From: Phytophthora colocasiae
Lineage: Eukaryota; Oomycota; Peronosporomycetes; Peronosporales; Peronosporaceae
Assembly (NCBI GenBank): GCA_018806915.1
Contig: JAGKQI010000075.1
Location: forward strand, 124,001 to 188,000
Direction: 5' to 3'
Length of the DNA: 64,000 nt
Of the stretch, positions 1 to 64,000 are shown piece by piece. Position 1 is the first letter of the stretch; the number at the start of each line of letters is the position of its first letter. A program made the position numbers and the translations under genes. The notes under the pieces are model-generated. The model saw only the letters and a program-made list of their open reading frames with translations, was not told the origin of the DNA and searched no databases.

Positions 1-1605
1 GGAGGATCTACATATCCCGGTTGGAGGATCTAAAGAGATCGCGTCAAGAGTGAAATTATCGGCGACGGAGAAATTGTGGGTGATCAGAGGCGATCGATGG
101 GTACCTACGGTGGTAGACGGCCCCGGCAGGACTCGGTACTTAGTGATCACGAATTTGAGCGAGAAGATTTTACGATTGGATCACAGATTACATGTCGGAA
201 TGGTACTGGATCAAGAAAAAAGTTCCTCGATACCCGGGTTTGTATCGGTCGGATCGCTGCGTTACATGGAATGGCAGAACTTGGCTCCAGAAGCGACGGT
301 GAACGCAAGACCGGAACCTCAGGAATCCGTGGAGGTCTCCTTACCGTCAGTCGAACGACCAACCTACGCTACGCCGCGATCCATACTCCGCCGAGATAGA
401 ACGACCAAGAACGACCCCAATCCCGCATCGATGTCGACGTTGGAACTTAGATCGTTAACTCGATCGACCATTGTGGCCGAAGTCAAGGTCACATTTCTCG
501 AGCCACAACTGGATCCCATCCGATCACGATCAGTTCCGACAGGACCCCGAGTGGCGAAACTGGGAGCGGTGAGGCGAATGAGAGCTTGCCAGATCAGGCC
601 CCATATCGGAATGATCAGACATGTGAAGAAGAGATCCAAGCAAAAACAGAAAATCCAGATTCTAAAATCGAGATCAAACCTGTAGCCGACGCCGACGCCG
701 TCCCCACGGTTGAGGGCACCCCGATCCTGACGGCCAAGGACGACAAACTCCATGGTCCATCAACGAATGAACCGGATCCGACATCTCCTGAACCGATCAG
801 ACCCACTTACACGAAAGTGGCGAATTTTCGGCCGAAGACCTAGCCGATAACCTCGCAGTAATGCCAGAGATTCAGATCTCCACCACTGAAGAAGTCAGGA
901 TCGAAGATTTGCAGGTAGGAAATCCGGGATCTGCTACCCCGGAAGAGATTGAGAAGCTCCGACAGATCATTTGGAAGAATCGGCATCTCCTGATCCGGAA
1001 AGGAAACACACTTCCTCCGGCAGCCAAGGGTGTTATATGTGACATCGACGTTGGAGATGCAAGATTAATTGCACAACGACTCCGGAAAGTGGCACCACAG
1101 TTTCGCGAGAAAGTATCGGATCTCATCAAAGGACTCCTCGCCGCCAAGATCATCCGGCCATCGACCTCGCCGTGGGCATCCCCGGTCGTGGTGATCATCA
1201 AGAAGGACGGCGTGGACATTCGGCTATGCATCGATTACCGGTTGATGAACAGCCTCATGATCTACCCGATGCCTTTGATCAATGACCTGCTGAAAGATCT
1301 CAACAAGGTTCTATGGTACTGTTCGCTGGACATGCTAGTGGATTCTGGGTCGTGTCTATGACGGGTCGAGCTCGCGCGATCTCGACTTTCATCACCCCAT
1401 TCGGCCTCTTCGAGTGGAATCGCATGCTTTTCAGGTTAAAGAACGCTCCCCAGATCTACCAACGTCTCGTAATCAATGCTCTATATGGGTTTCTGAAAAT
1501 CTCGCAGCCAGGGAGCACAGGAGGCTCTGCGGATGTGTTTGAATCAGGGATCCCGGAGGAATGTGGTCGTCCGTCGGTGTTGGGACGAAGATCATATATC
1601 GATGC
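1..1605 (+). pseudogene. F pol remnant: protease-RT linker and reverse transcriptase
   Basis: Bases 50-840 encode the region between protease and RT, with WVPTVVDGPGR and a later FVSVGSLRYMEWQNLA stretch that aligns with the equivalent segment of element B. Bases 861-1340 encode RT fingers and palm (SPWASPVVVIIKKDGVD, LCIDYR, PLINDLL, YCSLDM). A frameshift near 1340 moves the frame to FWVVSMTGRARAISTF and FRLKNAPQIYQ, where the usual FGLKNAP motif has an Arg for Gly. The fragment reaches RRSYID, the first half of the YIDD catalytic box, and stops because an inverted gag piece replaces what follows. Several stops and frameshifts are present. Confidence 0.85.
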
Positions 1606-1780
1606 ATCAGGTCTGCGAACGTGAGGCATTTTTCTTCTTGCGTGGCTTGATCACGCTGAAACGCCGACTTGACTTTGCTGATCCAGGCGCGAGCGCGATC
1701 TTCGTCCAGACCCTTACCGGCAAACTCCTTCAAATCCGAGATCGCCGAGATCCGAACCCTTTGGATCACCAAAGACCCGA
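1605..1780 (-). pseudogene. Inverted gag fragment inside F pol
   Basis: Read on the - strand, this ~170-bp piece encodes DLKEFAGKGLDEDRARAW and AFQRDQATQEEKCLTFADLM. This is the start of a retrotrans_gag (capsid) domain of the type seen in oomycete Gypsy elements. It sits exactly where the second half of RT and the native RNase H should be on the + strand. It is therefore a rearrangement scar (deletion plus inverted insertion), not a gene. The family assignment rests on the pattern of charged and aromatic residues I recognise. The exact junction bases are approximate. Confidence 0.7.
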
Positions 1781-2755
1781 TGGCGGCCGAGGCAACTGCA
1801 GCTTGGCTCGATGTAGGCCGGCCAGTGTTTGGTATTCCCAAGTCGTCGGGATCGTATAACGGGCTGCTCTTAGGACTCGATATGCTAGCAGGTAGGGATC
1901 GCCGTCGCCTGGTGATCTGTGAAGACTCGAATCTCGTGATCCGTCAAGTTCGTGGCGAAATCGACTGCAAAGCTCCAGGATTAACGCTACTGAAGCAGAA
2001 ACACTCGATCGTCTGAGAGGATGGAGTGATCATGAGTTAGTGCATGTGAAGAGAAACTGGAACGGGGGTGCAGATAGCCTGGTAAGCGCCGCTCTACAAC
2101 GCCATGGCGGGATCGAGGTCCGCGGTGATGTAGATCAGCAGGATCTAATCACCTTAAATCGACTAGACGAAATCCTGACCCCCAAGACCGAAGATCTGGT
2201 AGTCCGAGTGTCAGAGGTGACCACTCGGGCCGCTCGGGCGAGGCCAGACGCCGTCGTCCTACAAGAAGAGTTGGTACGAGAGATGAGGATCGACCGGATC
2301 AAGCGGGCACAGGATGAAGAGACCTGGATTGCGGAGTTGAAGAAATACCTGATCGGGCCGATCACGGACATCACCCAGGCGGAATCGCGATCCTATAGCA
2401 AGATCGCGTCTGACTATGAGGTGGACGAACATGATCTACTTTTCTACTGTCCCCCGACGCCGAGATCGAACGTCGATCGGGACCGACTGATGAAGCTGGT
2501 GATTCCAGAAACGCTACAACAGGATGTCCTGCATCACTATCATACGACGCTCGAGGGCGTACACAAAGGAATCGGCCGCACCTACCAACGGATCCGGGAT
2601 CACTTTCACTGGAGAGGGCTTTATCGGAGCGTGCAGAGATACGTGGGGGAATGTGTGGATTGCGAGACGGGAAAAGGTAGACCTACTATCCAAGGCGAAT
2701 CCCCAGGGAACTTGCAAGCAACTTACCCGTTCCAATCAATGAGTTCACGATCAAG
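1780..2755 (+). pseudogene. F pol remnant: second RNase H and integrase zinc domain
   Basis: Bases 1780-2110, across a frameshift near 2016-2040, encode an archaeal/plant-type RNase H: YNGLLLGLDML, then ICEDSNLVIRQVRGEIDC and HVKRNWNGGADSL. The usual GDS here reads EDS. Bases 2270-2720 encode the integrase N-terminal HHCC zinc domain, with HHYHTTLEGVHKGIGR and CVDCETGKGR. The reading frame ends near 2735 at the point where the catalytic core (D,D,E) should begin. The core is missing and the sequence jumps to the C-terminal region. This copy cannot encode an integrase. Confidence 0.8.
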
Positions 2756-3082
2756 TTGGTGATTGCGGGGTCCGGATACCACATCTTCCCGATAGTTCAT
2801 GTCTCGAAGCTAAAGCTGGTACGGAGATTCTCTGACCGACCCCGAGTCGAGCTGACGGTGGGCGAAGCCGATCGCCTGGATTTCGACGAGACCCTACTAC
2901 CGGAGGACAATTGGGCCCCGGATCTAGACGCCAATGAGTACGAGGTTGAGCGAATCTACGATATGCGGTGTGGGAAAAGGACCCGCTATGGCAGGATCTA
3001 CCGAGAGTTTCTGGTACATTGGGTCGGCTACGACGAACCGTCTTGGGTCGATAAAGCTGATCTCAACTGTAAAGTATACTAA
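2756..3082 (+). pseudogene. F integrase C-terminus and chromodomain
   Basis: The ~108 codons begin in the integrase C-terminal GPY/F-like region (IVHVSKLKLVRRF) and continue through a linker (LLPEDNWAPD) into a chromodomain (EYEVERIYDMR, then FLVHWVGYDEPSW). Element B has the same order (LLPEDSWEPD, EYEVEKILDTR, YLVKWKGYDETEW). Chromodomains in chromoviral integrases are thought to steer integration to marked chromatin. The stop at 3080-3082 lies 333 bp from the end of the convergent antisense ORF. Confidence 0.8.
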
Positions 3083-3415
3083 GTTCGTTCCTGCGGGACC
3101 ACGTGAACCGGAACCGGTTTGGTCCATCTCCATCTCGGTATTCAGGATCACCTTTCTCCAACGCCAATTTCCCTGCTCACATGCATATACACAAACATAA
3201 AATTCTCGCCCTGATCTGGATTTTACTCCACATCAGCTTCCTCGATCACGGTGAGCAACCTAGTTGCCTCACCTGACGCCCACTTACACCTTCTCATGCG
3301 ATTGCATCACGGGAGGATCACGTTCTCAAAATGATGAAGTGACGGATATACTATGGAATGGGGACTAATGGATTACGAGAATTACGAGAGGAAATGCGAA
3401 GTATGCAGAGCAGCC

Positions 3416-5749
3416 CTAGCCTGGGATCCTGACCGCTGATCGGCAAGCGGCCACGATCCCGGCGCGACCCCGTCTGGGCTTGCGAGCAGCGTAATAGTGC
3501 TGCAGCGTGAGATCCGCGGCTTGCATGGCAGCAGTGATGTCGAGATTGTGGGTAGCCTCCCAAAACGCCTGCCGGTGCCGTCCTTCCAAGACACGATAAG
3601 TGGCAGCCAAGGCCGCGAGAGGCGTCCCCTCTCTCTCTCTCATGTAGATCGAGGTCGAACGTGAGGGGCCCCGGATTCGGGAAATCGTTCCACCCCTGGG
3701 CCATCAGATCAAGCACGTTCACACCCGTAATCAACTCGTTGAGATAGCCGGTACCGGGAGTCGTTGCGGGTCCAGCCTGCGTCCGAGAAGGGAACAGCCA
3801 ACCTGAGGGGATCAACAACCTTTTGGCCAACGTGTTGGCAATCAGGCTCACGATCGAATACTGCCCGATCACATGCGGGTCCCAGGGTTCGACGTCCGCA
3901 GTGGCAAAGGTGCGCAGCTAATCGTAACCCGGGATGAAAGAAGCGACCGGGAACAGAGGTGGTTGGAGCCCGAGGGGCGGAGAACGACCGAGAGGAGGCG
4001 ACGGTGGCGGTGAACCCCGGGGGATCCCGAAGACGACGGGCTTGTTCCATCCGGAGATGGACTTGATCCGTCCGGAGACCACGATCCACGAGCGCCAGAA
4101 GACATACTTTTCGGAACCCGGTCGGATTCTCGTCGGGCTGACGAGAAAGACCGTTGGCGGGCCATAAGTAGGGCATCGTCATCTTCTGACTCCCCCGCCT
4201 CATTGGAATGCTCCGATTCATCCTCGGAACTTGCTCCACTGCCGCGTTCAGGGCTATCTTCAGACGGCGATGAAAACAGGTGTTTGGGATTATAGTCGGA
4301 GTCATCCTCCTCTTCGTCCTGAGGATCGCCGCCAGGAGGGCCAGATCCTGGCTGATCAGCCGGCACTGAAGCCGAATCAGGCATCAAAGTGTCGGTTCCC
4401 TCCCCTCGGGTCTGCCCGGAAGCTTGATCCGCCAACAGATCCAGAGGGCTCGCAGTTAATCCCGCAGGAGCTGGTATGGCGGGTGGAGCAGGCTTGGTCA
4501 ACCCGACAGCTCCGTCGGCAGCGACACCGGGAGCACGAGGGGCCGAGGAACTCCGAACTGGACGTTTGCGCGACGAAGGAGGAACGGCGGGAGACGCGGA
4601 GCCGCTCCGGGACCTTTTCGTAGCACGGGCCACCCGCCGATCCGCGATCCACGAGGATAACCTAGCGGAGGAATCTTCAGCATGATGTAGTTGCTGCTTG
4701 GCTTCAGCATAATCCGCATCCAGCTCCTGATGAGCCTGTCGGAGCTCCGTGTTCTGCTGCTGGAGCTGGTTGCGTTCCTGTGTAGCCGCGTCCCGAGCAG
4801 AACGAGCCACGTCACAGTCCGTGAGAGCCGCTAAGCGATCTTGGTTGGCGGCGTCCAGGTCGGTCTGGATCTGATCCCGATCCGCTGTAACTCGATCGAG
4901 ATTTTGCACTGCCTGATCCCGGTCGAGGCAGGCCTGATTCCGATCAGCGACAGCCTGATCCCGCTCGGCATTGCGGCACGGCGCTTGACAGAGAGCTGAT
5001 CCCGGTCGAGCTGGACAATTTCCAAGTTCCCCAAGGCCAGATCTTGCTCCAGACTGGAGATGGCGGCGGCATCGGCAGTCACATCCGAGGACGAAACGCA
5101 GGGGTCCGATGTGATGTGCCCGGGCCAGCTCAGCCTTGCGATCCTCCGCCTCGCGTTCCAGATACGCGATCTCAGCTCGAGACGTGAGCAATTCCGCCTG
5201 GGCCCGGGTCAGCTCAAACCTCAACCGGGCTCCCCCTGTAGAGGCGTGAGCCTGACTGTCAGGCGCGGTAGTAGCAGCTTGCTGACCTGAGAGAGGACCA
5301 TCCCTCTACCGGCGATCGAGGCTACGCTGGGCAAGAGTCAGATCGCAGCGCACTGCGGCGAGCTCTCGTTCGCGATCTAGGAGCTTATCCCGGAGTTCGA
5401 TCTCAACCTCCCCTGCATTGTAGAGTTCGGCCAGCCGGGAGTCGAGATCCCCGAGCGCAGAGTCTAGATGCGCCTGGATCCGAGCCATTCGCTGCTCAGA
5501 ATCCCGCCGCTCGGCATCGTGCTGGGCTCGCTGGTCTTGCAAGGCGGCGATTCCGTCCCGACTGATGGCATCTCCTGCTCCCGACCGCAGATGAGCGATT
5601 TCGGTGTTTAGACGCAGGATCTTCTCTGCCTGGTCGTCCCGGAAGCGCTCCATGTCCTCGATCTCGGACCGCAACCGGCGGACAGTGCTATCCAGGTGAT
5701 CCCGATCGTGACCCAGGGTCTCACGCGTCCGTTGACTGTGGGCCACTCT
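3416..5749 (-). pseudogene. F antisense ORF: coiled-coil, acidic Ser-rich protein
   Basis: This long degenerate ORF runs toward the chromodomain from the opposite strand. The upstream part (5749-5306) and the next segment (5224-4700) form long coiled coils full of repeats such as ADRNQACLDRDQAVQNLDR. A basic segment follows (RATKRSRSGSAS), then a Pro/Ala-rich stretch, an acidic Ser-rich block (EEEDDSDYNPKHLF, SEDESEHSNEAGESEDDD) and a C-terminal globular part (LIANTLAKRLLIPSGW, YRVLEGRHRQAFWEATHN). Frameshifts occur near 5300, 3870 and 3640. The N-terminus was cut off by element E at 5749. I recognise no domain family. The layout resembles the antisense ORF of element B. Confidence 0.65.
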
Positions 5750-6207
5750 TGTAACGGGGTAACACGTACAAGTGGCTACACCACTTGTAACTCTAACAGT
5801 TGTGATAACTGTTAGAGGTTGGAAAGGGACCTCAAACCTTGGTGTGCTGTACACACCATTGGCTACATGGGCGAACCACATCATTGGGTGGTTCGTGTGC
5901 ATTTGCGCATGTTATTGGCAGAAAGTAACGGATTTCTACCAATCACTGAGCAGAGTTTCTGCCAACCACACGTTGGCAGACCCTTTAGAAATAGATAAGC
6001 AGTTTTAGGAGGCCCATAATTGGCTTATGCCAAACTCAATAACAGTTCTCATTTTACGGTATTTTGCAGTATTAATTACTTATATTTGATTTAGTTATAC
6101 TTATTTAAATAAGTTTAATTAAATCAAGTCTAATCTAACTTGCACGCTTCCTCATACACGTAAGTGCACGTGTACACCACCTAGTGGGTCTAAGTAGACC
6201 CATTACA
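5750..6207 (+). repeat. LTR of element E (458 bp)
   Basis: It starts TGTAACGGGG and ends CCCATTACA, giving TG...CA termini. The primer-binding site starts at 6210 with TGGTAGCACC after a 2-nt gap. Strong hairpins follow each other inside it: 5767-5789 (9-bp stem) and 5791-5817 (11-bp stem). Confidence 0.9.
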
Positions 6208-6292
6208 CCTGGTAGCACCTCGTAGTCCATCCCATGACCGACTGCTGTTCGTTCGTGTGGAGTCATACGAACGCGGGGTAGAGAACTCCCCA

Positions 6293-6716
6293 ATGGATGA
6301 GAGATCCACTGGGACCCCACACATGTCCGTGACGCGCACGGACTGTGCTCACCTGTCAGACCCAAAGTGGAAGGCTCTCCAAAGACTCTCGCAAGTCAAT
6401 GGAGAGGCGGAGGTAGCGACGTTGCTTCGTACGCTATCGCCGACAGAGCAATACGGTGTTGCTCTGGGGTACATTTTTAAGGAGCAACGAGATGTTGCTG
6501 CCTCGGTGGCTTCCCCTAAGCCACGCGTGGAGTCGTTGAAACTCCACGTGAGTACCTACACGGGGAAGGAGGACGAGACCCTCCTTCGTTGGCTTGTCGA
6601 ACTCGACACAGCCGTTGCGGCTCGACGTATCGTCGATCCGATGTCGAAGGTCGCGTTCGCCATGTCATGTCTTGGCGGACGTGCGAGGAGTTGGGTCTAT
6701 GGGCGCCGACTCTCGG
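6293..6716 (+). pseudogene. E gag fragment (N-terminal part)
   Basis: The ATG at 6293 opens MDERSTGTPHMSVTR. It continues with capsid-like sequence (WKALQRL, EQYGVALGYIF, VESLKLHVSTYTGKED, LLRWLVELDTAVAARR, KVAFAMSCLGGRARSW), which is the retrotrans_gag region of lineage I. The frame ends where the D LTR joins after GRRLS. The longer homologue in D continues from this point for another ~180 codons, so about half of gag is lost here. Confidence 0.8.
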
Positions 6717-7172
6717 TGTAAGGGTCTGCTTAGACCTATTAGGTGGCGTACACGTGCGCTTACGTGTATGAGAAAGCGTGCAATTAGAGTAGACTTAATT
6801 TAAGTATACTTATTTAAATAGGTATAATTAAATCAAATATAACTAAATTAAACTGCAAAATACCGTAAAATGAGAACTGTTATTGAATTTGGCATAAGCC
6901 AATTATGGACCTCCTAAAACTGTTTGTTATCTATTTCTAAAGGGTCTGCTAAGTGGTTGGCAGAAACTCTGCTCAGTGATTGGTAGAAATCCGTTACTTT
7001 CTACCAATAATATGCACAAATACACACGAACCACCCAATAATGTGGTTCGCCCATGTATCCTTTGGTGTGTACAGCACACCAAGGTCTGAGGCCCATTTC
7101 CAACCTCTAACAGTTATCCTAACTGTTAGAGTTACAAGTGGTACAACCACTTGTACGTGTAACCCCGTTACA
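6717..7172 (-). repeat. 3' LTR of element D (456 bp)
   Basis: On the + strand it reads TGTAAGGGTC ... CCCCGTTACA, which is TG...CA. The purine tract GGGGGATGG lies directly inside it on the - strand (7173-7183). It is clearly more diverged from the LTR at 22241-22697 than the E LTR is. Confidence 0.9.
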
Positions 7173-7273
7173 CCATCCCCCCGTTAAGATTCGGCGTATC
7201 GGTCTCGATACGTCAATCAACAGAACTTGACAAGACCGTCAAGTTCCCGAGAGAAATCCGAGTTCATTTCGCA

Positions 7274-8842
7274 ATGGACTCGCCAACGCCCACATCTCCG
7301 TCCGCTTCTGCGGACGCGCAAGCCTCACCTGCTGCCTCTGCAGCAGGAACAACGACCTCAGCAGTGCCCACTAGCACTGCTGCTTCCAGCGGTCCGACAG
7401 AGAAACTCTCTGTCACCAAGTACCATGCTCTCCATAAGGAGAAGCATGAGAATAAGAAAAAGTCTTCTTCTCTAGCAGAGATTAAGAATCCTGCTGTCCC
7501 TCTCAAAGAACTCTATGGAGAGGACTACGAAGACATCCTCGACTACGACGAGGATGTCGAGGAGGGGGAGGTTGATGTCAAGGCTCCCGCTCCCGTGTCT
7601 TCGTCCGAAGACACGTCAGACTCACCCGTGGGATCTCGACGACCTCGTGTTGAGGCCTCGGACGCTTCAAGCTCGAAGCGTCCGCGCAGTGATGATGAAG
7701 CGTCCCCCATGTCGAGGGCGCTCACTGCCTCGCGCACTGATCCGCCAGTGCGCGCACCATGGATGCCTACTGAGGCTGAGATCCATGACCGGTTCGGTGC
7801 TAGTTCATCACCGAACCCGATACTGTTGTACTCATGCAACAGTATCAACGACGACGATGTCGCCGAGAAGGTTGTCTTTGAGTCGGAGACTCAAGTCTTT
7901 GAGTCGGAGACTCAATGACGCGACTACTATATCGGGCTCTTCCATGAGCTCCGATACTATGCAGCGAAGAAGGCTTCGCGCAAAAGCAAAGTGCCAGAGT
8001 GGCAGGCACTTTGTCAGTCGTGGAACGCCTTTGTTGACAACTTCAACAAAGACCCGAAGGGGTATCGCGAGCGCGTTCTCGCGACTCGCGATCGCTACTA
8101 CACTTACACCACTCGTGGTAAGTGTGAACGCCTCCATGAACAGTGCATGGAAGCGAAGATCCCATGTGCCGTTCCCTTTGGCACATTCTGCCCGTGTTGC
8201 CAGCCCTTGGCAACACGCCTCTCCGTAAGTGATATCCTGGGGTACACGGTCGTCCGTGTACCCGATCACATCAAGGAGCTCCGTGCTCGTCTTGAGCCAC
8301 GCGAAGCTCCGAGTGCTGTGGCTGACCGCAGCACTCCTCCTGCAGGGCTTACCCCTGCAAGTTATGGTGGGCTTCATTCGCCCTCACCATTTCCGGAACG
8401 TCCTCCATCAGGACGTTCCGCGGCTCCCACGTATCTCGCTGGGGAGGAAATCCTCTCCAACGAATACGAAAACGAACCCCTTGAGAGTTCGTTCTCTTAT
8501 GAGCCACGATCCGCTCCACAATCCAGCGGATCGATCCACGCGCGTCGCGCAACGGCGGCGGAGGGGGTGGGAACACTCCCTCCGAGTGGTCAACGCTATG
8601 ACCATGACGATCGTGCCCTGCACGATCGAGTTGCTGCGCTGGAGCAGACACAGAGTGCTGAGATAGCGGCTCTGAAGCAGGAGGTTCGTGTCCTCCGTGC
8701 TGAGGTCTGCGAGGCAGCTCAGACTGCCTCAAACCTCTCGTCCGGTCTTGGGACGAGAGTGAACCGGTTGATCGACCGTGTCGACGGTCTCGAGAAGGCC
8801 TTCCAGGCCTCTCGCACTCCTCAGTCGGACTACCAACCCTAG
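7274..8842 (+). CDS. D antisense ORF (one in-frame TGA): Ser/acidic/Cys/coiled-coil protein
   Basis: The ORF opens at ATG 7274, 101 bp inside the 3' LTR, and runs in one frame to 8842 (~522 codons) with a single TGA at 7916-7918. The frame resumes at once after it (RDYYIGLFHELRYY). Order: Ser/Thr/Ala-rich N-terminus; KYHALHKEKHENKKKSSS; an acidic block (YGEDYEDILDYDEDVEEG); a basic patch (SSSKRPRSDDE); a Cys-rich segment (KCERLHEQC, then FCPCC) that might bind zinc; Pro/Ser linkers; and a C-terminal coiled coil (VAALEQTQSAEIAALKQEV). The last ~490 bp overlap the chromodomain end of D pol on the other strand. No known family is recognised. The N-terminal Ser block, acidic EEGEV motif and C-terminal coil also occur in the C antisense ORF. 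Confidence 0.65.
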
Positions 8843-9332
8843 GTAGTCCGTGCTGCACGTACGGCTTCAACCGCCCGACGTAGAAGGTCGGGTGTAGCCT
8901 CATGCTGGACGGTATGTCCAGCCGGTACGCGTTACCATGCCGTTCAAGTACTTTGAACGGCCCAATGAATCTTGGAGCAAGCTTGCTTGCTCCAAAGTCA
9001 GACACTGCATGTTTAGGCAGGTTTTGTGTAGCTAACAAAACTAATGAACCCACTTTGAATTCATTTATGTTGCCCCTACCAACATTATCAGCGTTCAGCT
9101 TCTGTCGATCGACAGAAGCTACGATAGCATCCTGGACAAACCGTATTACGGCTTGTCTTCGCTGGACAAAGTCTAGCGCACCCGAGCTGAATCCTTTCAG
9201 CTTGTCGCCCTTGTCAGCAGCAGGCCCTGCCTGCTCGCTATCATATTCCATGTCTGTGCCCGGCACAGACATCGCGCGCTCGTTCCTGCTCGAACGAGAC
9301 GTCGCACGCGTCACCGCAGTTGATAGTGTGCT
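8349..9332 (-). pseudogene. D integrase C-terminus and chromodomain
   Basis: On the - strand this frame continues from the integrase core at 17466. It encodes the C-terminal SH3-like part (FKVGSLVLLATQNLP, KLAPRFIGPFKVLER, THPTFYVGRLKPY variants), a long Pro/Ser/Arg linker and a chromodomain (WIVERIVAHKRTNSQG, FRIRWRGFPPQRDTWEP). The linker and chromodomain part is the mirror of the antisense ORF coiled coil, so both strands are open over ~490 bp. This segment has no stop of its own, although D pol upstream has frameshifts. Confidence 0.8.
9328..9332. repeat. Target-site duplication of element A (left copy)
   Basis: GTGCT at 9328-9332 is repeated exactly at 17461-17465, on either side of element A. 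Removing A and one copy restores the D integrase frame. Confidence 0.95.
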
Positions 9333-9753
9333 TGTAACGGGGATGTTACACGATTGTTTCTCGTTGGTGTGTGACACACGTGGATACATTTATGTGGGTA
9401 CATAATGGTGTGTGACACTCATGATACACTTATGTGGGTACATAATGGTGTGACACACACGAGTAGATACGTAGATGGCCTCAGAGCCTCACGTTGCATT
9501 TTGATTAGGATTTAGTATGTTAGATACTAAATCCGTTACATTTAGGATTAGGGCAATAAAGTCAATAAAAATCAGTTTGCATTTTACATAGTTAGTGTTA
9601 GTCCTTTGTTATAGGGACACTGACTCTGTGAGTCCCGTATTTAGTGGACTACTTGGTTCTTGTATAGAACCGAAGGCTAGTGCCTTGCAAGCAGGACTCT
9701 ACGAGTCAACTAAACTTCCTCTGTGCGGTGCACACCTACGCAGCCCCGCTGCA
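9333..9753 (+). repeat. 5' LTR of element A (421 bp)
   Basis: It starts TGTAACGGGGATG and ends GCCCCGCTGCA. It is closely related over its length to the C LTRs at its 3' half, and pairs with 17040-17460. Confidence 0.95.
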
Positions 9754-9755
9754 TC

Positions 9756-9772
9756 TGGTAGCACTAGTAGTC
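9756..9772 (+). other. Primer-binding site of element A
   Basis: TGGTAGCACTAGTAGTC begins 2 nt after the LTR. The first eight bases are complementary to the TGCTACCA 3' end known for eukaryotic initiator tRNA-Met. Pairing beyond that is not obvious. C (TGGTAGCACTTGT) and D/E (TGGTAGCACCTCG) share the start and the same 2-nt gap. Confidence 0.6.
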
Positions 9773-9810
9773 AATCCAACTCCTGAGTTGAAGACTGTTT
9801 CTCTGTGAGA

Positions 9811-10704
9811 ATGGAGCCAGAAGCATACGCTCACTTGACTCCGAGTCAGCGGGACACGCTTAACAAGCTTACGTCCTTGCTGGGCCCGGAAGGTACGGCG
9901 CACCTTGCGTCCCAAGGGCCGGAGGCCGTCAACGCGCGCCTCGAGGCATTTGCCTCGTACGAAAACGCTCTCGTCGAGCACATTCAGCGGAATGTAAAAG
10001 GGGTCAACCCCGCTCCGAGAGCTAAGCCCGTCACGCTCAGCGTGAAGACCTTTCAAGGGCACGAAGGAGAGAACCTCCTGTTGTGGACCCGAGAGGTCGA
10101 AATGGCCATGGGGGCCGCTATGCTTCAGTTGGAAGGCCAACGCGTCGCGTTTGCCATCTCTAAGCTCGAAGGACGAGCACGAGAATGGGCCTTGACGTCT
10201 GGGACGTCGGTAGAACTGGCCTTCCCCACTTGGAGTGAGCTTAAGGCCAAGCTTACGCAAGTGTTTGCTCCGCCTAACCAGGCGTATCGCGTGCGGTCAC
10301 GCTTCCTTGCTTGCCGACAGGGCAAGAAGGACCTGGTGGACTACGTCCAAGAGCTGCGCACGCTCATTGCCGGCATGGCTGCCGACCCTCTACCTGAGGT
10401 GGTCACCGTGACCATCTTCATGGAAGGTTTACGAGCTGGCGTGGCCAGGGCGGAGGCATTCTGTCAGAATCCTCGCACCTTCGAGGACGCTGTCAGCGTG
10501 GCATTGAATGCCGAACACAACTTTAAGTTGTCGAGGGTCGATGCTAACAGCACAGGGTCCGGGGGACCCGAGCCCATGGACCTCAGCTATGCTGAAGATG
10601 AGGTAGCTGAGCTACGAGCTGCGGTGCAGCGTATGAGCACCCGCCGGTGCTATACATGCGGCAGTCCCTCACACCTGAGGCCCAACTGCCCTCTGCGCAA
10701 ATAG
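9811..10704 (+). pseudogene. A gag (capsid and CCHC nucleocapsid), ends at a premature stop
   Basis: From ATG 9811 ([17 protein letters not shown]) the frame covers a retrotrans_gag domain ([22 protein letters not shown], given here as landmarks [11 protein letters not shown] and [41 protein letters not shown]). It ends with a CCHC zinc knuckle ([14 protein letters not shown]). The stop TAG at 10702 stands where element C has GAG and reads on for ~24 codons. It is therefore a point-mutation truncation just after the knuckle. Part of the 3' end is copied again in the downstream tandem duplication. Confidence 0.85.
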
Positions 10705-11768
10705 CGCGCCGGCCAAAATGGCCGCAACCCTGCCGCGGGTCCCGCGTTGGGCTCTGCCCAGGGAAACGCCGGCTTCCAGTAGACGCGGGGCGGTCTACTG
10801 GGGAAAAACTGAGTTCTGCAGTGCGTGAGAGGCACTGGGGCTCAGCCCCGAAGAGCTCCGTGCTCTTGAACACGGAACGTGTGAGCAAGCAGGGCTTGCT
10901 GGTCGTCCAGGTGGACGTGAAGGGCTTTGAGAAGCCGTGGATCGTGTTGATCGATTCGGGGGCGTCTGGCAACTACGTCAGACGCTCCACCGTTGAAGGT
11001 AGTCAGCAATATGCTGAGGCGCTTCGAGCGCGAAGAGGTGACACAGTCACAGTCCGTCTAGTGCGCACGCTCATTGCCGGCATGGCTGCCGACCCTCTAC
11101 CTGAGGTGGTCACCGTGACCATCTTCATGGAAGGTTTACGAGCTGGCGTGGCCAGGACGGAGGGATTCTGTCAGAATCCTCGCACCTTCGAGGACGCTGT
11201 CAGCGTGGCATTGAATGCCGAACACAACTTTAAGTTGTCGAGGGTCGGTGCTAACAGCACAGGGTCCGGGGGACCCGAGCCCATGAACCTCAGCTATGCT
11301 GAAGATGAGGTAGCTGAGCTACGAGCTGCGGTGCAGCGTATGAGCACCCGCCGGTGCTATACATGCGGCAGTCCCTCACACCTGAGGCCCAACTGCCCTC
11401 TGCGCAAATAGCGCGCCGGCCAAAATGGCCGCAACCCTGCCGCGGGTCCCGCGTTGGGCTCTGCCCAGGGAAACGCCGGCTTCCAGTAGACGCGGGGCGG
11501 TCTACTGGGGAAAAACTGAGTTCTGCAGTGCGTGAGAGGCACTGGGGCTCAGCCCCGAAGAGCTCCGTGCTCTTGAACACGGAACGTGTGAGCAAGCAGG
11601 GCTTGCTGGTCGTCCAGGTGGACGTGAAGGGCTTTGAGAAGCCGTGGATCGTGTTGATCGATTCGGGGGCGTCTGGCAACTACGTCAGACGCTCCACCGT
11701 TGAAGGTAGTCAGCAATATGCTGAGGCGCTTCGAGCGCGAAGAGGTGACACCGTTACTGTCCGTCTAG
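10355..11768 (+). repeat. 707-bp tandem duplication at the gag-protease boundary of A
   Basis: Bases 10355-11061 and 11062-11768 are direct copies starting TGCGCACGCTCATTGCC, with only scattered differences. Examples are GCCAGGGCGG versus GCCAGGACGG and GTCGATG versus GTCGGTG. The duplicated segment covers the end of capsid, the CCHC knuckle and the protease start including DSGAS. Because 707 is not a multiple of three, the duplication itself breaks the frame. Element C has a single copy. Confidence 0.9.
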
Positions 11769-12969
11769 CGACGGGCGTCCGTGTCACGGCAGCCAAGGTC
11801 CCCATGGACCTGCGGCTGAAGTTCTTGGACTTCGATAGCGTGGAACGCAGCTTGGTCCTGGACCTGGATTCGAGGTACGACCTCATTCTTGGCATGGCGT
11901 GGCTGGAGCGCCACGAGCCATAAATTGATTGGAGGTCGAAGACCTTAGGTGCTACGCACTTCTCTCCTAGTGGAGCTTTGGCGAGTCATGAACCCACCTC
12001 TGCTAGGAAGCAGAAGCGCTATTGGCGCGAGCATCGAGCCGAGTCGGCTATGATGCTGGAAGTCGGTGTGTCCGAGTTGGTGGACAGCACCAAGTACGAG
12101 GACCGCAGTCCTGTTGAGCGCGTAGCGCTGGTTGACAGTGAGTCAACGTGTGGGCAAAGCTCACTTAACCCCTGTGGGGCGGCACGTACTCCGCCGAGTG
12201 ACGCCGGTCATGGACCGTCACTGGATGCCGATGGCATCGGGCCTTACCAGGCCGTGAACTGTAGGGCGGCACGTACTCCGTCGAGTGATACTGGTCGTGG
12301 ACCAAGTCGATCGCTGAGTGTCTCTGACACTGGACCTGTTACGGTCATTGATTGTGCAGCGGCACGTACTCCGCTGAGCGGCATCGGTCGTCGACCGAGT
12401 GGATCGCAGAGTGTCACTGACACTGGGCCTGAAGGGGCCGAAACCTGTGCGGCGGCACGTACTCCGTCGAGTGGACGTTCGTCGGCTAGGCGACGACGTC
12501 GTAAGGCCCTATGGGCTAGTCGCTCTGCGTCTGAGTCGTCCGTGACGTCAAGTGTCAACGCACGGGAGGGCTGTGGGCAGCTATACACTCTGGTTGATGG
12601 AGTGGACGGCAGTGCCGAAGGCAGCGTCCTGCTGGACGGACTGCCGAGTGTTGACAAGCTCGTTGAGCTAGAGGAGATGTCGTTCGCCGACTTTGGCGAT
12701 GCCGTGAAGGCTGGCGAACTCGCCGAGGTGGTCATCGTCGACCTGAAGAGGAGTTAAACTCATCGTCCCTCGTTGACGAGTCCGTCTTGGCCGAGGTCAA
12801 GAAGGCGCTGAGCGCCAGGAGTGGATCGGAGATCCTCAAGAATCCCTCGGATCCCTTCTACTCCTTGCTGAAGGAATATGGAGACGTTGTCTCGAAGGAA
12901 CCACCGAGTGGCCTGCCTCCTGACCGAGGCGTTCGTCACGAGATCGACTTAGTTCCCGGAACTAAATAG
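11500..12969 (+). pseudogene. A protease and protease-RT linker
   Basis: The second copy of the duplication leads into an aspartic protease with LIDSGASGNYVRRSTVEG and the C-terminal LILGMAWLERHEP. A stop (TAA at 11921) then replaces the Trp codon present in C. The linker up to 12757 contains four repeats of an ARTP(S/P/L)S-type unit (12180, 12270, 12360 and 12460). A further frame (12787-12969) reaches RGVRHEIDLVPGTK and stops at TAG where C has TAC (Tyr). Confidence 0.8.
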
Positions 12970-12972
12970 TGC

Positions 12973-14151
12973 GTGACCCGGCAGTGGCCTCTTCCTAAAG
13001 AGCAATGCGACGTCATTGACGCCTTCTTCCGTGCGAAGCACGCGGCGGGTCTCGTGCGCGAGAGTAAGTCTCCGCACTCCGCGCCAACGTTCTGTGTCAG
13101 AAAGCCGAATGGCAAGTGGCGTATCGTTCACGCTTTTAACAAGCTCAACGCTGCCACGATTCCGGCGCAGACGCCGATTCCTAGGAAGGATGTTCTTCAG
13201 AACAACATGGTGGGTTGCACCATGTACAGTGCGCTCGACTTAGTCGATGGGTACTATCAGCTGCTCATGCGAGCCAGTGATATTCCGCTTACAGCGGTGA
13301 GCACCCCGAGCGGTATGCTCTGGGAGTGGCTCGTCATGCCCCAAGGGCTGTCGAATGCACCTGCAACGTTCAATCGTCTAGTGACGCAGTTGTTCAGGCC
13401 CCTACGGGCATTCGCACAGACGTACTTTGACGATGTGTTCGTCCACAGTCGTGCTGAGCACGGGAAGACTGATGTCGAGGTACACGTGGAACACGTGAGA
13501 GCAGTGCTCGAGTGCATGCGCACCAACAAGTTGTACGCCAACGCGGACAAGTGCGTCTTTGGCGCGGAAGAAATCCCTTTCCTAGGGTGCTTCATTGGGA
13601 AGCATGGCCTTCGTGCTGATCCAGCAAAGGTCAAGGCCATTGTGGACTGGCCGGTTCCCTTGAACCAGAAGGAGTTGCGTAAGTGGCTGGGCTTGGCCAA
13701 CTACTTGCACAAGTACAGCGAGAACTACGCTGAGTTGGCTCGGCCACTGTCGGATCTCCTTAAGAAGGATGCCGAATGGATATGGCGTGCTGAGCACGAG
13801 AGTGCGTTCACTTGTATCAAGGATAGCCTGCTTCAGGCACCAATACTGGCGTTGCCAGACCCCGATCGCCCGTTCATCGTCGTCTGCGACGCCTCGGACT
13901 TTGCCATCGGCAGTGTTTTGCTACAAGCGGACGCCGACGGGCGCGAACGCGTCATTGCGTTTGAGTCTCGGCAGCTCAAGGCTGCTGAGAAGAACTATCC
14001 AGTTCATGACAAGGAGCTACTTGCGATGAAGTACGCTCTCGTCAAATTCAGGGTTCACCTGCTCGGCTCCAAGCCGTTTGTGATCTACACGGATCATGCG
14101 TCACTACGCACAGCGACGCAGTCGCCTCACCTCTCGCAGAGAATGGCTTGA
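12973..14151 (+). pseudogene. A reverse transcriptase and RNase H
   Basis: The long open stretch holds a complete RT: HSAPTFCVRKPNGKWR, YSALDLVDGYYQLLM, MPQGLSNAPATFNRL and the catalytic QTYFDDVFVHS. A Ty3-type RNase H follows with all expected acidic landmarks (VVCDASDFAIGS, VHDKELLAMKYAL, VIYTDHASLRTA). It ends at TGA 14149, where C has CGA (Arg). Unlike lineage II, RT has only the normal short spacer between LSNAP and YFDD, and there is no second RNase H. Confidence 0.9.
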
Positions 14152-15012
14152 TGGCTCTCCTTCTTTGCGGAGTATAACTTCGAGGTGAAGTACAAGCCTG
14201 GCAGGCAGAACGTCCTCGCTGACGCGTTATCACGTCGCCCGGACTATGAGTTATCTCATGTCACCTCGGTGACGTCGTCCGTGACGGACATGGTTCGAGC
14301 AGCGTACGCTCAGGACGACTCTTGTGTCGCGCTGCTTCAAGCTCTAGGGAGCGATGAGTTTAAGGACTCAAAGGTGACTCTGTCACGACGCCTAAATGCG
14401 AGACTCCAACGCTATAGCCTGGAAGGCGGTCTGCTGTACAGCACGGGTCAGGATGACCCACCACGTGTGGTGGTTCCTCACGATGAGGACCTGAAGTATC
14501 GTATCCTCTATGAGGCCCACGACACGCCCACAAGCGGCCACCTCGGTCGCGAGAAGACCTACGGCTCGGTGAGCTCCATGTACTGGTGGCCGAAGATGTA
14601 CAAGTGGGTCAGCACATATGTGCACACGTGCGAGACGTGTCAGCGGGTTAAACCCTCGCCGCATGCGGCAGCGCCTTTGGCGAGCTTGCCTGTACCCTCT
14701 GGGTGTTGGCAGTCCATGAGTATGGACTTCGTGTATGGCCTGCCGAAGGATACGGCAGGCAACACGGGCGTTGTGGTCTTTGTTGACCGTCTGAGCAAGA
14801 TGGCTCACCTAGCGGCTGTGCCGGACACCGTCGATGGCGCTGGTACAGCGACGATCTTTATCGATCGGGTCTTCCGCCAGCATGGGCTGCCGGAGACCAT
14901 TGTCTCGGATCGAGACCCCAGTTTGACGGGTCGATTCTGGACGTCCGTCTTCAAAGTGCTTGGCACTCGACTGGACATGTCCACGACGGATCCTCTGCAG
15001 CGTATGCGCTGA
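14152..15012 (+). pseudogene. A integrase zinc domain and part of the core; catalytic Glu deleted
   Basis: After the end of RNase H (NVLADALSRRPDY) comes the integrase HHCC domain (HDTPTSGHLGREKTYGS, CETCQRVKP) and the core with the first two acidic residues (SMDFVYGLPKD; VSDRDPSLTGRFW). Where D has TADHPQTDGQTERVN, A reads TTD and is then shifted to PLQRMR-stop. About 50 bp, including the codon for the third catalytic residue (Glu), are missing. The junction GACGGATCCTCTGCAG is identical in element C. Confidence 0.9.
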
Positions 15013-16090
15013 AACGCCGAAGCGTTGGAGCGCTATGCTCCCTCTCGTTGAGTTCTCAATGAACAATGCGGTGCATGCCTCGACAGGCTTCACTCCGTTC
15101 TACGTGAATGGCCTTGCGCGTCCCGCTCACGCCGCCACGTGGTGGCCTTGGGCTTGGTGGGGGAGAGGCTGTGCCGTCGCTCGACTCCGAGCTCGCTGAT
15201 ATCAGCCCTTCTGCTGTGCGTAAACAAGTCGATGACTTCCTCTCGGTGAGATTGGGCGTATTACGCCGTGTGCGTGACGCGATGGCTGAAAGCCAGGATG
15301 TTCAGAAGGAACAAGCTGATGCAAAAGGTAGAGGCAATATGTGGGAATTTAAGGTCGGTGACCACGTTTTATTAAACGCTAAGAACCTGCCTACACACGC
15401 AGTGTCAGCCGTCTTCAAGACGAAGTTGCGGCCGCGCTTCATTGGACCGTTTACGGTCGTGGCCAAGAAGGGCCTGGCATACACGCTTGACTTGCCAAAG
15501 CGTATGCGAACACATCCTGTGTTCTACGTGGGCTTGCTTAAGCCATATCGAGACCCTGCTCTTGTGAGTTCTGAGGCGCTGGCGCCGAGTCGGACGAAGG
15601 CTGCACGGCAGCAGGTGGCAGAACCACAGGTGGTTGCATCCGAACCAATAGGTCTTGTCAATCCGGAGCAACGTGATGCCCGAGGTCATAGACCCGCTGA
15701 TGCAGCACCAGAGGCGACTCAGACCGGTCCCCGCGACTCTAGGTCTCCTCGAGACCAGTCGCTAAGCGATGGGTCTGATGACCGACGTGGTGGTCGTGCT
15801 CCTTCACCGAGCCGACGCGGGTCTGCAAGCAATGCAGCGCGTCTACACTCGCAGCGCGAGAACCCATCGACCGCTCGTCCTCTTCCTGCTCTGCTCGATG
15901 AGCAAGGTGAGCTTCACTATCACGTGGATCGCCTGATGGCGCGGCGTCGTCGCCAAGGACACAACCAGTATCTGGTGAAGTGGCGAGGTTACCCTCACTG
16001 ACAGAACTCGTGGGAGTTTGAGGTGCCACTACGGCAGGATTGCCCCGACGTCGTTGACGCGTATGATCGGGCACACCCGGTGTCAGACCG
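15013..16090 (+). pseudogene. A integrase C-terminus, linker and chromodomain
   Basis: After the deletion the sequence resumes as VCAETPKRWSAMLPLVEFS in another frame, then shifts near 15120. Next come the C-terminal SH3-like region (WEFKVGDHVLLNAKNLP, RPRFIGPFTVVAK, HPVFYVGLLKPY), a Pro/Ser/Arg-rich linker and a chromodomain (YHVDRLMARRRRQGHN, YLVKWRGYPH). A TGA at 15999 interrupts the chromodomain where C has a Ser codon. The antisense strand still shows a short stretch (APQTPTSS, TSPDTG) like the C antisense ORF. Confidence 0.8.
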
Positions 16091-17039
16091 CCCGGTGGTG
16101 CGACGGAGTCGCCGGGTGCCAAGCACCTCCCACCAAGGTGGGAGTCCACAGGGTCGTTGCTGAGCTCAGGCTCTGCCCCGTAGCTGCAATACTTGCAGCG
16201 AGCACGTCGGTGCCGTCGACGTGGCATCGAATGCTCAAACTGCAAGCGCAGTAGAGCTACATGCGCCTCGCGCGCGTGTTTCAAGGGTCTTTGACCCTTT
16301 ACCAACACTGGCCTATGGCCCGGAGCTTCGCGATCATGAAGCGAAGATGGTTCGTGATGAACAACCGTCGTAATGACGTTCTGTCTAAACGGCAAGTGGT
16401 GATGGAAACGGATTCTATCCGATCACCTGACGCTAGAAGCGTTCAATGGGTATGACTATGTCATGAGGCACTGTGGATATCAGGGATGCCAATGCATTGG
16501 ACCCCGCATGCTGCATAGCAGTAGGAGGTAGGTAAGCTCCTCCTGAGCGACAGCTTAGCTGTCTGGTGCTCGTTGTCGTGTCTATGACTGTGCTGAGCAC
16601 GTGTATTCACAAGACACAGTGTCTGTGACACATAGTGGCGCTTGCGCCTGCTTCAAGGACAACTTGGGCATCAAGCCCTGCACACAGTGCTCATCCGAGG
16701 GTCACATTAACTGTGAAGCGAGTGGGCCCCACTGTTCGTGGAACCGTTGGTAGCTTGGAAGGCTTGCCCTGTGGATCACTGATCCAGTAGTATCATAGAT
16801 ACGCCACCTGTGGCCTTCTTTCCATGCCCGTAGAGCCCCTTGACTCGAGCCAGAAGGCTCCTATGCTTGGTAAGCATTGGGCCCAAGTGTGTACCAAGTG
16901 GCATCGCGTACGGAGGCGTGTAACACGCACGAGAGACAGCGCCGTCCGCGCAAGGCAAGGTGCCGTGGCCATTGGACGATAATCGCGTCGTGTGTTTACA
17001 CTTTCCGGATACGGTATCCGGAATCTTGGTGGGGGAGAG
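16091..17039 (+). other. A: 3' internal region without a readable antisense ORF
   Basis: This ~950-bp stretch lies where C and D carry the bulk of their antisense ORF. On the - strand I find only broken short frames. It still has many short inverted repeats. The purine tract TGGTGGGGGAGAG (17027-17039) abuts the 3' LTR and is the likely plus-strand primer. Confidence 0.6.
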
Positions 17040-17460
17040 TGTAACGGGGATGTTACACGAATGTTTCTCGTTGGTGTGTGACACACGTGGATACATTTAT
17101 GTGGGTACATAATGGTGTGTGACACTCATGATGAACTTATGTGGGTACATAATGGTGTGACACACACGAGTAGATACGTAGATGGCCTCAGAGCCTCACG
17201 TTGCATTTTGATTAGGATTTAGTATGTTAGATACTAAATCCGTTACATTTAGGATTAGGGCAATAAAGTCAATAAAAATCAGTTTGCATTTTACATAGTT
17301 AGTGTTAGTCCTTTGTTATAGGGACACTGACTCTGTGAGTCCCGTATTTAGTGGACTACTTGGTTCTTGTATAGAACCGAAGGCTAGTGCCTTGCAAGCA
17401 GGACTCTACGAGTCAACTAAACTTCCTCTGTGCGGTGCACACCTATGCAGCTCCCCTGCA
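17040..17460 (+). repeat. 3' LTR of element A (421 bp)
   Basis: It starts TGTAACGGGGATG and ends CTCCCCTGCA, and is followed directly by the GTGCT target duplication. It has the same length as the 5' copy. Confidence 0.95.
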
Positions 17461-17465
17461 GTGCT

Positions 17466-20191
17466 GCTATCAAGTGCATTCTGCGGTTGTTCGGACGCAA
17501 CCGTAGATCCTCCCCCACTTAAGGAGGAAGCTACCCCACCGAGCATGCTCGGCAATCGTGGATGCCTCATGGCGTTCACGTAGAACGGTGTCGAGGCATG
17601 CACCGAGTTGTTGATGGCAAACTCTGCCATCGGCAAGCACTCGCTCCAATGCGGGAACGAGTGAGCGTAGCTCTTCAGCGTGTCACCCAGTACGCGGTTG
17701 ACACGTTCGGTCTGTCCGTCCGTCTGCGGATGATCCGCAGTCGACATTGACAATTGTGAACCAAGAAGTGTAAACACTTCTTGCCAGAACCGCGCTGTGA
17801 AGCGTGGATCACGGTCCGACACAATGTCGAGCGGCATGCCATGGTGTTTGAACACCATGTCCACAAACAGTCGCGCAGTCTGCGAGCCTGCGAGAACTGC
17901 GCAGGCTTCACGCGTTGACAAACCTCGCAAGCACGTACGTACTTGCGCATCCACTTGTACTGGTGGTTCCAGTAGAAATCACGCGTGAGAAGAGTGTATG
18001 TCTTCTCACGACCCGGATGCCCTGCCGTAGGGGCATCGTGATACTCGAACATGATCCTCAACCGGAGGTCATGATCATTCGGAACGACAATGCGATCCGC
18101 ATTGTCGTCTACTGCACTGTACAACAGTAGGCCTTCATGTACACGATAGCGGGGTACACGAGCCCGAAGATGAGGGGTTAGCTTCCGACGTGCTACGTCG
18201 GAGGGTGCTGCGAGGAACTCCAGCAGCCCCTTCGCGTCTGCATCCCTTGCATACGCGCTCATCACGTCGTCAATCAACGTTGACGACGGCACACTTGTCC
18301 CTACGATGCCAACTGTGTTCGCATCGACCGTCTCCGCATAGTCAGGTCGACGCGATAACGCGTCGGCCACTACATTGAGTCTTCCGGGTTTGTACTCTAC
18401 CCGGAAGTTGTACTCCGCGAAGAAGGACAACCATCTCGCCATACGTTGCGAGATGTGCGGCGATTTAATCGCCGTACGCAATGATGCGTGGTCTATATAG
18501 ACCACGAACGGTCTACTCCCAAGTAGATACACTCGGAACTTTGCGAGTGCATACTTCATGGCAAGGAGCTCCTTGTCATGTACGGGTTTATTACGCTCAG
18601 CTGGCTTCAGCTGACGCGATTGATAGTAGACCACACGATCACGCCCTTCGTGATCGTGCTGCATCAATGCACATCCGATTGCAAAGTCGGATGCATCACA
18701 CACTACGTGGAATGGACGATCTTGGTCCGCCACGGCCAAGATCGGCGCTTCAGTCAAGCCCTGCTTGACTGCACCGAATGCCTCCTCGCACTCGGTCGTC
18801 CAAATCCACTCAGCTTCTTTCTTAAGAAGCTGTGACAACGGGCGAATCCTGCCCGCATAGTTCTCCACGTACTTGCTCAAGTACGTGGCAAGCCCAAGGA
18901 ACTGCCTCGGTTCCTTCACATTGGATGGCGTGGGCCATTCATGGATCACTCTGACCTTCTCTGGATCAGGGCGCACGCCGGCTTTCCCCACGAGACACCC
19001 CAGCACAAGTATCTCTCTCGCCCCGAAGATACACTTCTTCAGTTTCGCATAGAGCTTATGTTTCCTCATAAACTCCAGCAGCTTCCGGAGATGCACCTTG
19101 TGCATCTCAATGTCCGTCTTCCCGTTCACAGCCCGTCTGTGGGCGAACACGTCGTCGAAGTAGCTCGATGCGAAGTCGCGCACCGAGCGCAATAGATGTG
19201 TCACGCATCTATTGAACGTCGCAGGGGCGTTCTTAAGCCCCTGTGGCATGACGAGCCAGTGAGAGGAATGTCCCACTCACGCATGAGGATCTGATAGAAT
19301 CCATCACGCAGATCTAGAGCACTGAAGACAGTGCTCAAGGCCATCGAATCGATGATGACATCTTTTCGCGGTATCTGCGTCTGCTCCGGTATCGTCGCAT
19401 CGTTCAACTTGTTATACGCATGAACGATGCGCCAGCCGCCCTGTGGTTTCTTCACATAGAACGTTGGGGCACTGTGCGGGGACTTTGATTCCCGCACTTG
19501 CAAGACGACGACTTTCAAAGAAGTCGTCGATCGCTTGCACTTGTTCACGCGGCAGTGGCCACTTCCGTGTAACACAGTACTTCGTGCCCGGCACGAGATC
19601 AATCTCGTGCTGTACGCCCTTACCCTTCGGAAGCTCCGAAGGAATCTCGTCCGGGAGTACATCCTTGTACTCCCGCAGAACTTCGTAGTAGCGACTCGAC
19701 CTCAACGAGTCCCAACTCTGCTCCTCGAAGCGCTGCTTCTTAGTCTTCGCACTGAGGGAGTCATCTCCCTCAGTGATCCCATCGACGACGGGCTGCTTCA
19801 GCTCTTCGGCTTCGCGATCCACTCTCTCGATATCCGAGAGAATGCAAATTTGTTCGATGCGTCCATCGTACAAGTCCCGCGCGAAGCGCTTCCAACTCAT
19901 CGTTGGAAGTGCGGTCAACGCCGACGTGTGCGTCGGCGGATTCTCCAACCGCATCCTCTGGTACTGTAACCCAGTACCAGTACGTGTCAAGACATTCAAT
20001 GTCTCGACACTCGGTGTCTGCACTGCTGACACACCCGTCTCAGTCCCGGACTGAGACTCGCGCAGCTCCCTGAGCTTGCGTCGCGAAGGTCTACCATGGT
20101 CGTTTGCAACCGCCAGCACCTCCTGCCGCGCAGTCGGTTCCCAGAACCGTTGCGCCTCCATCAGCTCCCGGAGCTGATGAAGCAACCGCAT
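17466..20191 (-). pseudogene. D pol: RT, RNase H and integrase core
   Basis: On the - strand, RT begins with GVQHEIDLVPGTKYCVTRKW and then needs a shift near 19490 (SPHSAPTFYVKKPQGGW) and a second near 19275 (LVMPQGLKNAPATFN). The catalytic SSYFDDVFAHRR is intact. RNase H is complete (VVCDASDFAIG, VHDKELLAMKYAL, VYIDHASLRTA). The integrase zinc domain (HDAPTAGHPGREKT, CEVCQRVKP) is followed by a shift near 17900. The core has VSDRDPRFTARFW and ADHPQTDGQTERVN, so the catalytic Glu that A and C lack is present. The frame continues past the A insertion at 9332. Confidence 0.85.
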
Positions 20192-20288
20192 CGTCGCCTC
20201 CCGAAGACGACGTGCTCTCGCTAGCTTCCAGCGCTAGCGAGTGTTCGCTTGTACACATATCATCCGTTCCCAAGCGGATGTACGATCG

Positions 20289-21506
20289 CTAGTTCCCGGA
20301 ACTAGCAGCGAAGCGCCAGTGGCGGCAGCTCCCAGAGCTGACGCACGCCTTTCGGTTCCCCCAAATTCTATTTGCTTCGTCAACTCCCAGAGTTGACGCG
20401 ACGTCGTCGGCGCGACCCTTGGAGGTTTGAAGTACCTCCATGGAAACCGGTAATACCGGTACAATACCTTCTCTCAGGTGAATCGCGTTCACCTGACCAT
20501 CACTCAAGTGACAAACATCATTCAGATGTATATGCCTTAGGTGATTCACATTCACCTGACCGACGGCGACCCTTCGGCTCAGATTTCTGAGTCGACACAC
20601 ATTTTCTCGCAACGACTCTCTGAGTGGTTGGCGGTCGCCGGCGGCGATCGGAGGCAGCGGCGACGCTGCTGCCTCAACTGGGGGATTACATGCACGGCTC
20701 GGTGCATGTACAGCACTGACAGGGCCATCGCTCTCTGTCGCGCGTGTGTTGTTGAAGCGTACGAGCGTATGCTTCTCCGAGTTGATCACCGGGTCATGCC
20801 GTGCAAGCCACGGCATGCCTAATACCAAGTCGAACTTATCGTCTAGATCCAAGACGATAAGATCTTCTACAAACGTCCTTCGTTTGTAAGAGAAGCGCAC
20901 ACGGACTACGCGCTTCTCAGTCCTCACGGTGGCACCTGTTGCCAACCGCACCTCCAACACGCTGCGAGGCGTGTCGGCTTCTTCGAAGTCAAACCTTCGA
21001 AGACTTCCCTGTCGAACAAAAATGTTCGACGCGCCCGAGTCCACTAGGGCACGAAGAGAGTTCACTCTCTTCGATATCACGTTCAGGATGACAAGGTTTG
21101 GCTTGTCATCTTGCAGTTTACAGCGAGAAACTTTCTCGCTGGGGGCAGCAGCCTTCAGCGTCGCGTGTCCGAGTTCGACACGCGAGACTGCATTACCAGT
21201 AGGACGCCCTGCGCCTACTGGTCCTTGAACGCCCGCCCGCCATGCACTCGCGTGCATAGTGACCGATGTTACTGCACTTGTAACATCGAACCTTGACGTT
21301 CTTACGCTGCTGTTGACCAGCAGTCGTAGCACTCGAGAGGTCCATAGGTTCCGGACCTCCCGTCTTCGCAATAGGACGCGCCGGCTTCGGCGCGTTCGCA
21401 TGGAGTTTAGCTTGACGCCGGCTAAACTCCTCTTGCATCGCAAGGCTGATCGCCTCCTCGAGAGTATTCGGATACTCTCGGAAGAGATACGTCTTGACGG
21501 GACCAT
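20289..21506 (-). pseudogene. D protease and linker
   Basis: This frame overlaps the 3' end of gag by ~310 bp in the +1 frame relative to gag. The readable protease starts near 21170 and includes LRALVDSGASNIFVRQGS and the C-terminal DLVLGMPWLARHDPVI, the two landmarks of a retropepsin-like aspartic protease. The downstream linker is Arg/Asn/His-rich and degenerate, and a gap of broken frame separates it from RT at 20191. In lineage-I element C the protease is in the -1 frame relative to gag instead. Confidence 0.75.
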
Positions 21507-22155
21507 CTCTTAGTCCCTTCATGAACGTGACGACCTTGGTCGCCTCGTCTATCGGGTTCGCCACTATGTTCGATACCAAGTATCGAGCACGCTGGGCAAA
21601 GGTGTGAACATCATCCTTGCCCTGTTGCAGATCGAGAAACTCCGCTCTCGATCTGAACTCGTTCCTCGGAGGCTTAAACGCAAGCTTGAGTTCCTCCTTG
21701 AACTCCTCGTACGTGCTGAAGCACGTAGGATCCGAGAGTCGGCGCCCATAGGCCCAACTCCTCGCACGTCCGCCAAGACATGACATGGCGAACGCGACCT
21801 TCGACATCGGATCGACGTTACGTCGAGCCGCAACGGCTGTGTCGAGTTCGACAAGCCAACGAAGGAGGGTATCGTCCTCCTTCCCCGTGTAGGTACTCAC
21901 GTGGAGTTTCAACGACTCCACGCGTGGCTTAGGGGAAACCACCGAGGCAGCAACATCTCGTTGCTCCTTAAAAATGTACCCCAGAGCAACACCGTATTGC
22001 TCTGTCGGCGATAGCGTACGAAGCAACGTCGCTACCTCCGCCTCTCCATTGACTTGCAAGAGTCTTTGGAGAGCCTTCCACTCTGGGTCTGACAGGTGAG
22101 CACAGTCCGTGCGCGTCACGGACATGTGTGGGGTCCCAGTGGATCTCTCATCCAT
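21193..22155 (-). pseudogene. D gag (capsid and CCHC knuckle)
   Basis: From ATG 22155 (MDERSTGTPHMSVTRTD) the protein of ~320 residues contains a retrotrans_gag domain (ALQRLLQVNGEAEVATL, WLVELDTAVAARRNVD, EFRSRAEFLDLQQGKDD). It ends with one CCHC zinc knuckle (CYKCSNIGHYAREC). The frame is uninterrupted, so this gag may be intact. An in-frame GTG lies 36 bp upstream, but ATG is the expected start. The inverted fragment in E matches its first ~140 residues. Confidence 0.8.
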
Positions 22156-22221
22156 TGGGGAGTTCTCTACCCCGCGTTCGTATGACTCCACACGAACGAA
22201 CAGCAGTCGGTCATGGGATGG

Positions 22222-22238
22222 ACTACGAGGTGCTACCA
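22222..22238 (-). other. Primer-binding site of element D
   Basis: The - strand reads TGGTAGCACCTCGTAGT and starts 2 nt inside the 5' LTR. It has the same start as in A, C and E. Confidence 0.6.
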
Positions 22239-22240
22239 GG

Positions 22241-22697
22241 TGTAATGGGTCTACTTAGACCCACTAGGTGGTGTACACGTGCACTTACGTGTATGAGGAA
22301 GCGTGCAAGTTAGATTAGACTTGATTTAATTAAACTTATTTAAATAAGTATAATTAAATCAAATATAAGTAATTAATACTGCAAAATACCGTAAAATGAG
22401 AACTGTTATTGAGTTTGGCATAAGCCAATTATGGGCCTCCTAAAACTGCTTATCTATTCTAAAGGGTCTGCCAACGTGTGGTTGGCAGAAACTCTGCTCA
22501 GTGATTGGTAGAAATCCGTTACTTTCTACCAATAAGATGCACAAATGCACGCGAACCACCCAATGATGTGGTTCACTCATGTAGCCATTGGTGTGTACAG
22601 CACACCAAGGTCTGAGGTCCATTTCCTACCTCTGACAGTTATCCTAACTGTTAAGGTTACAAGTGATGTAGCCACTTGTACATGTAACCCTGTTACA
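22241..22697 (-). repeat. 5' LTR of element D (457 bp)
   Basis: On + it reads TGTAATGGGTC ... CCCTGTTACA. It joins mariner sequence at 22698 exactly at the LTR end. It is more similar to the E LTR (inverted) than to the partner LTR at 6717. Confidence 0.9.
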
Positions 22698-23718
22698 AGC
22701 AGGCTGTGGCTAAAGTGTCGTCTTCCACTCTCCCTTCTCATATGCTGCGACCACCTCAGGATTATCATGAGACTTTGCATTATCGTACTGCAAAATGATG
22801 CCGTTGCCTAAAGGCCACAGCTCCTCGATACGCGGAATTACGCGTCAACAAAAACACTTGTCATGTAAGTCGCGATCCACGATGTATGTCTTCAGCTCTA
22901 GCTTGTATGTAGGTTGATTCTTACTCAGCCATACACCGATTTGCCATCCCACACCTTGTGGGTTTTCGAATCCCACCATGGCCGACCCACTGCAACTGGA
23001 AACATCTCCTTGATTATATAGATTTTGTTCTTCACCATCAAGTGAGGATCTTCCTCGCGATCAACCAGGTAAAAGCGTTGCGTATCCTTAGCTGAGCAAA
23101 ACCACTTTTCATCTCAATACACACAGCCCATCACGTCGTCAAACTGCAATCCATTCCTGAACGTCTTCTGGACAAATCCAGCAGCGAAACGCATTCTTGC
23201 AGTCTTTGGTCATCGCTTACCATGAGCTCCACACACGCGGTGTGGCGTCTGAATACTCCCGATAGAAAGTAGTCGTGCAGTGTACACTAAGATGTACCGA
23301 GAGAATCATCTAAAGTACGAATGTTGATTCGATCTTCCAGCGGGGTAAGTGCGATGGCGTGGTTAAGGTCGAGGCGGAACTCATTCGTCAGCCTCGAGTT
23401 TTGGCTTCCCTTTCTGCAGCTCTCGTAGTTGATTGGTCTGCCCTCTCGAACGTCATGGACGACTCTGTGCCACAGCCGTATGATCTGCTCACCGCAGCCA
23501 AAACGAGCGGCACGAGCAGTGAATTCAGTCTTGGGCGGCTTTAGCTCGGCGCTCGAGCGCAGTACTGTTGTGACAACCTGAGCACGCTCTTCAGAAGTGA
23601 GATTCTTCTTTATACTGCGGGTGGCATTCGCGTTAATGCTCATTTGATCACCCAGCGATGAGAAAAGGCTGAAAAGAGGAATCGCGTCCCCTTTGGATAG
23701 CTGAAGTCTGCCAACCAT
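22698..23718 (-). pseudogene. Mariner-like (Tc1/mariner superfamily) transposase remnant
   Basis: From ATG 23718 (MVGRLQLSKGDAIPLF) the - strand encodes a helix-turn-helix N-terminus (NLTSEERAQVVTTVLR; CGEQIIRLWHRVVHDVREG) for 144 codons to a stop at 23287. Homology continues through broken frames to LQYDNAKSHDNPEVVAAY near 22710-22790, which is the second catalytic Asp block of Tc1/mariner transposases (the D of QxDNAxxH). The sequence is cut at 22697 by the D LTR, before the third catalytic residue. The first ~140 residues resemble the transposases common in oomycete genomes. Confidence 0.75.
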
Positions 23719-24499
23719 TATTCAAATTGAGCGCGGGAAGGTGCAGAAGACTTGTCGTGCTTTGATCTTTCGTTTAAATCAATCAGATGCGACGAAGAAT
23801 TAATTTTGGGCCTAATCATAATTTTTGTCCAACCAATACAGTCCAAACATACAAGTAGTCAAATTAATCAATTCCGGGGGTGACAACCACTAACTTCCCA
23901 GGATGCAGTCGGAATAGAAATAGTACTCCGGATGAACTCCGAAAATACCAACTCGAATGTGAAATGGAAGGGATCACGCCCAGGATACGCCGCCCTGATG
24001 ACCGTTCCAAATTAGTCTTAACTTGGCGGAGATTGGCGGAGATTCACGCGGCGGTTATGCTTGTCGACACCGTAAAACGCTGACAGAACTGACCCCGAGC
24101 CCTCTTTCTAAAACGCCGGTCGGTGGTAGTCTAAAGTGGTGACTTGTGGGAAACCTCCCGTACACTCACTTAGGCCCTTGGCGACAAATTGAACTCTCTT
24201 TAATGATTAATAGCTAGCATTAGCTAAAAATGCAGAAATATACTTGGTTTCACTACGTAGTAAGGGCATCTCATCAGGATGATGCTTGAGTTTCAGTAGA
24301 ATACCATAGGGTTGAAGAACATGGAAGAATTCCAGCTGGCTCTGGATATATTATAGTCGGCTGGAAATATATGGGCTTGCGTATGCCCAAAACTCAACCA
24401 GGATACTGGGTACAAATCAGGCAGACTCCATCTGAAGTCAAATAGTCCAAAAGACCATCTTCACTCTGAATCTCCAAAAGATAAGTTGAACCTCCAAAG
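23719..24499. other. No gene recognised
   Basis: The stretch is AT-rich in part, with no coherent reading frame. It may include the 5' end and terminal repeat of the mariner copy near 23870, but I could not match a partner repeat. Confidence 0.5.
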
Positions 24500-25161
24500 A
24501 TATTCCAGATATATGTGGTGGAGCGGATCTAGCCAAAATCTTGTTGAGGCTGATCGCGATCACCACTTGCGCCCAGACACCGACTAACGGAGGGGGTCCC
24601 CCGATGATCTGTGCTCTAGCTTGTGTGTAGTGTTCACCTTGTGTGCCCGTCGGTAGGCGGGTTACGCTCTTCTAGGTGACTTCTGATGATGTCTTGTGAC
24701 GGGAAGAATGTCTTGGGTGACGCAGGGGTGTGAATAGCATGGGATACTTCACTCTACCTCGGGGTAGTTGATCCGGGTCATAAGCGAGTTTTCGAGTTGT
24801 GGTGAAGCGAACGAGAATTTTTCCCGGAGAGGCGATATCAGCCACGAACCCGAAGAGAGCCGGAACAAGCGACAGGGGGGGGCTGTGATCCCCAGATCTG
24901 AGTCGAATCAGACAAAGGTACGATGGGTCCCGCCGGGGAAAAGGCAACAGAGACACCGGCGGAAGTTCAAGTGGGGCGATGTTCGTCGGTGATCCGAGTT
25001 CTACCGGAGGAAGAATAAGGCGGTCAAGGGTGTTCTCGCGCGATCGGAGACGACGGGGTCCACAGTGAGCACGATCGGCTCACCCCGGCGCCCCGAAGCC
25101 TTCTAACAGCATGGTCCTGCTTCCCCGGGCGGCGATGGAGCGGGATCACGCAGTGATCCTC
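24500..25161 (-). repeat. LTR-like repeat, inverted copy of 50704-51010
   Basis: The reverse complement of ~24500-24790 matches 50790-51010 closely. They share CGTAACCCGCCTACCGACGG, ATCATCGGGGGACCCCCTCC and GGCGCAAGTGGTGATCG. It may be the end of an LTR plus primer site of an unidentified Gypsy family. Element C lies between the two copies. Confidence 0.65.
25157..25161. repeat. Target-site duplication of element C (left copy)
   Basis: TCCTC at 25157-25161 is repeated exactly at 49999-50003, outside the two LTRs of element C. Confidence 0.93.
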
Positions 25162-25574
25162 TGCAGCGGGGCTGCGTAGTTGTGCACGACACAGAGGAAG
25201 TTTAGCTGACTCGTAGAGTCCTGCTTGCAAGGCACTAGCCTTCGGTTCTATACAAGAACCAAGTAGTCCACTAAATACGGGACTCGCACAATCAGTGTCC
25301 CTGTAATAAAGGAACTAACACTAATTATGTAAAATGCAAACTGATTTTTATTGACTTTATTGCCCTAATCCTAAATGTAACGGATTTAGTATCTAGCATA
25401 CTAAATCCTAATTAAAATGCAATGTGTGGCTCTGAGCTAACTGCCAGCAACTGGCTACATATGTGACGTGTGAGAAACACTATGTGTAGTACACAGATCT
25501 GTGACTTGTGACCTGGATGGTGTATAACACACCAACTGTAGCCAAGGCGCACAGCGCCGTGTAACCCCGTTACA
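25162..25574 (-). repeat. 3' LTR of element C (413 bp)
   Basis: On + it reads TGCAGCGGGGCTGCG ... CCCCGTTACA. The purine tract (TTGGTGGGGGAGGG on the - strand, 25575-25588) lies just inside it. Confidence 0.95.
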
Positions 25575-25710
25575 CCCTCCCCCACCAAATCGTGTATCTA
25601 CAACTGCAGACATAACGGCCTTGTTAAGGCCTGTCACCGGCAACTTTCCGATAAAACAAATCTCTCAACGAGAGTGCGCGTGCGCGCTGGCTCAACGAGC
25701 ACATTCTCCC

Positions 25711-27501
25711 ATTCGCCCCAGCGAGCCCACCGCTCCTGAGGTGTCCCGTGTCCAGGCGTCTACGCCTCAGCGCCTCAGCGCTTTCCGGACTGAGCCCTCG
25801 GCTCCTCTCACGCTCTCCGTATCGGAGTATTTCGCGGCGTCTCGCCTTCGCTACGGAGCGATGTTCAAGACTAGCCCGACTTCAAGTGGTAGTTCGAGTA
25901 CACGACAGCGTCGCCGACGCGCGACCCACGTCGCTCTCCTACGGAGGAAGGCGAAGTCGAAGTGGACTACGAGGAGTCCGAACAGGGCGATGCCCATGCG
26001 TCTCCTGCCCATGCGTCTCCTGCTCCTGCGAGCTCTCGGACGACCCGATCTGAGCTGCGCTCTCCACGTGATCCGCGTCGATACTCCATTCCTCGGCAGC
26101 TGCGCCAGCCCAATCCAATTCCGGAGGGACCTTCGAGCCTCGTGCTCAACGCGTTGCGCAACGCACCACCACTTCTTGCTCGCGATGAGCCAGAGTCGCT
26201 CAGGGGCGTCGAAGACGCGATCACCAACCCTCTGGATGAGGCGCAGGAGGCTTCTATGAGCGGTGCTCCAGAGTCACGTCGACCGGTCCAACGGGACATC
26301 GTGGGGACTTCGTCGCGGCGCGACTACGGCTTCGAGCCTCGTGACCTTGCCGAGCAGGTGAAGCAGTTGATGGCACAACACAACCTGCACGGTTACGCCA
26401 TAGGCGCTCCGCCTCACACGGTGGCTGAGACTCAGCAACGGCAGGGGCTCCATGAGCGCTTCCTAACCCCGCAGGTGTGCACACTCGCCGAGTATCGGCA
26501 ACGCTTAGATAAGCAACGGCGACGGGAGTCTGTACCTCAGATGAGGACTTATCCACTCCTTCTCCAAACGGGAGAGACTACCCGGGACTACATGGTCCAT
26601 GTGGCCACCTGGGCCTTCACGGAAGCTCGCGTCGTTCGATCGGCTCATGGAGAGCTCTTCCGAGGTGGACGTCCGCCTCGCTCGAGGTCTACTCTTCCAG
26701 TACGCGAAGCTGCGCGTGCGGCCCGGCCGCTTTCCTCGTCACACGACGGTGGTGGCTCCCGCCTCTCAGGCCACTATCCCTGCTTCGCAGGACGCTCCTC
26801 AATTCTCCGAAGGAGACTCACTGGCTATGCCAGCCACGGACCAGAGCCTGAGCTCGGCTGCTAGTCCGTCAGCTTCTCACACTAGTGGTGAGAAGCGGGT
26901 GTCGACCGAGTGGTCGACCTCGAGCCCTTCGGGCGCCTCCGATCTTCGCGATCAAAAGCGTCCAAGACGTCAGGGCAGTCCTGCCTCAGGGGCCCCTCAA
27001 ACTCCCACGAGTTTTGGGAATGAGGATACCCACGCCACTTCACCAGATACTGGTTTTGACTACGATGGCGACGCCGCGCCATCAGGCGTTCCACGTGGTA
27101 GTGGGGAGTCCCCTGCTCATCGAGCAACGGCGGAGGAGGCCGATTCGCTGCGGAACGCAATACTCGATGAGTGTGACGAGGGTTATCTGTCGCATCGCGC
27201 CTGGTACCAACTCGATCACTCGATCGGTACTCTCCAGAGTCAGACTCAGTCCCTTCAAGGGAACGTGGAGAGCGTTTGGCATTCACATGCCCGTCTCGCT
27301 CACGACATGGAGGAGATCGAGAGCCGAGTGGCTTGGCTCGAAGGGCCTCAGTCCCTGACCGCTCGCCTGCATCAGCAGGAGCTTCAGCTCGCTGAGCTGC
27401 GGGGTCAGGTGACGTTGCTGCTGCAGATGACGCAGCCTGGGCGCGGGACGTCGGCGCCAGCGCCTCCGCGTTCACCCCCGCGGGGTCCCGATATGGCTTA
27501 A
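25711..27501 (+). pseudogene. C antisense ORF: Ser/Pro-rich, coiled-coil protein
   Basis: This is the positional equivalent of the D antisense ORF. The start lines up with an ATT at 25711 where D has ATG, so the initiator may be lost. The frame gives TPQRLSAFRTEPSAPLTLS and then shifts near 25920 to EEGEVEVDYEESEQGD (an acidic block like EEGEVDV in D). It continues through SRRDYGFEPRDLAEQVKQL and HERFLTPQVCTLAEYRQRL, and shifts again near 26610 to FDRLMESSSEVDVRLARG. It ends in a coiled coil (VAWLEGPQSLTARLHQQEL, QLAELRGQVTLLLQM) with stop at 27499-27501. Its last ~620 bp lie opposite the linker and chromodomain of C pol, which is open on the other strand. Confidence 0.65.
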
Positions 27502-28026
27502 GCAAGCAGACGTAGAACACGGGGTGTGTTCGCATCCGCTTTGGCAAGTCAAGCGTGTATGCCAGGTCCCTCTTGGCCACGACCGTAAACGGTCCGATGA
27601 AGCGCGGACGCAGTTTCGTCTTAAAGACACTCGACACTGCATGTGTAGGTAGGTTCTTAGCGTTTAATAAAACTTGGTCACCGACCTTAAATTCCCACAT
27701 ATTGCCTCTGCCTTTGGCATCAGCTTGTTCCTTTTGAACATCTTGGCTTTCAGCCATTGCGTCACGCACACGGCGTAAGACGCTAAGCCTCATCGAGAGG
27801 AAGTCATCGACTTGTTTACGCACAGCAGAAGGGCTGATATCAGCGAGCTCGGAGTCGAGCGACGGCACAGCCTCTCCCCCACCAAGCCTAAGGCCACCAC
27901 GTGGCGGCGTGAGCGGGACGCGCAAGGCCATTCACGTAGAACGGAGTGAAGCCTGTCGAGGCATGCACCGCATTGTTCATTGAGAACTCAACGAGAGGGA
28001 GCATAGCGCTCCAACGCTTCGGCGTT
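26882..28026 (-). pseudogene. C integrase C-terminus and chromodomain
   Basis: After the shared integrase deletion the frame resumes as VCAETPKRWSAMLPLVEFS and then gives PLVEFSMNNAVHASTGFTP. From 27931 a long frame encodes the SH3-like region (WEFKVGDQVLLNAKNLP, RPRFIGPFTVVAKRD), a Ser/Arg/Ala-rich linker and a full chromodomain (YHVERLMARRRHRSQN, YLVKWRGYPHSQNSWEF). It stops at 26882. The chromodomain is complete here, whereas A has a TGA inside it. Confidence 0.85.
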
Positions 28027-28635
28027 TCAGCGCATACGCTGCAGAGGATCCGTCGTGGACATGTCCAGTCGAGTGCCAAGCACTTTGAAGACGGACGTCC
28101 AGAATCGACCCGTCAAACTGGGGTCTCGATCCGAGACAATGGTCTCCGGCAGCCCATGCTGGCGGAAGACCCGATCGATAAAGATCGTCGCTGTACCAGC
28201 GCCATCGACGGTGTCCGGCACAGCCGCTAGGTGAGCCATCTTGCTCAGACGGTCAACAAAGACCACAACGCCCGTGTTGCCTGCCGTATCCTTCGGCAGG
28301 CCATACACGAAGTCCATACTCATGGACTGCCAACACCCAGAGGGTACAGGCAAGCTCGCCAAAGGCGCTGCCGCATGCGGCGAGGGTTTAACCCGCTGAC
28401 ACGTCTCGCACGTGTGCACATATGTGCTGACCCACTTGTACATCTTCGGCCACCAGTACATGGAGCTCACCGAGCCGTAGGTCTTCTCGCGACCGAGGTG
28501 GCCGCTTGTGGGCGTGTCGTGGGCCTCATAGAGGATACGATACTTCAGGTCCTCATCGTGAGGAACCACCACACGTGGTGGGTCATCCTGACCCGTGCTG
28601 TAGTATAGCAGACCACCTTCCAGGCTATAGCGCTG
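28027..28635 (-). pseudogene. C integrase: zinc domain and core up to the shared deletion
   Basis: This is the downstream half of C pol after the B insertion. It has HDTPTSGHLGREKTYGS, CETCQRVKP, SMDFVYGLPKDTAG and VSDRDPSLTGRFW, then ends at the deletion junction with PLQRMR-stop, exactly as in A. The codon for the catalytic Glu is gone. The joint with 45757 is precise once the GCTG duplication is accounted for. Confidence 0.85.
28632..28635. repeat. Target-site duplication of element B (left copy)
   Basis: GCTG at 28632-28635 recurs at 45753-45756. The empty site is preserved in element A (CTATAGC near 14410, read in reverse), which confirms the boundaries. Four bases is short for Ty3/Gypsy elements, which usually give five. 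Confidence 0.85.
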
Positions 28636-30532
28636 TGTCGCGAAGTCGGTGCAACTTTTACCGCGGGGCAGGGGCGTACAGTGAACCTGAAAGTGTGACT
28701 ACCGGTAGTGATACCAGAGTCGCACAGCAAGGTGGGCGTGTGTTACCTTGTGCTGTCCTCGTAGGTTCGTTGTCTTGGTAATGAGACCCTCGCCGGGGTC
28801 GTGAGAGTGTGTGTGAGAGTGAGGGTTCCTTGCGTAGACCGTCGGATGTCCTTCTGGTCCTCACAGGAGCGCTTGAGAGTCGAACGTTTTCCGGTGAACA
28901 CTTGTGTACACCAGAGATTTCTGAAGGCAAAAGAGAAATTAATACAATGGGAAGTCCAGTAATTAGACTTCCGAGATAACCGCAATATAGAGTTCCGATA
29001 TACAGATATGTAGCTGCTCTTATTCTTTCCTGGCCCTTGAGCAGTGGGCTAGTTCTCCAGGTCAACTAGGGAAATGTTCACCAGACACCTGGTCTGTCTG
29101 GTATTCCCGTAACTTTCGCGCACCACCCTCTAATATATAGAGGAAAAATAAACCAATACACTATCAGTTATATAACAGTCTACCGAGCGTCTTGAGAGCG
29201 ACTGTCTAGCTCCCAAAACCTGTCCAAACGTACAATATGAAATGGGCTACCGCTAGAGACAAAACAAACGACCCAACTAGTAAATGGAATAGGTGGGTCC
29301 TCTCAGGTCTCTGCGTTACGCTGATCTCCACCTAAAGGGGCTTGATAGGTGAGAGATCACACGACTCAAAGCTTTGTCGTGGCCTTACACTTTCCAAAGA
29401 ACCAAAGAATCGACCTTGGGGTTATAACGCAATTTGAACTCGGGGGTACCGAGCAATTTGAACTCTGGTTATCTATCTCGTATCTCTCTGTCTTCTGTCT
29501 TCCATATTCTCATATACACTTGGTCTCAGTATAACTCAGGAATCTTCACTTGGGCTCACTATGGTAGTCGATGCTGCCGATCTTGTCGAGTCGACACTTA
29601 ATGATGTCATTACAGGGATGAGCAGGTTGCGTTTCACTTGATTGCGTGAGGTCGTGTTGGGTACACTTGGTTTCAGTATGGGGTGGACTTCAGAGTGTCA
29701 GAGTCTGGTATCCTGTTCATCAGGGTCTGGGATCATGTGCGTCGGAGACATGTTCATCGGAACCATGTACTCCGGAATCATGTACATCAGAGTAGTAAAT
29801 ACCAGAGTCGTGACACTTGGGTCTGTTCATCGGAGTCTTGTACGTCGGAGTCTGTTCATCGGAAACTGGTAAATGTCTGGAATATTGCTTGTATAAGCCG
29901 GACACATCAGACTTGTTTACCAGAATCATGTTCATCAGACTCATGTACGTCAGACTCCATGTACGTCGGACTTCATGTACGTCGGACTCATGTACGTCAG
30001 ACTTCATGGTGTGATATCAGAGTTTCCATGCGTGATATCAGAAATCCATGAGTGTTTTTTAGGGTGCGGAGCACGTATGCTGCAACGCAAGAAGTCCAAT
30101 CGGGATATGCGCGGGGTGCGCTACGTCCGGTGCGCGATACTTGGTATCTTGTGGGTATAATTATATTCCTTGAACCATCATCGTCACACAGGACGGCAAC
30201 GGGATGAGGTCTCTCAGAGATACATTCTTCTGAGAGACTTTCTGCCAACCTTTAGGCACTCATCGTCGGGGAAAGTCCGGCGATCAGACTGAGTGTTATT
30301 GTCTCTCGGAGTTTGTCGCACTTTTCCGAGGAACACTTCTGATCTCTTGGGCCCCTTTGCAGTACAGGTGAAGGTTAATATATATAGCAGTTTTCTTCCA
30401 CAGATCCATTATTGTCGCACGGGACATAACCTCGTCCCACATCTCCCTTTCTCCCACAACCCAGTATACACCCAATCACATCACAGCGTAACATCCATAT
30501 CCACTCGAAAAATCGTAATTAGCAACGTGTCA
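28636..30532 (-). repeat. 3' LTR of element B (1897 bp)
   Basis: On + it starts TGTCGCGAAGTC and ends GCAACGTGTCA (the start TGACACG on the - strand). At 29700-30030 it contains an array of short related units around CATGTACGTCGGACTT and TGTTCATCGGA. The inner edge faces the antisense ORF, 253 bp away, so it may serve as its promoter. Confidence 0.95.
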
Positions 30533-30543
30533 ACCGCCCCTCC
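30533..30543 (-). other. Polypurine tract of element B
   Basis: GGAGGGGCGGT on the - strand directly abuts the 3' LTR, the usual position for the plus-strand primer. Confidence 0.7.
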
Positions 30544-30785
30544 TGGTCATAATTCGTCAGTGCGGAATTTTCTCCAAACTGAGCATCATGGCCAGGACAG
30601 TACGTCAGAGGTCCCGTGAACATAGTGTAGCTGTGACGCTCTCAAAACTTCCGGGATTTCAGAATCTCTGGTGTCCTGTCGCTTAGTCTGATTCGATCAG
30701 ACTCAGAAAAAGCCAACTGTCGTATCCCACAAACGGCCACATCCCGATTTCCTTTCTGACACACAAGTCAGAAGATCCTGCAACC

Positions 30786-33700
30786 ATGGGTTCTCCATTG
30801 GCTCCTACTAGTGGCAACGCCTCGGGCACTGGGCCCGCTTCGGCATCCACGGCATCGCGAGGCGGTGGTGACGGTATTCCCGCATCACCTGGTGGCAGCT
30901 CAAGCGCCCCAGCCTCACAGTCGAGCGCGTCCGCCGCTCCTAAGCAGGGCGTTGATGCTGCTGACGGCGATGAGCATGTGAACATGCCTGACACGTCTGT
31001 GGCTTCTGCCTCTGCGAATCCTCCTGGCGTCTTGCCTTCGCTTCACAGAGGCCCCCACATTCTCTCCACCACCGAGGTGGACGATCTGTTTGGGCCTGGG
31101 CAACAACCGTTGGACGAAGAGAAGCCCGACGCCCCTTCCAACTGGGTGGATCCTGAGCCACGACCTGAGGGGCAACCATTCTTGGTTGGTGTTCCGGCGC
31201 TCGCCGAGGACTTCCGTGTGGGCAACCACATCGCGAACATCTATGGTGGGCCTGGTGTACTAGTTGGCCTTGAAGGCTTCACACCGGCAGACATCTCGGA
31301 GCTCGAGCGTGTCATCCCCGACTTCACTGAAAGTCAGATGCTTGTTCCCCACGTGGACAGTCGGAACCGCATGAGTCTTGAGGCACACATGGGATCCGTT
31401 GACGTCCTCCGGGAATTGGCGGCAATCCACCTGCACCTCCCTCATCAGCGCCTCGCCGAGCGGGTGTACAAGACATCGGGTTACCTGAAGCAGATGGCTG
31501 GCGCTCACCGTCGGCTTCGACTACAAGTAGAGGCGGTGTATCTCTGGTGGACACGGCCGCCATCCAGAACGAGTCCGAAGATCTCAAGCGTCAGTGGGTC
31601 TTCAACTGCCAGTATTGGCGCCATGAAGTGCTGGACGCCCGACGTACTGCTGGTGAGACCGAAGATCGTGTGAACGCGGAGTCCAAGAACCTCGCGTCAC
31701 ACTATCAGGATCAGATAGATGCCCTGGAGGCCGAGAAGTCGGCCTTGGAAGAACGCCTGGAAGACTCTCAAGCGGAGGTCCGGTTGCTGAAGGCTCACCC
31801 CACGACCACAGCCACAGACTCCTGGGGTTTCCTGGAGTACCTGTTTGAACATGGGGAGTTGAACGGCAGTTGGGTGCGTCTTCGGGAGCTTCTGGTGAAC
31901 TTCCAAGAGGGCAAGGCACCGCCTGAAGACTGGGACACCATCATCAATGTGACTGCGATGGATCAGCGGAAGGCGGAAATCCCTGACTTCTCCAAGCGTC
32001 TGGCGAAAGTTCGCTTCAATCAAGCTGCGGAGGCCAAGAAATCAGCCAAAGTGCTGGATCTGACGGGTGCTGGTAGTGGTGTGAAAGTCTCCGATGAACA
32101 TGCGGGTGGCCCCGTGGAATCGGGCACTCGCCCGGTGAACAAGTCTGGGTCGCCCACCAGGTCACCTAAATCTTCCGGTTCTCCACCACTCAAACCTAAC
32201 AGACCCTCCGGGAAACATCGGGTTCGTGTCCCTCAGGATCGCTCCAAGAACTACACGCCTGGCATCGATTCGGTGCGTCCGGCGAACGCCAAGTCTCCGG
32301 TGTCCAAGGACGCAGTTCACACCACGTTACCACCTGGAGTCGTCTGGGAGGAAGTTCGTCCGGACTTGCGCTTGGCTCTGCTCGCGGGCATTGCTTACGA
32401 GACTGCAATGAAGTGGCTTCGCACGGACAAGCCCGCCCACAGCCTGTTCACGGGGCGCCCCTTGGTACAAATGCTGGTGAGCATGATGTACTGGCGCAGA
32501 CTAAATCAGACCCCGTGGACCTCGTACGTCCCAGAGACGTACTACAAGATGGCTGAGGAGGAACTGCGCCGGCTTCAGAAGAACGATGTGGAGCCACCGG
32601 TCTGGGAGGCACTGGACGCTCACGTCCCGTATCCCATCAGCGAACCTGAGTCCACAGAGGATGACCCTCAGAAGGACCCGGACTTCAAGGAGTCTGGTGA
32701 ACAAGAATCTGCGTCTAGCGACAGTGGTTCTGACGACGAAAAGTCGAGCGGCAACAGCGATGACTCTGACGACGATGAGTCTGATGATCATTCGCACGCC
32801 GGCAACAAGCGTCCACGGGACTACGAGTCCAGCGACTCGGATGACTCGGGTCCAATAATCCCCACCAAGAAGTCCAAGCGGGATAGTGTGCACGAAGCAT
32901 CCCGATCCAAGTCAGGCAGTCAAAAGTCCGGTGGCACTTCCACGTCAAGTCCCAAGAGCAAGAAGTCCGGTGGTTCGCCCAAGTCGAGTTCCAAGGACAA
33001 GAAGTCTCAAGACTCCAAGTCGCCTAAGAGTTCTTCGGGCAAGCGACCTTCTGGTAAACTCCGGAAGTCAAGTCTATGGTCCAAGTCATACAAGTCGCTG
33101 ACGCCAAAGGAATTACTGACGATCGAGGCCCCGGACACACATTGTTCTCCGTGGCTGTACTACGGCATTCCGGTCCAGCCGACAAGTGACACCAAGACGT
33201 CCATCGGGCAGATTCCAGGGTTCCCAGACTTCGAGCCCCACAGACACAGTCTGGCACGCCTCAAGAAACGCTGGAACTCCAAGAAGTACCAAGCTTTGCT
33301 GGACGAAGTGCCAGCTCCCTGGGAGGTCATGTACCAGAACCGCCGGACCGAGCTATATTTTCACCGGCGTGAAGATCTCTGCCTTGGTTCAGGCGGACAT
33401 CGAAGAACTCGCGTCTCTCATGCGCAAGCACGCCTAAGCACTGTGGGAACGCACTCACTGGGTGATAATGGATCCCGATGAGGACCTGCTGTCCGGTGAA
33501 CAGCACAAGGAACGTGGGCTCCGACGTGCATCTCTACTACGCCAATACCGAGGGACAGTATCCAAGATTCTGAAGCACAAGGATTTCCCGGAGACACTTA
33601 TGTTCGAGCCTGGTATCTGGAAGGTCCCGGACAAATATTGCCTATGGATCTGGCAGGACCCGCGTGCACGTGACATCGGAGGTCCCAAGTGTCTGAGCCT

Positions 33701-33860
33701 ACGCAAGCAGCTTGAAGCTATCGACGCAGCGGAACCAGCGCGCACGCAGTGGGCCACAGCACCTTCCGACAAGGACTGGATGGAATTCGTGCCATCCGAT
33801 CTCCGGAAACAAGCTCTGACGCCCGCTGAACGCGCCGAAAATCCTGTCTCTCTGAAGTAA
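30786..33860 (+). CDS. B antisense ORF: ~1,020-codon Ser-rich/coiled-coil/acidic protein (two frame changes, one stop)
   Basis: ATG 30786 (MGSPLAPTSGNASGTG) opens a Ser/Ala/Gly-rich N-terminus. A globular part follows (LEGFTPADISELERVIPDF; HLPHQRLAERVYKTSGYL). Near 31540 the frame changes and gives a coiled coil (NLASHYQDQIDALEAEKSAL), a basic Ser/Lys region, a second globular part (RPDLRLALLAGIAYETAMKW), an acidic Ser block (SSDSGSDDEKSSGNSDDSDD) with nuclear-signal-like KKSKRD, and a Ser-Lys tract. Near 33370 the original frame returns (ISALVQADIEELASLMRK), passes a TAA at 33435 and ends with PGIWKVPDKYCLWIWQDP and a stop at 33860. It is convergent with pol, 385 bp apart. No known family is recognised. 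The shifts may be real or sequence error. Confidence 0.65.
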
Positions 33861-34245
33861 GTACGCCAGAAGCCTGGTGTACCCTTCACGACATCTCCGG
33901 GGAACTACACTTCTTCTTCCAGAACAACTTAGTCGTCTGCATATCGTAGCGTAGTAACAATTTCAAATATAATTCCCCGACGACCTTCTCCTTTAACATC
34001 CTCACATGTCGTTCAGTAATCTTCTTCTCATAGCATCATCATAATCCACTTCGTAAAATTCCATCATACACACACAACCACAAAGTCATCTCCATACAAA
34101 TTCACATAACAATCACCATCTCTGGGAGTCACGTATCCCCGAAATCGCATTTCCGAAAGACATGTCTCTCAGACACCTCATCTCTGAAATACATCGTCCG
34201 GTGAACATCGCTGTTCACCAGAGTTTTCAGAATAGGTTTTAGAGT
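33861..34245. other. Spacer between convergent B pol and antisense ORF
   Basis: The ~385-bp spacer is AT-rich with no coding frame. It should hold the 3' ends of both transcripts. A copy of the element's dispersed motif occurs at 34199-34220 in inverted pairing (GGTGAACATCGCTGTTCACC). Confidence 0.6.
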
Positions 34246-37200
34246 TTAAACTCTGGGGTGATCGTCTCCAGCTTGCATTGCCTGGAAACGAGCTCGCGCT
34301 CGTGCGCTCTGATTGAACTCATATAGCAAAGCGCCACAGTTCAGCTTTGACAAGGGTAGCCACTCTGTCTCGTCGTACCCCTTCCACTTGACCAGGTATT
34401 CGCGAAGTCTCTTGGAGGTCCTGGTACGCTTGCTCCACCGAGTGTCAAGTATCTTTTCCACTTCATATTCATCATTCTCGGTGTCGGGCTCCCAACTGTC
34501 TTCTGGTAACAGTGCTGCATCAAAGTCATCATCCTCATGGACATCAAGTTCCACAGTTGGTCTTCTGGGAAACAAGGCTCTCGGTTTCAGGCGACTTATA
34601 TGCACCCAAGGGTTCACCCGATACCCGGTGTCCTCGACCTTCAGTTTCACACGAAAATCATCCAACATCTCTTCAATCCGGAAAGGACCATGCCACATGT
34701 GTGCGAGCTTCCGACTCAACCCCGTTTGTACCTTGGGGATGTATAGCCACACGGCATCACCGACGGCAAATCCGGACTTCAGACGTTCCGACAACTCCTT
34801 CCACTTTCGGGTCTGTTCTTCAGAACGCTCCCGCTTGGCCTTCTTCTGAAGTTCTTCAGCACAGGCTTGAGCGTAGCTGTAATCTCGCTGCATCTTCCGA
34901 CGCCACTCATAAGCAGTGCGCTCTTGTACGCCAGAAGGCTTTGGACCAAGCATCGCGGACACAGTCCCGTGAGCATCCCATCCATGCACCAGGAAAAATG
35001 GTGTTTCCAGACGGGTCGCATCGAAGGAAGTGTTCAATGCGAACATCAGACGCTCGGCGTGGTCGTCCCAGTCACTCTGATCAGCTTCGGCGATGTAGGC
35101 CTTGATGGCGCGCACGACCGTCTGAACAGACCGTTCTTGTTGGCCGTTCGCCTGGGGACGGTACGCCAGAGTCGCCCGCTGTCTGCTTCCCAGGAGATCC
35201 CGGAAACACCTGAACACTTCGCTCATGAACCGAGGGTCCTGATCATGGCGTATCAGGGAACTAGCTCCGAAGTTCCGGAAGACACGTTCCTCGTATGCCT
35301 CAGCGACATCTTGAGCCGTAGTAATACTCATAGGCTTGCACATCACATATCCTGAGAACATGTCTTGGAACAACAACAGAAACGTGTTGCCTCTGGCGGA
35401 CTTTAGCATGTGCGTCACGAAATCCATGGACACTACTTCAAAAGGTCGACTGGGCTCGATGTTGCCGGGCGACGGTCCAGGATTCGGGGGACGCCCCTTG
35501 CCACTTGCACAGTCCATACACTCCTTGACGAACCTCTCCACATCAGCGTACATACCAATCCAGTAGAACTCGGAGCTCAGCTTCTCGAACATACGTTTGA
35601 TTCCCTGGTGAGCACCCTGGTAATCCCCATGAGCATAGTGCAGCATATCAGCATGCAAGTCTCTGGGAACCACAAGTCTGAGTTCATCGACCATGTCTCT
35701 CGGACGTTCCCTGGTAGCAAGGCTGAGGCGGTACAAAACGTCTCTGGAATCCAAGATGAAATCATCGGCGATCCTGGCAAGCTTCCTTACTCGGGGTCGT
35801 GGTAGATCTCCCACATCACCCTTAAGGAACTTGATGAGTTCTGCCAGATGAACATCTTGAGTCTGGTGAACTTTGATCCTCCGCCAGCGTTCTTCCTGAA
35901 ACTCCAGTGGGCCCATAGGTTCACGAGCCTCCACGTCACCTGGTAGGTTTGCTTCTTCCTGATTGCGTGCACGAGTGATGGCAACAAGCACCTTGGCAGC
36001 CTGGGGCAGGGGCGCAGACTCTGGCCCTGGGTCATCCATCTCCGGTGTACAATCATGTTCACCAGAGGTCTGGTGAACATCATCCGGGGCTTCAGAAGAC
36101 ACCCCTTCGGGAGGCTTCATCAACTTCTCTGGGATCTTGGACACCAGTTTCAGATGCGTCAGTTCGTCAGGGTCTTGGACCTGCCAGGACTCGCCAAGAA
36201 CAAGAGTCTTGGACGTCAAATAGTCCGCTGCTTGATTGAACTCACGCTTCACGTGCACTAGCTTCAGAGACTGGAACTTGATCTTCAGAGACTCAAACTC
36301 GGCCAATTTCCGCTGCAGGTTCTGCTGATTACAATTGATCAGTCCTTGAGCTTGCTGGATAGCGATACGAGAGTCTCCGACAACTACCAAGTCTCGGATA
36401 CCACGTTCCAAAGCTAACTTCAATCCATTGATCAGACCACAGTACTCTGAGTCATTCACAGTGACGTCTTTCAGAGCGAACCCTTGGGCTTCCAGGATGT
36501 TCCACCCCGGGAGCTCCCAGAGCACACATCCGCAGCTACCCAGGCGAGTGGATGTCTTGGCGGCACCATCAAAACTCAGAACACAACCTCGGTAATCAGC
36601 CTCTAGCATCTCCACGCTAATGGGTGCTGGAGGTTTGACTCGCCCCTTGACGGGGATGAGGTTTTCAGAGACCTCATCGAGGTGTTCACGGGGTGTGATG
36701 CCCGCTCCAAGAATAGCCGGGAGACCATCTTCATCTCGCTGGATCCTGCGAATCTCCAAGTTCCAATGTGACAACTTCAATCCCCACTTCACGTTCCGAC
36801 CATCAGCCGAACTGGATGACAGGAGCCATTTCAGCACCGAATGTCTGGTGTACACCGTGATCACGGGACTCGTGTTTACCAGAGCCCGAAAGTTCTCCAG
36901 AACCCTGAGAATCGCGATGACCTCCTTCTCTGCGATGTGATACCGGAGTTCTGCCTCATTCAACACACGTCCAGTGAACCGTACGGGGTGTATCACTCCA
37001 TCGTACTCCTGTCCCAAGACGGCTGAAGCAGCCCACGGGTTCGCATGAGGTATAATAACGAAAGGTCTGGTGTGATCTGGGTGTCGGAGGAGCGGTGTCG
37101 AGACAATCTTGCGCTTCAGGATTCTAAAGGCTTCCTTCGCTCGAGCCAAATCTCGACCAGCACGAATCTGTTCATCAGACAACTCGTAGAGCACAGCAGC

Positions 37201-38676
37201 GATCACCGGTAAGTCTTCGATAAACTTGTTGTAATAATTCAGGCTCCCCATGAAACTCTGTACTCCCTTGAGTGTCGACGGAAACGGCAATTCTTCCACT
37301 CCCTTGACGATCTTCGGTGTAGCTCTCAGTCCTTCAGCACTGATCTCATGCGACAGATAAGGAATCGTCAGCTTCCCGAACTCGCTCTTGGGCAGGCTCA
37401 CAGAAATGTTCCAGTATCTGAGTCTGAAGAGCAAGGCGTTCAGGTCTTCACAAAGTTGATCCCAGGTGGGCGCCCCATGAGCAATGTCGTCAATGTAGGA
37501 ACTTCGACCGAGTACCGGTCCCATGAAGGACGGGACTGGGATGTTCCTCTGAAAGACAGTCATTTGGTCGGTGAGCACCGGAACCATGTGTTCATCAGAG
37601 TTCTGAAGTTGTTCACCAGACATCAGACCATGTACGTCAGAGCTCTGGGGTTCTAACTTCAGGAATTCTAACACATCAGGATCAACGTCGGCCTCCTCTT
37701 CAGGTGACAATCGCACGAACCCCCACAGGCAGTTATCCAACATCGCCTGGTATACCAGGGGCGCGTTCTTCAGACCGAAGGGCATTCTTACCCACTGGAA
37801 GTGTCCAAATGGGCAGATGAACGCTGAGATCAGCCTTGCACGCTCCGTCATTCGAATAGCCCAAAAACCACTCGCCATATCCAGACTCATAAACCACAGT
37901 GCTGCCTCAAAACCAATCAACAGATCGTCTATCAGGGGCAACGGATAACGCGACAACTGGATAAAACCATTCACCACTCGGTAATCAATGCACATGCGTA
38001 TATCCACACCATTTTTCTTGACAACAATCACTATTGGTGATGCCCAAGGCGAAGTCGAGTACTCGATGAGTCCGGTCTCCAGGAGCTTCTTCAGAAGTTC
38101 GTACACCTTGATCATCAGGTGAGGGGCAACGGACCTCGGACGTTGGGCAACAGGTTTAGCGTCTCCCACGTCCAAGTCACAGACCACACCTCTTGTCGGG
38201 GCAGGTGCGGCGTTGCCGTCTCCCAGAAAGATTTTCCGGTGATACTTTAAGATATCCCTGAGTTTCTGCTCCATTTCCGGCGTTGTTTTCCCGGGTACTC
38301 CGACGTCAGCCTTGTTGATATCGCATTCGGGAGTCAGATCTTCCAATTCGGGTAGCATAACCAGTTGGTCACGTAATTGAGAGAGTAGCTCTGTTCCTTC
38401 CCGTATGTAGACACCGGGTTCCAGATCCAATTCCTCATTCGTGACTCGCATGCACCGCTCGTACTCGGCTCGGAGCTTTTCCACAGGGGTGCCTGGCATA
38501 CTCTGGATTGGGATGTCCCATGAACAGTCTGTCGGATCCATATCTCCCATGAACAGTTCACCAGAAACACTCAGGGTGACTTCATCCTCGACCATGTTGC
38601 TCGGAATTCCAGACGTGGTTCTGGAGTCTTTCGGAGTCGTTTCTTCTGATGGCAATTCCAGATCTCCGGTGTCCAC
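34246..38676 (-). CDS. pol: B pol: RT, degenerate RNase H, second RNase H, integrase, chromodomain
   Basis: One open frame of ~1,476 codons, entered by a +1 shift from the protease frame (95-bp overlap). RT: SPWASPIVIVVKKNGVD, MSLDMASGFWAIRM, MPFGLKNAPLVYQ, then an unusual ~75-residue insert before the catalytic SSYIDDIAHG. The native RNase H has lost two catalytic Asp residues: IIPHANPWAAS for the usual TDAS, and VYTRHSVLKW for YTDH. A second RNase H follows with all four acidic sites (VLSFDGAAK, VNDSEYCGLI, VVGDSRIAIQQ, EFNQAADYL). Integrase: HYAHGDYQGAHQG, CMDCASGKGR, SMDFV, HDQDPRFMS, PQANGQQERSV (D, D, E intact). Chromodomain: EYEVEKILDTRWSKR, YLVKWKGYDETEW. It appears functional. Confidence 0.92.
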   Translation of the reverse strand: MDTGDLELPSEETTPKDSRTTSGIPSNMVEDEVTLSVSGELFMGDMDPTDCSWDIPIQSMPGTPVEKLRAEYERCMRVTNEELDLEPGVYIREGTELLSQLRDQLVMLPELEDLTPECDINKADVGVPGKTTPEMEQKLRDILKYHRKIFLGDGNAAPAPTRGVVCDLDVGDAKPVAQRPRSVAPHLMIKVYELLKKLLETGLIEYSTSPWASPIVIVVKKNGVDIRMCIDYRVVNGFIQLSRYPLPLIDDLLIGFEAALWFMSLDMASGFWAIRMTERARLISAFICPFGHFQWVRMPFGLKNAPLVYQAMLDNCLWGFVRLSPEEEADVDPDVLEFLKLEPQSSDVHGLMSGEQLQNSDEHMVPVLTDQMTVFQRNIPVPSFMGPVLGRSSYIDDIAHGAPTWDQLCEDLNALLFRLRYWNISVSLPKSEFGKLTIPYLSHEISAEGLRATPKIVKGVEELPFPSTLKGVQSFMGSLNYYNKFIEDLPVIAAVLYELSDEQIRAGRDLARAKEAFRILKRKIVSTPLLRHPDHTRPFVIIPHANPWAASAVLGQEYDGVIHPVRFTGRVLNEAELRYHIAEKEVIAILRVLENFRALVNTSPVITVYTRHSVLKWLLSSSSADGRNVKWGLKLSHWNLEIRRIQRDEDGLPAILGAGITPREHLDEVSENLIPVKGRVKPPAPISVEMLEADYRGCVLSFDGAAKTSTRLGSCGCVLWELPGWNILEAQGFALKDVTVNDSEYCGLINGLKLALERGIRDLVVVGDSRIAIQQAQGLINCNQQNLQRKLAEFESLKIKFQSLKLVHVKREFNQAADYLTSKTLVLGESWQVQDPDELTHLKLVSKIPEKLMKPPEGVSSEAPDDVHQTSGEHDCTPEMDDPGPESAPLPQAAKVLVAITRARNQEEANLPGDVEAREPMGPLEFQEERWRRIKVHQTQDVHLAELIKFLKGDVGDLPRPRVRKLARIADDFILDSRDVLYRLSLATRERPRDMVDELRLVVPRDLHADMLHYAHGDYQGAHQGIKRMFEKLSSEFYWIGMYADVERFVKECMDCASGKGRPPNPGPSPGNIEPSRPFEVVSMDFVTHMLKSARGNTFLLLFQDMFSGYVMCKPMSITTAQDVAEAYEERVFRNFGASSLIRHDQDPRFMSEVFRCFRDLLGSRQRATLAYRPQANGQQERSVQTVVRAIKAYIAEADQSDWDDHAERLMFALNTSFDATRLETPFFLVHGWDAHGTVSAMLGPKPSGVQERTAYEWRRKMQRDYSYAQACAEELQKKAKRERSEEQTRKWKELSERLKSGFAVGDAVWLYIPKVQTGLSRKLAHMWHGPFRIEEMLDDFRVKLKVEDTGYRVNPWVHISRLKPRALFPRRPTVELDVHEDDDFDAALLPEDSWEPDTENDEYEVEKILDTRWSKRTRTSKRLREYLVKWKGYDETEWLPLSKLNCGALLYEFNQSARARARFQAMQAGDDHPRV

Positions 38677-39895
38677 AGCAGTATCTCGGGTCTCCTCTTC
38701 TCACCCAGTCATCTGTCTGCGTAGCCACATTCAAAGCGAAACGAACTCGTTTTGTTCGTGGGACCGAAGTAGGTCTCACAAACTGTACTCGAGCATTGTC
38801 CAGCCTCGGGCGCTGTAAGATCTTAGTTGGCCACGGGTATACCGGGTGATCCACACACGGAGGTTGAGGTATCAGATCCTCCAAGTCAGCTTCGGCCTTC
38901 AGGCGTCTCTTCGTCTCTGGTGACGGAGTGTTCTCCAGAATCAAAACTTCCCAGTCACGATAGGCTGCAGAGCCTGGCCGTACAAAGCGACCATGTCGTG
39001 GGAAAAATCCATACTCCACAATCCTTGCAACGTCAGAAAATTCATTCACCCAAGTATTCTTGTCAGAAATGTTCACCACGCGCACCGCCACAGGCCATGA
39101 CCGGGCTGCATAAATCAGCTGAGTCACCCAACGGTCTCCACGTCCCGCCCACACGACTTCTCGTTGTGGGTTCGTCGGACCATAATCAATGCGAACAACA
39201 AATTCTTCACCAGGTCTCAGAAGTACAGCTTCACTTGGTCTGATGGACCTGTTCCTGCCGATATGATCACCGGGCTCCCAGCTGCACATCATCACCACGA
39301 CTTCGTCTGGCATAGATACCAGTCCCTCACGAACACTGATCCTCAGACCAGCGGCGAACATAAATCCCAATCCCAATAGCACGTTTATACCTTCGCCGAT
39401 ATTCGCAACCCAGACATCAACAATGTAAACCACCCTCGGTCCGAGAGTCAGCTTGATCTCAGCACTGGCACCAATGTACGTCGGAACTCCTCCCATCCCA
39501 GACACTCTTGTTTGTTTGTGTGACTTGAGCCTGAGTCCGAGCTTACGCGCAAAGTCGTAACTCAGGATATTGATAGTCGCACCGGTGTCCAGGAGAATCT
39601 TGGTCCGATGATCATTGACAGCGCCATGCACCATAACCACATCACGCTTTGCAGGATCAGGGTAGTGATCCTCCCACCAGCCATAACATTCCCCGTCTTT
39701 CAGACGAAACTGGATTGTGTCGTCCGGAGGCGGTTCATTGTCTCTCGGAAAGTCCGGTGAACAGTCTCTCGGAAAGTCCGATGAACTGTCTCCCAGACGC
39801 GGAATTTCTGAAGACATGGCTGATTCTTGAGCTAAAGCGGTCATGCAATGTTGATTTTTAGGTTGGGTTGTTTTCAGCTCCGGTCCTACGTACAC
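38582..39895 (-). CDS. B protease and protease-RT linker
   Basis: The - strand frame contains an aspartic protease with ILLDTGATINILSYDFARK and the C-terminal INVLLGLGFMFAAGLRI. A linker follows (WAGRGDRWVTQLIYAARS, GSAAYRDWEVLILEN) that matches the left end of element F. Open sequence continues upstream of 39895 into the end of the gag frame (LASPSDGDPKRAGQG), so gag and protease frames overlap with a -1 offset. N-terminal repeats SSDFPRDCSPDFPRD are encoded by copies of the element's dispersed motif. There is no ATG in a likely place, so expression probably depends on frameshifting. Confidence 0.8.
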   Translation of the reverse strand: MYVGPELKTTQPKNQHCMTALAQESAMSSEIPRLGDSSSDFPRDCSPDFPRDNEPPPDDTIQFRLKDGECYGWWEDHYPDPAKRDVVMVHGAVNDHRTKILLDTGATINILSYDFARKLGLRLKSHKQTRVSGMGGVPTYIGASAEIKLTLGPRVVYIVDVWVANIGEGINVLLGLGFMFAAGLRISVREGLVSMPDEVVVMMCSWEPGDHIGRNRSIRPSEAVLLRPGEEFVVRIDYGPTNPQREVVWAGRGDRWVTQLIYAARSWPVAVRVVNISDKNTWVNEFSDVARIVEYGFFPRHGRFVRPGSAAYRDWEVLILENTPSPETKRRLKAEADLEDLIPQPPCVDHPVYPWPTKILQRPRLDNARVQFVRPTSVPRTKRVRFALNVATQTDDWVRRGDPRYCCGHRRSGIAIRRNDSERLQNHVWNSEQHGRG

Positions 39896-39960
39896 TAGAA
39901 CACATAACTCTGGGGGTGTGCCTTGCCCGGCGCGTTTCGGATCCCCATCCGACGGGCTTG

Positions 39961-41454
39961 CTAGTTTAACTGTTTCCCAGAGTCAGCCTCGTCGCCCAGG
40001 AGTTTCTCCAGTAGGTGATCCGGCAGGTCCTTCAGTGTACCTTGACGGGCTAGTTTCTTGAGGGATTCCAGGGTCTTGATGTCCTCGAATGGTCTCCCAG
40101 AGTGCACCTTTCCGCAAACCTCACACGGCGGTACTCGGCACATCCTGCTCGGGTGACCTTTCTCCTGACATCTGTCGCAGACAATGTCTCTCCAGCAGCT
40201 CTCCTCCGAATGACCTGAGCGGCGACACTTCTCGCAGTACTTGTTCCAGTAGTCAGGGTTATCGCGACGTGTCTGCTGGAAGTCTTGACCTGAGGATCCT
40301 CGGGGAGACTGGGGCGGCGGTCGCCATCCCATGTTGTCCATGACCCGATAAACTTCGTTTGTCAGAGCCTGAGTCCAATCAGCACCGCCAGGCGCCTGAG
40401 AGGCAGATTGTACACCAGACGAAGATTGTACACCAGACATCTCGCGATCGTGTTCTGACGACGAAGCTCTGGTATCCTTCTCTTGAGTTCTGGTGTCCGC
40501 ATCGACATCGTCAGAGGCATCCGGGTCTGCTTCTCGGGCGACGTAAGTCTTCCCCATACGCTTCGGCTTAAACTGTCCGCGTGGGAGATTGTCCGCTCGG
40601 AAATCCCGATGTCTGGTGGTCGTAGTGTCTTGATCAGCAGTTCGCCAGACATCTTCGTCCTGTTGCAGAGCATATTCCAAGTCCGAGATACTCCTGAACT
40701 TCCGGCCTTGTAACGCGATCTTCAGACGCTCGTCCTTCAGCTTGGTGATGTACCTCAGAACGTGTTTCTCCAGGCGTCTGGAGGATTTTCTGAAGTCCAC
40801 CTCAGCTTTTCCGGCGGCCGAGTTCAGGCGATAGAAGAAGTCCAACGGAGTCTCGGAACTCTTCATTTCCATCGTGAAATATCTCTCGGAGTATGATGAC
40901 CGGGCCTTGCAATAGCGCCTGCGAAACTCCGCTGACAATTCCTTCCAGTCACGGGAAACACTTTTCGGGAGCTGGTTGAACCAATCTCTGGCAGACACCG
41001 GGAGCTTCAGCTTGAGTTCCTGTATACGGGTCTTGTTCGTCCACGCTCCCTGAGATGCCATGTTCACGAAGCGTTCCCACCAGTGAACCCGTTCTCGTAA
41101 TGTCGCTCGGGGATCAAATTCTCCGATGATACTTGAGTTTATGAAGGGCCTCATGGTCAGCAGGGTCGCTCCAGCTTGTCCTTGGGACGCAGAAGTCAGG
41201 TTGACAATCTCCGGAGGATCCAAGTCATCAGAAGACGAATCACTTGAGTCCGAGCTTGAATCGCTGGAGCTTCCGCCCGGGTCTGGATCATTCCTGCGTC
41301 TTCCAGGTCTTCGAGGAGCGTCCCGGCCATCTTCAGAGCGTCTTTCACTGGGTTTCCGGTGTCCATCGCGCCTGGGAGTCGCTGGGCACCTTCCTTCGGT
41401 CTTGACCTCGGTCAGGGGAGCCGCTTGAGCCGTCTGGGTCGTCATAGCGGCCAC
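39961..41454 (-). CDS. gag: B gag: capsid and zinc-knuckle region
   Basis: About 497 codons. After an Arg/Ser/Asp-rich segment comes a retrotrans_gag capsid domain (EFDPRATLRERVHWWERF, LKLPVSARDWFNQLP, WKELSAEFRRRYCKAR, ETPLDFFYRLNSAAGK). A charged linker follows, then Cys/His knuckles (CEKCRRSGHSEESC; CDRCQEKGHPSRMC; CEVCGKVHSG). The first two fit CX2CX4HX4C. The frame overlaps the preceding coiled-coil frame by 13 bp with a -1 offset. Confidence 0.88.
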   Translation of the reverse strand: MAAMTTQTAQAAPLTEVKTEGRCPATPRRDGHRKPSERRSEDGRDAPRRPGRRRNDPDPGGSSSDSSSDSSDSSSDDLDPPEIVNLTSASQGQAGATLLTMRPFINSSIIGEFDPRATLRERVHWWERFVNMASQGAWTNKTRIQELKLKLPVSARDWFNQLPKSVSRDWKELSAEFRRRYCKARSSYSERYFTMEMKSSETPLDFFYRLNSAAGKAEVDFRKSSRRLEKHVLRYITKLKDERLKIALQGRKFRSISDLEYALQQDEDVWRTADQDTTTTRHRDFRADNLPRGQFKPKRMGKTYVAREADPDASDDVDADTRTQEKDTRASSSEHDREMSGVQSSSGVQSASQAPGGADWTQALTNEVYRVMDNMGWRPPPQSPRGSSGQDFQQTRRDNPDYWNKYCEKCRRSGHSEESCWRDIVCDRCQEKGHPSRMCRVPPCEVCGKVHSGRPFEDIKTLESLKKLARQGTLKDLPDHLLEKLLGDEADSGKQLN

Positions 41455-42509
41455 GGTGGCCGCGCCATGCCTTCCAGCCTTCCCGCGCTTGGTTTCGGTC
41501 GTTCTCCGTAGGGGAAGAGGCGTATGGAAGCCTCCGTCGTTTTAATGGGTGTAACCCTACCCCTACTGGCGACTCCTTCTGATCCCCTAACCCCAGGTGT
41601 GCAATCTCCCGTATCCCGACTGTTCACCAGAAGTCCGATTGCCGGTTTAGGGTCATGTTCACCGGAGATCCGACTTGAAGTTGCTACTTCAGGGTGGGCG
41701 ACCCCTTGAACTTGGGACAATGTTGCACGAAGGTTCCTCAATTCTGCGGCCTGGAAACGCTGCATGTTCTGGGAACTTTCCCGCTCCCTCTCGCGCTCCG
41801 ACTCCACGTCGTGCACCCGCTGTCGTAAGGTCTCCATTTGTGAAATCCAGTCACGTTTCAGCTCGTCTGCCCAACGCGCACGTTCGGTTTCGGCCTCGGC
41901 TTCTCGTTGTTTCCAGCGATCTGCAAACTCGGTCTCCAGACGCTGTACGTCGGAAAACTGTTCACCAGAAACTTGTTCGTCGGACATCTGTCTCTCAGAC
42001 GATTTCGAATGGTACTTGAGCTTGGACTCTGACGCTTGACTCCGACGTTCTTCCAAGTCATCCACGCGTCTCTGGGCTTCCAGTCTGGCGCTCTCAGACT
42101 CAAGTAGTCGGTCGGTAAGTGTCTGGATCTGCTGGCGCGTATCAAGTTCTCGTTGTTCACGTCGACGTTCACGCTCCATGGATTCCAGACGTTCTCTGGC
42201 CAGAAATTCCTTCTGCTCCTGTTCCATTCGACGCTGCCATTCCTGTTGCTGCCGCATAGCGTTCAGTTCGATCTGCGCTGGGCCTGATCTCTGGGAACTT
42301 CGTGTGTGGCTTGACGCAACGGAACTCAAGCGTCTGGAAGACACTTTCTGGTGGTCCTCGCTCTTCAGACTCTGATGCCTGCTCTGGTGGCTTCTCCCAC
42401 GACTCGAGACGGACGATGCTGGAGCTTCCGGCGTCCGGTGAACAGAATCTCTGGTAGACAACTGTCTCTCGGACTTCACTTCTGGAAACTCCAGCTTCTC
42501 TTCCAACAT
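41442..42509 (-). CDS. B gag-associated coiled-coil ORF
   Basis: About 355 codons on the - strand between the N-terminal ORF and capsid. It has a Ser/Arg-rich start, then a long, highly charged coiled coil (RMEQEQKEFLARERLESM; LLESESARLEAQRRVDDL; ADRWKQREAEAETERARW) and a Pro/Gly-rich end. Short SDEQVSGEQFSD-type repeats come from the dispersed motif. It overlaps its neighbours by 34 and 13 bp, each with a -1 offset, so it is probably the middle part of one long gag polyprotein. Confidence 0.75.
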   Translation of the reverse strand: MLEEKLEFPEVKSERQLSTRDSVHRTPEAPASSVSSRGRSHQSRHQSLKSEDHQKVSSRRLSSVASSHTRSSQRSGPAQIELNAMRQQQEWQRRMEQEQKEFLARERLESMERERRREQRELDTRQQIQTLTDRLLESESARLEAQRRVDDLEERRSQASESKLKYHSKSSERQMSDEQVSGEQFSDVQRLETEFADRWKQREAEAETERARWADELKRDWISQMETLRQRVHDVESERERERESSQNMQRFQAAELRNLRATLSQVQGVAHPEVATSSRISGEHDPKPAIGLLVNSRDTGDCTPGVRGSEGVASRGRVTPIKTTEASIRLFPYGERPKPSAGRLEGMARPPWPL

Positions 42510-43764
42510 CTCGAAGTCATCGGGCTCCCGGGCGGTTCTCCACTGCTGGACCCGTCAGAACTATGTGTAACTCTGAGTCCGGTCACCCGGAGTCTCATAA
42601 TCAGCTGTCGTCCTTGTAGGTCCGCTTTCTCATCGCGTAATATACCATCAGCTTCGCCTTGACGTGCTTCGTTGCCTGCTTTTGTGTCTTCTGGGAGTCG
42701 ATTAACTTGTGACCTTGCGGTCACAGTGGCCCACTCAACCAGTTCTTCAGCAAGTCGGCTCTGAAGCTCCGTCGCCACACTGCACACTTGAGGTTCGAAG
42801 ATAGCAGACGCTTGAGTCTGAGACCACCTCGGTAGCAGGTTCTGGAACTCAAATCCCGCTTCATACAGCATCGTCTGAAGCACAGCGACGCATTCAGGTG
42901 CCGTCAGAGTATTCATCGAGATCTCGACGTATGACAAGTCTTGGATTCGGCCAAAACTATGGCGCCTCAAGCAGAACTCCGATATCCACATGTCTTCCGG
43001 AAATACTGAAGAACACCGCCACTTGATGTAGTCGCCCGTCGCTGTCGCTGCCGCAGTTTTCTGAAAGACATTTGCGTCAGGCTTCGCTGTTCGCCAGACG
43101 TATTCGACGTTCGGCGGAACAATCCTTCCAGCGTCCATGTCCCTCCAGCGGCGGAACTCACGGCGTACGTACTTCAGGGCACGTTCTCCATCCAGCGAAT
43201 CGGCCCTCCCAGACTCATCAGACGGTGTCTTCAGAGAATCTTCGGACTTCATCGGCATGTCATCTGACATCGGAGTGTCTTCGGACTTTGGAGTCTTCGA
43301 GACACGTTCATCAACCAGTCCGGGTTCCGTCTTCACTTCTCCCACGGACTTCCCAGAAGCCGTCGACTCAGAACACAAGTCAATGACCTCCGGGGACTCA
43401 ACCACATCGGCGCCTCCCTCAGACGCCTCATCACCACCCTCACGGGCAGTGGCCACCTCGTCACCAGAAGCTTCAGCTTCGGACGGACCCTCCTCAGAAC
43501 CTTGTTCGCCAGACACATCGGGTGTCTCTTGGGCTTCAGGCTCCGCAGCAGGCTGGTCTTCGACCGCCGGTTCTGGGACGTTCACCTCCTCGACTGCTTC
43601 CTTCTCACGTACAGCCTTCCTCTTCTCGCGTGCCGCCTTCTGAACAGCATCCAAGTCGGGTTGTTCGTCAGGCGGAAGACTTGAAGACGCTTGGACTGAC
43701 GTGTCGCCATACTGCGACCACCGCGTCCCCGACGTCCTCCTCTCGTAGTTCCATGTGAAGCCAT
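42476..43764 (-). CDS. B gag N-terminal ORF
   Basis: The long open frame (43798 down to 42476) has no good ATG. An ATG at 43764 in the neighbouring frame opens a basic RGG-like start (MASHGTTRGGRRGRGGRS) that runs to 43582. The real product may begin there and shift into the longer frame. The long frame is Glu/Ala/Pro-rich (EEVNVPEPAVEDQPAAEP) with a conserved-looking part further on (YVRREFRRWRDMDAGRIV; FPEDMWISEFCLRRHSFG). I recognise no domain. Codons for SGEQ-type repeats are present. Confidence 0.65.
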
Positions 43765-43835
43765 CTTGAATATAGACGCTTGACAGGAAACCCTCTCCTC
43801 AAACTCTCTTAGATCCGGTGATATCACGATACCAA

Positions 43836-43854
43836 GATCCGGGCACGCGCACCA
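43836..43854 (-). other. Primer-binding site of element B
   Basis: TGGTGCGCGTGCCCGGATC lies 2 nt inside the 5' LTR. Its complement ends CACGCGC-A-CCA preceded by CCGGG. That fits a tRNA 3' end exactly: 5-nt T-stem half, 7-nt acceptor half, discriminator base and CCA. The tRNA identity cannot be told from the sequence alone. Confidence 0.75.
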
Positions 43855-43856
43855 GT

Positions 43857-45752
43857 TGTCGCGAAGTCGGTGCAACTTTTACCGCGGTGCAGGGGCGTAC
43901 AGTGAACCTGAAAGTGTGACTACCGGTAGTGATACCAGAGTCGCACAGCAAGGTGGGCGTGTGTTACCTTGTGCTGTCCTCGTAGGTTCGTTGTCTTGGT
44001 AATGAGACCCTCGCCGGGGTCGTGAGAGTGTGTGTGAGAGTGAGGGTTCCTTGCGTAGACCGTCGGATGTCCTTCTGGTCCTCACAGGAGCGCTTGAGAG
44101 TCGAACGTTTTCCGGTGAACACTTGTGTACACCAGAGATTTCTGAAGGCAAAAGAGAAATTAATACAATGGGAAGTCCAGTAATTAGACTTCCGAGATAA
44201 CCGCAATATAGAGTTCCGATATACAGATATGTAGCTGCTCTTATTCTTTCCTGGCCCTTGAGCAGTGGGCTAGTTCTCCAGGTCAACTAGGGAAATGTTC
44301 ACCAGACACCTGGTCTGTCTGGTATTCCTGCAACTTTCGCGCACCACCCTCTAATATATAGAGGGAAAATAAACCAATACACTATCAGTTATATAACAGT
44401 CTACCGAGCGTCTTGAGAGCGACTGTCTAGCTCCCAAAACCTGTCCAAACGTACAATATGAAATGGGCTACCGCTAGAGACAAAACAAACGACCCAACTA
44501 GTAAATGGAATAGGTGGGTCCTCTCAGGTCTCTGCGTTACGCTGATCTCCACCTAAAGGGGCTTGATAGGTGAGAGATCACACGACTCAAAGCTTTGTCG
44601 TGGCCTTACACTTTCCAAAGAACCAAAGAATCGACCTTGGGGTTATAACGCAATTTGAACTCGGGGGTACCGAGCAATTTGAACTCTGGTTATCTATCTC
44701 GTATCTCTCTGTCTTCTGTCTTCCATATTCTCATATACACTTGGTCTCAGTATAACTCAGGAATCTTCACTTGGGCTCACTATGGTAGTCGATGCTGCCG
44801 ATCTTGTCGAGTCGACACTTAATGATGTCATTACAGGGATGAGCAGGTTGCGTTTCACTTGATTGCGTGAGGTCGTGTTGGGTACACTTGGTTTCAGTAT
44901 GGGGTGGACTTCAGAGTGTCAGAGTCTGGTATCCTGTTCATCAGGGTCTGGGATCATGTGCGTCGGAGACATGTTCATCGGAACCATGTACTCCGGAATC
45001 ATGTACATCAGAGTAGTAAATACCAGAGTCGTGACACTTGGGTCTGTTCATCGGAGTCTTGTACGTCGGAGTCTGTTCATCGGAAACTGGTAAATGTCTG
45101 GAATATTGCTTGTATAAGCCGGACACATCAGACTTGTTTACCAGAATCATGTTCATCAGACTCATGTACGTCAGACTCCATGTACGTCGGACTTCATGTA
45201 CGTCGGACTCATGTACGTCAGACTTCATGGTGTGATATCAGAGTTTCCATGCGTGATATCAGAAATCCATGAGTGTTTTTTAGGGTGCGGAGCACGTATG
45301 CTGCAACGCAAGAAGTCCAATCGGGATATGCGCGGGGTGCGCTACGTCCGGTGCGCGATACTTGGTATCTTGTGGGTATAATTATATTCCTTGAACCATC
45401 ATCGTCACACAGGACGGCAACGGGATGAGGTCTCTCAGAGATACATTCTTCTGAGAGACTTTCTGCCAACCTTTAGGCACTCATCGTCGGGGAAAGTCCG
45501 GTGATCAGACTGAGTGTTATTGTCTCTCGGAGTTTGTGCACTTTTCCGAGGAACACTTCTGATCTCTTGGGCCCCTTTGCAGTACAGGTGAAGGTTAATA
45601 TATATAGCAGTTTTCTTCCACAGATCCATTATTGTCGCACGGGACATAACCTCGTCCCACATCTCCCTTTCTCCCACAACCCAGTATACATCCAATCACA
45701 TCACAGCGTAACGTCCATATCCACTCGAAAAATCGTAATTAGCAACGTGTCA
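43857..45752 (-). repeat. 5' LTR of element B (1896 bp)
   Basis: It is nearly identical to 28636-30532, with about eight differences including one 1-bp deletion near 45538. Confidence 0.95.
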
Positions 45753-45756
45753 GCTG

Positions 45757-48527
45757 GGTCTCGCCTTTAGGCGTCGTGACAGAGTCACCTTTGAGTCCTT
45801 AAACTCATCGCTCCCTAGAGCTTGAAGCAGCGCGACACAAGAGTCGTCCTGAGCGTACGCTGCTCGAACCATGTCCGTCACGGACGACGTCACTGAGGAG
45901 ACATGAGATAGCTCATAGTCCGGGCGACGTGATAGCGCGTCAGCGAGGACGTTCTGCCTGCCAGGCTTGTACTTCACCTCGAAGTTATATTCCGCAAAGA
46001 AGGAGAGCCATCGGGCCATCCTCTGCGAGAGGTGAGGCGACTGCGTCGCTGTGCGTAGTGACGCATGATCCGTGTAGATCACAAACGGCTTGGAGCCGAG
46101 CAGGTGAACCCTGAATTTGACGAGAGCGTACTTCATCGCAAGTAGCTCCTTGTCATGAACTGGATAGTTCTTCTCAGCAGCCTTGAGCTGTCGAGACTCA
46201 AACGCACTGACGCGTTCGCACCCTTCGGCGTCCGCTTGTAGCAAAGAACTGCCTATGGCAAAGTCCGAGGCGTCACAGACGACGATGAACGGACGATCGG
46301 GGTCTGGCAACGCCAGTATTGGTGCCTGTAGCAGGCTATCCTTGATACGAGTGAACGCACTCTCGTGCTCAGCACGCCATACCCATTCGGCATCCTTCTT
46401 AAGGAGATCCGTCAGTGGCCGAGCCAACTCAGCGTAGTTCTCGCTATACTTGTGTAAGTAGTTGGCTAAGCCCAGCCACTTACGCAAGTCCTTCTGGTTC
46501 AAAGGAACCGGCCAGTCCACAATGGCCTTGACCTTTGCTGGATCAGCACGAAGGCCATGCTTCCCAATGAAGCACCCTAGGAAGGGGATTTCTTCCGCGC
46601 CAAAGACGCACTTGTCTGCGTTGGCGTACAATTTGTTCGTGCGCATGCACTCGAGCACAGCTCTCACGTGTTCCACGTGTACCTCGACGTCAGTCTTGCC
46701 GTGTTCGGCCTGACTGTGGACGAACACGTCGTCAAAGTACGTCTGTGCGAATGCCCGCAGGGGCCTGAACAACTGCGTCACTAGACGATTGAACGTTGCA
46801 GGCGCATTCGACAGCCCTTGGGGCATGACGAGCCACTCCCAGAGCATACCGCTCGGGGTGCTCACCGCTGTAAGCGGAATATCACTGGCTCGCATGAGCA
46901 GCTGATAGTACCCATCGACTAAGTCGAGCGCACTGTACATGGTGCAACCCACCATGTTGTTCTGAAGAACATCCTTCCTAGGAATCGGCGTCTGCGCCGG
47001 AATCGTGGCAGCGTTGAGCTTGTTAAAAGCGTGAACGATACGCCACTTGCCATTCGGCTTTCTGACACAGAACGTTGGCGCGGAGTGCGGAGACTTGCTC
47101 TCGCGCACGAGACCCGCCGCGTGCTTAGCACGGAAGAAGGCGTCAATGACGTCGCATTGCTCTTTAGGAAGAGGCCACTGCCGGGTCACGCAGTATTTAG
47201 TTCCGGGAACTAAGTCGATCTCGTGACGAACGCCTCGGTCAGGAAGCAGGCCACTCGGTGGCTCCTTCGAGACAACGTCTCCATATTCCTTCAGCAAGGA
47301 GTAGAAGGGATCCGAGGGATTCTTGAGGATCTCCGATCCACTCCTGGCGCTCAGCGCCTTCTTGACCTCGGCCAAGACGGACTCGTCAACGAGGGACGAT
47401 GAGTTTAACTCCTCTTCAGGTCGAACGATGACCACCTCGGTGAGTTCGCCAGCCTTCAAGGCATCGCCAAAGTCGGCGAACGACATCTCCTCTAGCTCAA
47501 GGAGCTTGTCAACACTCGGCAGTCCGTCCAGTAGGACGCTGCCTTCGGCACTGCCGTCCACTCCATCAACCAGAGTGTATAGCTGCCCACAGCCCTTCTG
47601 TGCGTCGACACTCGCCGTCACAGATGACTCAGACGCAGAGCGTCTTGCCCAAAGGGCCTTACGACGTCGTCGTCTAGCCGACGAACGTCCACTCGACGGA
47701 GTACGTGCCGCCGCACAGGTTTCGGCTCCTTCAGGCCCAGTGTCAGTGACACTCTGCGGTCCGCTCAGCGGAGTACGTGCCGCTGCACAATCAATGACCG
47801 TAACAGGCCCAGTGTCAGAGACACTCAGTGATCGATTTGGTCCACGACCAAGATCACTCGACGGAGTACGTGCCGCCCCACAGGGGTTACGTGGGCCTTG
47901 CCCACACGTTGACTCACTGTCAACCAGCGCTACGCGCTCAACAGGACTGCGGTCCTCGCACTCGGTGCTGTCCACTAACTCGGACACACTGACTTCCAGC
48001 ATCATAGCCGACTCGGCTCGATGCTCGCGCCAGTAGCGCTTCTGCTTCCTAGCAGAGGTGGGTTCATGACTCGCCAAAGCTCCACTAGGAGAGAAGTGCG
48101 TAGCACCTAAGGTCTTCGACCTCCAATCAATCCATGGCTCGTGGCGCTCCAGCCACGCCATGCCAAGGATGAGGTCGTACCTCGAATCCAGGTCCAGGAC
48201 CAAGCAGCGTTCCACGCTATCGAAGTCCAAGAACTTCAGCCGCAGGTCCATGGGGACCTTGGCCACCGTGACACGGACGCCCGTCGCTAGACGGACTGTG
48301 ACTGTGTCACCTCTTCGCGCTCGAAGCGCCTCAGCATATTGCTGACTACCTTCAACGGTGGAGCGTCTGACGTAGTTGCCAGACGCCCCCGAATCGATCA
48401 ACACGATCCACGGCTTCTCAAAGCCCTTCACGTCCACCTGGACGACCAGCAAGCCCTGCTTGCTCACACGTTCCGTGTTCAAGAGCACGGAGCTCTTCGG
48501 GGCTGAGCCCCAGTGCCTCTCACGCAC
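45757..48527 (-). pseudogene. C pol: protease, RT, RNase H (upstream part, split by B)
   Basis: An open frame of over 920 codons on the - strand, in the -1 frame relative to gag with an overlapping boundary. Protease: LIDSGASGNYVRRSTVEG and LILGMAWLERHEPW. The linker has ARTPSS-type repeats. RT: HSAPTFCVRKPNGKWR, YSALDLVDGYYQLLM, MPQGLSNAPATFNRL and QTYFDDVFVHS. RNase H: VVCDASDFAIGS, VHDKELLAMKYAL, VIYTDHASLRTA. The frame is cut in the RNase H-integrase junction by element B and continues at 28635. No internal stops were found, in contrast to A. Confidence 0.9.
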
Positions 48528-48565
48528 TGCATAACTCAGTTCTTCCCCAGTAGACCGCCCCGCGT

Positions 48566-49528
48566 CTACTGGGAGCCGTCGTTTCCCTGGGCAAAGCCCA
48601 AAGCGGGACCCGCGGCAGGGTTGCGGCCATTTTGGCCGGCGCGCTCTTTGCGCAGAGGGCAGTTGGGCCTCAGATGTGTGGGACTACCACACGTGTAGCA
48701 CCGTCGGGTGCTCATACGCTGCACCGCAGCTCGTAGCTCGGCTACTTCATCTTCGAGGTCCATGGGCTCGGGTCCCCCGGACCCTGTGCTGTTAGCACCG
48801 ACCCTCGACAACTTAAAGTTGTGTTCGGCATTCAATGCCACGCTGACAGCGTCCTCGAAGGTGCGAGGATTCTGACGGAATGCCTCCGTCCTGGCCACGC
48901 CAGCTCGTAAACCTTCCATGAAGATGGTCACGGTGACCACCTCAGGTAGAGGGTCGGCAGCCATGCCGGCAATGAGCGTGCGCAGCTCTTGGACGTAGTC
49001 CACCAGGTCCTTCTTGCCCTGTCGGCAAGCAAGGAAGCGTGACCGCACGCGATACGCCTGGTTAGGCGGAGCAAACACTTGCGTAAGCTTGGCCTTAAGC
49101 TCACTCCAAGTGGGGAAGGCCAGTTCTACCGACGTCCCAGACGTCAAGGCCCATTCTCGTGCTCGCCCTTCGAGCTTAGAGATGGCGAACGCGACGCGTT
49201 GGCCTTCCAACTGAAGCATAGCGGCCCCCATGGCCATTTCGACCTCTCGGGTCCACAACAGGAGGTTCTCTCCTTCGTGCCCTTGAAAGGTCTTCACGCT
49301 GAGCGTGACGGGCTTAGCTCTCGGAGCGGGGTTGACCCCTTTTACATTCCGTTGGATGTGCTCAACGAGAGCGTTTTCGTACGAGGCAAATGCCTCGAGG
49401 CGCGCGTTGACGGCCTCCGGCCCTTGGGACGCAAGGTGCGCCATACCTTCTGGGCCCAGCAAGGACGTAAGCTTGTTAAGCGTGTCCCGCTGACTCGGAG
49501 TCAAGTGAGCGTATGCTTCTGGCTCCAT
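48566..49528 (-). CDS. C gag (capsid and CCHC knuckle)
   Basis: From ATG 49528 ([17 protein letters not shown]), ~320 codons. It has the same retrotrans_gag domain as A and a CCHC knuckle ([14 protein letters not shown]). The frame reads through the position where A has a stop and ends with FAQGNDGSQ at 48566. The frame is intact. Relative to A it lacks SYA before EDEVAELRA, a 9-bp difference near 48760. Confidence 0.88.
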
Positions 49529-49570
49529 TCTCACAGAGAAACAGTCTTCAACTCAGGAGTTGGATTGACT

Positions 49571-49583
49571 ACAAGTGCTACCA
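49571..49583 (-). other. Primer-binding site of element C
   Basis: TGGTAGCACTTGT on the - strand starts 2 nt inside the 5' LTR, as in A, D and E. Confidence 0.6.
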
Positions 49584-49585
49584 GA

Positions 49586-49998
49586 TGCAGCGGGGCTGCG
49601 TAGGTGTGCACGACACAGAGGAAGTTTAGCTGACTCGTAGAGTCCTGCTTGCAAGGCGCTAGCCTTCGGTTCTACACAAGAACCGAGTAGTCCACTAAAT
49701 ACGGGACCCACACAATCAGTGTCCCTGTAATAAAGGAACTAACACTAATTATGTAAAATGCAAACTGATTTTTATTGACTTTATTGCCCTAATCCTAAAT
49801 GTAACGGATTTAGTATCTAGCATACTAAATCCTAATTAAAATGCAATGTGTGGCTCTGAGCTAACTGTCAGCAACTGGCTACATTTGTGACGTGTGAGAA
49901 ACACTATGTGTAGTACACAGATCTGTGACTTGTGACCTGGATGGTGTGTACCACACCAACTGTAGCCAAGGCGCACAGCGCCGTGTAACCCCGTTACA
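49586..49998 (-). repeat. 5' LTR of element C (413 bp)
   Basis: It is the partner of 25162-25574 and is followed by the TCCTC target duplication at 49999-50003. Confidence 0.95.
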
Positions 49999-50132
49999 TC
50001 CTCTCTCGTTTAAGTACGAGATCAGCTCCGGATCAGGTTCAGCCCCAGGCGCGACGCGGACCCTTCCGGTGCCCTGATCTAATTCTCCGAACGACTACCA
50101 AGCGGGATCAGGCAGCGATCAAGTCCCGATTA

Positions 50133-50290
50133 AGTATGAGATCAAGCTTCGATTAAGTACGAGATCAAGCTTCGGCTAAGTGCGAGATCAAGGCTCGGCT
50201 AGGTGCGAGATCAAGCTTCGGTTAAGTGCGAGATCAAGCTTCGGTTAAGTGCGAGATCAAGCTTCGGTTAAGTACGAAATCGGCCTACGA
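50133..50290. repeat. Tandem repeat, ~23-bp unit, 6-7 copies
   Basis: The unit is close to TAAGTRCGAGATCAAGCTTC plus GG, and copies differ at one or two bases. A diverged copy also lies near 50010, so the array may once have been longer. Confidence 0.85.
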
Positions 50291-50319
50291 TCAGGGTTAG
50301 GGGAGCCAAGCTAGGGATC

Positions 50320-51415
50320 AGCTATGTAGCCAGTGTCATGTGATCGTAGGATAGTAAATCAGTATGGGATTAGTAGGCATAGGAACAACCATAAACAGAC
50401 TCGAATTTGTCCTGAACCACTCAAGTGTCTTCGCTACGCCTGGAACCGGGAACTACATTGACCCTACAAGCGTCAGGAAGGTAAGGATACGTGACCTAGT
50501 ATAGCGGTTAAGTCTGGATAATATATTGGCCAGCTTTGCCCTATCTAGTGAACTATCCTTTAAGTGCATACATCGGATCGGAAGTAATTGGTTGTTTAGC
50601 CTGACGATCCCGTCGAATCTGCCCCCTCAAGACCCCCGCTAAAGGAAGCGGCAAGCAACGGAAAGGAAGGGACCGAATCCCTAACACTGGACTATTGGAA
50701 GACTTGGATCGAGAACCAATGCCCGGATCAAGGCTCGAGAACTCGCCTACGACCGGGATCAAGTACCCCGAAGAACTTCCACGCTACCTCAAACCCCTGC
50801 GTCACGCAAGACTTTCTTCCGACCTACAAGACATCCTCAGAAGTCACCTGGAAGAGCGTAACCCGCCTACCGACGGGTACACAAGGTGGAACTACACACA
50901 GCTAGATCACGGATCATCGGGGGACCCCCTCCGTTAGTCGGTGTCTGGGCGCAAGTGGTGATCGAGACCTGCCTCAACGAGATTTTGGCAGATCCGCTCC
51001 ACCACAGAGTCTTGTCCGGGCGCCTGGTCTTCGATCCAGGTCTTCCAAAGGTCCAATGTTGGGGATCTGATCCCTTCCTTTACGATGCTGCTTCCTATAG
51101 CGGGGGTCTCGATGGGTTGAGAGTCGACGGGATCGTCAGGCCAGGCAGACAATTCCTTCCGATCTGTAGTTCGTATTTAAAGGATAGATCACTAGATAGG
51201 GTAAAACTGGCCAATATATTATCCAGTCTTAGTCTCTATGCTAGATCTCGTCTCCTTACCTTCTTGAGGTCGGTGGGTCAACGTAGTTCCCTGTTCCGGT
51301 CTTGAGGGAATGCGCTTGAGAGGCCCAGAGCAAATTCGATACTGTTTGTGGTTATTCCTATACCTACAAGTCCCATCCTCAGCTGCTATCCTACGATCAA
51401 CTAATATCTGGCTGC
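50320..51415. repeat. Large inverted repeat (arms ~420 bp, ~260-bp centre)
   Basis: The left arm (50320-50740) and right arm (51005-51415) are reverse complements with moderate divergence. They share GGCCAATATATTATCCAG, CTGACGATCCCGTCGA and GACCCCCGCTA. The centre carries the LTR-like sequence also found inverted at 24500-24790. It could be two LTR-derived arms in opposite orientation or a foldback-type element. No coding frame is convincing. Confidence 0.75.
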
Positions 51416-53182
51416 ACAGATCGAGCTTTTCAGTAGTCCCAGCTTCTTGCAGCCCTTGCCCAAGAATATCATCTGGACATCGTGCCACAAGAGCTTTTAC
51501 CATGTTGATACTTCCTCGTCCTACTGCCGCACGAAAAGCATTGGTGATGCTACTTATTATAATCTGACCATCATTGGATTCTTCTTCTTCTTGACCAGCA
51601 AAGTGTTTGAGCAGCCGGTCTCCCGATCTCCGATCTCGATCTCACCTAACCCTCGATCGCGATCCTGATCGAGTGATCCGATCAGGCAATCCCGACTGCG
51701 ATCGCGATCACGATCCGGAGTTATCGTCGAGTCCACGTTCGAAGCTGATCTAGGACTCCCTCACCGTAGCGATGACGAACTCAGCGCTCTTCCTGACGGC
51801 CTCTCAGAGGGAGATCAGCGCTAACAGGACCCGATCGCTCTTCTCGTTCCCTTCGCAATCTCCACGGGTAGGCATCATGCTCGTCTTATGTTAGCACATC
51901 TCGTCAATTCTTGATCCAGGGGACCCTGATCATTCGGTCCTACCCGGCTGGGCCTTCATCCATCACTCTGTCGGAGAGACTTGGGTGATTGTCCTTTCAG
52001 ATCCGTCCATCATCTGTCTCGCGCTTGGTCTGGGGTCATCAGTCTGATATCTTGGCTCGCCAGCGGCCTCTGTCGCTCGATCCGACTCTTACTGGGACCG
52101 ACGTTGCCTTTCTCGAAATTCTTATTCGCGCTTCACCACAAAGACAGTTCGTTGATCGTGGCACTCCGGGAAATCCACTTGGTTTCAGTATATAAACTAC
52201 TTCAAGTCCATCTTCCGGAGTATGTCGTGATCTTTAGAGTCGATACTGTCTTCCGGAGTTGGCAGCCCTTCCCAGTCTTCCCTTCATCGGACTCACTTCC
52301 TCACTTCGCAATATCACGACTGCTAAGCACTCCAATGACGATCTAAAGCAGCACACACGTCTCGGCGGCCACGTAACACATGCGTTCATTGGGGTAATTA
52401 GACGTTTATACGAGATCCGATGTCGGGTGGTTTAATCACTATGAATGAAACCCAAGGACAGCACTTAACGTAACCAAGGGTGACGTGCTTTTGGAGCATC
52501 CTCTCCGTACTTGATATGTTATGTCTACTCGCTCCATCCTAACTGTAAAAGCCGGGTGCTGATATGAATTCAAATTTAAGTGCTGAGATCTCTAGTATGA
52601 GCGATCGTGAATATGTTTTGAGCGGGAAGAGATACCTCTGAACTAAAATGTGTAGTCAGTGGTAGGGTTATCATGCTGGAACTATGGCGCTTAGCGTGGG
52701 TAAAACTGACCACCCCTCTATTTTAGGCCATGATAGAATGTTCTCGAAGCGATCTTTTCTTACATGTGTTTAATTCACTTTGGCCCCAAAGTTTGGGGCG
52801 GGGAGAGAGGGGCGTCCTTTGTTAAGATCGTGAGCATTTAACTTGCTTTCAATATTGGACCTCATAGCTACCACTGCCGCATGATTGGCTCCCGCTTCTC
52901 CTTGGCGTACGTGTCCCCACACACTGTTCGTATAAAACCGGTTGCGTTTTAAATGAAAAAAAACTGTGAAAGTGGCTTTAATTGGTCAAAATTATTAAAA
53001 TGGCTTGTTTTTCTTTTGCCATGCTGCGCACTATACAAAGCAGCGCGCGACGGCCAGAACTATTGGGGAGCGGCGACCAATCTGTCTTTGCAGTGCGCGA
53101 AGCTGGCAGGCTGAGGTGCCTGTGTCTAAGCTCTTGCTAGTATCGTGACACGACTCGAAGATCTCGGCGTTAGGTGACTAAT
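51416..53182. other. Intergenic boundary between repeats and gene island
   Basis: No clear gene. The - strand near 51440-51590 could encode AFRAAVGRGSINMVKALV after an acidic EEEESNDG stretch. That looks faintly like an ankyrin repeat, but it is too short to call. The part from 52380 is AT-richer and should contain the promoter of the BAH gene. CTATACAAAG at 53030 is a weak TATA-like candidate. Confidence 0.45.
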
Positions 53183-54538
53183 ATGGCGCCTGGACGTGGG
53201 AAGCATGCGGAAAGCTCAGATGAGTCTGTGGATGAGCACCAGCACAGTTCTATTGATGAGGAATTTAAGGATGCAAAGAGCGGAGACACAACGGGCACTG
53301 ACGAGGAATCGTCACCCAAACGGGTGATGTCTAGACGAGGCAGGCAGACAACATCGGACTCAGAGGTCGAAGGTCCTAAAACCCGTGGAGCAACCAAAGC
53401 GAAGGCGAAGCAATTGCCCCTCCCAAAAACCAGCAAAGGAAAAACGGGTAGTGATAAGACATTGAAGCACCAGAAGGCCAAGGATGGAGAATCGGATGAC
53501 AGTGACTCGCCTGGAGATTACGTTCACGTACAGGTCGGCGACTGTGTTATTCTCGATTCAGGGGACGACGATGACCCTTACGTTGCTCTGGTAAGCTCAG
53601 TCCAAACTTCACAGCGGCGTGACCGAGCTATATCCACTTTCATGGCGCAGTGGTACTATAAGCCTTATGACGTCAAAGACGAGGTTAAGGCTTTGATCAA
53701 GGGCGGAGTGCTGGAAAACGAGGTGTTTCTGTCGCCACACAAGGATAGAAACTCTATCGATGCTGTGATTGAGGTATGCCAGGTGGTATCTCCTGAGGAA
53801 TATAACGACATCCAGGATGAGATCAAACGTGGGTATCGCGAGAAAGGAAAAAGATACTTTGTGTGTCGTTACAAGTACTATCCGAACCGAAGCAACATCA
53901 AAAAGGCATTGGAAGTTGTTGAAAATGAAGCCATTCGTAGTGGCCTGGGTCGCCCCAAGCCCAATGTCGGTAACAGCTATCAGGCATCCATTCCTGACTT
54001 CATCAAGCCAGCTCCAAGGGGAAATAGCGTGGACGATTCAGTTATTCCGTGGAAGACGTGTGAAGACCCTGCTGTACGCCCTCGACAAATGTGGTCACCG
54101 CTTGTTGCTAGCACACAAAGCCAGACATTTATCCAGTTTCGAGGCCTAGTTGACTCTCTGAAGTTCGCAGTTGGAAATATCGTCAAGACTTATCGTCCGG
54201 GTGCGAAGCCCTTGGGGCACCAGCGGGGAATTGTTCTTCAGTACTTCCTGTCGGACTCAATTAAAATCTGTGTATCTACTGGTCACGTTATCACAGTCTT
54301 GAAGAACGAGCTGTGCTCTCCACTCTCAGAAGACTTGGCAATGCAGCAATTGTATTTGTCCAGATTTAACTTATCTCAAGCTGCATACGGCTGCTCCAAG
54401 ACGATTCTTCGCGCACAACGAAAGGAGAGAAAGGCATTTCGAAAGGAAGTGGAATTATTTGCGAAGGCGAAAGTGACTCTGGTTGCAACAGTGGAGAAGA
54501 GTCTTCCAGACGGAGACAATCGGAAGCGCAAGAAGTAG
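53183..54538 (+). CDS. BAH-domain protein (chromatin-associated)
   Basis: A single exon of 451 codons from ATG 53183 (MAPGRGKHAESSDESVD); an in-frame GTG nine bases upstream is not a eukaryotic start. The first ~110 residues are charged and Ser-rich with basic patches (SPKRVMSRRGRQTTSDS), likely disordered and nuclear. Residues ~112-245 form a BAH (bromo-adjacent homology) domain: YVHVQVGDCVILDS, PYVALVSSVQTS, MAQWYYKPYDVKDEV, NEVFLSPHKDRNSID, YFVCRYKYYPNR. BAH domains bind nucleosomes or modified histones in chromatin regulators. The rest has no domain I recognise and ends in a basic tail (NRKRKK). It lies 142 bp upstream of the next gene on the same strand. Confidence 0.85.
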   Translation: MAPGRGKHAESSDESVDEHQHSSIDEEFKDAKSGDTTGTDEESSPKRVMSRRGRQTTSDSEVEGPKTRGATKAKAKQLPLPKTSKGKTGSDKTLKHQKAKDGESDDSDSPGDYVHVQVGDCVILDSGDDDDPYVALVSSVQTSQRRDRAISTFMAQWYYKPYDVKDEVKALIKGGVLENEVFLSPHKDRNSIDAVIEVCQVVSPEEYNDIQDEIKRGYREKGKRYFVCRYKYYPNRSNIKKALEVVENEAIRSGLGRPKPNVGNSYQASIPDFIKPAPRGNSVDDSVIPWKTCEDPAVRPRQMWSPLVASTQSQTFIQFRGLVDSLKFAVGNIVKTYRPGAKPLGHQRGIVLQYFLSDSIKICVSTGHVITVLKNELCSPLSEDLAMQQLYLSRFNLSQAAYGCSKTILRAQRKERKAFRKEVELFAKAKVTLVATVEKSLPDGDNRKRKK

Positions 54539-54680
54539 GAGACAAAACTTGTTCGTTAATGGAATTGCAAAAGCTGTCGTTTTTAGCCCGATTGATTCCT
54601 GGACCGAGGCCTGATGTTCGTGCTATTATTAGGGGGCATTTTTTTTTCGGATCCTCGAGACTATTCCGATACTGTCCATA

Positions 54681-55524
54681 ATGACAGCCCCACCGCGAAT
54701 CAGTGCAGTGCATACTTTGCGATGGCTTTGTGCGATCTACAGCTTGGCAATATTCGTCGATGCATGCATACTCGATGGCGCAGATACGGGTGAGTGCACG
54801 GACCCGACGGACTTTGACCTGCTCATGCCATTCTGCAAGGCAGTTGTGCCCTATAGAGCTTGCCTACCTCGTTACCAGAGTCTATGGTACAATCACTCGG
54901 CCCTCTCAAAAGATCGCTTTGTACAGCAGATGTTCACAAACCTAGTAACTCAGCGCAAGATCTACGAGACGAACACGACCATGTCAGACGACGATACAGA
55001 CGAGTGGGGTGGGTCCCGTGCTATAACGCCGCGGTTCACAGACAACCCGGACTGCGAAAACGCCTTTCGAAACTACTTCTGCTGGCTCAACTTCCCGCGC
55101 TGCGATTCCGAGGGGCGGAGTTTGCTGCTATGTCGCAGTGTATGCGAGAATTTCATGACTGCGTGCCAATATTCGAGCGATCTTTGGCGGTGTGGAGATC
55201 CGAAGTATGTTAATGCTCGCTCTGCGGAGATCAGCACTACGTGGGTGGTAAGTTTTTCAAAGTTATTTCGTACAAATTCCTGAATGTGTTTTTAACTCAA
55301 TTGTTGCACTTGTATCACAGGATCAGAAACTGGTCTACTATCGAGCACCGTACCCCGGTTCACCGTTTAAAGACAATGCTGTAGACCCAGATACGGATAA
55401 ACCTTTGGTGGTGTGCACGCCAAGTCTCGAGAACTCCTCGCGAAGTCTTCGTGCTCATTCTTTGCGGCCAGTCCTAGCATTTTTTGTTGCTGCTGTGTGG
55501 TGCATACTGGTGAAAGGATCTTAA
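54681..55524 (+). CDS. Secreted Cys-rich (Frizzled-like CRD) protein, probably GPI-anchored; two exons
   Basis: Exon 1 is 54681-55247, the intron 55248-55320 (73 bp, GTAAGT...CACAG), exon 2 55321-55524; 256 residues, with the frame kept across the junction. A signal peptide is likely (RWLCAIYSLAIFVDA). The mature part has paired Cys blocks (GECTDPTDFDLLMPFCKA; CENAFRNYFCWLNFPRC; LLCRSVCENFMTACQY; LWRCGDP) spaced like a Frizzled-type cysteine-rich domain. The C-terminus ends in a hydrophobic stretch (PVLAFFVAAVWCILVKGS) after SSRS, as in a GPI-anchor signal. It is probably an outer-surface protein with an unknown ligand. It is convergent with the CXC gene, with 46 bp between the stop codons. 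Confidence 0.75.
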
Positions 55525-55570
55525 CCTAGTGTTGCTCCATCATACAGGTACAGTTTGAATAACACGTTTA

Positions 55571-57564
55571 TTACTGCATTTTGCAAGAGTCGTCGGCCTC
55601 TTCTTCAGCTCCAGCCTTTTTGCTGCTATTGGCATCTGAGTTCTCGTCTCGCGCAGAACCTTCGACGGCTGGATTGACAGCCCCAAAAAGCTGTGCCTCG
55701 TTGTGCTTATCACTGTCTCCATGACTGACAGATTCGGTGCTTCGGCGCACTGGGTTAGGCACCACTGTTCGTGTCTTGGCACCGCTCCCACTGCCTGCCG
55801 ACTGGCAGCTACAACGAAAGCTGTTGGCCACGCCGGCGAAATAACAGTGATTGCATAGATCACAGTGCTGGTTGCGGTGGTCCCCACAGCGACGACATTT
55901 GGCACAATGGCGACGTGGCTTCTTGGCGTCAGGACACAGCCGATTATTGCACCATGAGTAAGTAAAATGTGCACCACAGTGAGGGCAGGCAAAACCGTTC
56001 TCCACCGTATGCTTGACTTGTACAACACCACCGCCTCCTTCACAGCACTCGTAGCTCACGGTCGAGTCCAGTAGCTCTTGCATATCCTTGATCTTCGACA
56101 GGTACTGCATCAGGCAGATGTCTCGCACCATCAGCGTAATATCGATGCCCTCGCGTACCATTGGTACAAACGGGTTTGCACAGCTCACGCATTTGCATTG
56201 AACACCGCACACCAATCCAGCCTTCACACAAGCGCAACGAGCATTGCGGCATTTCCCTGTGCATTTGCAACGCACATCATCGTCCTTGGCATTGGCCAAT
56301 GAAGCAGACGGCGAAGGCATCATACCCTCCGGTTGTTGCTGTTCCACACCCGTGGCACTGGCCTGATGGAGGGACTTCTTGAATGGTCGACGCCCGGTTG
56401 GCTCCGGGACCTTTGTCACGTACTGCACCAACCCAGGCTCCACCTTGATGCCGCTAGTAAGATCTCGAGTCACACCGGGAGCAACCATAGATACCGGATT
56501 TCCATACTGAACATACTCTGGTGATACAAGTGCCTTCCGTTTGTTTTTCTCTTCTGTTGCCCTCATCGCAGCAAGGCGCATTTGCTGCTGTGCAGATAAA
56601 TCTGAGGCATTTGTCGGAACACCGCCTCCCGGTGGAAGCTTGCCGCTCGTGGTACTGCTGGAACCAACTCCTGATTCAGCAGCGTGCGGGCCATGTTGAG
56701 GGATAACGCGCCACTTTGCTGGTTCCTTTTGCATTTTGTCACCGCACGACTCGTTGTAAGCCTTCCAGTCGATAATTTCACACGATGGCGTCCTGTTCAG
56801 TTGACCAACCGACAACTGTAAACAAAATACTCAACCACGAGACGCTAAATGGTAAGATAAACGTACCGGGGTAACCCATCACCTTTCGATCCAACAACTC
56901 CGTCAGTTAGGACATTTGATCCAGCACCACCGACGACCCCACATGTTCCATTGGCCGACCCACCTCCAGTACCATACAAAGTAGCTGGCGAAATGAGGCC
57001 AGTAAGGCTCTCGGTGCTTGTAGATGGCACGAGTGTTTGCAACCAGTTAATTGTGGCGGGGGACATGGTTGGCCCGTTGAGCAACCCCATGGGTGAGATG
57101 CTATCTACACCGCTGTTGCTGCTCGTAACTGTAGAGCGAGCCAATTGAACCTTTTGTGACACGGCACTGGGCGCTGTCGAGCGTGGAAGCTCAGTCGGGG
57201 GGAGTCCAGCGCTTATGTTGCCACCGTAAGCAGCAGAATCTTGCTGTTGCTGTTGCTGGAGAAGTGTCGGCTCAGTGTCGTTTGCATCAAGTGACCCCAG
57301 AAGAACGATAACTTCTCCCAGTTCATTATATACAGCGGACCCGTCGTTCTCCTGCATCGGCGTTATTTCTCGCAACTGTTCCGTCGTGGGAGGTTGCTGC
57401 TGTGGTATTTGAGATCCCTGCGGAAGTCGAGGACGAGTTTGCTGCGCTACGAGATCGCTTCCGGATGGAGGAGTTATTAGCGAAGTGTCTAGGAACTGCA
57501 GGACGTGCTGCATCTCCTCCTCCATGTCGCGCCCACTGTTCGGAGACTGCACTCCCGCTTCCAT
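55571..57564 (-). CDS. CXC (tesmin/TSO1-like) domain protein with Cys-rich C-terminal zinc region; two exons
   Basis: Exon 1 is 57564-56867 and exon 2 is 56792-55571. The intron 56866-56793 (74 bp) runs GTACGT...AACAG; the junction restores an Arg codon and keeps the frame, giving 639 residues. The first ~400 residues are Gln/Ser/Pro-rich with a QQQQQQQ run. Residues ~407-440 are a single CXC repeat (CKCTGKCRNARCACVKAG, VCGVQCKC), the zinc-binding DNA-binding unit of tesmin/TSO1/LIN54 proteins, which normally have two. Residues ~501-563 form a second Cys/His-rich zinc region (FACPHCGAHFTYSWC; HCAKCRRCGDHRNQHC; CDLCNHCYF). It is probably a nuclear transcription regulator. It is divergent from the alanyl-tRNA synthetase gene. 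Confidence 0.85.
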
Positions 57565-57710
57565 CCTTATCAAAAAGTTTAGATTTGTCGAGAAAAAGAC
57601 GTGGGGAAATATACTGACTTAGGTTAGTTTCATTACCAAAACAGGGTGGGGAGTTTTATCTACCAAGTCAAAACTGTGAGGTGGTGATCGCAGCCATTGA
57701 CCCCAGCCCA
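57565..57710. promoter_or_regulatory. Shared 146-bp divergent promoter region
   Basis: This is the only DNA between the start codons of the CXC gene (-) and the alanyl-tRNA synthetase gene (+), so both promoters must lie here or inside the genes. GTTTCATTACCA near 57626 resembles the oomycete initiator (Inr) consensus around CATT. The call is by position and weak motif only. Confidence 0.5.
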
Positions 57711-60536
57711 ATGCTGCGTCTACACAAATGCGCGCGGTTTCCGGGCGCTGGGCGTATACTCTCGGCCCGAAACCTTCACTCTATACCGTCTGCGGAGCTG
57801 CGGAGCCGATTTTTGAAGTACTTTGAGGCGCAGGGGCATCGTGTAGTTCCAAGCGCATCGTTGGTCCCGCCTGGTGGTGATCAGTCCCTGTTGTTCGTGA
57901 ATGCCGGAATGGTACCGTTCAAGCAGGCATTTCTAGGTCTTGACGGCGGAGCTGATGCGCGTGGCTATTCGAGAGCTACTTCGGCGCAGCGCTGTGTCCG
58001 TGCCGGTGGGAAGCACAACGATCTCGACCAGGTGGGACTGACTCGCCGACACCACACCATGTTCGAAATGCTGGGGAATTTCAGCTTCGGCGACTATTTC
58101 AAAGAGCAGGCCATTACGATGTGTTGGCGTTTCCTCACCCAAGAGCTGGGGTTGCCTGTTGACAGGCTACATGTCACGGTACTTCAGAATGACGATGAAG
58201 CCCGTCGTCTGTGGAAGCAGATCGCAGGACTACCGGACCACAAGATTTTGGAACTAGACGAGCATGAAAACTTCTGGGCGATGGGCGATTCGGGCCCATG
58301 TGGTCCGTGCTCAGAGGTGTTTTGGGACTTGGGGGATCACATCACTGGCCCAGACGAACGTTTCTTGGAGCTCTGGAATCTCGTCTTCATGCAGTACTTC
58401 CGCAACGAAGGTGAAAACGAGCTGCATCCACTTCCCAGCTGCTCTGTAGACACAGGCATGGGTCTTGAGCGTGTGGCTTCTGTTCTTCAGGGGGTACCAT
58501 CCAATTATCACACAGACGTTTTTGTGCCTCTGATGCAAGAGGTAGCCGCAGTATTGGATGCGCATCGTCTGTCGACGTCTCGTCAGTCTTTTGCAAGTGC
58601 ACTTGAAGACGAGCTTGATCCAAGTAAGAATATTTTCGGGACTGGAAAGGAGATTCAGACGCTTCGAATCATCAGTGACCACCTCCGTGCAACGTATGCC
58701 TTATTACAAGACGGCGTCTTCCCGTCTAACGTTGGTCGTGGCTACGTTCTGCGCCGTATCATCAGGCGCGCCATTCGGCATGCGCAACAACTAGGCGTTC
58801 AGGGTGGCTCAAATGGGATTTTGGCGTCTATTGCAGTACCAGGTTGGGCTGAAGCTGCAGGTCTTCAACAGATGCAAGCGATTGTTTTCAACGAGGAGCG
58901 AGCATTTGACGAGATGTTACGAAATGGTCGCGGGGCCATTGAAAAGGCTTTCTCCAAGGCCCAGCTTGCTCAGACAATGTTATCGGGCGATGACGCTTTT
59001 CGATTATACGACACCTATGGCATTCCAGTTGACATTATCCAAGTGCTAGCGGAAGAAAAGGGTCTCAATGTTGACATTGAGGGCTACGAAGCTTGTATGA
59101 AAACTCACAAACAACTAGCCAGTGGCAGCAGTGCCTTCGCAGGCAATCATACTCAACCTTCTCCTGCTAGGGGCCAGTCGTCAAGATCTCCAGTAGAGCA
59201 ACTTGCCAGTGAATTTGTGGGTTATGAGCAACTGAGCGTGCCGAACTCCCGTGTGCTGGATAGTTGGTCCACTTCAGACAACGGCAAGGGGGCTTCAACT
59301 CGGTTTACTGTCATTCTTGATAATTGTCCGTTTTACCCTGAAAGCGGTGGACAAGTTGGAGATCGTGGGCGTATTGTGGTAGCAGGTGCTGATGCATCTC
59401 AGCGCATTGCTATTACTGTGGAAGGCACGATTAAGGATGGTGATGCTATCGTGCTCAAGTGCTTGCTGCCTAAAGGTATGACGTATGAAGATATTTCGGC
59501 CCTGTTTTCCTCGTCAGACAGCAACGAGCCTACTGTGGAAGCACATGTCGACCGCAAGTTCCGGTCGGGGTGTGCAGTGCACCACACAGCAACTCACTTG
59601 CTGCAACGTGCCCTTAAAGCCGAACTGGGTGAACATGTAACACAGGCTGGGTCACACGTCACAAGTGATCGTCTCCGTTTCGATTTTGCCCATTTTGGGG
59701 CCCTATCCTCTGAGGAAATGGCTAGAGTGGAAGAGCGGGTGAATGAGTTTGCTGCAGCAGAACTGGATGTTACAACAGTTGAGTTGCCACGGGATGAGGC
59801 TGAGCGTAGTGGCGCTATTTGCAATTTTGGCGAGAAATACGGGGATGTCGTTCGTGTCGTTCGCGTTGGTGGAGGTGGTGATACCTATGAAGAGCCTGTA
59901 TCAAGTGAGTTCTGTGGTGGAACCCATGTGAAGAACGTACGTGAGGTGTTTCCATTTGTGCTAGTTAGTGAAGGGTCTGTGGCTGCCGGTACGCGGCGTG
60001 TGGAAGCAGTTGCAGGACAAGCTGGCGCTCGGTATTTGCAGTCGAAAGCGCAGGCTTTGAGCGAGATAGCAGACCAGCTTTCTACAACGCCAGTTAAAGT
60101 TGCGGAACGAGTCACAAAAATGCAGAAGCAAATGAAGCAGCTTGAGAGTCGAGTCCAAGCGCTTGGTGACGTACTCGCCACGCTTCCTCCGTCACCGTTT
60201 GCTTCTGGGCCTATTAACGGGACAGCTAGTGTGCCGTGCGTCGAACTTCATGCGTGGGAACTTCCAGGCGGCGGCGAATTCTCGAAGGTGCTCAAGCGTC
60301 GTGCCGAATTCCTTGCTGAACAAGCTGAAAATGATGGCGTTCTGCTGGTACTGCTGGGCTCGCAAGTAGCGTGCGTTGCCAACGCCGAGGCGAACATTCA
60401 CGCTGGCAAGTTATTGCAGCAAGTTGTGAAGCCATTAGGTGGTCGAGGAGGCGGCAATGCCAGCTTTGCGCAAGGCTCGATACCTACAGATCTTAGCGCA
60501 GAAGATTTTGCTAGTCGTGTGCTAAACCAGGAGTAG
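57711..60536 (+). CDS. alaS: Alanyl-tRNA synthetase, probably mitochondrial
   Basis: 941 codons from ATG 57711; the ten upstream in-frame codons contain no ATG. It charges tRNA-Ala with alanine. The N-terminus (MLRLHKCARFPGAGRIL, then SARNLHS) is basic with no acidic residue, as in a mitochondrial presequence. Class II catalytic core: GKHNDLDQVG, FEMLGNFSFGDYFK (motif 2, ~118-131), MGDSGPCGPCSE and VDTGMGLERV (motif 3, ~247-255). Editing domain: HHTATHLLQRAL (~624) and FCGGTHVKN (~733), the HxxxH and CxxxH zinc set. The C-Ala domain ends with GGRGGGNASFAQG. Length and domains are normal for a full-length enzyme. There is no internal Met suited to a cytosolic form, so a separate cytosolic gene is expected. 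Confidence 0.95.
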   Translation: MLRLHKCARFPGAGRILSARNLHSIPSAELRSRFLKYFEAQGHRVVPSASLVPPGGDQSLLFVNAGMVPFKQAFLGLDGGADARGYSRATSAQRCVRAGGKHNDLDQVGLTRRHHTMFEMLGNFSFGDYFKEQAITMCWRFLTQELGLPVDRLHVTVLQNDDEARRLWKQIAGLPDHKILELDEHENFWAMGDSGPCGPCSEVFWDLGDHITGPDERFLELWNLVFMQYFRNEGENELHPLPSCSVDTGMGLERVASVLQGVPSNYHTDVFVPLMQEVAAVLDAHRLSTSRQSFASALEDELDPSKNIFGTGKEIQTLRIISDHLRATYALLQDGVFPSNVGRGYVLRRIIRRAIRHAQQLGVQGGSNGILASIAVPGWAEAAGLQQMQAIVFNEERAFDEMLRNGRGAIEKAFSKAQLAQTMLSGDDAFRLYDTYGIPVDIIQVLAEEKGLNVDIEGYEACMKTHKQLASGSSAFAGNHTQPSPARGQSSRSPVEQLASEFVGYEQLSVPNSRVLDSWSTSDNGKGASTRFTVILDNCPFYPESGGQVGDRGRIVVAGADASQRIAITVEGTIKDGDAIVLKCLLPKGMTYEDISALFSSSDSNEPTVEAHVDRKFRSGCAVHHTATHLLQRALKAELGEHVTQAGSHVTSDRLRFDFAHFGALSSEEMARVEERVNEFAAAELDVTTVELPRDEAERSGAICNFGEKYGDVVRVVRVGGGGDTYEEPVSSEFCGGTHVKNVREVFPFVLVSEGSVAAGTRRVEAVAGQAGARYLQSKAQALSEIADQLSTTPVKVAERVTKMQKQMKQLESRVQALGDVLATLPPSPFASGPINGTASVPCVELHAWELPGGGEFSKVLKRRAEFLAEQAENDGVLLVLLGSQVACVANAEANIHAGKLLQQVVKPLGGRGGGNASFAQGSIPTDLSAEDFASRVLNQE

Positions 60537-60634
60537 AGTTTTAGAGGAGGACAGGTAACAGAATGCAATGCAATTCAACGTATATGTTGAAGTCATCGTG
60601 TCATTCTTTTACCTCGATATAACGACATTCGGAT

Positions 60635-62850
60635 ATGGCGGAGACGGACTCAGCGGTGGTAGCTGCACAGCTACGCGCAGCTGTGCGCGACTTGCGTGTC
60701 CGTGGGCTGAAGCAGGCTACGCAATTTGCGGCAGAGCTTCTCCTTGGCATGGGCGATGCAGCTCACGGCCGGTCGTCGTACGTGTCTACAAGAATTGATA
60801 AGGGTGAAGACGAGCCTGAGGACTGGGCGGAGGTCGACCGCTTCGAGGCTGCCAAAGCTTGTTTTGATGTGGGCGAGTATCTACGTGCGCACCACATGCT
60901 TTTGTACAGCAGTTCAGGGCCTGAGAGTGGTGATGATACATTCCGGTGCTCATCGCAAAAGACACGTTTTCTCAAATACTACGCGTTGTATTTGGTTAGG
61001 AAAATACTTGCATCCGCATCACTGCTATACTGTTGACTTACACACAACGTTTGCTGTGATAATATGTTTATAGGCTGGCGAGAAGGCAAAGGAGGAAATG
61101 GATCTCGAGATGAACGTCACAGGAAGCAGCAAAGGTCCGCAGTATTTGCTGAAATCTATATCCTACATGTTTGTGGTGCTTACATGTGTCTCTTTCTGAC
61201 AGAGATGGATCGCAATCTTTATCGCCAAGGCAGCAATCCTCATCTAAAGGAACTGTACCTGACATTAAGTACTGCATATCAGCAGAATTCGCTCGATGGG
61301 TTTGGTCTCTATCTCTATGCTGTCGTCCTCAAGCACTTAGGCTACAGCACCAGTGCTGGAAGTACTCAAACTCAATCCTCAACGCCTATCAGTATGAAGT
61401 CTCGCCATCGTGCAGATTTTGCTGAGGAGCAAAAGCGCCAGCAAGTACATGATCCTAACGGTACGAACAATCCAGCATTGGCCAAGGGTGAACCAGGTAC
61501 AGCCACCACTATAACATTCGATGTGACGACAAGATTTATCCTGGTTGAGTCAATTCGTCGCTATCCTTGGAATTGGTCAGCTTGGATGGAACTAGCAGCA
61601 CACTCACCTTTCACTTCCAATGTACGTTGCAACTTGTCTGGAATTACACTGCCGTTTGTCTAACTTTATGATAACTGCAGGAAGAAGAAGTAATACTGGC
61701 AACGAGTTGCCCATGGATGTTTCAGTTTTTTCAAGCACACGTCCTACTTGACCAACAACAGAACGATGCTGCACGTGCCCTGCTGACGAGTTTAGAAGGA
61801 CAATTTCCACACAGCACGTATCTCTTGGCGCAACAAGCACTGACTAGCTACCACATTCGAGATTTCGACCAATCTCAGGAACAGTTTGAAAGACTAACAG
61901 CGCAAGACCCGCATCGAGTAAAAAACATGGACGTGTATTCGAACGTGCTATACGTGAAGGAAGATAAAACTGAGCTCAGCCGATTAGCTCATCGAGCTCT
62001 CAAAGTAGAGAAGTATCGACCGGAGACATGCTGCATCATTGGGAACTACTACTCTATCAAGAACAAGCACGATCGCGCGATTATTTACTTCCATCGCGCC
62101 TTGAAACTGGATCCAAACTTCTTGTCGGCGTGGACTCTCATTGGTCACGAGTATATCGAGATGAAAAATACGAGTGCAGCTGTAGAGGCCTACCGCCACG
62201 CTGTTGATCTCAACGCAAGAGACTATCGTGCTTGGTATGGACTCGGTCAGGCTTACGAGATCCTCAACATGTTCCTGTACAGCATCTACTATTACCGTAA
62301 ATCCGTGGCAATTCGACCCTACGATGCGCGGATGTGGTGTGCTTTGGGCGGGTGTTACGAAAAGCTGAACAAAGTCGATGAAGCCCTCGCGTGTTTCCAT
62401 CGTGCTGTCAACAACCAAGACCGAGAAGGAATCGCATCATACCACCTGGGTCGTCTGTATGCAGTGCGTGGGCGTCAACTCGAAGCAGCCAAGTATTATC
62501 AAATGCACCTCGGGTTGCGAAGCGCGCCAACATCCTTAATGCAAAATCAAGATGGTGTCAAGAAAGCAGCTGGCTCTGAGCGCAGTAGTCCAGGCCAAAC
62601 TGAAGGAGAAGTACTTGTCCTTCCTGGAAGTGGTGGAAATATCCGAGTAGACACACCCCAAGCCTTGGCAGCGATTCTGTTTCTGGCAAACTACTACAAG
62701 CAGTTGGGAAAATTTCCGGAGGCGACAATATTCTGCAACCGCCTGTTAGACATGCAAGGGCCTGAGAAAGAGGAAGCAAAAGCTCTTTTGCGTGAAATGC
62801 ACAGTTTGGAAGCAACCCGTATGCAGGTTTCTACAAATGAGGAGACCTAG
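60635..62850 (+). CDS. CDC23: Anaphase-promoting complex subunit CDC23/APC8; four exons
   Basis: Exons 60635-60994, 61074-61134, 61203-61621 and 61681-62850; introns of 79, 68, 59 bp (GTTAGG...TATAG, GTCCGC...GACAG, GTACGT...TGCAG). All junctions keep the frame, giving 669 residues. Landmarks of the family: AGEKAKEEMDLEM after exon 1, FGLYLYAVVLKHLG, RRYPWNWSAWMELA, then TPR repeats (FFQAHVLLDQQQNDAAR; LSRLAHRALKVEKYRPE; NKHDRAIIYFHRALKLDP; TSAAVEAYRHAVDLN; DARMWCALGGCYEKLN). It is a scaffold subunit of the ubiquitin ligase that drives anaphase and mitotic exit. GTCCGC is an unusual donor, so intron 2 is the least certain. TCATTCTTTT at 60601 fits an oomycete initiator. It is convergent with the next gene at 29 bp. 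Confidence 0.92.
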
Positions 62851-62879
62851 GTGGTACGTGTATTAATTGATGGTACTTA

Positions 62880-64000
62880 TCATGGCGCTGGTGTTTTTAA
62901 AAACCGACATCGATAAATCCACTTGCCTACTTTTTGCTGTTTCGTGGACAAGAACGAGCGCTTTGCCTTTGCGGACCGATCAAATGTACGCTTTTCATCT
63001 TGAGTTGCTAACCACGATTGTTTCAGCACTTGTGATAATGCAATTGCAGCAGCCTCAGACGGATCATCCGCCTCTGCATGAAGCTCAAGCGTGAGGTCGT
63101 GAAGAGATTGCATTTGCTGAAAACACAACGCAGAGCTTGGCAGGTCCTGATCATCAAGGATGAGCCCAACTGCCAGTGTCATTTTTCCCATTTTTGGGAG
63201 GATGGCACAGGACAGCAAGTCACAGATTGCACGAGCACCAATGTATAATTGTGGTATGCGCAACGCAAAGGCCTCGCATTCACGAAGGCCATCCTCAAGT
63301 AGCTTACCGATAGATGCAACCACACCGTTCGAGATGGTTTTGTTGTGGCTGTGGCAGCTGAAGCGGTACGACTGCAAAACTCCATAGTCAGCAATGCACA
63401 TGCTTATGTCTGAAACCTTTCGCTCCACTTGAAAACCTTCTTGTCCAGCAGCGATAATCATTCCCATATCAAGATGTTTTAACTGTGCAAGCCCGCTCTG
63501 CAATTCAGCCGAAAGCGCGCGAAGTAGCTTGTCTTCATAAAAACTTTTGACACCGTTAGAAGACCACTTCAAAGTTTCAATCTGCTGAAGGTCCCATGCT
63601 TCCCCAGCTTGCCAGTCTATGTCCATCGCGTCTGGTTCATTGGCCGAGGAGCTACTTATTCCCTGCAGATCCATGGTTCGCACAGTGCTCCCAGGTGCGA
63701 AAAGCGCATCCATCCAGCTCGACTCGGTCGCAACGCAATTTGAACCAAAATTCAATCGTTCTAGCCTGGTAGTTACTTCCATTAGAGCATGGCGAATGGT
63801 CTCTACGACCGCTTTCTCCTCACTCGTCGATTCAAATGATATGCATGGTTCAGGAAAGCAAGACTCCAACGAAAGAACTTCTAGTCGTGGCAGGCTAGAC
63901 AGCAGTGGCGGCAACTGAACCATCTCGTCATACCTCAACGTGTTGAACGAAAGATCCAAAGTCCTCAGGTTGCTGAGTACTGGTAGATTTCCAACAGAAG
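62880..64000 (-). CDS. Leucine-rich-repeat protein, 5' end beyond the window
   Basis: The - strand frame is open from the window edge to TGA at 62880-62882 (~373 codons seen). The visible N-terminal part has irregular LRR units (NLPVLSNLRTLDLSFNTL, LPPLLSSLPRLEVLSLES, TRLERLNFGSNCV). Weaker Leu-rich repeats follow (LQQIETLKWSS, LAQLKHLDMGM, MQSLHDLTLELHAEAD), then a basic tail. The repeats look like the ribonuclease-inhibitor/NOD type rather than a receptor type. No transmembrane segment or nucleotide-binding domain is seen in this part. The only Met-like start candidates are inside LRRs, so the true start lies past base 64000. The function is unknown. Confidence 0.75.
   Translation of the reverse strand, partial: SVGNLPVLSNLRTLDLSFNTLRYDEMVQLPPLLSSLPRLEVLSLESCFPEPCISFESTSEEKAVVETIRHALMEVTTRLERLNFGSNCVATESSWMDALFAPGSTVRTMDLQGISSSSANEPDAMDIDWQAGEAWDLQQIETLKWSSNGVKSFYEDKLLRALSAELQSGLAQLKHLDMGMIIAAGQEGFQVERKVSDISMCIADYGVLQSYRFSCHSHNKTISNGVVASIGKLLEDGLRECEAFALRIPQLYIGARAICDLLSCAILPKMGKMTLAVGLILDDQDLPSSALCFQQMQSLHDLTLELHAEADDPSEAAAIALSQVLKQSWLATQDEKRTFDRSAKAKRSFLSTKQQKVGKWIYRCRFLKTPAP

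What the first reader, a model, noticed from the sequence alone, without database searches (positions are those of the whole stretch)
6717..22697. Element D is an almost unbroken chain of perfect short hairpins
In D, perfect inverted repeats follow each other every ~25-60 bp. In the antisense ORF between 7328 and 7846 alone: 7328-7347 (8-bp stem), 7359-7382 (8), 7396-7414 (8), 7532-7558 (10), 7594-7615 (10), 7660-7683 (9), 7731-7754 (9), 7791-7817 (9) and 7819-7846 (10). In pol: 17762-17783 (10), 18084-18108 (11), 18717-18744 (9), 18811-18832 (9) and 18865-18888 (10). In random sequence, stems of 8 or more with loops up to 9 should occur about 0.06 times in 519 bp (my estimate: 8 loop sizes x 4^-8 x 519). 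The hairpins lie in conserved RT code, so synonymous sites must carry them. Possible causes are a genome-scale RNA fold for packaging or RNAi evasion, or a mutational ratchet in which fold-back copying during reverse transcription perfects near-palindromes.
Basis: seen in the sequence. Interest (0 to 1): 0.88.

Follow-up and report, generated by a model that had tools for sequence, protein, structure and literature searches.

The report
Retrotransposons tiled with perfect micro-hairpins
A group of jumping genes in a Phytophthora-like (water mould) genome is written, genes and ends included, largely as a string of tiny perfect hairpins whose size differs from family to family, which suggests that the elements' own copying, or selection acting on DNA, shapes most of their sequence.

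Summary
All 14 listed hairpins exist. The two D segments (6717-9332, 17462-22697) hold 9-20 perfect hairpins (stem 7-12, loop 0-10) per kb, in LTRs and genes alike; four in-frame ORFs have 12-25 where codon-preserving shuffles average 0.7-1.9. The interval 9333-17460 is a nested element B, not D.

The trait belongs to a clade: four Ty3/gypsy families (D, B, E, F; 63-74% aa identity in RT-RNase H) are tiled, each with its own size (median stem 9, 5, 6, 8). Of 12 loci with other YxDD motifs, 11 show no clear enrichment and one a mild excess. Most hairpins turn over between families; the property persists.

Sense-RNA folding is disfavoured for D: stems are Watson-Crick with no preference for G.U over A.C, and both strands fold equally well. 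B leans towards G.U, not significantly. Exact loop inversions in single copies, including the window's own, point to template switching. Synonymous variants shared between copies are depleted twofold in stems, so hairpins are maintained. Private mutations show no significant pair-making bias. I commit, with moderate confidence, to fold-back template switching in reverse transcription plus DNA-level retention. Ten literature searches listed no such element.

The parts
17462..22697 (-). Element D, 5' segment (5' LTR, gag, protease, RT-RNase H, integrase zinc-binding domain), hairpin-tiled
   Evidence: Hairpin counts; domains; LTRs
6717..9332 (-). Element D, 3' segment (SH3_Tf2-1 and chromodomain ORF, antisense ORF region, 3' LTR), hairpin-tiled
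22243..22697 (-). D 5' LTR, 9 hairpins (19.8 per kb)
   Evidence: LTR pair 89.9% identical over a 455-nt alignment
6717..7172 (-). D 3' LTR, 6 hairpins (13.2 per kb)
21193..22191 (-). D gag ORF (Retrotrans_gag, Ty3_capsid, CCHC)
20289..21506 (-). D protease ORF (RVP_2), 22 hairpins of stem >=7 and loop 0-10
17675..19276 (-). D RT-RNase H-integrase ORF, 26 hairpins of stem >=7 and loop 0-10
8349..9389 (-). D ORF with SH3_Tf2-1 and chromodomain; its 5' end (9333-9389) reads into the nested insert
7301..8820 (+). Region of the antisense gene, broken in the window copy (ORFs 7274-7918, 7515-8228, 7991-8842); open for 506 codons in copies L083-L085
18084..18108 (.). Example D hairpin, stem 11, loop 3
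   Evidence: centre present in 30 of 30 copies
18865..18888 (.). Example D hairpin, stem 11, loop 2; centre present in 30 of 30 copies
19591..19610 (.). D hairpin, stem 9, loop 2; the same arms occur in family E (L041, L042), where the loop is inverted in one copy (L066)
19919..19938 (.). D hairpin, stem 8, loop 4; in the window copy the loop is the exact inverse of that in 14 other copies (16 more have a one-base variant)
19259..19280 (.). Position of a D hairpin (stem 10, loop 2, in L020) whose loop is inverted in copy L055; an intermediate state occurs in L007
8972..8995 (.). D hairpin, stem 11, loop 2; AA to TT loop inversion in copy L004 and in other copies read by pattern
9333..17460 (+). 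Nested element B inserted in D; tiled with smaller hairpins (stem 4-6, loop mainly 3-5)
   Evidence: LTR pair 98.6% over 421 nt; hairpin matrix
25162..50003 (-). Second element B copy, split by element C; parts 25162-28600 and 45751-49885 hairpin-tiled
   Evidence: LTR pair 97.4% over 418 nt
28636..45752 (-). Element C (other Ty3/gypsy clade, with RVT_3 RNase H and chromodomain), LTRs 1.9 kb; not hairpin-tiled (negative control)
5748..6716 (+). Inverted D fragment (LTR plus 5' internal sequence) abutting the D 3' LTR; also hairpin-rich
   Evidence: 97.2% to 22699-21732 over 969 nt

Best explanation
D belongs to a clade of Ty3/gypsy chromodomain LTR retrotransposons (families D, B, E, F here) whose sequence is kept at a high, family-specific density of short perfect inverted repeats. 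Most likely these arise during reverse transcription: the growing single-stranded cDNA folds back on itself over less than about 30 nt, the reverse transcriptase briefly copies the nascent strand, and an imperfect palindrome becomes a perfect one, sometimes with its loop inverted. Protein-damaging events are removed by selection on the genes, so what survives uses mainly synonymous sites. Folded cDNA or DNA hairpins are then retained by selection or repeated conversion. Reach and stem length would be set by each family's own enzyme or nucleoprotein, hence the family-specific sizes. Shown here: the tiling, its restriction to this clade among the loci examined, the family sizes, Watson-Crick strictness in D, strand symmetry of folding, turnover, depletion of inherited synonymous variants in stems, and a few exact loop inversions. 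Inferred: that the element's own RT is the agent, and that retention acts on DNA.
For: Watson-Crick strictness in D: single internal mismatches G.T 7, A.C 11, others 12 over L020 and two window parts; 9 and 9 in the window copy; among states shared by >=80% of young copies in two pol pieces 41 perfect, 2 G.T, 4 A.C, 5 others. Over seven stretches of four families: internal 22:20, next outer pair 101:101, first inner pair 99:83. Strand symmetry of folding (D mean z -3.9 sense, -4.6 antisense). Inverted repeats only. Short reach: almost all of the excess lies at loops 0-10 and no stem exceeds 12. Clade restriction: all six fetched loci of the D-B-E-F clade tiled, 11 of 12 other YxDD loci not clearly enriched; in one host this points to an element-encoded cause. 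LTRs, gag, pol and antisense gene are alike in density and spacing is random. Turnover between families. Exact loop inversions of >=2 nt in single copies: three in D (the window copy, L004, L055) and one in E (L066), 4 of the 35 loop states that differ by >=2 nt in D, E, F and B; loop inversion is a published pattern of template switching (PMC8794818, passages read).
Against: Private substitutions next to stems do not significantly create pairs (13 vs 10.4 expected outside, 10 vs 8.0 inside; shared variants 2 vs 2.1 and 5 vs 5.0). Clusters of private changes do not make stems beyond chance in D (1 vs 1.3; E 1 vs 0.5; F 2 vs 0.6). Synonymous shared variants are depleted in stems (19/951 vs 71/1686, p 0.0024); unbiased conversion would spread as many as it removes, and compensated pairs are few (4 paired, 1 unpaired; slid controls 0-7). 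Two of the four loop inversions could be two transitions, and one of these has an intermediate copy; B and F showed none. The window copy is old, so its inversion may postdate insertion and be the host polymerase's work. B and E lean towards G.T over A.C (15:4, 7:5 and 5:1, none significant; B first inner pair 63:38). Density is not clearly higher in LTRs (13.2 and 19.8 per kb).
Confidence: 0.43

Rival explanations
1. Selection on self-pairing of DNA, mainly the long single-stranded cDNA (or cruciforms): short hairpins keep cDNA compact or protected, and ordinary point mutations supply them. No special mutational process.
For: Stems depleted of synonymous variants shared between copies (OR 0.46, p 0.0024) and of shared nonsynonymous ones (12/2859 vs 46/5496, OR 0.50, p 0.036), while private synonymous variants are only weakly depleted (OR 0.71, p 0.07). 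Similar density in LTRs, coding and antisense-coding sequence. Loops of D carry more private variants (OR 1.7, p 0.0008), as if the hairpins fold at some stage. Amino-acid cost of stems is small.
Against: The loop excess is absent in E and F. I know of no cDNA function that needs this (recalled), and other retroelements in the same genome do without. Exact loop inversions such as AA to TT need more than single point mutations. Projected pairs between families are not clearly compensated (117 of 282 double-changed cells paired, twelve non-independent rows summed).
Confidence: 0.33
2. Genome-scale RNA structure on the sense transcript, for packaging by Gag, stability, or hiding from small-RNA targeting.
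For: Very strong local folding (D mean z -3.9, E -3.3, B -2.0, F -0.9; C and another ORF about 0). Families differ in hairpin size, as Gag-specific signals might. In B imperfect small stems lean to G.T over A.C (15:4, p 0.10, and 7:5 in two copies; 17:5 and 9:5 with slightly different limits), in E 5:1. Phytophthora LTR elements are covered by 25/26-nt small RNAs (PMC3804510, passages read), not far from D hairpin spans (median 22).
Against: In D, the family of the finding, G.U is not favoured over A.C. Sums over families and positions are balanced, as are homologous positions of other families (G.U 215, A.C 230). Antisense folds as well. Spacing random.
Confidence: 0.15
3. Evasion of RNA silencing through small RNAs that fold on themselves in both polarities (self-complementary siRNAs), which would need perfect pairing on both strands.
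For: Explains strand symmetry and lack of wobble in D; D spans (IQR 19-24) lie near small-RNA length.
Against: B and E hairpins are short for this (median span 14 and 18); other retroelement loci in the genome show no such tiling.
Confidence: 0.06
4. Chance, composition, codon usage or assembly artefact.
For: None found.
Against: Four in-frame D ORFs at 12-25 against shuffle means 0.7-1.9; 27 centres in 26-30 of 30 copies; only inverted repeats.
Confidence: 0.01

Closest known systems
Coding palindromes in mitochondrial genes of Nematomorpha (PMC6649704; abstract and discussion read)
   Same: Perfect inverted repeats inside protein genes, dynamic gain and loss, lack of imperfect intermediates, codon degeneracy used, template switching named as a possible cause
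   Different: There repeats of up to 284 bp in some mitochondrial genes; here many hairpins of about 13-28 nt along whole retrotransposons including LTRs, with family-specific size
Template-switch mutations that create and maintain hairpins (PMC8794818; passages read)
   Same: Perfect stems, loop inversions, compensatory changes by copying one arm
   Different: There events in DNA replication of RNA genes; here a sequence architecture of an element clade, with reverse transcriptase as inferred agent, not shown experimentally
Genome-scale ordered RNA structure of some RNA viruses (listing seen; otherwise recalled)
   Same: Pervasive local folding across coding sequence
   Different: Here folding is equal on both strands and D shows no wobble use
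Chronos Ty3/gypsy elements of oomycetes (PMC5348765; passages read)
   Same: Oomycete Ty3/gypsy elements with a chromodomain
   Different: Chronos carries an extra plant-like RNase H; the D ORFs scanned showed none. Element C of the window fits Chronos better and is not tiled
Ty3 of yeast (PDB 7q5b)
   Same: RT-RNase H sequence homology to the D pol ORF
   Different: No hairpin tiling is known to me for Ty3 (recalled, not tested)

Membership tests
Ty3/gypsy LTR retrotransposon with chromodomain | LTR pair flanking gag-PR-RT-RNase H-IN order | tested here: met
   Domains in order on the minus strand, LTRs 89.9% over 455 nt; integrase zinc-binding domain found, integrase core not hit in the window copy, where the insert lies
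Ty3/gypsy LTR retrotransposon with chromodomain | Chromodomain at the end of pol | tested here: met
   PF00385 E 2.3e-10 with SH3_Tf2-1
Chronos (oomycete) | Additional RVT_3-type RNase H | tested here: not met
   Not found in the eight D ORFs scanned; found in element C
Genome-scale ordered RNA structure | Folding energy below shuffles across the sequence | tested here: met
   Mean z -3.9 in D copy L020
Genome-scale ordered RNA structure | Pairing of the RNA itself under selection, so G.U tolerated above A.C | tested here: not met
   D: 7:11, 9:9, 2:4. B leans the other way without significance, so inconclusive for B
Coding palindromes (Nematomorpha type) | Perfect inverted repeats within protein genes | tested here: met
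Coding palindromes (Nematomorpha type) | Long repeats | tested here: not met
   Longest stem 12
Template-switch products | Loop inversions between close relatives | tested here: inconclusive
   Four exact inversions of >=2 nt among 35 such loop changes, two of them also explicable by transitions
Template-switch products | Excess of new mutations that copy one arm from the other | tested here: not met
Template-switch products | The element's RT performs the switch | not testable with these tools
   Needs biochemistry

The most novel reading that the evidence does not exclude
A retrotransposon lineage whose own reverse transcriptase continuously rewrites its genome into perfect micro-hairpins of an enzyme-specific size, so that sequence architecture is a readable fingerprint of the copying enzyme and much of the synonymous freedom is spent on self-complementarity.
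Probability: 0.4. Interest if true: 0.93.

Novelty: categorically new. Interest (0 to 1): 0.86.

Why it matters
Short perfect palindromes conflict with coding and are expected to be rare in genes. Here four related element families, diverged until their third codon positions are only 39-45% identical, all carry many more than expected (D about 18 per kb of stem >=7, F about 6 per kb, E about 17 per kb of stem >=6, B about 38 per kb of stem >=5 against about 10 expected), with a family-specific size. That makes an open question testable: can a polymerase's template-switching habit, rather than selection for RNA structure, shape whole element genomes? It also offers a sequence-only marker of an element clade, a caution for anyone who infers RNA structure from folding scores, and a natural set of enzymes whose fold-back reach could be compared in the test tube.

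Tried and rejected
Chance and composition. A D-only trait: rejected, since B, E and F share it. Regular spacing: rejected (edge-gap CV 0.89 vs null 0.98 in D, 1.11 vs 0.99 in B). Hairpins as inserted repeat units: the sequences differ from one another, and 1375 nt of pol align without gaps in most copies. A pair-making bias in private variants and templated clusters: not significant. Covariation of projected pairs between families: 117 of 282 double-changed cells are paired (sum of the twelve non-independent rows), which I do not count as evidence. Shared hairpin centres: D-E 4 of 29 (null mean 0.21, maximum 2), B-E 3 of 44 (0.30, maximum 2), E-F 2 of 26 (0.08, maximum 1), D-B 2 of 29 (0.31, maximum 3), D-F 0 of 29, B-F 0 of 44. 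Codon register: the class that pairs first with second positions is rarest in D (4 of 29) and B (10 of 44), tied in E (6 of 26), not rare in F (4 of 10). Relatives outside this genome at DNA level: none found in viral or prokaryote contigs. A structure for the antisense protein could not be run. I lowered the best explanation from 0.45 to 0.43 and raised the RNA rival from 0.12 to 0.15 for the B result.


Full report
What is there. The window is part of a 92.5-Mb, 105-contig genome. Its D pol protein is closest to Phytophthora proteins (best hits of P. fragariae, P. cactorum, P. idaei and P. cinnamomi at 83-84%), so the host is a Phytophthora or near kin; I did not identify the species. Element D reads on the minus strand: 5' LTR 22243-22697, gag, protease, RT-RNase H and integrase start, then a nested element B (9333-17460), then the chromodomain ORF and the 3' LTR 6717-7172. 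Its LTRs are 89.9% identical, an old copy; 29 other copies lie on average 3.4% from it and 1.15% from each other over 1375 nt. More than 200 places in the genome match either of two D hairpin patterns (235, 203).

The observation. All 14 listed hairpins are there. Four in-frame D ORFs hold 12 to 25 hairpins of stem >=7 where codon-preserving shuffles average 0.7 to 1.9. Dinucleotide shuffles of 7852 nt of D give 13.0, 3.4, 0.8, 0.1 and 0 stems of 7, 8, 9, 10 and 11 pairs (loops 0-40); observed are 55, 29, 36, 20 and 9, plus 3 of 12 and none longer. Almost all of the excess lies at loops of 0-10. Mirror repeats are not enriched, direct and parallel-complement repeats at most about twofold. In 1375 nt of pol 27 hairpin centres recur in 26-30 of 30 copies. 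The window copy has the fewest there (23 against 24-29), so hairpins decay after insertion.

It is a clade property with family-specific size. Element B (62% identical to D in the BLASTP match of the RT ORFs) looked nearly plain at stem >=7 but is tiled with smaller hairpins: 428 stems of exactly 5 against 183 expected and 160 of 6 against 44 in 14381 nt (loops 0-18; two copies of one family, so not independent). A YxDD motif scan (1553 matches against 36 for the reversed control, about 100 listed) led me to fetch 18 loci, chosen from the list mostly for distinct motif spellings. Six of the 18 are D, B or two further families of the same clade, E (stems from 6; 75 exact motif matches) and F (stems from 7-8, sparser; 31 matches); all six are enriched. 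The other 12 carry other motif spellings: five match D or B pol by tblastn at 25-34% identity, six have a Copia-type RT domain (one of them below Pfam's cut-off), and one (L054) gave no Pfam match. Eleven of the 12 show no clear enrichment; L045 shows a mild one (stem 6: 11 vs 5.7, stem 7: 5 vs 1.4). Five arbitrary 6-kb stretches show no comparable tiling, with small excesses in L031 and L033. Median stem and span are 9 and 22 in D, 6 and 18 in E, 8 and 23 in F, 5 and 14 in B, each above its own stem threshold. D, B, E and F share 63-74% amino-acid identity and 39-45% at third positions, so the families are old.

Hairpins turn over, the property stays. In a codon alignment of one real copy per family, exactly shared hairpin centres exceed the null for D-E (4 of 29), B-E (3 of 44) and E-F (2 of 26); D-B (2 of 29) does not exceed the null maximum, and D-F and B-F share none. 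Some shared ones differ in sequence yet remain paired. Most hairpins are family-specific, and projected pairs show no clear covariation.

Is RNA folding what is kept? If sense RNA stability were selected, G.U should be far more tolerated than A.C. In D it is not: 7 G.T and 11 A.C single internal mismatches over three pieces, 9 and 9 in the window copy, 2 and 4 among states shared by at least 80% of 29 or 26 young copies, against 41 perfect stems. Sums over seven stretches of four families are 22:20 inside, 101:101 at the next outer pair and 99:83 at the first inner pair. Family B leans the other way: 15:4 in one copy (p 0.10) and 7:5 in the other, and E has 5:1; with slightly different limits B gave 17:5 and 9:5, and its first inner pairs 63:38. 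These are not significant, but RNA-level selection in B remains open. Predicted folding is as strong for the antisense strand (D z -3.9 sense, -4.6 antisense; B -2.0 and -2.3). Spacing is random.

How the coding sequence copes. Amino-acid identity is slightly lower in stem codons than outside (D vs B 85/138 and 189/284; D vs E 97/163 and 208/327; D vs F 104/164 and 210/322). In D the pairing register that requires first and second positions to match is the rarest (4 of 29); this holds in B, not in F. LTRs hold 13.2 and 19.8 hairpins per kb, the ORF sections 11.7-18.1, the antisense-gene region 19.6.

Maintenance and origin. In 33 D copies over 3973 columns, synonymous variants seen in more than one copy are rarer in stems (19 of 951 possible changes) than outside hairpins (71 of 1686; OR 0.46, p 0.0024); shared nonsynonymous ones likewise (OR 0.50, p 0.036); private synonymous variants are only weakly rarer (OR 0.71, p 0.07). 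So something removes stem changes from transposing lineages. Loop inversions are the positive sign of template switching: of 35 loop states that differ by two or more bases from the reference copy in D, E, F and B, four are exact inversions of another copy's loop. They lie in the window copy itself (four bases), L004 (AA to TT), L055 (CA to TG, with an intermediate in L007) and, in E, L066 (CA to TG). The AA to TT state also occurs in four of 37 reliably oriented copies read by pattern, so it was passed on or arose repeatedly. The two CA to TG cases could be two transitions, and inversions private to one copy may postdate insertion. Against this, private substitutions do not preferentially create pairs (13 vs 10.4 and 10 vs 8.0 expected), templated clusters are not in excess in D, and B and F showed no inversions. 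D loops carry more private variants (OR 1.7, p 0.0008), E and F loops do not.

Judgement. The pattern itself is firm. For mechanism I commit to fold-back template switching during reverse transcription plus retention at DNA level (0.43), with pure DNA-level selection close behind (0.33). What it works like: template-switch correction of imperfect palindromes and the coding palindromes of hairworm mitochondria (PMC8794818, PMC6649704). It is not a member of the latter by size, extent and setting. Ten literature searches were answered; no listed title or abstract start describes a hairpin-tiled retrotransposon. The library holds open-licence papers only, no preprints.

A second finding. Three D copies (L083-L085) carry an ORF of at least 506 codons on the strand opposite to pol, overlapping the chromodomain ORF. 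Outside that overlap, differences among the copies fall mainly on its third positions (13 of 18, 16 of 24, 11 of 18). A protein search scored 531 relatives; of the 120 listed, those with an organism name are all from Phytophthora (43-87% identity). No Pfam family reaches its cut-off. Part of the similarity could reflect the overlapping sense gene, but about two thirds of the ORF lies outside it.

Noticed in passing
window 7301-8820 (+), L083-L085: Conserved antisense gene of at least 506 codons between the chromodomain ORF and the 3' LTR of D, overlapping the former; relatives across Phytophthora, no known domain; broken in the window copy.
   Followed up: partly
window 5748-6716: Inverted D fragment (LTR plus 5' internal sequence) abuts the D 3' LTR; its inner 727 nt are 99% and its outer 243 nt 92% identical to the D 5' end, suggesting conversion between the inverted copies.
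   Followed up: partly
window 28636-45752: Element C has RT, RVT_3 RNase H, integrase and chromodomain with 1.9-kb LTRs (99.6%); resembles Chronos elements of oomycetes and sits inside a B element.
   Followed up: partly
L020 coordinates, 33 D copies: Private variants on the D sense strand outside hairpins include more G to A (80) than C to T (50); per-base rates 0.123 vs 0.090.
   Followed up: no
L041: Locus L041 carries an E-type pol beside sequence 95% identical to B over 727 and 414 nt, which looks like a B/E junction or recombinant.
   Followed up: no
window 25621-26864 (+): Element B also has antisense ORFs (212 and 300 aa) in its 3' region; their products show no significant similarity to the D antisense protein.
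   Followed up: partly
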